A stretch of 64,000 bases of DNA from contig NC_088708.1 in assembly GCF_963576615.1 (NCBI RefSeq), forward strand, positions 64,892,672 through 64,956,671, given 5' to 3'. The position numbers were made by a program, and so were the translations under genes. Below the pieces are notes generated by a model that had not been told where the DNA came from, did not search any database, and was given only the letters and a program-made list of their open reading frames with translations. Shown here piece after piece: positions 1-64,000 of this stretch (position 1 is its first letter; each line of letters opens with the position of its first letter). The stretch is from Watersipora subatra (Eukaryota > Bryozoa > Gymnolaemata > Cheilostomatida > Watersiporidae).

Positions 1-137
1 ACATGATAGAAGACTTCAATTATTTCGATTTTTGATTGCTCAAACTAAACCTATTTCTCTCAAAAAATGTTTTAATATGCAGTAACTCTGTGCTGACTAG
101 CCTATAGGCAACAAAGACACAATGGAACACAGCCTAC

Positions 138-658
138 CTGCGCGCAGCGACACAGAGTTCTTGGATCAAGAAAGGAAAAGAGGTATAAAGAAAGAACCCG
201 TGGAAGAACCCGCGTAAAATCATGCTCCTTAGTTGGTAATCTCTCAGCTAGCATTTGATCTGTGAACTTGAGCTGTGATTGGCTGCTCAGTTTGAGGATA
301 TCATTTACAACTCTTTTTCTCTGTGGCTCACTCCATTTCTCAAACTGTAATAAATGAACGACACAACCTGACAACCACACGGTTACAAAACAGCGTAACA
401 GCGGTCCTCAAATTTGTTCTTAACAAAGAGAGGCAGCTGAGACCCATCAACCAGATGAGCAAGTCAAGGTATACAGTGTTAACAAAACATGAAGGATATA
501 CTTTTTGCTAATTAACAAGGCATAAGAATAACTGTTACACTCACCCATTTACAAAAAAGTTCTCTCCGCTCCATAAAAACTTTTTTGTTGGACTCTTCAT
601 TGCTAAGTGGTGTCCATGTGCTCAGCACCCTTGAGTTGCTCTTTGAGGCTTTTGACAT
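138..658 (-). CDS. FBXO16: FBXO16 homologue, 5' coding exons (partial)
   Basis: F-box protein, by family a substrate receptor of an SCF (SKP1-CUL1) ubiquitin ligase. Two coding exons are visible: 658-545 (38 codons, start ATG at 658-656, in-frame TAG nine bases upstream, donor GTGAGT) and 344-138 (69 codons, acceptor TTACAG, donor GTAGGC). Both junctions are phase 0. Exon 1 encodes STWTPL...VFMERRELFCKW and exon 2 opens FEKWSEPQRKR, then runs into the F-box LPRVLSLYLFSFLDPRTL and ends CRCAQ. This order (STWTPL, V.EERR..L.KW, KW..QRKR, LPRVLSLY.FSFLDPR.LCRCAQV) is that of vertebrate FBXO16. The remaining exons lie left of position 1. It is transcribed away from the F-box/WD40 gene, whose exon 3 has the same borders and phases. 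The first exon is short and was found from protein similarity plus splice phase. The assignment is strong; the function is inferred from the family. Confidence 0.9.
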
Positions 659-955
659 CCTCTTCTAGCAGTATTCTCCTATGACGAGGAAACGGGTAAA
701 ACCAGTCTTTTACCACCTTATTGCTTTACCAAAGCCCAGATCTGTGCAGCTATGAGGTGTATATCAAAATGATGGCATTAGCATTTTAGATAAAGCTGAA
801 AAGTCTAAAGAATCGCATAAATTGCAGCAAAAACAACAAATGTTTCAAGCACTCATTCCCGTATTATGAGAGACCATCCTTTTTTTTAACTAAGATGTGC
901 TTAAAACCAACCTTGGACGCATAAAAAAACTTTTAGGTGAATATTATTATTCAAA

Positions 956-1825
956 GTTGACTTGCAACAAAATTCACATTACCGTTATTTGATATGAAAA
1001 GATTCACCATGTCTTACTCTGTTGTGTTGTAGGTGCCAAATATGTGGAAAGGTGATTACAAGCTCTTAAAAGCTCAAAAACGAGCAGAAAATCGCAGCCA
1101 CACGAGACCGCCGTAGTTTGGATTCTCTTTCCAAAACAGCTCAAATGTGATGTATTTGTGAGAGATGGTTTCTGTTTACTCTTTCTTGCAACCTTATTCG
1201 TCGAAATATTCTCACAAATATACTTCACGCATTCAATAAAACTATGTCTATTGTTCTTACGCGTCTATTTTATCGTCATCGTAATGCTGTCACTTTTAGC
1301 AGTGATTTCTTATAATTTACCGTAAAAATTCGTTTAATTTTTTAGCCTTAGCTTGAAGGAGTACATATCATTGTCTGATAATCATGACGAGCCTGTTGGT
1401 CACTTGTGATAATCGAAAAGTGATGCAGAAATTGTTTGCGAAGTATTGGGTCACATGATCAGATTACGACTTGACGATTAGACCAGGTCGAATCAAAACT
1501 GTAAAGTAGCGAGCATCTATATTTGATACGGGTCTTCGGTAAAACCCGAAGCGTTTGTCATAAACTAGTACTACGATAAGTTTTATATTGAGCTTTGTAT
1601 TGGCTTTTCAATTCATGTGAGAACATACGTGACAAGACGATAACCAAATTTCGTGGTTACGTCATCGAAATAAAGAGATTCCAATCTACGGCGGATTTTC
1701 GTGTTTGAGCTTTTAAGAGCTTGTAATCACATTTCCACATATTTGGCACTTACAACATAACAGAGTAAAACATGGTGAATCTTTTGATACCAAATAACTG
1801 TAATGTGATTTTTGTTGCAAGTCAA
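956..1825. mobile_element. MITE/foldback element with ~175-bp inverted ends
   Basis: The stretch from about 956 to 1133 is repeated in inverted, slightly diverged form up to about 1825. The outer ends read GTTGACTTGCAAC on the left and its reverse complement on the right. Shared inner blocks include AAAAGATTCACCATGT, AGCTCTTAAAAGCTCAAA and the CGCCGTAG segment. No transposase ORF is present, so it is non-autonomous. A target duplication is not clear, so the superfamily is unassigned. It lies in the spacer between the two divergent F-box genes. Confidence 0.75.
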
Positions 1826-4073
1826 CCTTTAAGTAAGCCTTGGAAACAATTATGTAAAATACAGTCAAGCTATAACATTTTTGACTCCCGCACAGATTAG
1901 CAACCCCATAACCAGCTTAAAGTGAAGTCTGATCACAGGAAACTAAAGCATGTGGCACAGGAAACTAAATGTTGTTTTTCGTGGCACAAAAAAAATCTCA
2001 AATCTTAAAGAAAAAGCAAGTGAAAATCATCAAAATCATAAGAGTATAGCAAAAGTTATTGACAGCTCGCATTGTATCTAGCCGTAAAATACTAGACAAG
2101 TCACATGATTTTGTCGGAATAAAAATTGTCCGCAGATATGCAAACATCTCTAACGCTGGTATATGATTAAAGAATCTATTCAGCTTCATGTTTTTTCCTC
2201 ATACTACTACTTAATTCAAATAGCTTTGTGTTGCGTATCTGTCACACAAGCAATACAGACTAGACCCACAACTACTAAATTTTTAAAACACACTCTCAAT
2301 AGAAACCCTCTTGACAGAGCGCAAAAACTGGACCTAACCAACATTCGACAATTGAAATAGATTGAAATAGACGGATATGAAACATTTTTCCATTGAGTTA
2401 ATACTTATCAAATCCTACTTCACCTTTTTGAGTCTTTCAACATATCACTCAAATAACGCATAACAGTTCAATTTTTTCACTTACTGTACCTCCAATATAA
2501 TCAAAATGCTAACTTAAGTAATCTATTACATGATATGTATCAACTTGGTGTAACATGAGTTGCTGTAATATACCATTTGTGATTGACTCACTTCAGTTCT
2601 AACTTCTCAGAGTTGTGTCACGAATTTAGTGCAGTTTCGTTTATTCTCTCTGGCAGTCGCAGAAACGACACTGATTAAAAACTTTTTTTAAATTTACAAT
2701 ATTTGTATATAAATACATAAAGACTAGCAAAATGTCATGTTAGGCTGCATGTATACTCGTAGCTACTCACATTATAACCTACCGAAATATAAGTAAAATA
2801 TGACATTGTATAAAGGAAGCTCTCTGACCATTTGGACATGTGAAACGGTCAAAGCATGTTGAATTTCCCTAAAATTTATGTGGACATAAACAGTGGTAGT
2901 CATCTAAGTAACATATAATGCTTTAATTTGGATTTGAGATGTACAAAAAATAAAAAAAAATTATCAAATTAGATTAAAGCTGTTTGATTAAATGGCTTTA
3001 AACTATAGGGAATACAAGCGTGATAATTTTCAACAAGGGCAATGTTAGAAGCAATTGATGTAATATAGTCCAACTTTTGATCACATGATGAGCATTCAAA
3101 TTATATTGATCACGCATTTTCTATGGCCACTTAAACTTTAAACTGGCTTTGTACTAAAACTTTCCGTTTATCGAGCTTTGGAGATTTTTGAATTGCTTAA
3201 TTTAGATAATTCCAACTTTAAAATTTGCCTCATCTTAAAACTGCTGTAGTTTCAGTTTTTATTATGTTGCTTTGCATCTCTCGAAGTTCGTGAACTTTAG
3301 CTTCAAAAAGCTAAGACAAACTACCGGCTTGATTAAAACACAACAACTATTCTAGATACGTTTGTAATAAACTTTTATGGAAACATCTAGTTATACATCA
3401 AAAGGGCCAATTGTTCAAGAAAAATACACAGTTACAAAAGTAGTATTTGCCATGAAAAGCATGTATAATAATGACGAACTCCAGATGCGTCACCAAAAAA
3501 TGACATCTCTCAATCTACTTTAAAACACACACTCGTAGAAGAATTTTTTTAAGTTACTTTAAAACACGAGTTACTAAAAGTCAACGATGATATGAAACTA
3601 CATTATAAATATCGTAAATGTTACCAGAACTCTGTAAATTTACAGACGCAAAATATTCATACACTACGCAATATTCAATACACAAGGCACGCCATGAATA
3701 TATTTGCGCAGTATGCTATAGCAATGAAATGTACATCCTGCCCGATAGTGTAATCGTTGCTATAAAACAGTTAGTCCAAAATACCAAAAGTATTGAAAGA
3801 CCTCGTGAGCAGTTGTCGTCCGTTAAAGATATCTCAATTGATGTTATCTATGTTACTTTTGCCAATAGGATTTTTCTTTACCTGTAGTCTAATTATTTTG
3901 TTTGAGCGATTCCATTAAAATCATAACTTGTTTATAATTGATCTCTTTTACAAACTATACTGCTCTTCGACTGTTCATCACTGCATGACAATGGTTGCCA
4001 GGCACCGCCATTTTAGCACGAAATGGAAAGAACTAATTATCAATAGAATTGAGTAAAACCATTCACGTTTAAA
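1826..4073. other. AT-rich intergenic spacer upstream of the F-box/WD40 gene
   Basis: No coding exon is recognised on either strand. The spacer separates the divergent FBXO16 and F-box/WD40 start codons and should contain both promoters and any 5' untranslated exons. I see no convincing core-promoter motif, so none is called. Confidence 0.5.
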
Positions 4074-7000
4074 ATGCTTTCTGCTGCTACTCCATGGCGA
4101 GCGCACGGAAGCTCTCAATCTGTAGTTTCATTTGACAAACAACTGGACAAACTTGCTTTATGGATGGAAACTTGGAATCACGCGCAAAGATGCGAGCTCA
4201 TCGAAAAACTATTACTTCACATGGAATATGAGCAGTACAGATTCCTCTGGACTGTGATGCAACCTTCTTTACATCGAGATTTTATGTATTCTGCTCAACT
4301 TTTGCATCCCTGCTCAAATTTTCAGCCACTCAGTACACATGCAAGCAGAAAACTAAGAGACAATTTAGGAAGAAATAGAAGAAATCAATTTCACCGTGTG
4401 AAAAGTGCTTATTGTGAGTTCCCAGAAGAGGTTTTAGAGAAAAACGCATTGCCTGAACTTACCCGACTTAGAAAATTATCGTTTGATTCACAAATTAGGC
4501 GAAAGCAGCGAGCAAACTTCTCAGCTAGAGTTCGATTACCAAGCATTAGCGGCGACGAAAACAGTAGTATCCTTCTGGACTCAAAACCAGACGGAGCCAG
4601 CTCATTTCCATTACTCAGGTTAATATTTGTGATGTTTAAGATTTGAAGCATTTTTTGCAATGTTAAGGAGAGCAATTGTCTTATTCTATTGCGTGTAGTG
4701 TCTAGATTGGTAAATGTTAGTGAGTGGATATATGGATTTGGAACACGTAATGTATTTTGGAAGAATGTTGTTATAGGCTACATCCACAAGTACATCAGTG
4801 TTGTGTTTAGGCTGTCGTCTTATTTCATTTTTTTACTATATTTAGTTTGTGCGCTTTTCTGTAAGTTTTGTGATCTACTTTCACTACTTTGATTAATATT
4901 GGTTCAGAGGCCGGTGAAAGTGTTAAGCTATGAGCAATACCAATACTTACTAGTAAAAGATCCATTTTATTTCTACTAGCCCAGAACTTCAAATATATAA
5001 ACTAACCAAATTCTAAAACCATAGGCCTTAATAATAATAATGACAAAGCATTAAAAATGGCCAAAGAAATTTACAAAGCTAGGCGAACTGTTGTCCATGC
5101 TCCTTCGCTCAGTGTCGTCAGCTGCCAAGTCTCGACAGTCCATGGAAAGCTATGTAAAGAGAACGTATTTCAACAGTCAAAAGATAAAGACTGCAAGAGT
5201 CAGCGGAGCTGTTTTTGTAGATATCTCTGTTATCTTGTGCAAAGATGTTTAGGTGCTCTGGTTATGTTATTTATGTTGTAGAAGGTCAGTGTATGAGTAA
5301 AATTGTTTTGTGTTCATCATAGAAGTGTTCTGGTTAAAAAAATGCCTAACTTCTGTTATTCTTGTCGAGTTTGGCAAAGGTTGGTGAGGCTGATTATGTG
5401 TCATTTCCTTCAAGTTCTCTTGACAGCTTCCTGGCTTTTTAGTTAATGCATCTTCTTTGGTCGATTATTTTATTTTGGCGTTGTTTTGATCGACCGGTTG
5501 ATACATCTTCCTTGATTGGTTTTCTTGAGGAGTTTTTGATGTCTCAAATGTGTTGTTAATTAAACAAATTTTGAACACTTTTCAAAAGTCCCTTTCCTCG
5601 TAGTATTTGGTTTCACTGATATCTTCATAAGGCAACATTTTTATTTTTTTTTAGTTTTGGTAATTTTAGTTTTGAGGTGCACATCAATGAATGTATCAAT
5701 TTGCAGAGATTTTTAACAAAGTTTTTGCCTATTGAAGGTTTTTAGCTTTCGTCTCCTTCCTTACCAAGAACAACACTATTTATACTATATTACAGGCTGT
5801 CCGATCAGCCAATAAGAAGGCACATACAGCAAGACTCTCTTTCCGCACCTGTATCAGACACAGTATCTCCCATCTCTATATTTAAGTCATTGCAACTTCT
5901 GCCTCCTAATGCTATACAGGTAAAACTGTTTAACACTTATCAGGTCATAATGCCACTTTTTATTTTCATAAATTGGTTAGATTACTTCAATTTAAGCATA
6001 AGATGGAACTGCTCATAACAAACCTCAGCTCCTGCATTAATTGATTCATAACACTATTTTATATTATTGAATACCAGTAAAAAATAAGTTAGGTGTAGGT
6101 GATAGAATACTGTGTATTGTCCCGGCTTATCTGTTATAGTTGTTTACCTGTTGGTCATTGTTTCACAAGTTGTTTTTTTTTGTACACCCTTGAATTTTAT
6201 TGCTTGCCTTTTGGTAGCCTACTACTGGATAAATTTACTGCAGTAAAAATTTAAAGTTTTGTTATGATGCGATTGAGGCGCGTGTATCTCATGCGTACCT
6301 CCAGCGACTTCTGTACAGAGCATTTACTTTGTTTATGTAATGATTTATTTCATTCTACAGGATGTGGTGGTTTCTATGACTTCCATGTGCTTATTTTATG
6401 CAAACATTTTTATCTAACAACAGACATGACTTGGGCCTTAGTTGCTGGTCTGATATCTGTTATAAGAGCAATGATTAGTTGATTATGTGGTGTGGATGCA
6501 ACTAGGCTTGCTTCGCCAAGAATCAGCTGTGCTGCAATGATTATCTTTCGTGTTTTTCTATGTTACCAGCTAATGTAACAACCTTTATCAACTTTATATA
6601 TGATGAGCTTGTACTGATTAGTCATTTTTCCTAGTGCTCAAGATGATTCTTTCATGTAGTCATTTGATAGCATAAAAGCTATAGCTGACCACATATGAAG
6701 ATGTAACAACTAAAATTTATCTCTTAAAATTCATCTTCTACTAACTAGAAGTAGTACTGTGGGTGGTTAATGCAATGTCTATGGTTTGTTCTCCAGGTCG
6801 TTGACTGGTACACCAATGAGTGGAATGAAACTCAAAGAAGTGAGTTTCTGGTGAAGTTCCTCCTCAAACTTGATGAGCGGCAGCACTTCTTCATATCCAA
6901 CCTTTTGTCTGTCAAACAGTACAAAGACTTTATATCTTTGCTGCCTCTCCATGTGACACTCAAAATCCTCTCCTACCTAACTCCAAAGCAGCTGGTTAAA

Positions 7001-10000
7001 GCTAGTCGGGTGGGTATTGAGATGATACTATACTGTCCCTTTTTTTCTCTAATCCAGAACTGGCATGCGTACTGTTACATCATTTCTTTTTCAGTTTATC
7101 GCTATTCGTTATACTGGCTTTTAGTGTTATTTCTTTGATAAATTATTGCGAAGATATGTTACCATCTGATATAAAAGTTTTAATTTTTGTAGATAGTCGT
7201 ATAGCCGTGCATGTCTATGTGTGTAGATTAGTGGGATATTACGTCAGAGCTTCTGTGCACTATATTTTTAGATATCATTCCCAGATGGGTGGTTGTTATG
7301 CTCCTGTTCCCTATTTTACAGGTCTGCAGAGCATGGAAAAAAGTCTGTGAAAGAAACGAACTTTGGAAAGCAAAGTGTAAAGAACTGAATATGAAAGTAT
7401 CTGACTACCAACCATCAACAACTGCTATCACTAAGGTATAATTCTATGACTCACTGTTATCACTAAGGTATAACTCTATGACTCATTGCTATCACTAAGG
7501 TTTAACTCTATGTCTCACTGCTATCACTAAGGTATAACTCTATGACTCATTGCTATCACTAAGGTATAACTCTATGTCTCACTGCTATTACTAAGGTATA
7601 ACTCTATGACTCACTGTTATCACTAAGGTATAACTCTATGACTCATTGCTATCACTAAGGTCTAACTCTATGTCTCACTGCTATTACTAAGGTATAATTC
7701 TATGACTCACTGTTATCACTAAGGTATAACTCTATGACTCACTGCTATCACTAAGGTATAACTGTAGGACTCACTGATATCACTAAGGTATAACTCTATG
7801 ACTCACTGATATCACTAAGGTATAGCTCTATGACTCACTGATATCACTAAGGTATAACTCTATGACTCACTGATATCACTAAGATGTCACTATATGACTC
7901 AGTGCTGTCAGAAAGTTATTAATTAGTGTGATCACCAAGGTGTAACTCTATTATTGGTCTAAGTATGACATTTTGGTATTCGACTGAATATTCTCTATGT
8001 ATTCAAATGCTGTTAATACCTAAAATGTACATTCATTTTGTCTGTGTTCATTGTACATATTGTTACTCCACACTTGCAATGTTTGTCTGCCAAGCAGTCT
8101 ATTTGTTTATGCATTTATAGGACTCCCAGCTAATTTCAGAGAATGACTCTGAATATGCAGACACACAGGTACATCGTAGGGTCTCCTACGGGAGTTGAAC
8201 TGTCTGGCTGATCTTCTTTTAAAATTCTATTACACTTATCTACTTGGGCTTCATTTGCCATTCATGTGAACCCACTCTTACAACTCTCCACCCTCGATAT
8301 CTTATGTTTGACAGTCTTTTATTATGTTTTCGTCTTTCTAAAAATAAGTCTTTTATGTGATACTTCGTCTGAAATCTTCTTACAATACTTCTATATAGAC
8401 AGTGTATTATAAACTACTCCATCTACAGCCTTGTCAAAATAAGTAGAAATGGTAGTTTTGCCTTCCATCAACACCAGAAGATTTATCCAAGAGACTTACT
8501 TTTACATGAAGCTAGTTAACTGCCTTGACCGAGTTCTTCCCGCATCATTTTTTTTTTCGATATAATCGGCTAAGCATTGTTTAGCTGTTACTTCCCTTGT
8601 TGGTACTTAGCCGGCTGATTGCTATTTCATATAGCTCGAGTAGGTTTAGGGTTCGATCTACAAGCTGTTTTACCAAATTGACAGATAAACTACAAGAAGA
8701 TGCTGAAAGACTATTTGGCCACCCTTGAGAACTGGGAGACTGGAAATTATGGTGAAAAAGAACTGAAAGGTCACACACAAAATGTGCTTTGTGTTTGCCT
8801 AGAGAAGAAAAAGTCTAACCCTCGACTTGCCTCAGGTAGCTGTATCTTCTATGTCATCCAGCGTTTAAAACAATGATTTTAACTGAGTCTTTTTCTAATC
8901 AACTTTCTACAAACCTTTTTTTAGCCAAATTATCATCATCACAATAGAAAAACAAAATGTAAATGTTCAAACACACTAGGCGATTTTATCGCGTGCGTCA
9001 TGAGGAGTGGGGAGATATCGCTGGCGTGTAGCTAAACACATTTAAGCGATTCACCAGCATACGTTAACGTGGACACGCTCACGAACTGCCAATAAAATTC
9101 CGTATCAGTAGTTTCTTCGGAGTTGTTTATAATTTTAGGTAAGTCAATATGGCGCCGTCTAGGCAACGACATAAACAACTTCCGCCTTTGTTATAAGGCC
9201 TATCTCACTTTCACGAATTGCACACTACAAGGAGACATAAGAAAAAAATGATTCTTGTATTTTAAACAGTAATATTTTATGATTTCTATATATACTTTAC
9301 TTTATAGTAGTTTTTTACATTCGATATATTACATATTTACCATTCTCAAGATGGTCAACCTGCGTAACGATTGACTTCAAATGTTGGTTTTCAACTGGGT
9401 TTTTGTCTGTTATGATGTACAGAACTGGGAGTGGTTTTATTAAATTTATAAACAATTTACTGTTCGTTCTGATGATGTTTCAATCGTAACAAAATAGCAA
9501 AATTGTGCTGCAGTACGTTGGTAAACATCAATAAGAAATAATTATCCGCCATAAAATTGCATTCTGGGCAAAAACAACCAATCGAAATGCATTTCGCTAG
9601 TGATAACGTTGTGATAGAGAATGTCTTACATTATCGCTCCGCATGAGCTCGCTGAGCGAGTTCTAGTGCAGATTAGCGCCACACAGCTCGGTATCGCAGT
9701 AAATATTGCCAATTGTGTTTGCAACTAAAGTGTTGAAGAATTAACCCACTTATTCACATGTTATTGTATTTGAGTAAGACTGAATGAACCCATCTTGAAC
9801 ACTGGTAGTTGCTACTACAGTGATCGCTATTAAGGACCAATCCTTGTAACTTATTGGTTATTACAGGCAGCATGGACAAGTCCATAAAGATATGGGATAC
9901 AAAGACTGGTCAATGTACAATGACCTTGAAAGGCCACACAAAAGGAATTTGGTCTCTCAATTTTTATACAAGCACTTTGCTAATTAGTGGAAGCTATGAC

Positions 10001-12393
10001 ATGACAATCAGGGTGAGTTGTCAGTTTTAGCAGGTGTATGATAACTGGCATATATGGAGTGTCAGTCTACAGCAGGTGATAGTAACAAAAAGTTGTCTAG
10101 TACATAGATGGCCTAGTAAGGTGAAAGTTGTTTTATGAAAATGCAGTGCCACAAATTGACATTTTAGTATTTGAAGTCAATTGACATTGTTTTTGTGAAT
10201 GAAATTTTTTTTGTTGAGAGAATCTGCATATGAGCTGATGGCTTTTCTTGAGACTTATCGGGTTGGCCTGACATGATCACTGTGTGTATCAGCCTTTTCA
10301 TTAACGCCATCAGGACTTCTTTTTTTGCCATCAAATAATGGTAAGATTTAAATATTGTTTGATATTTGCCCCAAGCTTCTCAAAAGAGGGCATATGAAGA
10401 GCAGTTTTACGTGATACTTTGTCTCTAAGCCGTGGTAGGTGGTTATCGCTATCAAACAGCTCATAGTTAATAGCTAGTATTGTATTCTCTGTCTAAGGAA
10501 ATTTCCCAAATGCACATGATATGTCGAGTGTTTGTTGGTAGCTTATCGTGATCCCTATTTTGTTCTTTTCTACAGATATGGAATATCCAAACAGGAAAAT
10601 GTGTAAAGACTTTGCTTGGACACGATGGAGCCGTTTGGTCTCTTGTCCGATCGGATAATACTTTAGTCTCAGGATCTCAGGACAGGTTGGTGAAGGCGTG
10701 GGACATTCGCAGATGCGTACTCATCAGAACTCTGTTCGGGCACCAGGCTGCTGTGAGTATTGCTCAGCTTTGAATGTTTTTTCTTATCTATCTCTTCTCC
10801 TTCCATAGGTTTGAGTTTCATAGGTTAACACAGCTTAAAGCAGCTTCAGACCATGCATACAGGCCGTGTTATATATACCTGGTAATAACCAATCAGTGTT
10901 ATATATACCTGGTAATAACCAATCAGTGTTATATATACCTGGTAATAACCAATCAGTGTTATATATACCTGGTAATAACCAATCAGTGTTATATATACCT
11001 GGTAATAACCAATCAGTGTTATATATACCTGGTAATAACCAATCAGTGTTATATATACCTGGTAATAACCAATCAGTGTTATATATACCTGGTAATAACC
11101 AATCAGTGTTATATATACCTGGTAATAACCAATCAGTGTTATATATACCTGGTAATAACCAATCAGTGTTGTATATACCCGGTAATAACCAATCAGTGTT
11201 ATATATACCTGGTAATAACCAATCAGTGTTATATATACCTGGTAATAAACAATCAGTGTTATATATACCTGGTAATAACCAATCAGTGTTATATATATCT
11301 GGTAATAACCAATCAGTGTTATATATACCTGGTAATAACCAATCAGTGTTATATATACCTGGTAATAACCAATCAAAAAGTCACTTTCAAACCTTGTTTA
11401 CTCTTTTCATGAGCAAGATTCATAAGCGCATATTGACTGAGTTGGAGAAATTCATGCTTCAATTGGTTATTAGATGTCAGCACAAAGTAGCGCTGCCTAA
11501 TAGTTCTATGACCTCCTCATAATTTGTATCCTGAGTAAATTTTACTCACTAATTCTTACATTGACCTCTCTGCTTAGGATGTCAATGGCACTCTAATAAC
11601 CAAGTTTAAAATGGTTTTGATAATTTCCTTGTAGGTCTTTTGCGTGGACATGGACAAAGCTGGTGAATTTGCATTCAGCTCGTCTGCAGACCACACAGTG
11701 AGAATATGGAACATCGCTGATGGTACATGCACAAAGGTGGGTATCGCCCGATCATTCATCACTTTGTGCTCCATGAGAGAAAAAAGCATAAATGTAAACA
11801 CATTTTGACTAAAGAACTTATTCTTTCTTATTCGTCGATGGATGATATTGTGTCATGTGATTGGTTGCAGGTGATCTATGTGAATCAGACCATGGCTGTC
11901 ATGACTGTTAGCTACAATGAGGGATACCTAGCATGCAGCTATGGAGAGTTCATATCCATCTATAGCATAGGTATGTCGGGGGCTCATTACCAGCTATCAG
12001 TAGCATCTATTACAGAATTATTGAATATTTACTGTTGTTTGCTTCATGTATGGTAAGAGTTGTCACTCCCATGTAATTTGTTTGTTGGATTTGTCTCCTC
12101 TTTCTTCAGGAGCAGGAATGGACTCCGCCAAGCAGTTGAAGACTTTCGAGGAACATCACAAGAGAATTGAGTCGATAAAGCTCGACATGACCGAAGCAGC
12201 TCTTGGTCAAGGTGTGATGGTGTCCGCGGGTAAAGACGGTCTGATAAAGTACTGGAGTGTAGAGGATGAGAAGAGCATACAGACATTTAAGGGTTCACAG
12301 GAACAGATTACCTGCGTGACCTTTGACAAGCTTCGCATCGTCATGGCTAGCAGGGAAAATAAGATTAAAATTTTTGATTTTAGCCCCAGCTAG
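4074..12393 (+). CDS. F-box/WD40 repeat protein, complete 11-exon gene
   Basis: Likely SCF ubiquitin-ligase substrate receptor. Coding exons: 4074-4618, 5796-5919, 6797-7009, 7322-7435, 8121-8168, 8685-8835, 9867-10012, 10576-10752, 11635-11736, 11871-11970, 12110-12393 (TAG). All junctions are GT..AG and phases agree throughout, giving 667 residues. Residues 30-70 and 227-268 each hold a W..QR..Q.F..DF module. The F-box follows (about 270-318: LLPLHVTLKILSYLTPKQL, then SRVCRAWKKVC). Seven WD blades run from about 370 to the end; blade ends include IKIWD, IRIWN, VKAWD, VRIWN, IKYWS and IKIFD. Blade 5 (ending ISIYS) is degenerate. It resembles FBXW proteins generally, but I cannot assign a named orthologue. 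Introns 4 and 8 carry tandem arrays; the intron-4 array includes the exon-4 splice donor. The start is the first ATG before a continuous exon and is the least certain part. Confidence 0.92.
4619..5795 (+). other. intron 1 of the F-box/WD40 gene
   Basis: Donor GTTAAT and acceptor ATTACAG; the junction is phase 2 and restores an Arg codon. T-rich sequence with no recognisable embedded gene or repeat. Confidence 0.6.
7421..7910 (+). repeat. 32-bp minisatellite spanning the exon-4 splice donor
   Basis: About 15 copies of a 32-bp unit, running ACTGCTATCACTAAG then GTATAACTCTATGACTC. The first copy straddles the end of exon 4 (coding ...TAITK, donor GTATAA at 7436), so each later copy carries the exon end plus a 5' splice site. 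Reading on past the first donor meets TAA within the unit. A diverged extra copy lies near 7928-7957. Confidence 0.9.
8836..9866 (+). other. intron 6 of the F-box/WD40 gene
   Basis: Donor GTAGCT and acceptor TTACAG. GC-richer blocks near 8985-9060 and 9600-9700 share GCGAT-type words in opposite orientation and could be the ends of a worn insertion, but I could not trace a continuous inverted repeat. No exon is seen. Confidence 0.4.
10865..11375 (+). repeat. 30-bp minisatellite in intron 8 of the F-box/WD40 gene
   Basis: Seventeen near-identical copies of a 30-bp unit (GTGTTATATATACCTGG then TAATAACCAATCA), with only four or so substitutions over 510 bases, so recently expanded or homogenised. 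Because 30 is a multiple of three, several frames on both strands stay open. These are not genes. The array begins about 110 bases after the exon-8 donor. Confidence 0.95.
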
Positions 12394-12760
12394 ACCGCCC
12401 ACTTTGGCAGTGCCACATTCCAGAGCAATCATTTCTTAGCTATGACATTGATTAACATTTTTATGATTTGTAAATCTTGACATTTTTGGTGTTATATTCA
12501 GTTATTTTGTTAAAGTCAATATTTTCCTATATTTTGTGCTGGCGTTTTGAGTGGCCTTATTGACTTAGTCAACATTTTTTCGGAGGTTTATTTTTACCAC
12601 ATGCTGTAGATACTCAACCTTTGCTCAACCACCTTTCGTACTCGTGTCCCATTGCTTGCCCCTCTGCGATGATATAAGCAATTCTTTGTTTTCTTGTTTT
12701 ATATGTTGTTCCCACTCTGATTCCTTGACCTGCTATTTAAAGTGCGTATTCAGTAATAAA
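12394..12760 (+). other. 3' untranslated region of the F-box/WD40 gene
   Basis: Non-coding T-rich sequence follows the TAG. The first plausible polyadenylation hexamer is AATAAA at 12755-12760, followed by a TG/T-rich stretch. The UTR end is inferred from that hexamer alone. Confidence 0.4.
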
Positions 12761-13384
12761 TGTGCATTTCAAGTTGTTTTTGCACTTCCATTATTTTTCT
12801 TCCATCCAGGCATTGAATGCATGAGTTGTAGCAAATATGTTCTGTGAATATTGTTGTCTTATCTCTCCTGCAATACTATCAGACGCAATTTATTTTGTTC
12901 AGAAATTTAATATTCCTACATGATGGATTTAAAGCAAAAGTGTTCAATAGTTTCAAGTATTTTGTTGGTAAAGTAAAAATGTGAAGATACCAGAACATCT
13001 TTGCGACTGTTGTTTTACCTAAAGATAAAAGTGTATGTAATGAGTATGGTGCTAATTTGGTTTTAGAGTCGTCTGCTCCCAACTTATTTCTAATAGGAAA
13101 TAAATGCACATAATGTACGTACAATGTCCCTTTCTTGCAGTCGGTCATTTTGACAATGACTGGCTTAGGCTTTATCACAACACTGGTCTGTTTCGGCCTT
13201 CTTTTGCCATTTTTGTGTCTAGTCCCCTTAAATTCAGGACACTTTTCGCTATATCTGTGTATTTCAGCTTGGGTTTATCCTGATTCTTCTTTCTTTAGTA
13301 GAGTTTTGAGCATACAGAATACATGTAGTTATTTTGATAATTGTTCATGATCCATCTTGTGCAAACGTGGCAGCTATAATATAT

Positions 13385-13690
13385 CTTTTTCTATCACAAT
13401 GCCGGCCGTGAATGGGAGGTCATCCAGTTTTAGGATTTCGATGTTCATAGCCTCATCTTTCCAGACGAGCAGATTCATTATGCTCTCAGATGTATTATAC
13501 TGTGTAGTAATCTCATCATGACTGCGTGCAGTTTCTTCACTTGCGTTTGGTACACTGTCCAGGTCTCAGATTCATATAGTAGGAGTGTTAGGATTACAGC
13601 TCTGTGTACCTTATATCTAGCTCTGATGGCTACATGCTTGTTCCTCTCCAAAGGTAGTACTGGCAGTTCCAATTATGTGACTATGTTCTT
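13385..13690 (-). pseudogene. non-LTR retrotransposon (LINE) reverse-transcriptase remnant
   Basis: On the minus strand a conceptual peptide reads YKVHRAVILTLLLYESETWT, then VYQTQVKKLHAVMMRLL. This matches the conserved C-terminal reverse-transcriptase block of many animal LINEs (K..VY.A.VL..LLYG.ETWT.Y....KL...H.RCLR.I). Downstream it decays into stops, with a broken trace of the I.N.EIL...D.PS stretch. It is a short dead fragment with no gene role. Confidence 0.75.
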
Positions 13691-13848
13691 TATTAGTACT
13701 GCCATTTTAATATTCCTGTAATACATGTACAAGGCACAGCAATAATATGGAAGATTCGTTTTGATCTTAGCTTAATATTTAAATGTATTAACTTTGTTTT
13801 ATGTTATATTTGCCTCTGACAATATTATTTATTGCTGAACTATTTTAG

Positions 13849-14080
13849 CTTACTTTAACACAAGCATATTATACTACAAATTTAATACAAGCGTGTTATA
13901 CTACTACTTTAATACAAGCATGTTATTGTACAAATTTAATACAAGCATGATATAGTGCAAATTTAACACAAGCGTGTTATAGCACAATTTTAACACAAGC
14001 GTGTTATAGTACAAATTTAATACAAGCGTGTAATAGTACAAATTTCACACAAGCGTGTTATAGTACAAATTTAACAAAAC
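13849..14080 (+). repeat. 27-bp tandem array
   Basis: About eight diverged copies of a 27-bp unit around ACAAGCGTGTTATAGTAC followed by AAATTTAAT. Copies differ at several positions, so it is older than the arrays at 10865 or 46196. Confidence 0.85.
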
Positions 14081-14767
14081 TTATTATTTGTTTGATATTC
14101 ACTACTTTGTGCTACCTGGTGTGCAGCTCTATTGCAATGATCAGCAAGTGTGGTTTATCTATGTTTAACCAGCATTGTGTTGGCTCCAAACTCACAGTTA
14201 TATGAAAATACCAAGCTACTGAATATAACATTTAACCCTCCCTTGACAGCATTAAAGAGATGGTGTGCCAAAGCATTCCTCCTCCCTTTGATGAGTTTTA
14301 GTTGATTGGGGGAAGTGTTCCTATTTTTAGTCATTTCCTCAACATCCAGTTCGTATTTTAATACAATACATTGTCAAGTATGCCTATGATATCCAGAAGA
14401 GGGAGAAGACTCAATGGAATCAATCATATCAATAACCATAATTGATTGATGGATGACTCTCTGTATTCTATAACAACCCAAAATAGTAGATGAGAGGTTG
14501 TTAAACCTAGCATTGGATTCAACATCAGTCCTTCAGCAGAACATAGGAATAAGGCCAATGCCACGCCCTTATGCCCTCATCAAGCTTGCATCTTGCAACA
14601 ATAAACAATGATTACGGCTAGGTTGTATATTTGCATAATGATATCTGTCACTAACCTCTTAAATTCCTATGTACACAAACCTATCATAGCTTATATCAGT
14701 GAATCTGAGATGTGTGATTGCGGATAAAGAGCAAACATCCTGGAGTCATGTCATAATTATCATTAGA

Positions 14768-15255
14768 GATACCATACTTAGAGTATAGCTTCGATCATAT
14801 AGCTTATAGCTTCGACCATATAGCTTATAGCTTCAATCATATAGCTTATAGCTTTAATCATATAGCTTATAGCTTCAATCATATAGCTTATATCTTCAAT
14901 CATATAGCTTATAGCTTCAACCATATAGCTTATAGCTTCAATCATATAGCTTATAGCTTTAATGATATAGCTTATAGCTTCAACCATATAGCTTATAGCT
15001 TCAATCATGTAGCTTATAGCTTCAATCATATAGCTTACAGCTTCAATCATATAGCTTATAGCTTTAATCATATAGCTTTTAGCTTCAATCATATAGCTTA
15101 TAGCTTCAATCATATAGCTTCAACCATATAACTTATAGCTTCAATCATATAGCTTATAGCTTCAATCATATAGCTTATAGCTTCAATCATATAACTTATA
15201 GCTTCAATCACACCTTAAAGCTTCAATCACATAGCTTATAGCTTCGATCGCATAG
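14768..15255 (+). repeat. 21-bp tandem array
   Basis: About 23 copies of a 21-bp unit, CTTATAGCTTCAATCA then TATAG, decaying after 15200. The length is a multiple of three, so a spurious open frame of YMIEAIS repeats appears on the minus strand. It is not called as a gene. Confidence 0.9.
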
Positions 15256-15774
15256 CTTATCCCACCTTTACACAGCTTATAGATTCAAACTTTACAACTT
15301 GCAACTCACAGCCTATTATTACTAACAGCAGATCTGCATGAGGGGAAATCTGAAAACACTTCAATTTTGACATCATTAAAACTAGATGCATTGACACAGA
15401 ATGGAAAATACATGGTTACTTTATTTGCATAAAACAGTCGTTATAAACTAACATTCTCTTCGTTAATCTTTCCATGTTTCCTACCTGACTTGACTGCTAC
15501 AATTGATCTATGCAATAGATATATGTACTTCTTTACTGTCATACATCAGTCTCTCCTTCTAACTGGATCCCTTCTGTCAGCCTTCAAGTGCTTATTCCCT
15601 CTATTTTCTTCCTTCAGAAAAGATGGTGCCATCTTTGCTCCGAGTAACACGACTGACATCAACTTGCTAAAAATAAATTGCTAAAAATATGTGTGAAGTT
15701 TTACTGAACATGAACTGCTTGTATAAACATGAATTGTATCTAATTATTATTAAGCCTACTAGTACCGGACAGCC
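15256..15774. other. intergenic sequence, nothing recognised
   Basis: AT-rich unique-looking sequence between the 21-bp array and a SINE-like copy. No exon, RNA gene or repeat is supported. Confidence 0.4.
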
Positions 15775-15925
15775 TTGAGTGGTACGAGCGGTCATCAGGT
15801 GTAATAGCTATACATACAATTATTCTAGATTTATTCTAGATCGATTGGGTTGAGTGTAAGGTTACCATGCTAAGCATCACAGGTTTGAATCTCAAATGAT
15901 TCAATCTTTTTTGCCAACCTCCTAA
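15775..15925 (+). mobile_element. tRNA-derived SINE-like copy
   Basis: Contains GGTCATCAGGTGTAATA, shared with the copy near 49360, then a box-B-like GGTTTGAATC and the CAACCTCCTAAATAGG stretch also found in related copies. Ends are approximate. This is one of several family members in the window. Confidence 0.55.
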
Positions 15926-16467
15926 ATAGGCTTTAGATAAAAGATTATGTTTTATACGGTAACTGACTTATCTTCGGTTTAAGTCTCAAGTGGCAAAGTT
16001 ATAGATCAATACATTACATATATTGAAAGCAGAAGATAACTTAAACGGGACTAGTATTTATAACATATAAACTACAAAGCGAGTTATACAGTGCATCCCA
16101 GGTTTAGCGACTAGTAGGTAGAGCCTTAATAATACCATCAGAGAAGCCTATTCTCTCAATACTTCAAGCGATCCTCAAAATCCTCATATCCTTACTTTTC
16201 CCAAACTAATTCAGCCCGACAACCAGGTCAACCTTCTTGTAATATGAAATAGAAAAATTCTTGCCATTTTGCTTTCTTGGCACTCCAGTCTGTAAGATTT
16301 GTATTCTTTGACAAGTTGTTTCAATATGGTTCACATTCATGAATATTCTTATTAGCAAAATATCCCTCAGGTTATAGTAGCTTTTACCATTGACCAATTC
16401 GACCTTAAATACCATGACGTGCTTTGCAGCAGACTTCATAAATTTATGTTTTCTTGATTATTTTGGT

Positions 16468-16550
16468 GCCTCCTACCCCCCTCTATCCCCTATATCCCCC
16501 CTACCCCCCATCTTCCCTTACCCTCCTCTCAACCAACCCCCGCCACCCAG
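16468..16550. repeat. pyrimidine/C-rich low-complexity tract
   Basis: A strongly C/T-biased tract of runs such as CTACCCCCCTCTATCCCC, stranded within AT-rich sequence. No gene. It could adopt unusual structure, but nothing more can be said. Confidence 0.6.
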
Positions 16551-17094
16551 AGTGCAGAGGTGGCATGATGTTGCTTTGGTATCATCTAGTATAACTAAAA
16601 AGGCTGCTGTTTATCTTACATTTCAATAGCTTGAGGGGTAATATGAGTTTTGCATTCCTATCTGTTGACAACACTTATTGGGATGCCTATTCAATGGTAA
16701 ACAGCTCTTGATTATATACTCCAGTAGATTAAACTGGAACAGTCTGCCACTGTACATATAGCCACTCCGATATATTCACTGATAAGCTGAGCCTTGCTTA
16801 TCTAATTACAAATAACATGTTGATGTGAGGGAAAATACTGTCTACAATAAAAAGATAACACTAGAAAAGTACTAGTTGTGCTACCCGACGTCAGCCCGGG
16901 TAGTAAAAATCAGCTTATAAACAATGAGAAGTAATGAGAGTTGCCTGCCACTTGCTAATAGCCTGGCATAATGCCAATGTAAAATTGTAGTAAGCTAACT
17001 AATGACAATCACTTATTTACGCAATAACCCTGCGTGGTATGCAAAGCCGTTGAGTATGTGCTCCCATATAGCGACTTATGCTAGTGAAGAACTT

Positions 17095-17170
17095 AATCTC
17101 TGTGGCCTACTGGGTAGGGCGTTGGACTGGTGAATGGCAGGGTGAGAGATCAAATCTTTTTTGGTACAGA
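17095..17170 (+). mobile_element. tRNA-like SINE head
   Basis: Reads GTGGCCTACTGGGTAGGGCG, then TTGGACTGG and GAGAGATCAAATC, an A-box/B-box arrangement like a degenerate tRNA. There is no closed cloverleaf, so it is called a SINE fragment rather than a tRNA gene. Confidence 0.4.
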
Positions 17171-17231
17171 TTCTTCATTCCAAGATTTTAAAAGCTATAG
17201 CTGGAAGGCAGATATACAACATAAAACACAA

Positions 17232-17339
17232 AAAATGTACTTTGGAAAGTATATAATATGTACTTTCCAAAGTACATTTTTGTACATCATGTACATCAAA
17301 GTACATCATGACCCAATTATATTATAATTGGGTCATGAT
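17232..17339. repeat. two adjacent hairpin palindromes
   Basis: Near-perfect palindrome at 17232-17280 (AATGTACTTTGGAAAGTA paired with its complement around a 7-base loop) and another at 17305-17339 (ATGACCCAATTATA paired with its complement). They directly abut the left end of the inverted-repeat element that starts at 17340. Confidence 0.8.
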
Positions 17340-18290
17340 CACAGAAACCATGTTTAAGTCAAGATTGTAAGATTTGGAGTTATCTACATTAGCAGAAGGG
17401 GAAAATTCTTACAGCTATTTTGCAAAAAAAAACTTTGATTCTAGCTTAATTACAGCAGATTTTATGGTCAATAAACTGAATGCATGTTTACCATTAGTTC
17501 GAAAACATCGTTCTGAGAAAACTGGTGTTAAAGTTTGAGAAACGAAAACCATTGCACAATTTTGTTTACATTTCAAAACGTCATAGCAACCAATATCAAG
17601 ATGTTGTGATATTTATCTAGATTTCTGTATTTATATCCAAAAACTTATGCTGAATTTGAAAATCTAAACAGATTTTAGCTGGTTAATTGTCATAGAAATA
17701 GCTGTATATTTATAAGAAAATGTATTACTTAATTTTGCAGATATTAAAAACGGCTTGGCTGTACCGCGATATCGGACACAGCTAAATCATCAACAAAATT
17801 TTTAAAAAAATAACCACAGTAACATATTGCACAACATCGGCCTCTATATACTTCGGTGTTGGAAATTCGAATAATTATTCTTATAATTAAATATTGTAAA
17901 AATCTTATGTAAATCGTTAGGAAAATATCATCGTAATTCCCTTTACTTTCACTGCTTCTGACATCAGTTAGAATACTAAAGTAGGCCTACTCATTATAAG
18001 TGTCCAAAATGTCAGAGTTATCTTTAAAATCGGCAAAAAGAAACGATTATATTTATCGGACGCCATTTTTCAGTACTTCTTGTTTAGCATAGCAAAGGTT
18101 TTAAGGTTTTTTTTCCGATGGTTAAAGACTTCTATTAGCTAAACTGACTTCAGATTCAGAAAGATCACTCTTTGATTGGTTCACATGCATGTGTTACAAA
18201 AATCATTACCAATGCTATAAATTCAGTTGGTGCAACTTCGAAGTCGGATAACTCAACTTCGTGATTTGCGACTTAACCATGGTTTCTGTG
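17340..18290. mobile_element. inverted-repeat element (MITE), ~0.95 kb
   Basis: The left end CACAGAAACCATGTTTAAGT is matched in inverted form by the right end, whose reverse complement starts CACAGAAACCATGGTTAAGT. Similarity continues weakly to a GAGTTATC block on each side. The interior is AT-rich with no transposase. The flanking duplication is unclear. Confidence 0.65.
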
Positions 18291-21200
18291 ACCGCGACAC
18301 ATATAGATAGATTGTACAATGCTGTACAGTAACATACATGTATTTAGGTGATATTAGTGTAGGTCTAGATTTGGAATAACAAAAAAAAACAAAAGAAAGA
18401 TTCTTTACTATATTTTTCATTGTGTTTGTGGCTCTGTTTGCCCCAACTGGAGAGTTAGTCACTTTTCTTTGCTGTATATTGTATTACCACATAAAATCTG
18501 ATCAATGTGGTTGACCTTTAAAGAGTAGACCAAAAGAATAGAGTAGGAAAGGATTGTCGCAAGGTGACTACAGCTTGATATAAGAACCACAAGTCAAATA
18601 AAAAGTAACCTGCATGCACATGTTGTGGGCCTATTGATATTACGTCATCCATGTGCTAGAAATATGCAGGTTTTTTCTTTAAAAAAAATGTCAGCCACCT
18701 ACATAGATTAAAAAAAGCTCATTACTGACCATCTTGTCAGCTTCCCGTGCTGCCAGTATAGCTGAGTCATCCTAAACTATCAGAGCCTTACCGGAATTAA
18801 TCTTCTGGCATGTTTTGGCATGCACATCCATTAACATTCTAGGCTATATTTAAAATTTGCAAAAGCGATGGTAAAAATAGGTTTGTTATTGAGTTGCTAA
18901 AAGCCCAATTACATTCAACTGCTGACTACATGAGATATGCTGCCTGGAGAGAGGAATAATGCTCAATCATGGTTGTACAGAAAGCTCTAAAATAAAGTCT
19001 GAGAGATATTAAAGAGTGTGGAAGCTGTTCTGTTTGTTTGTCATGGTTATTCAAGGCTGACACAAATCATTTACTTATACAAGCATGACGCAAGACGTGC
19101 ACATTCCTGCTGCTGCCATACAACTTAGAAGTAGTCAAGTGCTGAGGTACAGTATGACCAGACAAATTGTAGAGAAAAATGCTCACACACGAGTGCATTT
19201 GGTACCAGCATGAGGTCAATGAATTCAGTAGAAACTGCTGATAATATAAATAATATTTCCAGGATGTTTTTTGTGTTGCACGAGTCTTATTGAATAATTT
19301 TGTTGAAGTGGAGCATATTCTTTTGCGTTTTGAGAATTTGCTGAACATCTTAAAATAATCATCTTGATTATATAACACAATTATAGACGAAAGAGGCAAA
19401 TAGATGCCTTTTGTCAAGTATCATCTTGTGTGGCCATCCCTTAATCTCCGCAGCACTAAACTAAACCGCAATTGCTAACAACTTTCTATTCTATGGTCTC
19501 ATGTCTGAGTGTTGTTTAAATACATCAGTACCCGGAGCTAGTAGGGTGAGAGGTGAAATATTAGTTGACCAATTCCGAATGAATAGGTCAGGCTGTGTAA
19601 TAGCTAGTGCTGTATGTTTTAGCCTAAGGATAGCGTTCGCTTAAACTCTTTGGGGTTGTACCAGCATCCTCCTTATCTTCATCATCAACTGTCAGTCTAT
19701 GAACAATAATAATAATGACCAAGATAGTTGAAGCGTTTGACAAGAATTCAACCAGTTATCTATTACATATACATGTACATTATCCATATTTTGTCTAAAA
19801 GCCCAACAGCTTGTATGGGCTTAATATCTGCTGGACATCTGCGAACAATAACTGTAATCATCCAATCAACTCATCGGCACCTTATGATCGCATCATGCCC
19901 TTTTCTGCTAACCAGATGGGTATGCCTGTTGTACCAGAAGAAAAGGCAGTCATAAGCTAATCAAAGGCCATCCATCAAAATATGCCCAATAATTTTTATC
20001 AGTGTTAGTATTTTAAAATAAGAAACAATTTATATTGCAACATAGATAATAGATTGAAAGGGTACCGCAACAACAAAATAATTAAAATTGTTCTAGAAGA
20101 AATAAGGAGCAAATGCGTCGATGTTGAAAAGATTTGCCAATTTGTTTTGATCAAACGATTAATTTTAATAACTGTTCCTGGGCAACAATTGGTGTTAGTC
20201 ATAATTATCCATAAAATATAAACACAATAATTTATACTATATACTTAAAGAATAGAATAAAAGACTCATGATGAGAAACTATATGGTTACATTTAAATAT
20301 CCCATATTCATTTTTACATGCTTGCAGACCTAACGGCTCACAATATTCTTCCTGTAATTTATTACATCTTTTGGTGTGTATCAGCTCTAAACCTAACTGC
20401 TGTTTTTGCTGGCTTATTGTTCATCGTTATGTGTGCCAAATTTTTCTTCCTGTGGCTGTGAAGCCCCTTCCTCCCCTAATGCCTTCACCCAAAACAGTGC
20501 TGGGTAAGTGTTCCTTACGAGCGTACGCTTGGCCATCTTCCTCAGTTACAAACATGCAAACCAAGGTTGCCATCGCTATCTCTGTGGCTGTCGCAGCTAG
20601 TGCAGGTTCGTATGTGACGTATTACTTGTTGCACTGTTTCATGATGACTTGTTACTGTATGAGGGATACACCACTGCTTCTGTAACAGCAAATATCTGAA
20701 AGCATATTTTTGGCAATATATATTTTTTATCTATGCTGGTTTAAAGAACGGGGTGGTAACCTTAATGGGGGCTTGGCTATCAAACTAAATATTAGATCGA
20801 AAAATGATTAATTTAATATTTATACATATATTACCATAAATGATTTAGAACTCCAGCTGTCATTGTTGTCAATTTAGCTATTGAGTGGCTTGTGGCTACT
20901 GCCACCGCTGGCCTCATAACATAATACCAATAGCTGACTAGGAACTATGTAGGCCTACTGCATGAAGGACTAGGATTTCTCATACGTTGCTTTCTAGACA
21001 CCTCTGGCATACTCCATATCATTGCTAAATGCCGCACAATTAAATAGTAATACGTAGTAGTTATTATATCCAACTATGTGGTAAGGCATGCCTTTGCTTG
21101 GTCCTTCAAACAACCCTGCTGAACATATAACCAGCTACGATACATGTACTAAAGTTAGCAAAAGCCAACAATGCCTTCCCACTTTCCAGTTTGCAAGGAC

Positions 21201-24200
21201 TGAAATTCTATTTCCACAACAGTATTCTCCAGCTGTTCAGCCTGTAGAATTTTTAGTTTCATGACTTCATTCCAGCAGATTTATATCGATAAAAATATCC
21301 TGAGAGGACATTAACTTCTTCCAATGCATAACTCTTCTATAGATTGCAGGCTTAAGATATTTTGCTGCTGTTATGTTCAAGAATTTTAAATTCTCATTCG
21401 ATTTGCATCAAGTTTGGTCATACTACCAAGTATCAAGTTTAGTCATACTACAAAGTATCAAGTTTAGTCATACTACAAAGTTCTATAAGGTGTTTTTAAG
21501 AGTTGGCTTCATCAAGTACAGTTTGAAGACGATTTAAAAATAAGTCACACAGTTCATGGGATTGTTACTCTAGCTTAGAGCGTGAAACCGGTGCGGGTCA
21601 CAAAACCGGTTCATACAATCAAGGTTCATCGGTAGGTACCAGCATCGGTGTGTTAGCGCCTTCTTCCAGTCGTCTTCTGTTTAAAGACGGATAGTGTTAA
21701 CTACTTCACTAGCCTTCAACCTGAGAAACTCAAGTGTATTCAAATCTACCATAATGAGAGCCCTCTACACTGTCTGCCCAAAACCATGTTAGACTTTATA
21801 AAATATGGTTTCCTACAGGATTTTAATTCATGTCATTCACCTTGGCAGCCCGACACCCTATCACCTAGGCAAATCATTGTATACCTTCTGGTATCTCAGA
21901 GTAGTTGTGCAAATACCAATTTTCTGCGCTTATTTGGTGCCCCTGACAATCTGACTGCACGCCAGAAGCTGCAGTGTTGAATCTCTTACCAGCTCATATT
22001 ATTCTAGTGCTGACTAGCCTACTCTGAGTCCCTACTCTCAAAGAGTAGTTGGGCAGCATCCCAACTTGTGGTTGGTTTATGGTTCAAACTAGGTCATCAT
22101 CTATCCACGGCAGCTTGGTCATTATTACTGCAGCCTTGTCATTACTTCTCCTAACCATCAGCAGTATTCTTTCCGACATGCAAATTCTGGTTCAGTTCTT
22201 GTCAACAGCCCCACGCAGTTTCTGGTAAACCAGGCTAGTTAAACACATCTTCAACCTAGAAGCCTACCCAGTCAATCACACTCTAAAGGTCACCCTCGCA
22301 AATACGGTGTGAATATCCTTACGCAGCTGAAAAACTATTATTGTATTAGAACTGCATGATAGTCATATGTGGGGCTAAATGTGAATGTGAAGTGGATGAC
22401 ACAGATTATAAGCTAACCAAAGTCAGTCAACCTGCTATTAAAACAAGTCCTCTAGTCTGATAAAAGAAGCGTAGATAAAAGCAGCCTCCTGCGCCTGATT
22501 ACTTAGATAGTCAGCGAGGAGCGCTAATTTACCTGCGAGTAACTTGCAGTGAAGTAAGGAAGTTAAATGACTGCATTAGTTACGCTCTGCCATGTGCTGC
22601 AAGTGCCAAGCTTTGCTAATATGATTAACATGTGAAGCCAATATGATATATGTTATGGCTCATGTACTTCCAATTGCACATCATGATCCAATGCCTTCAT
22701 TGCTAGCATCGCACTTTGCTGTCACTCACTTTCAGGTATATCTCATCTTATTAGTCAATTATTACTTTCGCATGGCTCTTCAGGGCTTTTTCAGGGGTGC
22801 CCCCCCCCCCCCCCCGAACACTAGATCTCAAGCAATCCACAAAATTAATAGAATCTTAATTGAGGTGCCCCATGTGAATGGCATGAATTGTCCATAGAGC
22901 TAGGAATCAACTGTTTACATCTTAGATGTTTGTATTTGCAAGTCGTACATTTTAGACTGATGCCTGTCCGCTAGTAAAATAACATTGAATCATTTGTTTC
23001 TAGAGCTTGTTACCCACTGCTTGTTAAAGTTTTATACATATCCTGATCGTAAAATTCAGTTGATTGTTGATTAGATATTTTAAAAACGGAATATTAAATT
23101 TATAGGGTAAGTTAGTCTTTCATGCATAATTGTAATTTTTTATTATTGCTGCTCATCTTATGATCTGATTAAAAAGTTTAACCTTTCTTCCTGGTTTTAT
23201 GTTACAAGTTGTCATTCAGGGCTCCACAAGTATCCTTAATATAGTAGGCTACAGTTTTGAAAGTTATGTGACTAGGTTTGCACTGGGTTACTTATCTTTC
23301 TATTACAACATTGTATCTATTAAATTTTGGCAATGGCGATCACAGTTTATAATAAATTTTTACGAAAGTACACTGTGAATGTCATACAAATAAATGTATG
23401 ACATTTCCAATAAATTGAGGCATGTTGTATGTGTACCTAAATAAAAGCTCTCATTGAAAAGACTGTATCTTTAACTGTATGTTTATAGCTAATACTACCA
23501 TGTCAGTTGAAGAACAGTCGATGCTCCACTCTCCTTTATCACATGTTAAAAAATTTACATATTGAGTTGATGATAAAAGTAGTTTGACCGTATTTACTGC
23601 TAAAAGTGACAGACAATGGTCTTACAATTTAACACACTTGCGTCTCTATTATTATGGGAACAATAGATCAAATACTTGATATAATATGACAGTTGACACC
23701 AACGTAATCAACAACTCACAAGCCAGGGGTACTAGATTCAGACCTTGACTGAAATAGCGGTTTCTACGAACAACCCGAGGAAAGGCTCAAAATTGAAATA
23801 TCAGATAAAATCTGGTGATTTGATAATCTTTCTATTGACCATTTGTCAACTGTCGCTATTTCTATAGAGCTCTTCTTTGCCAGTCTTTATGTTTATTGTA
23901 TTGCTGGAGAGAAGCTTGCTGTCACTGGGCATGACTGACCACGTCTCATTTGTTAGACAAATTATGCTACCAGCTCCTACAAAGTATAATTGTACCTCCT
24001 ATAACGGAAATTCTACATAACGTAAAGAATTTATGCGAAGTTTTTGCTTCGAACAACGTAAAAAAATCCATGTAACATAAAGTGTTAAGTCGAGACGAGT
24101 TGGCAAATTTGATTCGAATGTGAACCTATCTCACTGCACTTGCAAAAGAAGTGTTAAATCTATTATATATTGTACAACGTTCATGACATTCTAGTTCCTC

Positions 24201-24715
24201 GTGAAAGATCGTCAAATGTGTTGACAAAACAAAGAATAGGTATCTTTGCACTTGTTCCTAAATACTTAGAGGCAGTCGATTGGTGCATGTGTTAAAGGCT
24301 CGGTCCATCAAACTAAATTTCACAAGTTGAACTATCATCAAAAGTTATCTTTTTTCCTAACCTTGACCCCGAATACAGATCGACGATGCGCAGGTAGTAC
24401 CGCTCTTTTTATAGTAAAGCATGTTGTTATTTTGCTTTGTTGTAGACTGCTATTGGTTTAACTTTACAGAATAGACCTTGCTGTTTAGAAAAAATAAGCA
24501 GATTGTTGTAAATGAAGATGTGTGCTCCCATCAACTTATTGTATAATTACCACAATTATGGTCTATAAAACCAGTGAAATTGATTAAAAAAAGGAGAAAA
24601 GTTGTCGATGCAAACCAATAATGCCCCAATTTATGGTGCGTGTAGAAACATGTGCACCAAAAGCTCATTTCAAGCAGACCCTAGTCACTCTGACACACCT
24701 TAGTATTGTTCCAAG
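18291..24715. other. intergenic region upstream of the M28B peptidase gene
   Basis: About 6.4 kb in which I recognise no gene. It holds a short direct repeat of a TACTACAAAGTATCAAGTTT-type unit (three copies, about 21415-21480) and a 17-base poly-C run near 22800. The promoter of the downstream peptidase gene should lie at its right end, but no specific motif is supported. Confidence 0.5.
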
Positions 24716-27700
24716 ATGTCTTCTGTTGATTTACTAAAAGTATCAAGTATTGTAGGGCTTATCATAGGAGGCCTCATTGGTCACTTCGCTACCAAGACTT
24801 CTACCGCTCCCACCTCATCTGTGAACAAGCCTGATCCTAGTCGATACCAATCTAATCGCAACTTCTTATTTGAGACAATCTCCGCAGATAATATAAAGGA
24901 GGTGAACAGGTAAACAATGTAGATGGGCCAAAATGCTTTATTTTCTGAACACGCCCATATCTGAAAGTTGGCATGTTTGTTACTCTGCTGGCCACAAGTT
25001 TACTACATTTGTTTGAGATCTATTAGTTCCATTTTAAGGCAGTTCTTTACTCACTGCTTTTAAGTAATAGTAATGAAGTAATACAAGATCTGAAGTATAT
25101 GATATTATTAAGACCGTTGCAATTACTGCCTACACTGTCATATATACATAGAGAGACATCATGAAATTGATTATAAAAAGCCGATTCGGTGAGGTACAGC
25201 CGACCAATCAACAAATATTACAACTTTACACTTTGACAAAATTGGTCTTTTAGGCGATTGATCACGGATCAATGGCCGAAAGGACAGATCTGATCGACAA
25301 GACAGATCTAATCAAAATGGATGTGATCATGGATAGTGTCTGATTAGCCTAAGGATCTATGGCAGTTCAAATAGCAAACGAATTATAGAACAGGCCCTGA
25401 TATTTAGGGCAAAGCCATTGAAATGCAAGACCCATCCAACTATTTGAACTACTAGATAGCTGGATAGTCGATTGACCACGAAGGTCCTTGATCAGCCTGG
25501 TTATCAGATGATTGGGAGGCGTGTCTCATGAGAATCCTTTGATTCCTGTCTATCTTCCACTTCATGCTTCTGCTAGCAAAAATAGCAATCAATCAACACT
25601 CCAGATTTGTAATGAGTATGCAGATTATACCGATAAGATAAACATGTGCATATGTTGGCATAGGGGGAGCTGGAGTCGTGATGAATAAATTATCCAGTCT
25701 TGTTAGCTGCTTCCAGATGACATTTCATTTTATCACAGCTGTTTGCATTCTTCGATATTCGCCACTTGTGGCATTCTACAATGCATGGAGACATGCAGAG
25801 CTATAAATACTAATTCTTAGCTAATAATTTTCCCTACAGCTAATTTTTCATCGAAAACCATATGTTACAAAGTACGTCCAACTTTGCAGCGATAATCATC
25901 CTCTGTATGTATAATCCAATAATACCAATATCTATACCCAATATATATATCGATATCTATATCCAATACCTATATCTAATACCTATATCCAAAATCTATA
26001 TCCAACATCTATATCCAACATCTACATGTATATCCAATACCTATATCCAATATACAGTCAAACATGGATAACTCGAACTTCAAGGGACCGAGCAAAAGTG
26101 TTCGAATTATCAGAGCGTTCAAGTTATCAGAGCACTGTCACAAGTCCATATATTTACTTATTTATTAGTAGATACATGTACATATACAAACTATAATATA
26201 AATCAAAAGCACAAATGGCTTGTTTCAAATTAAATGCTTCTAATGTAAAGTTTAAAACGTTTTTATGAAAAAGTATAGAGATTTTTCTATCACTTGAGAT
26301 TGGTTTGTTGTTTGAGGTGATGTAATTGCCAGGACGTTTTTCAGATTGACATTGGCAAAACTTGATCGTTGTTGAAATGCTCAAAAGAAAAGACATTTTT
26401 TTCTTTTGGGGTTTTACCCACGATCAATTTTGCCGTTTTTTCTTGAAGTTTATGCAAAGATTATCTTACTTTACCTGGGATTCGTTAAGAGCAACACTCC
26501 GAGGCAGTTCAATTAGAAGTTTTACGAGGTTTTACGTACATTCTATATCACTCACGTTTTTTTAATAAATACTTATTGAATGTACACACGTATTCTGTGT
26601 TTAGGTCAAACGATGAATAGTTTTTTGTAGCTCAGACAACGTTAAAGTTTAATTACAACAATTTTTAAGACGTTTTAAACATTCAACATTCCAATGTTGA
26701 TTCAACACGGAATCAACGTCGGAAAACTATTCATCACGGGCTAGCCGGGTCACGCACTCAAGGATTTTCGCCACGCACATACAAAACAAAAACAACATGC
26801 GATTTTTGTTTTGTATGTGCGTGGCGAAAATCCTTGCGCCCGTGACCCGGCTAGCCCGTGCTACTCATCGTATAGCAGTATAAATCAAATTTCACCAAAC
26901 CTTTAGAAAAGTCGTTGACAAAAATATTTTGCCGATGGTGGTAATAACGACGCTTATGAATTACGAAAAGATGAAGTTTACCTCTATGGCTTTGAATAAA
27001 GTGACTTTCTAAAGCGATAACAACCGTTTCGGTAGCCGTTGGGCAAAAAAACAGTTCAAATTAACAGTGTTGAGTTCGAGTTATCTATAGCAATTTATCA
27101 TTACGTGGGAACGGACCAAAGGAAATGTTCGAATTAACCATGTGTTCGAGCTATCCGTGGACGAGTTATCCATGTTTGACTGTATATATCCAATATCTAT
27201 ATCCAATATCTATATCCAATACCTATATCCAATACTTATATCCAGTACCTATATCTATATCCAGTACCTATATCCAATATCTAGGTTCAATATCTATATC
27301 CAAAATCTATATCCATTATCTATATCGAATACCTATATCCAACATCTATATATCCAGTACCTATATCCAATATATATATCCAATATCTATATCCAATATC
27401 TATATCCAATACCTATATCCATTACCTATATCCAGTACCTATATCTATATCCAGTACCTATATATCCAATATCTATATCTCATACCTATATCCAATATCT
27501 AGGTTCAATATCTATATCCAAAATCTATATCCATTATCTATATCCAATACCTATATCCAACATCTATATCCAGTACCTATATCCAATATATATATCCAAT
27601 ATCTATATCCAATATCTATATCCAATACCTATATCCAATACCTATATCCAGTACCTATATCTATATCCAGTACCTATATCCAATATCTATATCTCATACC

Positions 27701-30700
27701 TATATCCAATATCTAGGTTCAATATCTATATCCAAAATCTATATCCATTATCTATATCGAATACCTATATCCAACATCTATATATCCAGTACCTATATCC
27801 AATATATATATCCAATATCTATATCCAATATCTATATCCAATACCTATATCCATTACCTATATCCAGTACCTATATCTATATCCAGTACCTATATCCAAT
27901 ATCTATATCTCATACCTATATCCAATATCTAGGTTCAATATCTATATCCAAAATCTATATCCAAAACCTATATCCAATATCTATATCCAATATGCAACAA
28001 TCTGTCTGTATTGAAGATGATATGCAAAGGAGCACCCGCTCAGACATATCTGCCAAACTACTCATTAAGAAAATCATACTTGGTGTGTGAGTCACTCTTA
28101 AATTTTACGTGAGTCATAAAAATGGCATATCGATACTCTTAGTGTAAATATCGAGTGTTACGGGTTGATAGACCTCTAAGCTGTATGAACCTTAGCTAGA
28201 TTTCCTCACCATATTCGAGTAGGCTTATCTATGTGTATATATAGACCTATATATGTATATACTTATACATACTTTTACGTACCATAAAACTGCTAATTGA
28301 ATGCCACTTTTATTTGACTGCCACTATAGGAAAATAATTGAAAACAGAGCACCATGTGTACAAATATATAGGTTTTACAGTATATATGTTTTGACTGTTC
28401 GAAAGACTAGCCGTAACAGTTTCCACACAATCCCATAATTTTTGTGGTTAGATTGTTGAAAACACTTTCTTTCAAATGTGAGAGTTTTCACGAATATTAA
28501 GCCCAGTATTTTTGTGTATTTTTAGAGTTTTTTTATATTTCTGCGCTGAACAGATATTGCTATGGTCAAATCCCAAATTGCACAACAAGTTCTCATGTTT
28601 TATGCCACGTTTGATGGCAAAATTTGCATCTGATGTCTCCAAAGTGTCCTGAAAATAGAATTTCAATTTCGAGTTAAATGAGTAAGTTTGTATTGAGTTA
28701 CATGGTATTCTGGGCATAATTGTGAAATATTGAAATAACTAAAGCTGTTTAACAAAGTTAGGTGTTTCCTATTATGAATGATTTTACACATGTAACATTT
28801 ATAACTAAACATTCAATTTCTTTAGAAATAAGAGATTTTTCAGATTATGATGGTAGCAGATATTACTGTCAGCTGAATTGCCTCCGCAATACTTGTAGAA
28901 GTTTTGAAATAGGGTAATTTTGACAGTTTTAAACCTTATTTGCGCCATAGAGTAACCATTTTTCGCATGAGATTCAAAAGGATCAAATTTCGTTCCTCTC
29001 ATAATAAAGCATAGTAGTCATTATTCTTTTGATGTCTGTCAACCTTTTGAAATCCAGTTCTTTCAATAAAGATTTTGATTGAAGGTTAACATCTGGGTGT
29101 CAGCTAGTGGCCGGAAAATCAAAAGTATATCAGCATGCTTGCTGACACGTGACTAAAGCAATATAAAAAAACATGTTTTCCCCGTGGGGTGCAATGAGTA
29201 TTTTATTCCAGAATATTTCATTTAACAATAGAGAACTTTCTAGCAGCTGACCTTGACTGTCTCAGCTACTGGTCAGCCAGTCCTAGCATCAGAGCTCTGA
29301 CTTTATAACTACTGAGCTAGTTCAATGGATATTCAACTCTCTATGCCAACTGGGTTGCTGCTAATAACTGCTAACAAACCACTTTACCAGCATGAAATTT
29401 TCATTTAGTATGCTCTGTGCTTAGGTTTAGTAGAGGTTCAACAGGAATTTAAACTGAAACTCGTCGTTTACAAAATTGTACGAAACTAAGATCGCAACTT
29501 ATAAAGTTGGTACTTCTAGGAGACTTCTTCAACAGTCTATTTTAGTCAAATTGCAAGTATTAATAAAACTAAAACATTGAAAAAGTAAATTTAGAATTAA
29601 AACAATGTACAGCAGCAACATTCCTCTATTTTGCTTCTTACATAAACCATTTTGTTTTCAAACATTGGTGGAGTTCCCTCCCCCTAACAGGACCAAATTT
29701 TTCACCTACCAACCTATTTTATTGAGCAGGCGTTTACAGAAGTTGGAAACTGGTAAATGTTAATACTTATTTTAGGTCGTACGTGTCTCCTGCTTATCAC
29801 ATCTTCTTGAGTAAATATATTTAGAAGTAGGCCCATGTAACTGACACTATGCTAACTAATAGGTAAATAGGTCAATCAACACACGATGATCTCAGTGCAG
29901 TTTTTCAACACTTTTTAAGTGTGTATGAGGGGTAATATTAAGCCATTGTTGCTGGTATTTGAGCATGAAATTATAGCTCTTGTTATTGAGTAGTTCAGTA
30001 TGGGTACCAGATAGGATCAATGCTAATCCTGTTCGACTGCTTTCTTTCCTAACAACTGAAGTTTCATCACTCAGTTACTAACTCTTTCTCTACCGTAAGC
30101 TGATATATCGGCTTTTCAATATGGTTTCACTTTTCTTTTAATTACGAAACCTATACAATAGCTAGACCAATAAAATTTTGTCTCCATTGAAACAACCTTG
30201 TTGCCAATCACTTGCTATCAATAAAAAACCTTTGGCTTAACATTTCCAACAATTTGCGGTGATAAAAGTACCAACCGTAAAACGATATATCGGCTTATTA
30301 ATAGGGTTTCACTTTTCTTTTCATTACGAAGCCCACACATTAGCTAGACCAATCAAATATTGTCTCCAGTGAAACAACCCTGTTGCAAGTAAAGTGCTGC
30401 TAAAAGAAAATTTTTTGGTTCAACTATTCCATTTCTGATTATTTTTCAAAACGGCAAAACCAGATCGCTATCGTCATGGCAAGGAAAAACCTACGCGTTC
30501 GTTCAACGCAAATAAATTGTTGGAGATTGTACGAGAGTGAAATTCACTTTATACTTGTCTTGTAGAGAATTTTTGTTTTGGATAATATGCATTTTACAAT
30601 AAAACGATATCTGCTTTTATTCTCGAGATATTGCTTAAATACTAGCGCTATATTGGTTTTTCGAAAAGTTTGTTTTATTAATTCGGGCAGAATATTCATT

Positions 30701-33700
30701 CGGTAAGATTTTAATGCAGTAGTGAAAGAGTTAAGAACTATACCCGGTTGCATAATTGCTAGCGCCTGTACAAGGGGATGTAGCATGAGAATAAAAAAAA
30801 ACTTTTTACTGTAGTCGCGTCATCATGATGGGATTTAAACAAAAACCAATACCTCCTTTGGCGTTGATTTTTTGAAATGTAGGAAGAATTCTAAACAGTT
30901 TGTTTTTAGATAGGCCTACACTATATATACTTCATACCTGCGTATACATCAGAATGTTAGGAACCCGGGCTTGTTTTTGTGTTTTGTAGCTACAAAATGG
31001 GAAACTATGTATGTCATGTTTTCAGAAACGAAAAGACAACTAATATTAATTTTATCAGAGTTGTGAGCGATTGCAATAGCAGCATAGTAGGCCTATTACT
31101 CCTCTTCATAGACAGCAGCTAGTAAAATATCTAAATTCCTAGGAATACTTATTTCAAGAATTAGATGACACAAAAAGGGCCTGTACTTATATTTGTCGTA
31201 AGTATGGATTTGTGAACACGTATTAGTTATTTGAGGAGATAATTGATACATCTTTGCTATAATATGAACAGTGTCTGTTTGTCCATCTGTCTGGAGCCGT
31301 GCTCGGAGGTTAGGAAAAAATTGCTTTCAACAGGACTTGAACCTCAAACTTTCAACTTGAAAGACTGAAACTGTAACACCTGCACCAATCAACCTATTAA
31401 AATTGTTGTGCAGTTAGTTACTCACTCTGACTGAAACCTGCCTGCCTGGGCTTTAGTAACCATAGCAATAACACTTTTCGTTTGTCCTTGACCTGTGTTA
31501 CTGCTTTCCAACTACATGCCAAATTTGATCAACAAAGTCGATGTTCTGTACTGGCGGTGTATCGGCCAATAATGTTGTGAGCCCAAGGTCATTTCAAGTT
31601 CCTTATCTTTTTAGCTCTCTATACTTGCAAACATAGTTGTTGCAGCGATGAGGCTATGTTAATCTTTACTTGTCAACACGAGATAAATACGCTCATGGCT
31701 GATGACAAGTGGGTGTGACCCGACACCAACATGCTGGTACCATGAGAAAAGGTTACTGAACGTGTTGATGTTCCTTGTGGTGCTTCCATCAGCCATGTAG
31801 CTACCCACTGTGCTAATAAAAGACACGACCAAATATGTACCAAATGATGAATTAGATATTTCTTACTTGATTTGGCATAAATCTATTTTTGGTGAACCAT
31901 GACAAGAATATAAAACATTCTGATTGCAAATATTAGGTTTGCAGGTCGATACATATCCGCCAGCTTTTCATCATAATGACATAGCATTTATTGTCTTATG
32001 TGGTCTCTGACTTCCAACTTTTTGATCTGTCGAGCAACATTATGAATGAAATGGCACGCGATTGTTAAAAAAGTTTATTTGTCGACTAAAGAGCAGCGGT
32101 GCGCATAAATTTTCTTTTTATACATGCAGAGCCGTATAGTTTCACAGAGTCCCGTGACCAACAGAAGCGTATACGAGAGCTCGCTCGATTCCAAACAAAC
32201 AGGCCACGCCTACTATTTTTATATAAGTTATAATGGAGAGGCCGCAACATTAATCAACAAAAACTACCACTCTCATTAGAAACCTACTCGCTTTAAAGTT
32301 GATTGTTGTATCAAAAACCATTTGGAAGAAAACAAAATTTCCTACAAAAAGCCGCTAATAAAGTTTTTGTTAAAACGTAAAGTAAATGCAAAAAAGAGCG
32401 GAATTGAGAGTGAGGTATAAATATTGCATTAGAGATCAGTATGTCGATCGGGTTTGTTTGGAATCGGACGTTTTTGTTTCCGGTTTTGGTCGCGAGACTT
32501 TGTAAGGCTATATGACTCTGCCAGTACAGAGCTGTATAACTTCACAGAGTTTCGCTGCTAACGGATGCGCATATTGGAGCTCGCACTGCTCCAAACAAAC
32601 AAGCCGCGCCCACTATTGTTTTATATAAGTTATAATGGAGAGGCCGCAACACTAACCAACAAACATTACCCCCATTGGCAGTCGCTCTGAAATTGATTGT
32701 TGTATTATAAACCATTTGAAAAAAGACAAAATTCCCTACAAGAAACTACAAATGATTTTTGTAATAAAGTAAAGTAAATGCAAAAGAGTGAGATGTTGAG
32801 AGCGAGGTAAGAATGTTCCATTAGAGATCAGTATGTCGATCGGGTTTGTTTGGAATCAAGCGTTTTTGTTTCCGGCTTTTGGTCACGGGACTCTGTGAAA
32901 CTATACGACACTGTCTACATGGAGTGATCTAGCAGGAGTAGGTTTAACCTAGGAACAGCCAGAGTAACCTAGCAGGAGTAGGTTTAACCTAGGAATAGCC
33001 AGAGTGACCTAGCAGGAGTAGGTTTAACCTAAGAATAGCCAGAGTGACCTATGAGGAGGATCTTTAACCTAGGAATAGCCAGAGTGACCTAGCAGGAGTA
33101 GGTTTAACCTAGGAATAGCCAGAGTGACCTAGCAGGAGTAGGTTTAACCTAAGAATAGCCAGAGTGACCTAGGAGGAGGATCTTCAAACTAGGAACAGCC
33201 AGAGTGACCTTCGTAGCAGGAGTAGGTTTAACCTAAGAATAGCCAGAGTGACCTAGCAGGAGGATCTTTAAACTAGGAATAGCCAGAGAACAGCAGTACT
33301 ACACTGCAGCAGTTAGGACTATTATGTTACATGATGATAGAAGAAAGATGTTTGTCCAGATAAAAAATTAATATGGTTTCACCCAAACCAGTTTCCACGT
33401 AGCTGCCTTTGCAAATTAAAATGTAGTTTGTGTGTAACCTAACATAAATAAAATTTATGCTAGGTCATTGTTGTTTCGGATTCTGGTTGAATAATGCAGC
33501 CTTGCTGAATTAGTTTAGCATGGCTACAGCTTGTTCTCATACTAAAATGACTGTAAGTGGTTTCTGTAGATTATGGATATCAGCGCCATTTGTGGTATGC
33601 ACAGTGCCCCATCAATCTAGAAGATTTCAAAAGGCTAAAATTCAACATACTATTTTGGTCGCCTATGCAATGTGACTGTCATTATTCTGAAGATTAACGA

Positions 33701-36700
33701 GCATCAGATGATGCTTTAAATGATGTATATTACAGAGAATACAGCAGCAAGCCTCATCTGGCAGGAAGTGAGAGAAATAATGAGCTAGCTGATATGATTG
33801 AAACCAAGTGGAGAGATGAGTATAAGTTTAAGACAAAGCGAGATGTTTTTAATGTGCTGCTCTCGTACCCAGGAGGACCGGATGAAAGAAATCGGGTAGC
33901 TATTGAACCCATCCGACTCTCACATTGTTCTTCAACTCTTTTCCTACCAAATTAATTTTTTACCGGCATTTTTAAATATTTGATAAATCCGAAAATTTAT
34001 ATAAATTGTCGTAATTTTTGAACCCATGGTTTATAAAAGTTATTTTGTCACCAAAATAATCCAAATAATTCTAATAAGATTCAGCAGAATGATCTAAGAG
34101 ACTTCTTCAGTAATTTTCGCAGCAGGCTGTGAGCGTGCTGCGGATTCTAAATTTGAAGACATATTTTCCTTTTATATCTATATTTAACATTGGTGAATAA
34201 AAACTCACTGCAATCATTGATATGTTTGCAACAGTTTGCAGTCAAAACTAGGTTTTATGTGCAATAGAAGTGGAGTTATGAGCATCGATCCATTGTTAGC
34301 CGTGTTAAGATAGCCGCAGGGGTGCTATTAAATAACATGCTATAAATCTGCACATTTATAAGTTATATAATGATAATCTATCAAATGCTACAAATATATA
34401 CCCATGAACAGGTGACATAAACTAACCATACTTATATTACATGCAGAAACAAAAATTAACGTTTTTAAAGCAAAAATATTTATATCGTTTGCTCGGATAG
34501 CTACATTCTGATTATTGCTTTTAATGAAATGAACATGGTCTAGTTGACCAATATTTTCCACAATATTTTCTGGCCTCAACTCTTTTTCTGCACTGCTAAA
34601 CTAGTCGATATTAGCGTCCAAACAATCTTTTAGCAGAGCAAAACTTTTATGTGTTGCATTTAGCACAAATGCAACGCGTAAAAGTTTGCTCACTAGACGT
34701 AACCTTTGGCCCAAAGCTTGCAAACCGTTTTTATATGCATGCTCTTCGAAGTATTAAGAACGTGTTAAACAAGGAACTACTATTAGCCTGAGACTGTTAT
34801 TGATTATTTCTATGGTGTTGCTTTTAAAGTTTTAACAAGAAAAAGCGAAAAGCTTTGGAGTTAGACAATGAGAGAATTAATTGTTAATAATGTAAATGAT
34901 TTGTTATTAATACAATTTTGTAGACACTTTTCAACTGATCACTTGATATTATGGGTTGATAAAGATCAAAGATAGTCAGTGGCGGTCAAATGGAGGTGAC
35001 GTTCAAATAAAGGGCGGCTCTTTATTTTTCAACCCTTCTCTCAGAGTGGCGGCCAAGTAGAAGGGGCATTCAAATAGAGATGGTGTTCAATTAGATGTTT
35101 TACTGTAATTGTATTTTTTTATCTATATCTGTTGTCAGGATTGTGGAAATTATTTCCCTTGCAGGCTTTCATAATCAATGCAACAAACCAAGTAGAGATG
35201 GCCAGCCAGGAGGTGGAGAAAGAGCTGGTGCCCAATGCAGATGCAAGTGATGTTGTCCCTCCTTTCAATGGCTATGCTAAAGCTGCTGATGTCACGGTTA
35301 GTTTTTTTTGTTCTTGCAGAAGTTTGTACCTGTATGTGTTTAATGTACCCGTATGTGTTCAATGTACCTATATGGGTTTAATGTACCTGTAAGTGTTTAA
35401 TGTACCCGTATGTGTTCAATGTACCGGTATGTGTTTAATGTACCCGTATGTGTTTAATGTACCTGTATGTGTTTAATGTACCCGTATGTGTTCAATGTAC
35501 CGGTATGTGTTTAATGTACCCGTATGTGTTTAATGTACCTGTATGTGTTTATGTACCTGTATGTGTTTATGTACCAGTATGTATTTAATGTACCCGTATG
35601 TGTTCAATGTACCGGTATGTGTTTAATGTACCCGTATGTGTTTAATGTACCTGTATGTGTTTAATGTATCTGTATGTGTTTAATGTACCCGTATGTGTTT
35701 AATGTACCCGTATGTGTTCAATGTACCGGTATGTGTTTAATGTACCCGTATGTGTTTAATGTACCTGTATGTGTTTATGTACCTGTATGTGTTTATGTAC
35801 CAGTATGTATTTAATGTACCCGTATGTGTTCAATGTACCGGTATGTGTTTAATGTACCCGTATGTGTTTAATGTACCTGTATGTGTTTATGTACCTGTAT
35901 GTGTTTATGTACCAGTATGTATTTAATGTACCCATATGTGCTTAATGTACCCGTATTTGTTTAATGTACCCGTATGTGTTTAATGTACCCGTATGTGTTC
36001 AATGTACCGGTATGTGTTTAATGTACCCGTATGTGTTTAATGTACCTGTATGTGTTTAATGTATCTGTATGTGTTTAATGTACCCGTATGTGTTTAATGT
36101 ACCCGTATGTGTTCAATGTACCGGTATGTGTTTAATGTACCCGTATGTGTTTAATGTACCTGTATGTGTTTATGTACCTGTATGTGTTTATGTACCAGTA
36201 TGTATTTAATGTACCCATATGTGCTTAATGTACCTGTATGTGTTTAATATACCTGTATGTGTTTATGTACCTGTATGTGTTCAATGTACCCGCATGTGTT
36301 TAATGTACCTGTATGTGTTTAATGTACCCGTATGTGTTTAATGTACCTGTATGTGTTTAATGCACCTGTATGTGTTTAATGTACCTGTATGTGTTTAATG
36401 TACCCGTATGTGTTTAATGTACCCGTATGTGTTCAATGTACCTGTATGTGTTTAATGTACCCGTATGTGTTTAATGTACCTGTATGTGTGTAATGTACCT
36501 ATATGTGTTTAATGTACCTGTATGTGTTTAATGTACCTGTATGTGTTTAATGTACCTGTATTTGTTTAATGTACATGTATGTGTTTAATGTACCTGTATT
36601 TGTTTAATGTACCTGTATTTGTTTAATGTACCTGTATTTGTTTAATGTACCTGTATGTGTTCAATGTACCCGTATGTGTTTATTGTACCTGTATCTGTTT

Positions 36701-39700
36701 AAGGCACCATTTTTGTTAACAACTTTTCCAAATGTCGCTTTTTGGAAGGCTTTTGTGACTTGTATAAAAACGTTGAGGCCCAAAACATAAAATCTTACAA
36801 CAAAAGTATTCAGCGTATTTGATTGTGGTACTCATTAAATTTGTCTGTTGAATTGTGTACCGGTGCTGCAATTTTGTGAGGACTAGCTATTTTGTTATAT
36901 TTTTATCATTTTCTGTTAATCATTTTAGTTTAAATATTTTATTTTCTTAAAATTACTTTGCAATGCTCAAACAGCCAACACAACAATGCATGTATGTTAA
37001 CCGATTTTGTTTGCTCTGTGAAAGTCCTTAAAGAATAGAGAAAGCATAATAGTATTATGCTTTATTATTTATCTTGAGGTGTTGACGACTGATCTTATAA
37101 AAAAGAATCAAGGAGATTGACCCACCAGAAGCTGAGCTATAGCCAGCCAAACACAGGTCTACCTAATAACGAATTAAAGGAAAACCCCTTCGAAAATCCT
37201 GAGAATTGTGACGTATGAAATCGACTTAGTGGACATGTGCCGGAGTTGCGCACCCTCACCGCCATTACATATACTGATTGTTTTAGGCTACGAGATATGA
37301 CACGCTTCTCGCGATAGTAAAGAATTTAAAAACTAGCTCTGGTTTCTCAGGAGAACCAAGCAAATATTGTGTGGTAAAGGCAGTTGCCCACAACCCCTTG
37401 CCATGATTTTTCAAAACATAAGAGCAGATTTTGACTATTGTGCCTCAAATTTTAACTCGATCTTCACGGATATCCTCCGAAGATATTCTGTTCAACGAAT
37501 GGTGCGTGTATAGTCTATATTATACGATATCCATGATTTGCAGTTTGTTTAGAATAAGAAATGGGAATGTGAATTTTTGTTTATTCATATTTTTTCCAAC
37601 TTACACCCGTGGCTTTGGACGGATCGACAGACAGACGGACACAGCTCTTATTATAGTAAAGATTTGCATAAGATTGACATTGCGTCAACATCTTGCTGCA
37701 TATGAAAATCTAAAGTTGAAGTTCAATGAGCAAACCTACAATAATACATGCTTTAGAATGAAATAGGTTGCTGAGTTATGGTTTGAAGTAAATTCCCACC
37801 TAAAAAGAACAACATACTGCAATATATAAGACAAGACAGTTACGCTTGCTTCCGTGATAACATAGTATTGACAGCTCGCCAACTGCCGCTGATCAAACTG
37901 TTATGCATCACATTTTAGGCGCTCCTGCTCTTATGTATGTTTGACTACATGTAATCTATTTGTTTCATTTGACATATCCAAAACTTTCAAGTTACTAAGG
38001 CTAGCATTGGTTTGTAGAGAACTAAGGCATACTATGTAAACTACTGCCGGGCTGAAGATTTTGATCACATGGTCGAGAAGGGGCTCAACTTGACTGACGC
38101 CATTGTTATATGCAGATATGGCAAGATCTTCAGAGGAAACAAGGTAAATATATATTTTTAGCTGTTTTTTGGCATGTGATATTCCTATATTTAATGAACC
38201 ATCTTAATTGGTAGAGCACTTACAGAAGCCGCGTGCATGTTGAGGCTGTTTTGGTAACCAACCCACCTCAAGGGTAAAGAAATGAAGCTGTTATAAAATA
38301 TCTCACTTGTTGAGGGATTCCTTGTATACAGTAATACTTCAACTTACGAGTGCTCCAACGTACGAGAAACTTGAGATACGAGCCAGCTTTTAAGCAAGTT
38401 TTAGCACTAACATACGAGCCATGTTTGAGATACGAGCACGTGAGTCAGTTGCCAAGTATGCCGGAGGTGTTTTATGAGAACAGCATCACTCTGTATTTTT
38501 CAACTGCTCAGGTTATACTTTTGTACCGTGTTTTTTTTGCGATTTTCAGTGCATAATTATGTGAATTAAAAGTACTCTGCGTTGACCGAAAGTTTGCCAG
38601 TAAAATGAAAGATAATGCAAAAAAAAGCGAATAATAACAGTTGACATTAAACGGAAAATTATTGAAAATATGCAAAATGTGTATGCGTGATTGAGCTAGC
38701 TCAGTAATATGACAGAAATACATCCACAATTATCAAACCGAAGGATTATATTCAGGGCATTTAGTTCGCAAAAGGACTGGCCATAGTTTCTAAACGACGC
38801 AGCGATCTTCACGACCGCTGATGGAGAGACTGCTCAGGCATTGGATAAACAATTGGCCGGTGACAGCGTAACTGAAACGATGTTATATGAAAAGGCCGGC
38901 GCTATCTAGCAAAACTATAAAAATAGACATTCGGACAAGTTGGCTAATGGTCGCGCATTAACCTTTTGTGACGACACCTGCGTTCGTCTTAATCGCAACA
39001 TGTCGAAAGGGCGACAAAGGCAAACGTCTTTAGATAGGATCATCTTAAAACGACCGGCTAGTCGTGGAAGCGAAACAAAGGAAAAAATAGCTAACCAGCG
39101 AGAAACTTCAAACCACAAACGCCGAAGAAATTTTAATTACGTTAAGTTAAAAATGAAATATTGCTTTTAGGTTTGCATCTACGTTTGTCTTTTAAGACAT
39201 TGATAAAATCCAAATTTATCAAAGTCAACTGTTGTAATGAAGGATAACTTATATTTCCCTCTCTGGAAAATGCTAGCGTTAGCTGCTATTGTATGTATTT
39301 AATTTTACATTTTAATTAATCACATTTCCTGGCATTATTTTTTAATTGTTGCTTTTTGAAAGCATTTGGTAAATTAGGACAATAACCAACATGTTCTTTC
39401 GGTTACAATATCTTGTTTTGAGTGTTTGATTTGCATTTTTTAGAGTATGGAAACCAATCAATATATATTTAATGGTTTTATATATAAATAAATTGCACCA
39501 ACATGCGAGTAAATTAACATACGAGCTCGGTCTCGGAACGCATTAAGCTCGTAAGTCGAAGTATGAATGTATTAGCGTTTTATTCAACTATATCTATGGC
39601 GAGTATGTGTTGACAGTATTCATTTCATCGATAGGTTAAACTGGCTCAGCAGCTGGGTGCAGTAGCAGTGATTTTATATAATGACCCAGCAGAAAGTGTT

Positions 39701-42700
39701 TATGGGGTGAATGCCACTTATGAAGAGACATTCCCACACAGCTGGTTTTTGCCACCTTCCGGTGTAGAACGAGGTGGCACCAGCACAGCCAAGGGAGATC
39801 CTTTAACGGAGGGATACCCAGCTAAAGGTATACTTGCCTCTGCAGCGGAGTTGCTTGCTCTTTCTTCTCCGTCGCCTGTACCAGCTTACAGACTGCGTTT
39901 GCCTGTTACGCTACCGATTGCTTGCCCGCTGCAATGGCTCCTACTCTTTGACAGAGACTTTGGGGGTCTAGCGCAAGAAATAGACATACCACAAAAGAAA
40001 ATAGACAGAGATATGGAGAAAGAAACTCTTGGAATGAATAAAAAATGTCATAGTTTCAACCTATCCAAGTCTATTTTCTTTTTAGGTAAAATTTGCCCAA
40101 CAATACGGAGCAGTCGGGGTTTTAATCTACAATGATCCACAAGAAAGTGTCGATTTAGACAAAAAAACAGCTAACTATAATGACACATTTCCGAATTCCT
40201 GGTTTCTGCCACCGAGTGGTGTTGAGCGAGGCTCTGTTATGGAGTTCTCTGGTGATCCACTTACTGCTGGTTTCCCTTCCAAAGGTAATTCCAAGTTTTG
40301 TCTTGGGCAATAGATCTGGACTGTCTTTGAGCTTATGCAAGGCTTACCAGACAAAACTCCTTTACTGTCATAACCTTGATCTTTCAAACTCATGCACTGC
40401 TTGCTTGCAATGATTGGCATGTTTTGCTAAAGTGGCTTTCTGGCTGCATGATGTTCTTATTTTAGAAATATTCCAATGCAGGCATTTACATTTTGTTTAA
40501 CTATTTGTAGCACTTTTTCCCAAATTAAATCAAAATTTCAATTTATAATTAATACCCTGCAGGATGAAATTACTCGCGGAGCTAAATATTGCAAAAACTG
40601 TCTTTTCATGCATATTCGCGGGTGAACACCTTCGCGAATAAATTAATTCGTGAATGCAGCTATCTATAAAGTAAAACCTTCACCTGCGTATACCACGTGT
40701 CTAGGTTTCTATTTAGCTGAGAAATTTATGTGATCATGCTAAGCTATAAATTTCTGGCTGCATCCAGAAGTTTTCATAAATATTTATCGATTTGGAGGCC
40801 TTTGGTAAACCAACAACTTGTGGTAAGTTATGAGTTTTTTTCAAAACCATTCACTGAATTAATCAAATTAAAATTTACTTTGGTTCCTTGATAAAACACA
40901 ACATTTATTTTTTCCATCCCTACCGTTCCTCATCTTCACGAAAAACCAGCATAGTCTAACTCATCAAGTTCCGCTACTTGTTTCAGTGTGAGAGCCAATC
41001 ATCTGCACAGATAACTTGTGACAACCTTGTATAATTTTATAAAGAAGCGTGATGCATTGGTAATAGGCATAACTCAAAGCCCCAGCGATGATTTTTAAAG
41101 AGTTTTGAACATACATTTACAAACTCTGCCTCGTGGCTAGTTTTTAATTTGCTGCAGTAGTTATTCTCCCTTGTGTTGAAAATAAAATTAATTATTTGCA
41201 GATTTTAACAATTCACGGAATTGGTTACGCAAAATCGCGAATTATTAAATCCATCAAATAATTTAATCCGGTAGGGTAATACATGAAATACAGTAACATG
41301 TTTCTTTGTTAAAATGTTTCAGGAACTTTAATTTTGTTTTTATCAGCTTTTTTATCTGAACTTTTCATTTGTTAGCTATTCGTATAACGCTAAATGTTAG
41401 TACACTGTATAGGTCATTAGTAGCATTGATTATTTGTTTCATTACCAATATAGGTCATTAGTAGCATTTATTATTTGTTTCATTACCAATATAGGTCATT
41501 AGTAGCATTGATTATTTGTTTCATTACCTATATAGGTCATTAGTATCATTGATTATTTGTTTCATTACCAATATAGGTCATTACAAGTACCCGCAACTAA
41601 GAGCAATACCAATGTAGGCCATGGCGTACTCCAAAAACTTTTAATATTACCAAAATAGTTACTCATACCAATACTTGAAAAACTGTCAATATAGGTTATT
41701 GTTAGCGCAAGAACCATAAAAATACCAATATAGTTAATCACCACTACCAACCATTTTGAATAAACTCGATTTGGACCATTACTAATATCAAAAACGTTCA
41801 TCAGTATCAGAACAGGTCATTATGAATCCATTGTTTTTTTTACGTCATCCCCCTGTTTGCACATGCGCTCGTCCACGAAAAAGCCACCATCTTTGTAGAA
41901 AACGATCGTCATTCTCTTGATTAATAGTATTTTTCGGTGTTGTTTTGATACTAAAACAAACAATTTGCAAACAAAAGCATTGTTTGCAATAATTAATTGC
42001 AGAAGCTTCGTGTTTTTAACAATAAAAGTTGTCCATAAAGATGGCAGACAACAATAGAATGACGTCACAAAAAGCGAAGAATACAAACATTTTTTAGCAA
42101 TACTAATATAGAATTTGACAGGCCTATGGGCAAACACTTTGAATAACACTGATGTAGGTCATGACTAGCGCCAACAACTTTGAAGAACCAATGTAGGTCA
42201 TAGCTAGCGCTGACAGCATTGAGCTATATTGGCATTATTTATTTTTTCTAAATAAATAGTGCCAAGAGCCTTAAGTACATGTAGATGCTTGTGAAGATGC
42301 TTATGCATGAATTATAAATATAGTATAATGTCAGTGGTATAATATAATAGTGACGGTGTAAAATTGGCTTTACCATTGTTTTATTAGTTCTTATCTTGTT
42401 TATATTGTTCTATATTTTGCAAAAATTTGTAAGGCTGATTTTAAAAGCATAAAATGAGTCTTGTCATATTTTTATTTTGTTACAAACATTAAAATTATCA
42501 TCAAAAGTTTTGGTCTACTTCGGCCTTTGCAGAAACAATCGTTCAAAATTATTGTTTAAGTTCAAATGTTTTGACAATTTAATATTTGATTGTAGTATTT
42601 GCCAAAAGTAGATATGCGATTTTGTTTAATTCTTGACAGGGTAATCTTCAGTTTAAAAAAAATAATATATTGACTACTAAAATATTTTTACTACTTAGTG

Positions 42701-45700
42701 TTCAACCACAAATTTCTAGAAGCAGAGCAAATGGCATCCAAAGTTTTTGATGATATATTATTTACTAAATACAGATTATGCCATAAGAAAGTCTGTGGAG
42801 CAAGTGAGAGACGAGAAGCTCATTCCTAACATTCCAACCCAGCCTATCGGGTATTTCGACGCAAAGCACTTCTTTAAAGCTCTCGGTGGTGACGAGGTTG
42901 CTAATGACGATTGGAAGGGAAGACTTGATGGTATAACATACAGATACGGAGGGGAATTAAAAGACAACAAGTCAGTAGCAATTCTTACAAAAATACTTTC
43001 TAATTTTTTTGGTTAATCAGTAATAGAAATATTTATGACCCGCTTAATGCACACTCGCTCTGTCGTATATCAGTTAGAGAACCGACTAAGAGGTTATAGT
43101 TGTATTCGAAACCAGCGTTATCTAAAATGTAAAATCTTAAAATGCTTTTCTATTTTATTTTATTCAACAATCGTACCCATGTAGTCAAAGGTTAAAAGGT
43201 GTCTGATTGGTGCAGGGGTTTGAGTGTTGGTGTACCAAGCCAAGAGTTGAGAGTTCGAATCCTGTTGACAATAATATTTTTTCATAACACTTTTAGCGTT
43301 GTTTCGGAGAGAAAAATGGACGAACCAATGGGCATGGTTAATATTATAGTAAAAATTTTATACAGTACTCACATAACAATATTTTATTATTTGTTAAAGT
43401 TGCATGAAGGCTTGCATCAAACCTATCGTAAAAACTATTACAATAATTTGGTTAACTAGTCAAGAATGTCCCTATTGTTATTGCTGATGATTTATGCAGT
43501 TGTATCTGTGATGCAATGTGAGACAATATATGGTACCGTTCAAGTAGGTCAAATATATGGAACGAAAAATATTTTAGGAAATTTCGGATATTGAACAACA
43601 ACAAGGATGAGAGAAGAAATATTACCAACGTATTTGGAATAATTGAAGGTTCGGAGGAGCCAGGTAAAAGCCAATTTCAATGATCTCTCAAGTTAGATAC
43701 TAGTAAATGCTGTTACTTATAGTTCCATAGTGTTGGATTACTTATAGTTCCATAGTGTTGGAGTACTTATAGTTTCATAGTGTTGGAGTACTTATAGTTC
43801 CATAGTGTAGGAGTACTTATAGTTCCATAGTGTTGGAGTACTTATAGTTTCATAGTGTTGGAGTACTTATAGTTCCATAGTGTTGGAGTACTTATAGTTC
43901 CATAGTGTTGGAGTACTTATAGTTTCATAGTGTTGGAGTACTTATAGTTCCATAGTGTTGGAGTACTTATAGTTCCATAGTGTTGGAATACTTATAGTTC
44001 CATAGTGTTGGAGTACTTACAGTTCCATAGTGTTGGAGTACTTATAGTTCCATAGTGTTGGAGTACTTATAGTTCCATAGTGTTGGAGTACTTATAGTTC
44101 CATAGTGTTGGAGTACTTATAGTTCCATAGTGTTGGAGTACTTATAGTTCCATAGTGTTGGAGTACTTATAGTTTCATAGTGTTAGAATATTTATAGTTT
44201 CATAGTGTTGGAGTACTTACAGTTCCATAGTGTTGGAGTACTTATAGTTCTATAGTGTTGGAGTACTTATAGTTCCATAGTGTTGGAGTACTTATAGTTC
44301 CATAGTGATGGAGTACTTATAGTTCCATAGTGTTGGAGTACTTATAGTTCCATAGTGTTGGAATACTTATAGTTCCATAGTGTTAGAATATTTATAGTTT
44401 CATAGTGTTAGATTACTTATAGTTCCATAGTGTTGGATTACTTATAGTTTCTTAGTATTGGATTACTTATAGTTCCATAGTGTTGGAGTACTTATAGTTT
44501 CTTAGTGTTAGAATACTTATAGTTCCATAGTGTTGGAGTACTTATAGTTCCATAGTGTTGGAATACTTATAGGTCCATAGTGTTGGAGTACTTATAGTTC
44601 CATAGTGTTGGAGAACTTATAGTTCCATAGTGTTGGAGTACTTATAGTTCCATAGTGTTGGAGAACTTATAGTTCCATTGTGTTAGAGTACTTATAGTTT
44701 CATAGTGTTAGAATGTTTATAGTTTCATAGTGTTAGATTACTTATTGTTCCATAGTGTTGGATTACTTATAGTTTCTTAGTATTGGATTACTTATAGTTC
44801 CATAGTGTTGGAGTACTTATAGTTTCTTAGTGTTAGAATACTTATAGTTTCATAGTGTTGGAGTACTTATAGTTCCATAGTGTTGGAGTACTTATAGTTC
44901 CATAGTGTTGGAGTACTTATAGTTTCATAGTGTTAGAATATTTATAGTTTCATAGTGTTAGAATACTTATAGTTCCATAGTGTTGGAGTACTTATAGTTC
45001 CATAGTGTTGGAGTACTTATAATTCATAGTGTTGGAGTACTTATAGTTTCATAGTGTTGGAGTACTTATATTATATTGTCGTTATACTTGCTAAGAATGT
45101 TAAAGCTGGAGTAATCAGTACTTGACCGCATGCTTAAACAACCAACAAAAAATTACTTAATCTTGTTTAATGAGTTTATATAGTACTACAGTCCTACCTC
45201 AACATACAAACTTAATGCGTTGTAAGACAAACCTCATGTGTTAATTCTCTCATATCTCAAATCGAGTTTTCCTGTCTAATTTAATTAAATACAGACGATC
45301 CATTCTCACCCTCTGAAAAACCACCTAAAAACATGATATCACAATGGAAAACTTGTTTCTGGTTGGTCAAATTTGCCACCTGCACTCACAAAATAACAGA
45401 TGCCTTTGCAATGGTTATGGTCTGCAATAAAATGAAACATAATTGTGTGCATTAGTGTATAAAGTTCCTACTTTCAAGACATATGGTAGAGGGAGACGCT
45501 TGATGGCAACACGTTTAGTGCCCTACATTTATGTGGCGCTACATAACATATACTTTAAGTTTAACTTGAATGACTTTGGCGTATTATGCACACACTTAAA
45601 ATCAATTTTAATCCTACACTAAACTTAATTCTAATTGTGCTTTCGCGGTTTTTTTATTATGTTCTTCCGGCTTGCCTTTTTTCCTTGTTTTTAGACTCAT

Positions 45701-48700
45701 TTTCACGTTCAGTCAGTTTTCTGAAATCTCTTTTGATTTGACAAGAACAGTCGAGCGATGCTGTTCTCGTAAGCAGCGTTTCACATACTTGTATCTTAAA
45801 ATTGTCCCAAATCTCAAAGCAAAGATTTGCTCGGAAATTTCCCCGTATTTTGACATCTCTCGTATGTCGAAGTACGACTGTATACTAATTCTCAATCTTA
45901 TATAATCCATAATAATGACTTTACAGACCGATATGTAATCATGGGGAATCACAGAGATGCATGGATGAATGGAGCCGTAGATGCTACAAGTGGTACAGCA
46001 GTAATGATGGAGACAAGCCGTGTTTTCTCTAAGCTTATGAAAACTGGTAAGAAGTCACTGTATGACTGTATAATCACATGTGCTGCATGACAGATGGTCA
46101 CACCGCATGCAGGTTTGCTAAAATATGATATTATCTGTGAATATTCAGGGTGGAGACCAAGAAGAACCATCATATTTGCGAGCTGGGATGGAGAAGAGTA
46201 CGGTATCATTGGTTCAATAGAATGGTTAGACGTGAGTACGGTATCATTGGTTCAATAGAATGGTTAGACGTGAGTACGGTATCATTGGTTCAATAGAATG
46301 GTTAGGCGTGAGTACGGTATCATTGGTTCAATAGAATGGTTAGACGTGAGTGCGGTATCATTGGTTCAATAGAATGGTTAGACGTGAGTACGGTATCATT
46401 GGTTCAATAGAATGGTTAGACGTGAGTACGGTATCATTGGTTCAATAGAATGGTTAGATGTGAGTACGGTATCATTGGTTCAATAGAATGGTTAGACGTG
46501 AGTACGGTATCATTGGTTCAATAGAATGGTTAAACGTGAGTACGGTATCATTGGTTCAATAGAATGGTTAGACGTGAGTACGGTATCATTGGTTCAATAG
46601 AATGGTTAGACGTGAGTACGGTATCATTGGTTCAATAGAATGGTTAAACGTGAGTACGGTATTATTGGTTCAATAGAATGGTTAGGCGTGAGTACGGTAT
46701 CATTAATTTAATATACTGGTTAAATGTGAGTAAACAACCCCCCCCCTACATCAGTCGCTTCCAATAGTATGCTTCATACTATTTGTGGATTTCAAACTAA
46801 CAGAAAACTGTCAGAGCTTTTTTGCAGATATCGAGACATGACATATAAACATGATATAAATGGAAATGTTTGTTTTGGTTATACCTTTTTTCCTCGCTTG
46901 GCTAATGTGAGCTGTGACAGGCTTGTGCTAGAATTGTAAAGTGTCCAATATGAACCAGACCTAACTAACTATTCAATATATTGCTCCGGTTGTGGCCTTG
47001 CTCATCTGTGGGAACATCAAGTGAAGCCACTCTAGTTACTTCTAGCTACTTCACCCTAATCCTCTTCTCAGTTAGGTTTGTACAATGTTCTTGTTGTATC
47101 AGGCTATAGACTAGCTCTTCTGTTGCACAGATGTTTCTTACGATTTAAATATTTCATAAAATGGACTACAAAGTTGCCAAATTGAAATGCTAAATATAGA
47201 ATATCTTATTATTAGCAGTATTTGCTTAGCAAATTGTTGCAAGCCTTTGGTTTTATCATCAGCACCAAGAAAGTGAAGTTTTTTTGAAATTGAAATTTTT
47301 TTACAGAAGCTATCTATAAAGTACTTCCTGTAAGTTTGCTTTAAAAATAAGTGCTATACACTTAAGTAGTGTGGGAACCAATTCTTCAGTCTGTTGGAGC
47401 ACAGGCTAAAACATTCAAATTGTGCAGTTGTGTTATCTCTAGACATTTATACATGTATGCTTATCTTGCAGGAAGTGAAGGTACTGCTGGCAGCAAGAGC
47501 TGTTGTCTACCTCAACTGCGACAGCGGAGTGGTCTACAACCAGTATCTACTGGCTGGAGCATCTCCTCTCCTTCACAAACTTATGTATGACACGGCTAAA
47601 ATGGTATGTATTTCTTACTATAATTGGTCCATACGGATATTTGACATCAGCATTCGAGAATTATTTTCGAGTGAAATTGTCCTCAATTATTTTCTATTAT
47701 CTTTTAACATCACCCCTTTCCTTTTTATGTTCATAATGAGTTTAGTTTTGTTTATATAAAGTACCAAAAGAGATTTTTTGGTATTGAACCCTATTTTTTT
47801 ATTATTTGACCATTGATGCCTGAGAAGTTTTTACTCACAATGTCACATGTAATTTAATATTCACATGTCTTTCTGTTAGTAGTGCATATGGTGTTCTCGT
47901 ACTCACCTTTCCTATTTCAGTACCACATAAAAACACACACAAAACAATGCAAAGGTTTTAAACACCAGTAAATAGTTTTATAAAAGTGAGCCACCAAGGT
48001 TTTTCTATGTCCCAACTCTGCAAAGCTTTGTACCAGCCACCATCTATAATTCATCAGTGACTGACTATTTTTATATTTATTTACTGAGAACTTTTGCCGT
48101 CAGAAAGTTTTTAATGCATAGACAGACCACCAACAGTTGATGCAATTTAGAATTGTACAAAGTATTTTAGGTGTCTTTGCACATAGAATGCATAGTTTCT
48201 AGGTCAATGTAGGTTTGTTGGTCAATATGTATTTATAATATACGTATTGACCAACAAAATATGTGTTTATAATTTAACATTAACGAAATGACAATGACCA
48301 GTGCCACAGAGAGCGGTTAGGAAGAGTCTAACAGTCATTCAAAGGCTTCATAAGCTGCAGACTGATTTATAAGGTGTTCTAGCTGGTTTTTAAAGGAGTT
48401 GTCTCCTTCTGTTGAAGCATGACTCTTCATAGCAATGGTAGTGTCTAGGGACAACTATTTAGATGATCTTAATTCGATACACCTAAAGCGCATGCAGTAG
48501 AATCTTTATTATGTAGGTGTTACAGGTTTATTTTCATTATGATGTTACTGGGTATTGCACCAAACTTGCAGTCGACTATGTTTTTTCGTTACTAAATACA
48601 TTGAATAATGTATTTAAATATAAATATATTCAATATTTAAATTTGTTCAATATCAAATTACTGTACTTTTCTTGATTGCACCAAACTTGCAGTATGTTTA

Positions 48701-51700
48701 CTCAATATTAAACACATTAAATAATATATTTAATTATAAATGTATTCAATATTTAAATACATGCCATGTTAAATAAGTGCTGATTCGTATCGTGTTCCTG
48801 ATATGTTCAAGATTATTCGAGGTGCTGCCAGTTAATTAACATCCTATTTAAGCCAACTATCACTCTACCTATTTTAGCAGAGAAATAATAAACAGTACCT
48901 TACTAATAGTGTATTACTGAGTTCTAATGAAACCAAAAGCCAAACAGAAAAAACATTATTTCTATTGCGTATACTTCCTCTCTAGTTAGTAAGGTTCACA
49001 AATATTGGTATTCGGATGTCTATCGGCGTATACCTTCACCATTTTATCGTCGTGCAAGTGAGGAAAAACTAGAAGCGTATCAGACAACGATACAACCAAT
49101 GCATTTTGGGTAGTTAAATTAGCTTTAGTAGCATCAAAGTCGATATAGTAGAGGAAAATCGGTATGGGCAGACAACTTTACGTTAATCAAGAATAATTTC
49201 TTAACTCTTAGTCTCAATCTAAATTCTAAAACTTTTAAGTCATCGACAAGCGGGAATTCCTGTTGTTATAGTCATCGAGCTGATATCTATCCAACTAACT
49301 AAAAGTAATCAATTTTAGTGCTATTACACAGGCAGTTCCCTGCGCCGTGAGAAAGATCATCAGGTGTAATAAGTAGCAGCACAGTTATTCCATAATGTAG
49401 CGAGTTAGTTAAGTGGTGCATTTGAGGGTTGATAAGCTGAATATCTGAGTTCGATTCCTGTGCAGTGCTTTTCTTTTCCTAACCTCCAAATATAGTTTTG
49501 GACAGACGAACAGCCATGACTATTATTATAGTAAAGATACAGTTATTACCGTTTTTGCTGACTAAAGCTTTTGAATAACTCTGTTCAAGATGGCCTTATA
49601 GCCATCATGGGAACAAATGTTACTCGATACTAATATAATTATGGGTGGTCTGTAATTCTCCTTAGCTCTTGGGAATCTCATCGATAAGGAATTTGAGTCT
49701 ATTGTATGTCGCTGTCTATCAGTATGAGCTATATTAGTTTTGTTCTGGCAGCACTTTTAGTCTTCTATCTTAGTGGTCGCCTTCCTGTAGCACCAGCATA
49801 AACTCACAAATAACGAACAGATAAACTATTTTGTAAAAGCCAATCTGAGCAAAAAGAGTATATTATACAGTTGTTTATCTATTGATTTCTTTGTCTGTCG
49901 TAGTATAGGAATGCAGTGCTATGTGGTGAAGGGTCATGTTTTCTAGTTTACAAGGTTTTAAGTTATCAAAGCTTTCGGAAAGTTTGCAAAGAATAAAATT
50001 AACAATTTAATAATATGTCTGTTTTATTCATACCCTTCTATGATATAACCTGTTCGTTTTTGCTCTTGATTATTTTAAATTGTTATAAAAGCTTTTCAAA
50101 GTGATGTATTATTATATAAATAGTTATGTTGCCAATACTCTTCAAATTTGATAATTTTCAATTCAAGTACAAACCCGTATAATCTATGCCTAACTTTGCT
50201 GTCGGTAGCCAGATAGACTTTCGATGTACTGACAATAGCCTATTGCAGATACCAGTGCCAGGAGGCCAGAACCTCTATGAACAGTGGTACGATGCTACGG
50301 TTGATAAGGATGACCCGGATGCTAAACCCACGTATGCTCCTACGTTTCTTACCTCAATAATGACCTTCTTTAATAGGTAGCATGTCAGTATCGCTCACAT
50401 GCAACAAACTGGCACGCAGCAAACTGGCACGCAACAAACTGGCACGCGTGTTGATGCAGAAGCTTATCATAACTACTAAAAGTTCTTATGTTCTTTTTTA
50501 AACTTTTAAGTCAAGATTTCATTTTAGAAAAATATAGTTTTATAATTGCTTACTAGACTTATCTGTCCACAGCATTGGTGATCTTGGCTCAGGGAGTGAT
50601 CACACCGGTTTCTATCACAGACATGGAATTACAAGCATGGATGTAGTCTACTACTATGATAAGGTAGTCTTTAAGTCTATTCCCAACTACTTTAGAAATT
50701 AAACTTTGAACAAAGATTGGCTGCTAGCAAAGTTTGAGTTCTGTTGAATGTTTTACAGTTAAACTCCTTAGTAATACGTTTTCCCACTTTTTTACATAGG
50801 AATTGATTGGCTAGTTAGTAAAACAAAACAATTTATGGGTCAGTAGCACAACGATGTACCCTGAATGTTGGCTAATGTTTGGTGCGCTTCTGAAGATTTA
50901 GGTAACTTTCAGTGCTGCCGACTAAAAGATTCTTTTACATTTGCTTAATTTATTAAGAGCTAAATATAAAAATGATATTAAAAACTGAACTATTTGATGA
51001 TTCAGATGTTCTGCTACTAAATTCGCAGCTTTTCCTTGTTTGACTTGAAAACTGCTATTAACAGCAAAATAACTCTGATAATTCTGACAGCAGTTTTTTT
51101 ATATTTATTGGCATTTTCAAGCTACAAGGGTAAACACATTTGTGTGACCTTTTATATTATCGCTATCAACTGCTGTTCTACTCCAGGGAACTGTTGAGTT
51201 ACGTTTGAATGTTTTTGATGAATTACAGAAAAAGCTCAAAATTGGATCTTACTACCCCCTCTATCACACCTCATATGACACATTCCAAGCTATTGAACTT
51301 TATGACCCGCAGTTCCTCTATCACAAGGCATTAGCCTCTTTTTTTACCGAGATGATAAGAAGCCTTTCCGACTCTGTTATGATTCCGTTTGTCGTCAGCG
51401 ACTATGCTGTGAGGTTGAGGCAAGTTTACGACGCAATGAACGCTGGTGTGAGAGTTGAACTGGATAAGAAAAATGCTACTTTATCCAAGTCACTCGGTGA
51501 GTTTTGAATATAGTGATTAGCTTGTGCAGATAACGTGGGAAGTCGTCTACTCATAACAACTGTAAATTGACTAATTCGTTTACTGAGCCGAAGTGTATAT
51601 TGCCTGGAGCTGGCTATAAATAAGTGCAGGTAGGTAGGTAGTTAAGCCTGTGTTCTACATCAATGAACTAAACTTACAGGTGCTAAGGCTTAATTGCCTA

Positions 51701-54700
51701 GTTTTTTTCAGAAATTGGCATTTACAAACTTGGTTTTTGAAATGAAGTTCTTGCCTTTTGTTAATTAATATTGTCTAATATCATGTATTTTACATATAGA
51801 AGGAGTTGTAGGCAAGTGTAGTAGGATATTTTTTAAACAGATAGGTAAATTTTTTTATTTATATGTTAATTATAACAAAATAAAAATTACACTAAAAATG
51901 AGCACACACTGATTACCGCCTTGAACATGTAGGAATAGGTAATTTTATTCCGAAGAGATATGCAAAAAAGATAAACTTGAAAAATAACTAGTTTATCAGA
52001 TTTGATGTCTATATACATAGCAGCTGTGGCTCTAGCGCACTGAGACCTTGGCATCCACTTTGAAAGACAACAGGATGTAGTCATTGAAAAACAAAATAGC
52101 TCAAAACATTCACTCAAAAATGCTCAAAACAGTTGCATCAATCTGTATGCTCTGTTACAAAACGCACCTTATAATTTCACGAGAGATGTCCTGTTTGTCA
52201 ACAGGCTTTCTTTTGCCAATGAAATACAGTTGAGATGCTGTCTGGGGCAGACATACAAATCAAAAAACTTTTCTGTATTTTTCATTTTTGCAAAAGCCCT
52301 CAGTGTGGCTGTTTGTCACTTTTGCTCCAACAGCCACACTTACAAATAGTCAGCCTTACAACATGCTGTTTTTAATCAGCGGCAAAAAGCGTTGTTTTTG
52401 GTTCAAAGTGGCGTCATAGAGGAATTCTAAATTCAAGAGAATCTGTTTTAATTAATACCTCAAATGAGCATGAATTCATATCAAGTAGGTCGGGTAAAGC
52501 TTGTTGGACTAGCATAAAACTGGCAGGTGGAATATATAGAAACATATTTTTTCGTAAACATAAATACAACTGAGGGTTTGACTTGTCAAAGGTGAACAAC
52601 TTGTCGTTGTTCCTGAACTGGTGTCGAAGTATCAAGTAGAAATACATGTCTGTTTCGCATTGCGGGATGCACTTGTAAACATAAATATTATAAAAAGGGG
52701 ATTGAATTGACTACAATGGTAATTATCTCTCCCCGACTATTCTTGTCACATAAATATTGTAGTGTGTATCTATGAGCTAAGTTACATTTACTAGTAACAA
52801 AATAATATATTATGTGAAAAATTTCTGGGTTTTAAACTGTTAAAAAGACAAGTAGTCCACCGACATATTCTAATGTTTTGTGATGTCACCAAGGGTTTCC
52901 TGCATCTAGCTTATTTTTAAGTTGATATAGAAAATCAGAGCTAACTATAGCAAGCAAGATAATCCCACACCTTCCATTGACCGCTAATAACTAAAATCTA
53001 TAACCTTATTTTGTATATGAATTTGTATGCACTCTGCGGTTTAGCCTGCTTGAATAAAAAATAATTTGGTTGTACTGCCTGGTTCACATACAATTCACAA
53101 AACGCTACAAGAGACATGAAAGTGATACATGAAGTTCATTGTGGGTCGTAAAGTGTAGAAGGGAGACGAGACTTGACGAGAATGGAGACGTGAGACGAGA
53201 ATGGCTTACAAAGTAACAAGTCTTATTTTTTCTGAAAAATGAAATCATAAAAGCAGCATGTTTTTAGGTGCTCTGAAATTGTTCTTCCACAATCTATGTG
53301 GCTAGTTAAGATATGTAATTGCTTTAAAAACCTGTTGGTACAGCCTACTTGACGCTAAACTATGGAATCCATGCAAAGCAGGCTTAATTAGAACCATTTC
53401 TGTTTGAGTTCTGAAACAATTTTCAATTATAGTGCTCTCTACATCAGTATGATAGTTTAAATCTGGAAAGGTGGGAAATCTTATACGTTTGAAGTGCAGA
53501 AATGCTTTGCGCATACTGCATGCGTATAATTGATGCTCAACCAATTGTGAATATTGGAGTTGCCTACTAGTGGTCAGGCAACTCCATTGAGTGGTTTATG
53601 TACGCTAGTACAGATATCTACTAAAGAGTGCTTGACATTTGACTTAAAATTTATATACCAAAAGCAAAACATTTTACAGAATGTAATGCATACATTTAAT
53701 GCTACAACACTAGTCCTTGACATAACACACTGGGAAAGCACTTTTCAGGGTGGTACTCGGGCTTTTCTTTCTTTCGTTATCGTTAGATGTGCATGCCAGA
53801 GCTTTTTTTCTATTATATATTTAAAGCAATTCCAATTACATCATGTTGGTAAAATTTGTGCAAAAATGAATACATTAATGACTGATTATCATATATTCTA
53901 GGGATAGTCTTGCCTGACTTTGATCTCTTCAGTCCTAAAAAATGTTTAAATAACCTGTCAGCGTTTACTTGTTCAGATCACCTGTCACAAGCAATAACCA
54001 AGTTCAGCTCCAGAGCCAGTGAGTTTGACGAGAAGGTTTCCAGCATACTCAGCGGAGACCCGAGGTGAGGTGACAGCCATGCTTTCTATTTATTACATGA
54101 ATGTCTGACGTTTTTATAGTGGGCGAAGCTTATGTTAGTCTGCAGCCATTGCTAGACGAGCTCAGTATCACTAGTAACACATACACCATTATGATCAGCC
54201 GTGCTTGAGATACTGTATTTACTAGGAGCAAATAGAGGGGTAGGCCAGCCATTCGTGGTAATTTTCCTCATTGCTGTGGTCATGAGGTCATTCTATAAAT
54301 AGCAATGTTGAGAGTCTTATCTATTGGCCACCCTGGGTGTTTTATTGGCCACCCTGGAGTTATGAGATAGCCGCTGCAGTATCCATTTGACTGACACACT
54401 TTATGTCCTACCTGATTAGTTTATAACAATAACTAGTACGCCGATTATTTTGAGAGATAAGTGGAAGCGTAAAATGTTCCTGCTCTAGTCCTCAGAATCA
54501 CAGCAAAATATTTACATTGTGTAGAATTATTCTCATCTGTTATATAACACACCTCAGGTTTCAGCTAAGTGACTTCATCTTTGTATTAAAGACGTACATT
54601 TAATGCACCCTTATAAAAGTTTGCAATATTAGCTTCTGTTATGCTGCAGAGCTGTGTAAGTTGAAGTCATGTCATGTTTGGATAGCCTTTGGCCCATCAG

Positions 54701-57373
54701 TGGTTACCGTAAGCAGTTCTAAACGATCACCTTCATGATTATAATAGCTCAAATAAGCTGTGCATGTAAATGACTGCGTTATTCAATGTAGTTGGGCTGA
54801 GGTAAGGAGAATCAACGACCAGCTAATGGCTTTAGAGAGAGCGTTCCTCTATGACCTAGGAATTCTCACCAGAAAATATATCAAGTGAGTATGACCATAC
54901 AAAGAAGCTTAGGGTCACTAGAAACAGCTGACATTGTTTGTTTAGGTTTCTGTTCACCGACTGTGTACTTTGTTTCTGGGCTTGTGCTTGTTTCTGTGCC
55001 TGTGCTTGTTTCTGCTATTCATCTAGCATACTTTTGTTACACATTGATAAATATTTTTCATAGCTGTCTATATATCTAGCACACCCTCAATACATATATA
55101 TCACTGCATTTACTCTCCGTTTTATACTTACTATACCATTCTATATATCTAGCACACCCTCAATACATATATATCACTGCATTTACTCTCCGTTTTATAC
55201 TTACTATACCGTTCTATATATCTAGCACACCCTCAATACATATATATCACTGCATTTACTCTCCGTTTTATACTTACTATACCATTCTATATATGTACTT
55301 TATTCGCTTTACATGTGAGGTACGTGCGTATAATACTCGCTATACACATATTATACTTACTTTATATGGGCTCTCCTTACTATACATATACATCACTGCA
55401 TTTACTACCCTACAGGATGAAGTTATTCGCCGAGTTAAATTTCGTGGAAATTGTCTTTTTAAGCATATTCGCGGATCAAGTTATTCATGGATTAACACAT
55501 TCGCAAATAAATTAATCCGTGAAAGGAGCTAGCAATAGAGTAAAACCTTTATGTGCGTATAACACGTGTTTAGGTTTTTTTTTAGCTAATAATTTTATGT
55601 CGATCATGCTAAGCTATAAATTTCTGGCAGCATCCAAAGGTTTTCATGAATGTTCATTGATTTGGAGGCCTTTGGTGAACCAACAACTTGTAGTAAGTTA
55701 TGAGTTTTTTTAACGTAAAGAACTGCAGGAGATTTCTTTCAATGAAGATGCCTTGCCGAATTCCAAATAACTTGTGACAACCTTGAAAAATTTGGTAAAG
55801 AAGTATGATGCATTGGCAATGGGCTCAACTCAATGCCTCGGCGGAGATTTTAAAAAAGTTTGGAACTCAGCTACGTTTACTAACTCTGCCTAGCGGCTAG
55901 TTTTTAGTTTGAGGTAGTAGTTATTCTCCCTTGTGTTAAAAATAAAACTAATTATTCGCAGATTTTAATAATTTGCGGATTTGACGACGTGAACCCGCGA
56001 ATTATTAAATCCATCGAATATTTTTATCCTGCAGGGTATATGTTTTATACTTACTATATCACGCTATATTTGTACTGTTTTATTATACACATATTATACT
56101 CGCTATACACATATTATACTCGCTATATATGGGCTCTCCAGGCTATTAATTTATTATACCATACTTTTATTTGCTATACATGAGCTATACTTGCCATATA
56201 TGAGCTATATTTTGCAATACACGAGCTAAATGTTGCAGGCATGTGGTCTTTGCACCAAGTGCCACCGATTCCTACGCTAGTTCAGCTTTCCCCGGCATCT
56301 CTGATGCCCTCTATAAGATTGAACCGAACGATGAAGCTGCCTGGGACCGTGTTAAGGTAGGTAACTGTTCAGCCTATCTGTAGCATATTTACCGCTGTAT
56401 GCACTGCTGACATCACTAGTGTTACACGTTACATATTTTTGTCGTATTTTTCATCTTTGTAGTATGTAAATGGTTTCAAACGTCGCATATTCAATTGTTT
56501 GAAGTGATTCAAACCTCCGATTCAAGGGGGGTATTTTCGAAAACATCATATCAACAACGAAGTACTGCGTATGATGTAAACATCAATATTCATATTATTG
56601 CACAATTCTTTGCGATCAGTGGTTGGATTTTCATCGTATTCATTGATTACATCCTTAAAGCATCCCTACACAGCTCTGTTTTCAACGCACGTGTTTTAAA
56701 AATATTTTAAAACACGTTTATTTTAAAATGTCCAAACACAATATTATAAAATGTCAAAATTTTTCTTTTAAATTTGGAGTTAATTTCTAAAATGGTGAAC
56801 GCTCTGTTCTCAGAGGAGTTAATTATCACAATACTCGACCTAGTGGTTGCGTTTAACATTTATTTAATGATAGATGGCCGAAGAGAAAAAAATGACGCTG
56901 TGTACAACCATGGCAGATGCTATAAATAGTCATTGTACATTGGAGGGGGACGACATCAACTCCGAATTTGAAAGAAAAATTTCCCACACATTTGACCTTG
57001 AACGCATGTTAATAGTGTCAGCCGCAATATACAATATGCACCCCGCTGTAACTAAAAGCGCAACAGGTTAGTATAGAAAACGCGGAGTTGTGCAACAATT
57101 TCTTCGTAGCATGTGAACTTGTCAGCTACGAACAATTGGAAGCCGTGTGACCACTCCTGCGTATCATGTAAATACGTCCTCACCATTCCTGCACTCAAAT
57201 CCACAACTTTGAGGCTCAAAAATTCGTAGCATGTAACACTAATGATATTCACTAGTTCAATTATATCACTCTGGTCAACTGGCGAGTTGTTTGTGTTGTA
57301 GGAGGAGCTGACGAAATCAGTCTACACAATAGAGTCAGCAGCCAAGGCTATCACAGTAGGAATGATAATCTAG
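24716..57373 (+). CDS. M28B peptidase (glutamate carboxypeptidase II / NAALADase-like)
   Basis: Type II membrane zinc peptidase of the FOLH1/NAALAD family. Coding exons: 24716-24909, 33736-33895, 35165-35296, 38018-38143, 39635-39827 (A) or 40086-40284 (B), 42775-42970, 43578-43663, 45927-46046, 46149-46231, 47472-47603, 50249-50331, 50573-50663, 51187-51496, 53977-54064, 54792-54884, 56239-56356, 57302-57373 (TAG). All phases agree, giving 758 (A) or 760 (B) residues, close to human FOLH1 (750). Residues 6-25 form one membrane anchor. Zinc ligands and catalytic residues by family position (A numbering): His371 (NHRDAW), Asp381 (VDATSG), Glu418/Glu419 (WDGEEYG), Asp447 (LNCDSG), His559 (PLYHTSY). 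The glutamate-binding Asn and Lys of FOLH1 are not kept, so the substrate may differ. The C-terminal dimerisation domain is complete. I cannot choose between FOLH1, NAALAD2 and NAALADL1 orthology. Intron 1 (8.8 kb) and several others are repeat-laden. Confidence 0.93.
25910..26053 (+). repeat. 12-bp tandem array, left part
   Basis: TATCCAATACCTA-type 12-base units in intron 1 of the peptidase gene. It is the same array as 27183-28000, from which it is separated by an inserted pogo-like element. Confidence 0.85.
26055..27182. mobile_element. pogo/Tigger-like non-autonomous element inserted in an array
   Basis: The left end CAGTCAAACATGGATAACTC is matched by the exact inverted right end, and both sides are flanked by TA, the duplication typical of Tc1/mariner/pogo elements. 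Repeated GTTCGAATTA and GAGTTATC words lie near both ends. About 1.13 kb, no intact transposase. It splits the 12-bp array of intron 1 and contains the large hairpin at 26735-26860. Confidence 0.85.
26735..26860. repeat. 126-base hairpin with ~57-base arms
   Basis: The arms begin CACGGGCTAGCCGGGTCACG and end in its complement, pairing almost perfectly (a few mismatches) around a 10-base loop. The stem is more GC-rich than its surroundings. It lies inside the pogo-like element. Confidence 0.9.
27183..28000 (+). repeat. 12-bp tandem array, right part, with higher-order repeats
   Basis: About 800 bases of 12-base units related to TATCCAATACCTA. Variants (TATCCAAAATCTA, TATCCAGTACCTA, GTTCAATATCTA) recur in the same order about every 240-300 bases, so there is a higher-order period. 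Long open frames of [10 protein letters not shown]-like peptide are by-products of a unit length divisible by three. Confidence 0.9.
28015..29240 (+). other. intron 1 sequence, nothing recognised
   Basis: AT-rich intronic DNA with no exon, array or element that I can support on either strand. Confidence 0.4.
29245..29340 (-). mobile_element. tRNA-like SINE fragment
   Basis: On the minus strand it reads TAGCTCAGTAGTTATAAAGT then CAGAGCTCTGATGC, an A-box-like tRNA head. The B-box is poor. Low-confidence member of the tRNA-derived repeats in this window. Confidence 0.35.
30093..30400 (+). repeat. two-copy direct repeat (~185-base period)
   Basis: 30093-30205 and 30275-30395 share CCGTAA..GATATATCGGCTT, GTTTCACTTTTCTTT and TAGCTAGACCAAT blocks at about 85 per cent identity by eye. 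Intronic, no coding content. Confidence 0.7.
31248..31425 (-). mobile_element. tRNA-derived SINE, minus orientation
   Basis: Reverse complement: GATTGGTGCAGGTGTTACAG, box-B-like GAGGTTCAAGTCCTG, then TTTTTTCCTAACCTCCGAGC, a GACAGATGGACAAACAGAC stretch and a tail ATATTATAGCAAAGA. The same order occurs in the plus-strand copies near 43180 and 49325, which defines a family. Confidence 0.7.
32127..32913 (+). mobile_element. tandem pair of ~390-base inverted-end elements
   Basis: Copy 1 (32127-32520) and copy 2 (32527-32913) are head to tail, separated by six bases. Each has ends related to CAGAGCCGTATAGTTTCACA and its inverse. The outer ends match best (TTTCACAGAGTCCCGTGACC at both extremes), while the inner ends are more diverged. 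No ORF. Copies share ATTAGAGATCAGTATGTCGA and the TAAGTTATAATGGAGAGGCC block. Confidence 0.85.
32922..33289 (+). repeat. 40-bp minisatellite
   Basis: About nine copies of a 40-bp unit with GTGACCTAGCAGGAGTAGG then TTTAACCTAGGAATAGCCAGA. An A/B type alternation (AGTAGG versus AGGATC) is visible. It begins a few bases after the MITE dimer and lies about 450 bases before exon 2 of the peptidase gene. Confidence 0.9.
35320..36712 (+). repeat. 19-bp minisatellite, ~1.4 kb
   Basis: About 72 copies of GTACCTGTATGTGTTTAAT and one-base variants (CCCG, CCGG, TTCAAT, an 18-base form lacking one A). Blocks of variants recur, so larger segments were duplicated. It starts about 25 bases downstream of the exon-3 donor (GTTAGT at 35297) of the peptidase gene. 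Confidence 0.95.
36713..38017 (+). other. remainder of intron 3 of the peptidase gene
   Basis: No exon. A fragment near 37605-37670 (GACAGACAGACGGACACAG, then TTATTATAGTAAAGA) matches the tail of the tRNA-derived SINE family. The acceptor for exon 4 is TTTGTAG at 38011-38017. Confidence 0.5.
38195..38285 (+). mobile_element. SINE-like fragment
   Basis: Contains ATTGGTAGAGCACTTACAGA and GGTAACCAACCCACCTCAAG, suggestive of a degenerate tRNA-like head. It lacks a good box B, so the call is tentative. Confidence 0.3.
38329..39569 (+). mobile_element. decayed pogo/Tigger DNA transposon
   Basis: TA-flanked, with the left end CAGTAATACTTCAACTTACG and a right end whose complement starts CATTCATACTTCGACTTACG. 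Words such as TACGAG recur at both ends, as in Tigger-type termini. At 38940-39170 a frame contains [19 protein letters not shown], like the C-terminal tail of Tigger-type transposases (RQ..SLDRF..KR). Upstream frames are broken. Dead copy in intron 4 of the peptidase gene. Confidence 0.8.
39635..39827 (+). other. alternative exon A of the peptidase gene
   Basis: 64 codons plus one base, entering in phase 0 (acceptor ATAG) and leaving in phase 1 (donor GTATAC). It encodes [20 protein letters not shown], then a variable stretch and [14 protein letters not shown], and ends [11 protein letters not shown]. It covers the protease-associated segment that in FOLH1 includes the DPLTPGYPA motif. It is interchangeable with exon B. 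Confidence 0.9.
40086..40284 (+). other. alternative exon B of the peptidase gene
   Basis: 66 codons plus one base, phase 0 in (acceptor TTTTAG) and phase 1 out (donor GTAATT), identical to exon A. It encodes [20 protein letters not shown], a variable stretch, [14 protein letters not shown] and [11 protein letters not shown]. The intron between A and B is 258 bases. Splicing A directly to B would shift the frame. Confidence 0.9.
40555..41276. mobile_element. TA-flanked MITE (CCCTGCAGGAT family), copy 1
   Basis: Begins CCCTGCAGGATGAAATTA and ends TTTAATCCGGTAGGG, with TA on each side. Shares TAAGCTATAAATTTCTGGC and GATTTGGAGGCCTTTGGT with the copy at 55408-56036. No ORF, 722 bases, intronic. 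Confidence 0.85.
41405..41585 (+). repeat. ~40-bp tandem array with a degraded continuation
   Basis: Four clear copies of AATATAGGTCATTAGTAGCA plus TTGATTATTTGTTTCATTACC. Diverged TAGGTCAT-type units continue to about 42200. Intronic. Confidence 0.8.
43180..43362 (+). mobile_element. tRNA-derived SINE
   Basis: Reads GATTGGTGCAGGGGTTTGAG, box-B-like GAGTTCGAATCCTG, then GGACGAACCAATGGGCATGG and the tail ATATTATAGTAAAAA, in the same order as the copies near 31248 and 49325. Not a functional tRNA gene. Confidence 0.7.
43713..45070 (+). repeat. 25-bp minisatellite, ~1.36 kb
   Basis: About 54 copies of TACTTATAGTTCCATAGTG then TTGGAG, with blocks of variants (TTTCATAG, TTAGAAT) that recur about 400 bases apart, indicating segmental duplication inside the array. 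It lies in the intron after the exon ending at 43663. Confidence 0.95.
45189..45880. mobile_element. pogo-like MITE
   Basis: TA-flanked. The left end CAGTCCTACCTCAACATAC and the inverse of the right end CAGTCGTACTTCGACATAC are close to the ends of the decayed element at 38329. About 690 bases with no transposase, ending about 45 bases before the peptidase exon at 45927. Confidence 0.85.
46196..46735 (+). repeat. 38-bp minisatellite spanning a peptidase splice donor
   Basis: About 14 copies of a unit GAGTACGGTATCATTGG, TTCAATAGAATGG, TTAGACGT. The first copy is coding ([12 protein letters not shown], exon end 46231). The donor GTGAGT at 46232 is made of the unit's last GT plus the first bases of the next copy. 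Each copy thus carries exon end plus donor. The last, diverged unit ends at a GTGAGTAAAC that may be the original donor (about 46726). Confidence 0.92.
46736..47471 (+). other. intron remainder before the exon at 47472
   Basis: AT-rich, with a short C run at about 46739-46746. No exon is recognised. Acceptor TTGCAG at 47466-47471. Confidence 0.4.
48205..48262. repeat. hairpin palindrome
   Basis: TTTGTTGGTCAATATGTAT pairs with ATACGTATTGACCAACAAA around a short AT loop. Intronic. It may be the residue of a small foldback element. Confidence 0.7.
48553..48772 (+). repeat. two-copy direct repeat (~126-base period)
   Basis: TTGCACCAAACTTGCAGT followed by an AT-rich block with AATATTTAAAT occurs twice. 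The second copy starts near 48677. Intronic, non-coding. Confidence 0.7.
48773..49320 (+). other. intronic sequence, nothing recognised
   Basis: Part of the 2.6-kb intron between exons 47472-47603 and 50249-50331. No exon or element is supported here. Confidence 0.4.
49325..49555 (+). mobile_element. tRNA-derived SINE, longest copy
   Basis: The 5' part has AGATCATCAGGTGTAATAAG (shared with 15775). The tRNA-like part has GCGAGTTAGTTAAGTGGTGC and box-B-like GAGTTCGATTCCTG. The 3' part has TTTTCCTAACCTCCAAATAT, GGACAGACGAACAGCCATGA and the tail TTATTATAGTAAAGA. It is the best reference copy for the family in this window. Confidence 0.75.
50400..50449 (+). repeat. 16-bp triplet repeat
   Basis: Three copies of GCAACAAACTGGCAC-type units just downstream of the exon ending at 50331. 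Short, recent duplication. Confidence 0.8.
51497..53976 (+). other. 2.5-kb intron of the peptidase gene
   Basis: Donor GTGAGT and acceptor GTTCAG, phase 1. AT-rich. I find no conserved exon, array or clear element on either strand. Confidence 0.5.
55068..55290 (+). repeat. 73-bp tandem repeat, three copies
   Basis: Three nearly identical 73-base units starting CTATATATCTAGCACACCC and containing TCACTGCATTTACTCTCCG, with a partial fourth. Intronic. Confidence 0.9.
55408..56036. mobile_element. TA-flanked MITE (CCCTGCAGGAT family), copy 2
   Basis: Begins CCCTACAGGATGAAGTTATT and ends TTTTTATCCTGCAGGG between TA dinucleotides. Collinear with 40555-41276 but about 90 bases shorter. No ORF. Confidence 0.85.
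56357..57301 (+). other. last intron of the peptidase gene
   Basis: Donor GTAGGT and acceptor TTGTAG. A 65-residue open stretch at 56874-57071 ([20 protein letters not shown] onward) ends near a GTTAGT and could be a fragment of an inserted element's gene, but I do not recognise it and call no gene. Confidence 0.4.
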
Positions 57374-57697
57374 AGCGAAACTGTAATAACGGGCGTCTAG
57401 CAATCAGTTCGTACCTTTAAACTCAAACCAGTAAATTAATGTAAGGTCAAGGCTAAATCACCAGCGCTTCCATGTAAATGAAAGCTTTATTTTTTATATG
57501 GCGCTCATTTGTTGGAAAGCGAACGTCAGGTTTTGCAGAGTTACAATTCTCAGGCTAAAACTAAGAAAGACTAATGATTTTACCCCTTTATACCCATCCA
57601 CAGCTTTGTATTCTAGAACCCCCACTATCATTTTACTTTGACCTAAATATCTATGCAAATGTAACGACGCTTTTGATCATATTTCTTGTAAAATAAA
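57374..57697 (+). other. 3' untranslated region of the peptidase gene
   Basis: Non-coding sequence after TAG. The first AATAAA hexamer is at 57692-57697, followed by a T-rich stretch. The end is inferred. The gene converges on ETHE1, whose stop codon is at 58259. Confidence 0.4.
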
Positions 57698-58258
57698 TAT
57701 ATTTTTAGTTGCTTATATCATGTAGGCTTTACGACAACATTGTAGCAGATGGATGGTGAAATCCTTTGCTTTCTTCAATCACAATGTCAGAATTTAATTA
57801 ATATCATGTGACAACTTGCCCGCTGATGGATTGTAAAAGGAACAAATGTACTTGCTGAGAATACTAATGACAATATGTTAATCAGTATACTTTTATTATC
57901 AGTGTAATTTTACTTGGCAACTGAGTAGATGGAAGGTCTTAAAAAAGGAACTATTAGGTGAGCAATGTGACAAATAGCGAGTCAGTGTGCAATCATTCAT
58001 GAAATATCATCAGAGTGTAGGCATAATAGCAAACACAAGACAGAATCATGCTAGTAGTGCAAAAGAATGATGGCCATATCACGCAGAAGATGCGAGTAGA
58101 GAATGTTTAGGAAAAAATCATTCTATTGCAATAGAAAAATAATATCTTCTATCATGCGCACAATATTATCAAAATATAATACAAAACGCTCACAAAATGA
58201 TTGCATTGTAATATGACCACAGGTGACATGCATCCAACTTTTTTACCTACAGCTAAAA

Positions 58259-61200
58259 TTAGGTTTCGGCTTCTGTTGGGACGTCAACAATACCGCAGAG
58301 AAGGTTGGCCGGAAGAGCTCGATCTAAAAAAACATTCGGGATAAAACTAAAATATTCATAGTAAAACTTGCATCATATATACATGTATGTATGAGGATGT
58401 CATAAGACCACATACTTCTTAACAATGCATATGGTTTGAAATGTTCATTAGCCATGCCGCTTCATATTTCAATCTCATAGAAATCACGTAAGTTTTGAAA
58501 GACAAGCCCGATAGGCACTTCAAGTGACACGGTTCTAGAAGATGTAGACATGCTCATGCAGGTGTTGACCAATGACTAGAAACACAAACCTCGCTCTATT
58601 TGTCATAAATTTATGCACGGCGATGCCCTTAAGCCTGGTTCCCATATCGATTGCGAGACTCCCGCGGTAACTTGCGCAGCAAAACTTTGGCGATGTTAGG
58701 CTTGGCAGCATATGTTCGCATATAAGCTGCATCGCTAAACATAATCGCGTAAAGTACCTGCTCTGATAATAACAAGGTTGCTCAACGATAACTTCTGATT
58801 ATGAACTTATCTAAATCTGTCCAATCTAAACTAGCCTGCATTATAATTGAGCAATAACAGATATTGTATATAGAAAAGTTTGCTATTTAATAAATGCTTA
58901 AAAGTAAATATTGATAGAATAGTGTTTTATATATAGCAAAAATTATTGGACAAAAATAAGATTTTTATTACATTTGGTATTATCATTATCAAACTATTCA
59001 AATGAAACATTGAGATAAGTGCCTAGATGATAGAAAAACTGAAAACAATCGGAATCCAAAACCTACTCAATTTCCTGTTAATGAATTGCCTTTTAATTTA
59101 CAAAGTAGAATTCTACAGAAATTATGTAGCCTCAAACATGATAAATTTTGTGGTTGAAGAAGAAATTTCGTTTACATTTCCTATATTATTGTGACTGAAA
59201 TATGTTGTTCAACAATCAAGTTAATTTTAAAAATTAATAGCTCTTAACCCTTTCCAATCTAATTATGAACGCATCAACTGTCCTGCTATGACTAATTAAC
59301 TTTTCATGCAATTTCGATATCAAAACAAGTGCGCATTAAAACTGTGATTGCTTAGTCTAAGATGGTCAGATTTTGTTCTAGTCTTTTGCATTAGAAAGCT
59401 GTCATATTTTCCCACCAGATTGTATTGCTTGTTGAGCTATAATTCTTTTTCAACATTGTACAAAATTACAGATAGTGCAGGAGGCTTCGTACAGCGCTTC
59501 AAGTATGGCAACTTTGCAAGAATGATATGCTTTTTAAAAGTGTTACATCACAGTAAAACTTTGTCAGATACTGCTTAGATATGTTATAAGTAAGCTCACA
59601 AAAAATCACAGAAAAATATATACTAGATCAAAAGATACAGCAAAATAAGTACAGAAACTTCAATTGGACAATTAGCAGAGATATCACATCTTACCAGACA
59701 TTATTGACAGCACAATGTTTTAAAGGATTTAAATTGAAATTTTTAGTTATTCACTATTCTCTTTACAACAAAATACATTTACACAAAAAAACATTTATTG
59801 CAAATCGCGTTCAGTATGCCAGCGCCGGAAACATGGCACTGGGCAGAGGGGTATATTGCCGCACTCGGCACAACAATATTTAGTTTCTACTCGTTTCCGA
59901 TCAGTGCTACCGGCTGTTCTGTGCCTTGAAGCATTACACACACGACATCGACGGGCAACTGGATTTCCTCTACTGCTTGTTGCTGGGTTGAAAGATGGAA
60001 AGTGGTGATTCGTGTTTAGACGAGCAAGATCAGTGCCGATTGACCGTGGTCTTCCACGCTGGCCGCCAGTGCATGTAGGGTCTGGTCCAGCTTCATTCAG
60101 GAGGAGATCGACCAGTTTGAGCCGAAAATCAAGCGCAGAAATTGTTGTACCAGTGTTCTGCTTGTAAACTACATGTGTGTGGCAATGTCCAATAAGTGGA
60201 AAAAAAAGCTTTTTGTACCACTTCAAACTACGGCGATCCATATTATAATATTTGATGCACTGATCTGCCAAATCTACACCACCCATGTACTTATTGTAGT
60301 CGATAATTGGCCCGGGTTTAACTATCTCCCTGTCATTCCATGTTCTTTTTTCTAGGGTTTTAAGAATAAAATCAGAATGTTTGTTAGAGCCAAATACAAT
60401 AAAGTTTTTATCTCGCCAGCAGCCGGTCAACACTGGTGGACAGGTAAAGTATTGTGACTGGCCTTTAGCGAGTGGTTGATTTGATGTGAAATTTTTAATA
60501 TCTTTTGGCACATGCTTTCTGTTGGAACGGAGGGTTCCATACGCATAAGTTCCGCGTTCATATAATTCCTTCAGCAACTGAGGGCTTGTGTACCAGTTGT
60601 CCATGACAAGTTCATGGCCGTTGTTGAAAAATCCGTCCATCATATCCAAGACGATTCTGTGTGCTACGCCTTGTGAAATGTCAGCATTCTCTCTATCCCG
60701 ACCTTGGTATAGTGAATATCGACAGACATAGCCGGTGTCACTTTCCGCTAAAACATAGCCTTTCATACCAAACCTTGCTCTCTTTTTTGGTATATACTGC
60801 TTAAAAATCAGGCGACCTTTGAACAGCAGCAATGTCTCATCAATCGCTATATGCTTTTTAGGTCTATAAACGCTCTCAAATCTACGATTTAGTAGGTGAA
60901 TTATTGGAGAGATGCGGTGGATACGACTGGTGGGCGCCAAATCATTATCCACAAAGTGCAGGGCATTCAAGATTTTCATGAATTTGTCTCGTGACATCAC
61001 GCTGTTAAAAAGTGGGGTGGCCAGTTTGGGATCAGTGCTGAAATATGACTGAAGTGTAGGTTTTTTGATTATGCCAGTCAGCATGATGAGAGCAAAGAAT
61101 CTCTGAAGATCGTTCATGTTGATTGGCTGCCAGTTCTGGTGTTTGGAGTTTCCAAATCGGTTTGTCTCTACTAGGATCAAATTCATAATTTCGTCAGTCA

Positions 61201-63402
61201 AAAACAGCTTGAAATAATCTAGAAGTGATGCATCTTGAGGCATACGAACTTTCAGACCAGGAGTGCCACTAAATGGGATTTCGCGGTTCTGCTGGGGAGT
61301 ATTTTTCTGCCATTGCCATCCACCTAAATCAAAATCGAAAATACTAACACAACTGCTGTGTAATAATGCATTACTAGTCAAACATTATACACAACATACA
61401 TGAAAAGCATTATACTGCCCAGATCTGACAAAACACGGCAACTCAAATTCTCATATTTTTCACTATGATGAACTTTTTACTTTTTTCTACACAGTAGCAG
61501 TGGCATTTTGAAATAATTGGGTTATAGAGAAGATAGGGTAAAAAACACACATGTGGAATTACAATTTGAACATAAAATGTAATTATCTCTTCATTAATTA
61601 TTCCGTAAAATATTGGAAAGGAAATATTTTACAGAAATTTGAGTTACTATGCTTTGTCAGATCTGGGCAGTATAGGTAAGCAATCATAACACCTGCATGT
61701 ACCTTGTTGAGTTTGGGGAGCTCCAGCGCCACCGTGAGTTCTATCTGCACCTATTTGACCACGTCCTCTCCTTCCACGTTGTCGACCACCGAGAGCCCCA
61801 CTTCCACGAACCCTACCACGACTTCCTCCACGCGTGCCATCACCATCACCTGCATTATGATTTGAAACTAATATAAGAAATTATCACAAAGGTACTACCA
61901 TAAGTCATACAATTGAAACAAACATTTCATGTAAAAACATACCATGTTCTGATCTTGTACTAGATTCATCCTCATTAATCATATATGCCATGTCCACGTC
62001 ATTACTGCTAGAATGATCTACTTGAGGTGTTGAGGCTCTTGGTCCATGATCAACTCCTACATCCTCACCTAAATGCAATGTAAGGGATCATGGTATTTAG
62101 TGTTTCATGCATGCAACTGATTCCAATAAAACTACTTCAACTCTTAGTTCCTAATCACTGGATCAATTTAATAGCAGAATATTCACATACACAAAATAAA
62201 TCATCAAACTAACTGTAGCTGGCTATAAATCTCCCAATCTCTTTCACTCGATTGACAGCTGCGGCGTTGCTATGGAAACGATAAAATAAATATATTTTGA
62301 TCAGCTAAATTATTTTTCATTTCTAATAATTACTAGAACTTGTACTCACCTTGTTCTTCTAAATGTTCTTCAAAAGTGTCATCATATTCCCCATCATCTG
62401 AATAATCTTCTTCCCCAGAGCTAATAGCAATGTTAGAAGCATTTAAAAAACGGCTTTCCATGACTAACGATCGCGAGCAAAATGGCTGAAAAACGCTCGT
62501 AGCGTATTGCTTTTTAAAATATGAATAAAAATGGAACGGCCCCCCTCAGACAGTTAGAACCAAAGGTATTATATTCCGAAAATGTCTGAACATCGATTAC
62601 AACAATGATTTTTCCTATGGCTTTACTGGACAGTCAGTATACTATATCTAAACCGAGCCCACTTAGAACCGCGGTTATACCGGGATCAGGGTGAAGAGAA
62701 CGTAACTCCTGCGCGGAATATCCGGTCTCAGATTTAAGAGGGTTAATAGCTCTGTATGAGTAATGCTATTGAAGGCAATCATTATAATTTTCAATATTGA
62801 AATTGTTTTCTAGCAATAGAGATAATTTAACTAGATTTATTCCATAAAACTAAAGTCAGAGTAGTGGTAGCATAGCTGTGTAAGCTATATCTTCTAGCAA
62901 TAGAAGGCCCTGCCTCCCCATCCATAACTTACCGATCTGTTTGGGATAGGGCAGGTTAAGGTTATTCATCAGCTCGATGAATTCTTCCTTCGTTTTAGAG
63001 AGCCTTGGATTGAACTGCTTCTCTTCTCCGACAGTTGTCCATGGTTGACCTGTGAACACGCATGACTGCATGACTGCTAGTAGCTCAGTCAATAAATACG
63101 AGTACAGTAAGAATTCACATGAAGTGTACCAAACTAGTCAATAAAAGCTGGTAAAAATAGCTGGGTAGGACACCCCACAGTGTGTATGACTATGACAACA
63201 ACAGAAGTGGCAGGTACAGAATATGCAGGTACACTTGAAGGAGTGCAGAAGCTTAGCTATGGAACTTGAGAAAAGAACAAATAGAAAATAGTAAATTTTA
63301 TGCAAATATAACCTGTGTAGTCGTGAGCAGGATAGATCACATAATCATCAGGGAGGGAGAATATTTGAGTATGGACTGACTTGTACAGCGTATCAGCATT
63401 GC
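58259..63402 (-). CDS. ETHE1: ETHE1 persulfide dioxygenase, last three coding exons (partial)
   Basis: Mitochondrial glutathione-persulfide dioxygenase of the metallo-beta-lactamase fold, acting in sulfide oxidation. Exons: 63402-63313, 63049-62933 and 58323-58259 (stop TAA), all joined in phase 1. They encode [20 protein letters not shown], then [30 protein letters not shown] followed by [18 protein letters not shown]; and [11 protein letters not shown] before the stop. Each block matches the C-terminal part of animal ETHE1 (TLY.SVH..IF.LP.D..IYPAHDY.G; T..EE...NPRL; NLNLP.P..I; PAN..CG). The upstream exons with the iron ligands and GRTDF motif lie beyond position 64000. The final intron (62932-58324, 4.6 kb) holds a piggyBac element in the same orientation. 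The last exon, 65 bases, was found by phase and similarity and is well supported. Confidence 0.92.
59795..62461 (-). CDS. piggyBac transposase, four exons, intact
   Basis: DDE/D transposase for TTAA-specific cut-and-paste. Coding exons: 62461-62350, 62068-61943, 61849-61703 and 61323-59795 (stop). All junctions are GT..AG in phase 1, giving 637 residues, in the usual piggyBac range. The N-terminus is acidic ([17 protein letters not shown]), followed by a Gly/Arg-rich stretch from exon 3 ([22 protein letters not shown]), the DDE_Tnp_1_7 core and a C-terminal cysteine-rich zinc domain (CRVC, CCAEC, CPVPCF). The three catalytic aspartates by family position are in [21 protein letters not shown] and [10 protein letters not shown]. 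No stop or frameshift interrupts it. The start is the ATG opening the acidic exon. The short upstream exons are inferred from perfect phase and acidic composition, and are slightly less certain than the large exon. Confidence 0.88.
61413..61672. mobile_element. 260-bp TA-flanked MITE inside a transposase intron
   Basis: TACTGCCCAGATCTGACAAA at the left and its inverse at the right, with similarity continuing through AACTCAAATT (arms about 38 bases), flanked by TA. It makes up most of the third intron of the piggyBac transposase gene. Confidence 0.85.
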
Positions 63403-64000
63403 CTAGAAACAGATGGTAATGGATGCTACAGATAATAGTATATTGTATAACAAGAAGGAGTCTTATTAAAGACATCAGATATGCAGCAGTGGGTACGCAT
63501 GTATGTACAGTGTATGAATAGCTATTAGAGTATATGTGCTTATTGTCCAATGAGCACATGAGTCATACCAGCACGACCGAGTTGTATGACTTAAATCTCA
63601 TGCCATTAAATACCGCCGAGCACGTATTTGGACTCCTAACTAACGAAGACGTGAATAAAATCAAGCAAAGGAATGCGGATAGCATATTAATCACCCGACT
63701 CATGGTTACACGGCTATCCGCTTAACCAAAAACAATAGCATTATGTCACTATACCTTGCTCCTCCATCTGTTTAGTTGCAGAGATGCAGCTGCTATAAGC
63801 AAAAACTCCCTGAATACAACTCTACAACCTACTACATGTAGGTCGTTAAAGATTTGGCATAAATTGACGAAGCGTAATCTAAGCCGTATTATGTAAGCAT
63901 CTAGTCTGAGATTTCAAAGGCTGGGTACATGCCAACTAAACAGAAGCACTATTACGCGAAGTCAAAGTCAACTCAGGAGATTAACACGGTTCCAGTGATT
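63403..64000 (-). other. ETHE1 intron at the window edge
   Basis: The acceptor TTTCTAG precedes the exon at 63402. No upstream ETHE1 exon with the conserved GRTDF segment is found before the window ends, so the next exon lies outside. Confidence 0.5.

Follow-up and report, generated by a model that had tools for sequence, protein, structure and literature searches.

Mutually exclusive pairs of homologous exons are a known kind of system. In OGDH, the exons 4a and 4b exclude each other by means of a distant branch point, according to the available part of the source (PMC7969005). Hairpins near a branch point or an acceptor affect exon choice at exon 6B of beta-tropomyosin (PMC9198270), in GH1 and at exon Ab of U2AF1 (PMC5224494), again as described in the accessible portions of these papers. 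For the peptidase family M28B, the accessible portion of a study on trematode orthologues states that no substrate was found (PMC9768917). Here we analyze a pair of adjacent homologous exons in an M28B gene of the bryozoan Watersipora subatra. The original prediction held this arrangement to be undescribed for the family, and indeed no report of mutually exclusive exons in M28B was found in the open-access literature, among the matches listed.

The gene and its exon pair

The window, that is the whole stretch of 64,000 nucleotides which was analyzed, contains a GCPII/NAALADL-like M28B gene which we modelled over 24716–57373 of the plus strand, the strand of all features given here. The probable first coding exon (24716–24909), an open reading frame which matches the C6 paralogue of the same genome (E = 6e-4), carries a start codon and a membrane-anchor-like stretch, and its donor CAG/GTAAAC gives an in-frame junction to 33736. 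Then follow exons n1 (33736–33895) and n2 (35165–35296), both from homology match and gene model, the single exon e3 (38027–38143), which contains the equivalents of Phe209 and Arg210 and ends in FRGNK, the alternative exons A (39635–39827) and B (40086–40284), the single exon e5 (42775–42970) and exon e6 (43578–43663), again from homology match and gene model. The equivalents of His377, Asp387, Glu424 and Glu425 are located in e7 (45927–46046) and e8 (46149–46231, with the motif WDGEEYG), those of Asp453 and His553 among e9 to e12 (47472–47603, 50249–50331, 50573–50663, 51229–51496), and the TFR_dimer domain in e13 to e16 (53977–54064, 54792–54884, 56239–56356, 57302–57373), with the stop codon at 57371–57373. 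The assignment to M28B has an E value of 1e-145, all three domains PA, Peptidase_M28 and TFR_dimer score above the Pfam cut-offs in the A form and the B form alike, and the six di-zinc ligands and catalytic Glu just named are all conserved. Judged from its sequence, the gene product is an M28B peptidase similar to GCPII and the NAALADL proteins, anchored in the membrane and with the metal-binding and catalytic residues retained. In the homology search of the window, the tail of e8 was found repeated in a 38-bp array, and weak chance matches were also present.

Exons A (193 nt) and B (199 nt), separated by an intron of 258 nt (39828–40085), have the coordinates, lengths, spacing and translations that had been predicted. 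Both have AG/GT borders, are entered in phase 0 and left in phase 1, and the flanking exons fit either copy, e3 being left in phase 0 and e5 entered in phase 1, as had been claimed. The two were further taken to be homologous versions of one segment, and 41 of 64 aligned residues are identical, each copy matching the same human GCPII segment. As exon B alone matches human NAALADL1 with E = 4e-15, the resemblance between A and B is beyond chance. The claim that only one of them can serve in a coding transcript is borne out by the reading frame. The A-only and the B-only readings are open through to the stop codon without internal stop; inclusion of both exons or of neither breaks the frame, with 41 in-frame stops for A+B and 35 for double skipping. 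Read from 33736, the first stop falls at codon 217 with A+B and at codon 140 with skipping, in both cases ahead of residue 283, where the Pfam match to Peptidase_M28 begins. The likeliest reading, and in our judgement a probable one, is that both exons are in use and exclude each other, with the exclusion backed by the frame.

A tandem duplication of the gene or of a gene fragment is ruled out, since the other matched exons from n1 to e16 gave one good match each. No third copy of A or B was found in the window or among the genome places scored, for which the counts are lower bounds.

Age of the pair and the alternative segment

Between A and B, pS is 0.82 and pN 0.29, and 16 of the 22 shared fourfold sites differ, so that synonymous change has reached saturation, which rules out a recent origin of the pair. 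The ratio pN/pS is 0.35 (bootstrap 0.25–0.48). The intron sequences flanking A and B have no clear similarity, the upstream alignment score being reached in 271 and the downstream score in 41 of 300 shuffles. Since synonymous sites are saturated and the flanking intron is without clear similarity, selection must have kept the coding parts alike. On these comparisons, the exon pair is an old duplication under constraint.

The C6 paralogue, which is apparently intact, has one copy of the alternative exon, nearer to A than to B. A tree of the segment joins A and the C6 exon (bootstrap 85), leaving B outside; of the 7 trees tried, the two which unite A with B also pass the AU test (p = 0.051 and 0.18). 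Measured against NAALADL1, three columns are matched by A alone and six by B alone, and measured against GCPII, A is the nearer copy (31/59 versus 27/59 for B).

The segment had been predicted to be the one which contributes to the substrate pocket in human FOLH1. This agrees with our alignment, where A and B correspond to FOLH1 residues 214–275 including the position of Asn257, a residue counted among those of S1' in the available part of PMC9976286. At this position A has Gly and B has Ser. Among A, B, C6, C7, NAALADL1, GCPII and GCPIII, the Gly is found in A alone; A is otherwise constrained despite this unique residue. Most differences between A and B fall in two places, the loop that precedes the FP.SW motif and the six residues after GVERG, and one potential N-glycosylation site is differently placed (sequon NAT in A and NDT in B, judged by eye from the translations). 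Regarding the glutamate preference of GCPII proper, Arg463, Arg534, Arg536 and Lys699 are replaced by L, D, V and S and Asn257 by G (A) or S (B). With neither the S1 arginine patch nor Lys699 retained, the gene product would not be expected to act as a NAAG peptidase. From the differences beside the pocket we infer that the choice between A and B could tune specificity. Since the two versions are interchangeable and cannot serve together in one coding message, one gene can probably give rise to two enzymes which differ beside the substrate pocket.

Splice sites and a predicted hairpin

The acceptor of A is weak (score −0.32, 58th percentile of 3698 AGs) and that of B is strong (98.7th percentile of the same AGs). 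Other weak acceptors of the gene belong to single exons, for example e3 (0.14) and e11 (−3.92). The end of a transposon lies some 60 nt before A, with inverted repeats at 38326–38350 and 39548–39572.

At the acceptor of B a hairpin is predicted. Its left arm (39987–40006) comprises UACC (39987–39990) and AAAAGAAAAUAGAC (39993–40006), and its right arm (40069–40088) takes in the polypyrimidine tract and the G that closes the acceptor AG and extends three nucleotides into exon B. The 14 stem pairs have pairing probabilities of 0.91–1.0 in the context of A, intron and B, and the hairpin has a predicted energy of −28 kcal/mol (z −4.5), with none of 200 shuffles as stable. When the upstream intron part was shuffled, a stem of 14 bp was reached in none of 2000 cases (maximum 11). 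Among the 17 acceptors of the gene, only that of B has a z below −2 (−4.05 in that comparison), and 4 of 500 random windows reach a z of −4. The hairpin was picked by inspection from the 20 inverted repeats of 38144–42774. Taken as a whole, 39800–40110 has a z of −1.35, and 7 of 100 shuffles are equally stable. By window-averaged pairing, for which many windows are without the left arm, the B acceptor does not stand out, its closure being matched by 36 of 120 random AGs, and the acceptors of A, e13, e14 and e16 are more closed. In windows that contain the left arm, 12 of 300 random AGs match the closure of B, with e14 and e16 coming near and, in the longest windows, e5 too. Masking of the B acceptor by the modelled stem thus appears to go beyond chance by shuffles and z and is less clear by some accessibility measures. 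A predicted hairpin on the polypyrimidine tract and acceptor G of B is, we suggest, a new observation.

Steric exclusion through a distant branch point, as in OGDH, is unlikely because an AG lies 14 nt upstream of the acceptor AG of B, which leaves an AG-free zone of 14 nt in the 258-nt intron. The donors AAG/GTATAC and AAG/GTAATT and the AG acceptors argue against incompatibility of U2 and U12 sites, no U12 donor consensus being seen by eye. Among the 20 inverted repeats in 38144–42774 there was no convincing long-range docking pair. One inverted repeat links 38153–38170, at the beginning of the intron that precedes A, with 40162–40179 in the coding part of B.

Proposed mechanism and comparison with known systems

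We suggest that an ancient duplication of one exon of the PA (apical) domain gave two copies which now serve as mutually exclusive alternatives. The frame enforces the exclusion, as messages with A+B or with neither run into an early stop, and such messages would probably be lost to nonsense-mediated decay. The choice would then probably be made by competition between the weak but open acceptor of A and the strong acceptor of B inside the hairpin. As long as the hairpin stands, A would be used, and once a protein or helicase opens it, B would be used. The resulting enzymes would have different S1' residues (Gly or Ser) and different versions of a surface loop, and one potential N-glycosylation site would be placed differently, with a possible effect on substrate or partner. 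One may go further and combine these points. One M28B gene would then yield a pair of peptidases that differ in S1' pocket and glycan positions, the 14-bp stem on the B acceptor would be the switch, so that RNA unwinding by temperature, a helicase or a bound protein would set the specificity, and the exon pair would be older than the duplication giving C6, which then kept the A type only. This combination is tentative and, taken as a whole, unlikely to hold.

It is improbable in our view that normal use is confined to a single exon, with the other a duplicate in decay or used at trace level. Such a state would fit the weak acceptor of A (−0.32) with the nearby transposon end, the largely paired acceptor of B in the predicted fold and the single copy in C6, but both exons retain their frame, phases and splice dinucleotides despite saturated synonymous sites, and each copy keeps 16 of the 18 invariant columns of five relatives. 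In a neutral simulation with 0.5 substitutions per site, the copy was stop-free in about 5% of 4000 runs and retained about 35% of the residues (about 2–10% of the runs and 16–47% of the residues for 0.35–1 substitutions per site). A weak acceptor is moreover also used by the single exons e3 and e11. That the pair mainly controls the expression level, with A+B or no exon yielding a decay-prone message and the protein difference being secondary, strikes us as very improbable. Both unproductive patterns do give early stops and the acceptors of A and B are each impeded differently, but the protein sequence is kept in both exons, for which a poison exon has no need, and the C6 gene has one copy only.

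Exclusive use could also be real and the hairpin incidental, the choice being left to trans-acting factors alone. We regard this as quite conceivable, if somewhat doubtful: U-rich tracts pair readily with AT-rich introns, 3 of the 754 AGs of the window that follow a pyrimidine-rich stretch have a stem of at least 14 bp (B taken as one of the three), and several accessibility measures do not single out B, whereas the 2000 shuffles, the z of −4.5 and the solitary position of B by z among the 17 acceptors argue for more than coincidence. That the segment leaves the substrate choice as it is and instead alters a surface by which the apical domain binds a partner or cargo seems rather unlikely. The location of most differences in the loop before FP.SW and after GVERG and the differing sequons, judged by eye, would suit a binding surface, and a razor-clam NAALAD2 has been proposed to function in the manner of a transferrin receptor in the available part of PMC12896564; one difference, however, affects the S1' pocket, at the position of Asn257.

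The reading that we prefer is that A and B are both used, to the exclusion of each other. If both forms are made, one gene provides the pocket-lining PA segment of a GCPII-type enzyme in two natural versions, and a natural pair differing at the Asn257 position would allow testing what this segment does. The masked acceptor would be a simple and testable switch for mutually exclusive splicing.

Adjacent homologous exons with an old constrained divergence are shared with OGDH 4a/4b (PMC7969005), U2AF1 3/Ab (PMC5224494), SNAP25 exon 5 (PMC2581893) and a human set (PMC9741552), as described in the available parts of these sources, and as in OGDH the summed length of both exons is not a multiple of three. 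The present pair differs from these in belonging to the M28B family, in having no sign of a distant branch point and in that the use of A and B is predicted. The hairpin of exon B, like those of beta-tropomyosin 6B, GH1 and U2AF1 Ab in the accessible accounts, is a local stem-loop by the acceptor of an alternative exon; unlike them it is a prediction, and its stem spans the polypyrimidine tract and extends into exon B. With the docking-site and selector system of insect Dscam, as given in the available portions of PMC6071210 and PMC7404189, the present case has mutually exclusive exons and RNA pairing in common; in contrast to Dscam there is one local hairpin at one acceptor, and the 20 inverted repeats included no recognisable competing pairs that would link both exons to a shared dock. 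The protein itself resembles human GCPII (FOLH1, 40% identity to the B form), GCPIII (NAALAD2) and NAALADL1 in its PA, M28 and dimerisation domains, its metal ligands and the catalytic Glu, and is set apart from them by the absence of the Arg patch, by Ser for Lys699, by Gly or Ser for Asn257 and by its alternative exon pair.

The exon pair and its reading frame

Two homologous exons, A of 193 nt (39635-39827) and B of 199 nt (40086-40284), lie on the + strand in an M28B (GCPII/NAALADL-like) peptidase gene. Each is a single open frame with AG at its 5′ border and GT at its 3′ border, and 258 nt separate the two; re-reading of the sequence gives the same coordinates, lengths, spacing and borders as the original prediction. 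The exons from 33736 to 57373 were placed by matches to human FOLH1 and by their splice borders. A probable first coding exon (24716-24909, + strand), whose open frame is shared by a paralogue, carries a start codon and a membrane-anchor-like stretch and joins in frame; with this exon included each form has 17 coding exons.

Read from 33736, the A-only form comprises 676 codons and the B-only form 678 codons up to the stop at 57371-57373. The reading with both exons contains 41 stops, the earliest at codon 217, and the reading with neither contains 35, the earliest at codon 140. Thus, the frame permits exactly one exon, as had been predicted for each coding transcript. The intron between the exons (39828-40085) is open throughout in exon A's frame, and its retention would therefore give a long tail ending out of frame in exon B; 14 of 5000 shuffles were likewise open, as were 18 of 723 frames taken from real non-coding windows matched roughly in GC.

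A transposon at 38326-39572, bounded by 25-nt terminal inverted repeats that are 88% complementary, ends about 60 nt 5′ of exon A and looks pogo/Tigger-like. A dispersed repeat is present in the intron after exon B (40549-41278) and near the gene end (55402-56038), the copies being 81-86% identical in three pieces. Long minisatellites with 13- to 32-base units, both within introns and between genes, are common in the window (35325-36702, 43714-45070, 10866-11375, 7421-7910, 14784-15260 and 27185-27993). At 46196-46732 we observed a tandem array of 14.1 copies with 95% matches, whose 38-bp unit, not a multiple of three, consists of the last bases of a downstream exon (e8) and its splice donor, which yields 14 consecutive GTGAGT donors; the array is absent from the 80 bases read at this exon end in the paralogue on contig C6.

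Selection on both exons and the age of the duplication

Exons A and B encode identical residues at 41 of 64 aligned positions and differ at 16 of 22 shared fourfold sites. Synonymous differences are saturated (pS 0.82; pN 0.29), the differences at codon positions 1, 2 and 3 number 20, 17 and 44, and comparison of the intron flanks gave no clear similarity. When neutral evolution was simulated at 0.35 to 1.0 substitutions per site (4000 runs), about 2 to 10% of the runs left the copy without a stop, and 16 to 47% of its residues were retained. Among the 18 columns invariant in the genes on contigs C6 and C7, NAALADL1, GCPII and GCPIII, A and B retain 16 each. We conclude that both exons are coding and under selection; sequence alone could give no stronger support for both being used.

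We searched the 783.7 Mb assembly containing the window with each exon, and both searches match the same places, at least four: A, B, one on C6 and one on C7. The C6 paralogue (42618000-42677999) appears intact, as all exons from n1 to e16 are present in order (52 to 89% identical), the alternative exon being single-copy. This exon, the only one for which C6 splice sites were worked out, is 77% identical to A and 66% to B with unchanged borders and phases; in the two flanking introns a protein query found no B-like match better than E 1.8. Over seven other exons dN between the window's gene and C6 is 0.20, and relative to the C6 exon it is 0.22 for A and 0.32 for B. A tree of the segment joins A and C6 (bootstrap 85) with B outside, a grouping of A with B not being firmly rejected (AU 0.051 and 0.18). 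Probably the exon duplication is older than the gene duplication and C6 lost B afterwards. The M28B gene on C7 (around 41250498) is more distant (45%), with one exon copy within the 18 kb examined.

Splice signals and a possible basis for exon choice

Splice signals were scored with a small matrix built from other sites of the gene (15 acceptors, 14 donors). Exon B has strong signals (acceptor at the 98.7th percentile of 3698 AGs, donor at the 98.6th of 4008 GTs); at exon A the donor is good (93.6th) and the acceptor weak (58th). In a repeat search the exon B acceptor emerged as one arm of a predicted hairpin (39987-40006 with 40069-40088). Its stem has 14 Watson-Crick pairs (39993-40006 with 40069-40082) over the polypyrimidine tract, and four further pairs (39987-39990 with 40085-40088) take in the acceptor's terminal G and the three bases that open exon B.

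Folded alone, 39980-40095 reaches -28 kcal/mol (z -4.5; equally stable shuffles 0 of 200), and within the 650-nt A-intron-B context the 14 stem pairs have probabilities of 0.91 to 1.0. Shuffling the upstream intron part 2000 times gave a maximum of 11 pairs. B alone among 17 of the gene's acceptors falls below z -2 (here -4.05). Other measures count against the hairpin: random windows reach z -4 in 4 of 500 cases, and stems of 14 or more occur at 3 of 754 AGs, B taken as one of these. Over the longer region 39800-40110 z is -1.35, and 7 of 100 shuffles fold as stably. When pairing is averaged over windows often lacking the left arm, B does not stand above the others and 36 of 120 random AGs are equally closed; once the left arm is part of the window, 12 of 300 are as closed as B, and e14 and e16 are close, as is e5 in the longest windows. 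We regard the predicted hairpin as genuine; a role for it in exon choice is likely but unproven.

The likeliest mechanism would be competition of A's weak open acceptor with B's strong closed one; failed choices (both exons or neither) would be eliminated because they shift the frame. A distant branch point, as described for the mutually exclusive exons of OGDH (PMC7969005), fits poorly because an AG is present 14 nt 5′ of the exon B acceptor AG.

The two predicted products and known systems

Both forms contain PA, Peptidase_M28 and TFR_dimer domains above the Pfam cut-offs, and the solved relatives of the B form are human GCPIII (best, E 1e-145), then GCPII and NAALADL1. All six metal and catalytic residues are retained, and Arg463, Arg534, Arg536 and Lys699 of FOLH1 are replaced by L, D, V and S, respectively. 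The peptidase should be active with a specificity unlike that of GCPII. In human FOLH1 this segment had been described as contributing to the substrate pocket; this agrees with the span of the alternative exons, FOLH1 214-275, which includes the position of Asn257, an S1′ residue (PMC9976286). This position is Gly in exon A, Ser in exon B and Thr in the C7 gene. Since Ser is also found in C. elegans orthologues (PMC10794815), human NAALADL1 and the C6 paralogue, Gly is, in this small sample, peculiar to A.

The differences between A and B concentrate in two places, the loop preceding the FP.SW motif and the six residues following GVERG. The sequons, read by eye, are NAT in A, NDT in B, and NAT together with NET in the C6 exon; thus, A and B each lack one of two potential glycosylation sites joined in the single C6 exon. 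The difference may act through substrate, partner or glycan. For razor-clam NAALAD2, a role as transferrin-receptor substitute has been proposed (PMC12896564).

According to the original prediction the arrangement is not known to have been described for the M28B family, and among the open-access papers listed we likewise found no report of a mutually exclusive exon pair. The splice forms named in a paper on C. elegans GCP2 are of other kinds (PMC10794815), and in the available text of a paper on trematode orthologues splice variants are mentioned for mammals only (PMC9768917). Hairpins near acceptors are well known (PMC5224494; PMC9198270), as are mutually exclusive tandem duplicated exons (PMC9741552; PMC9013439), and we file the A/B pair as an M28B peptidase case added to the latter.
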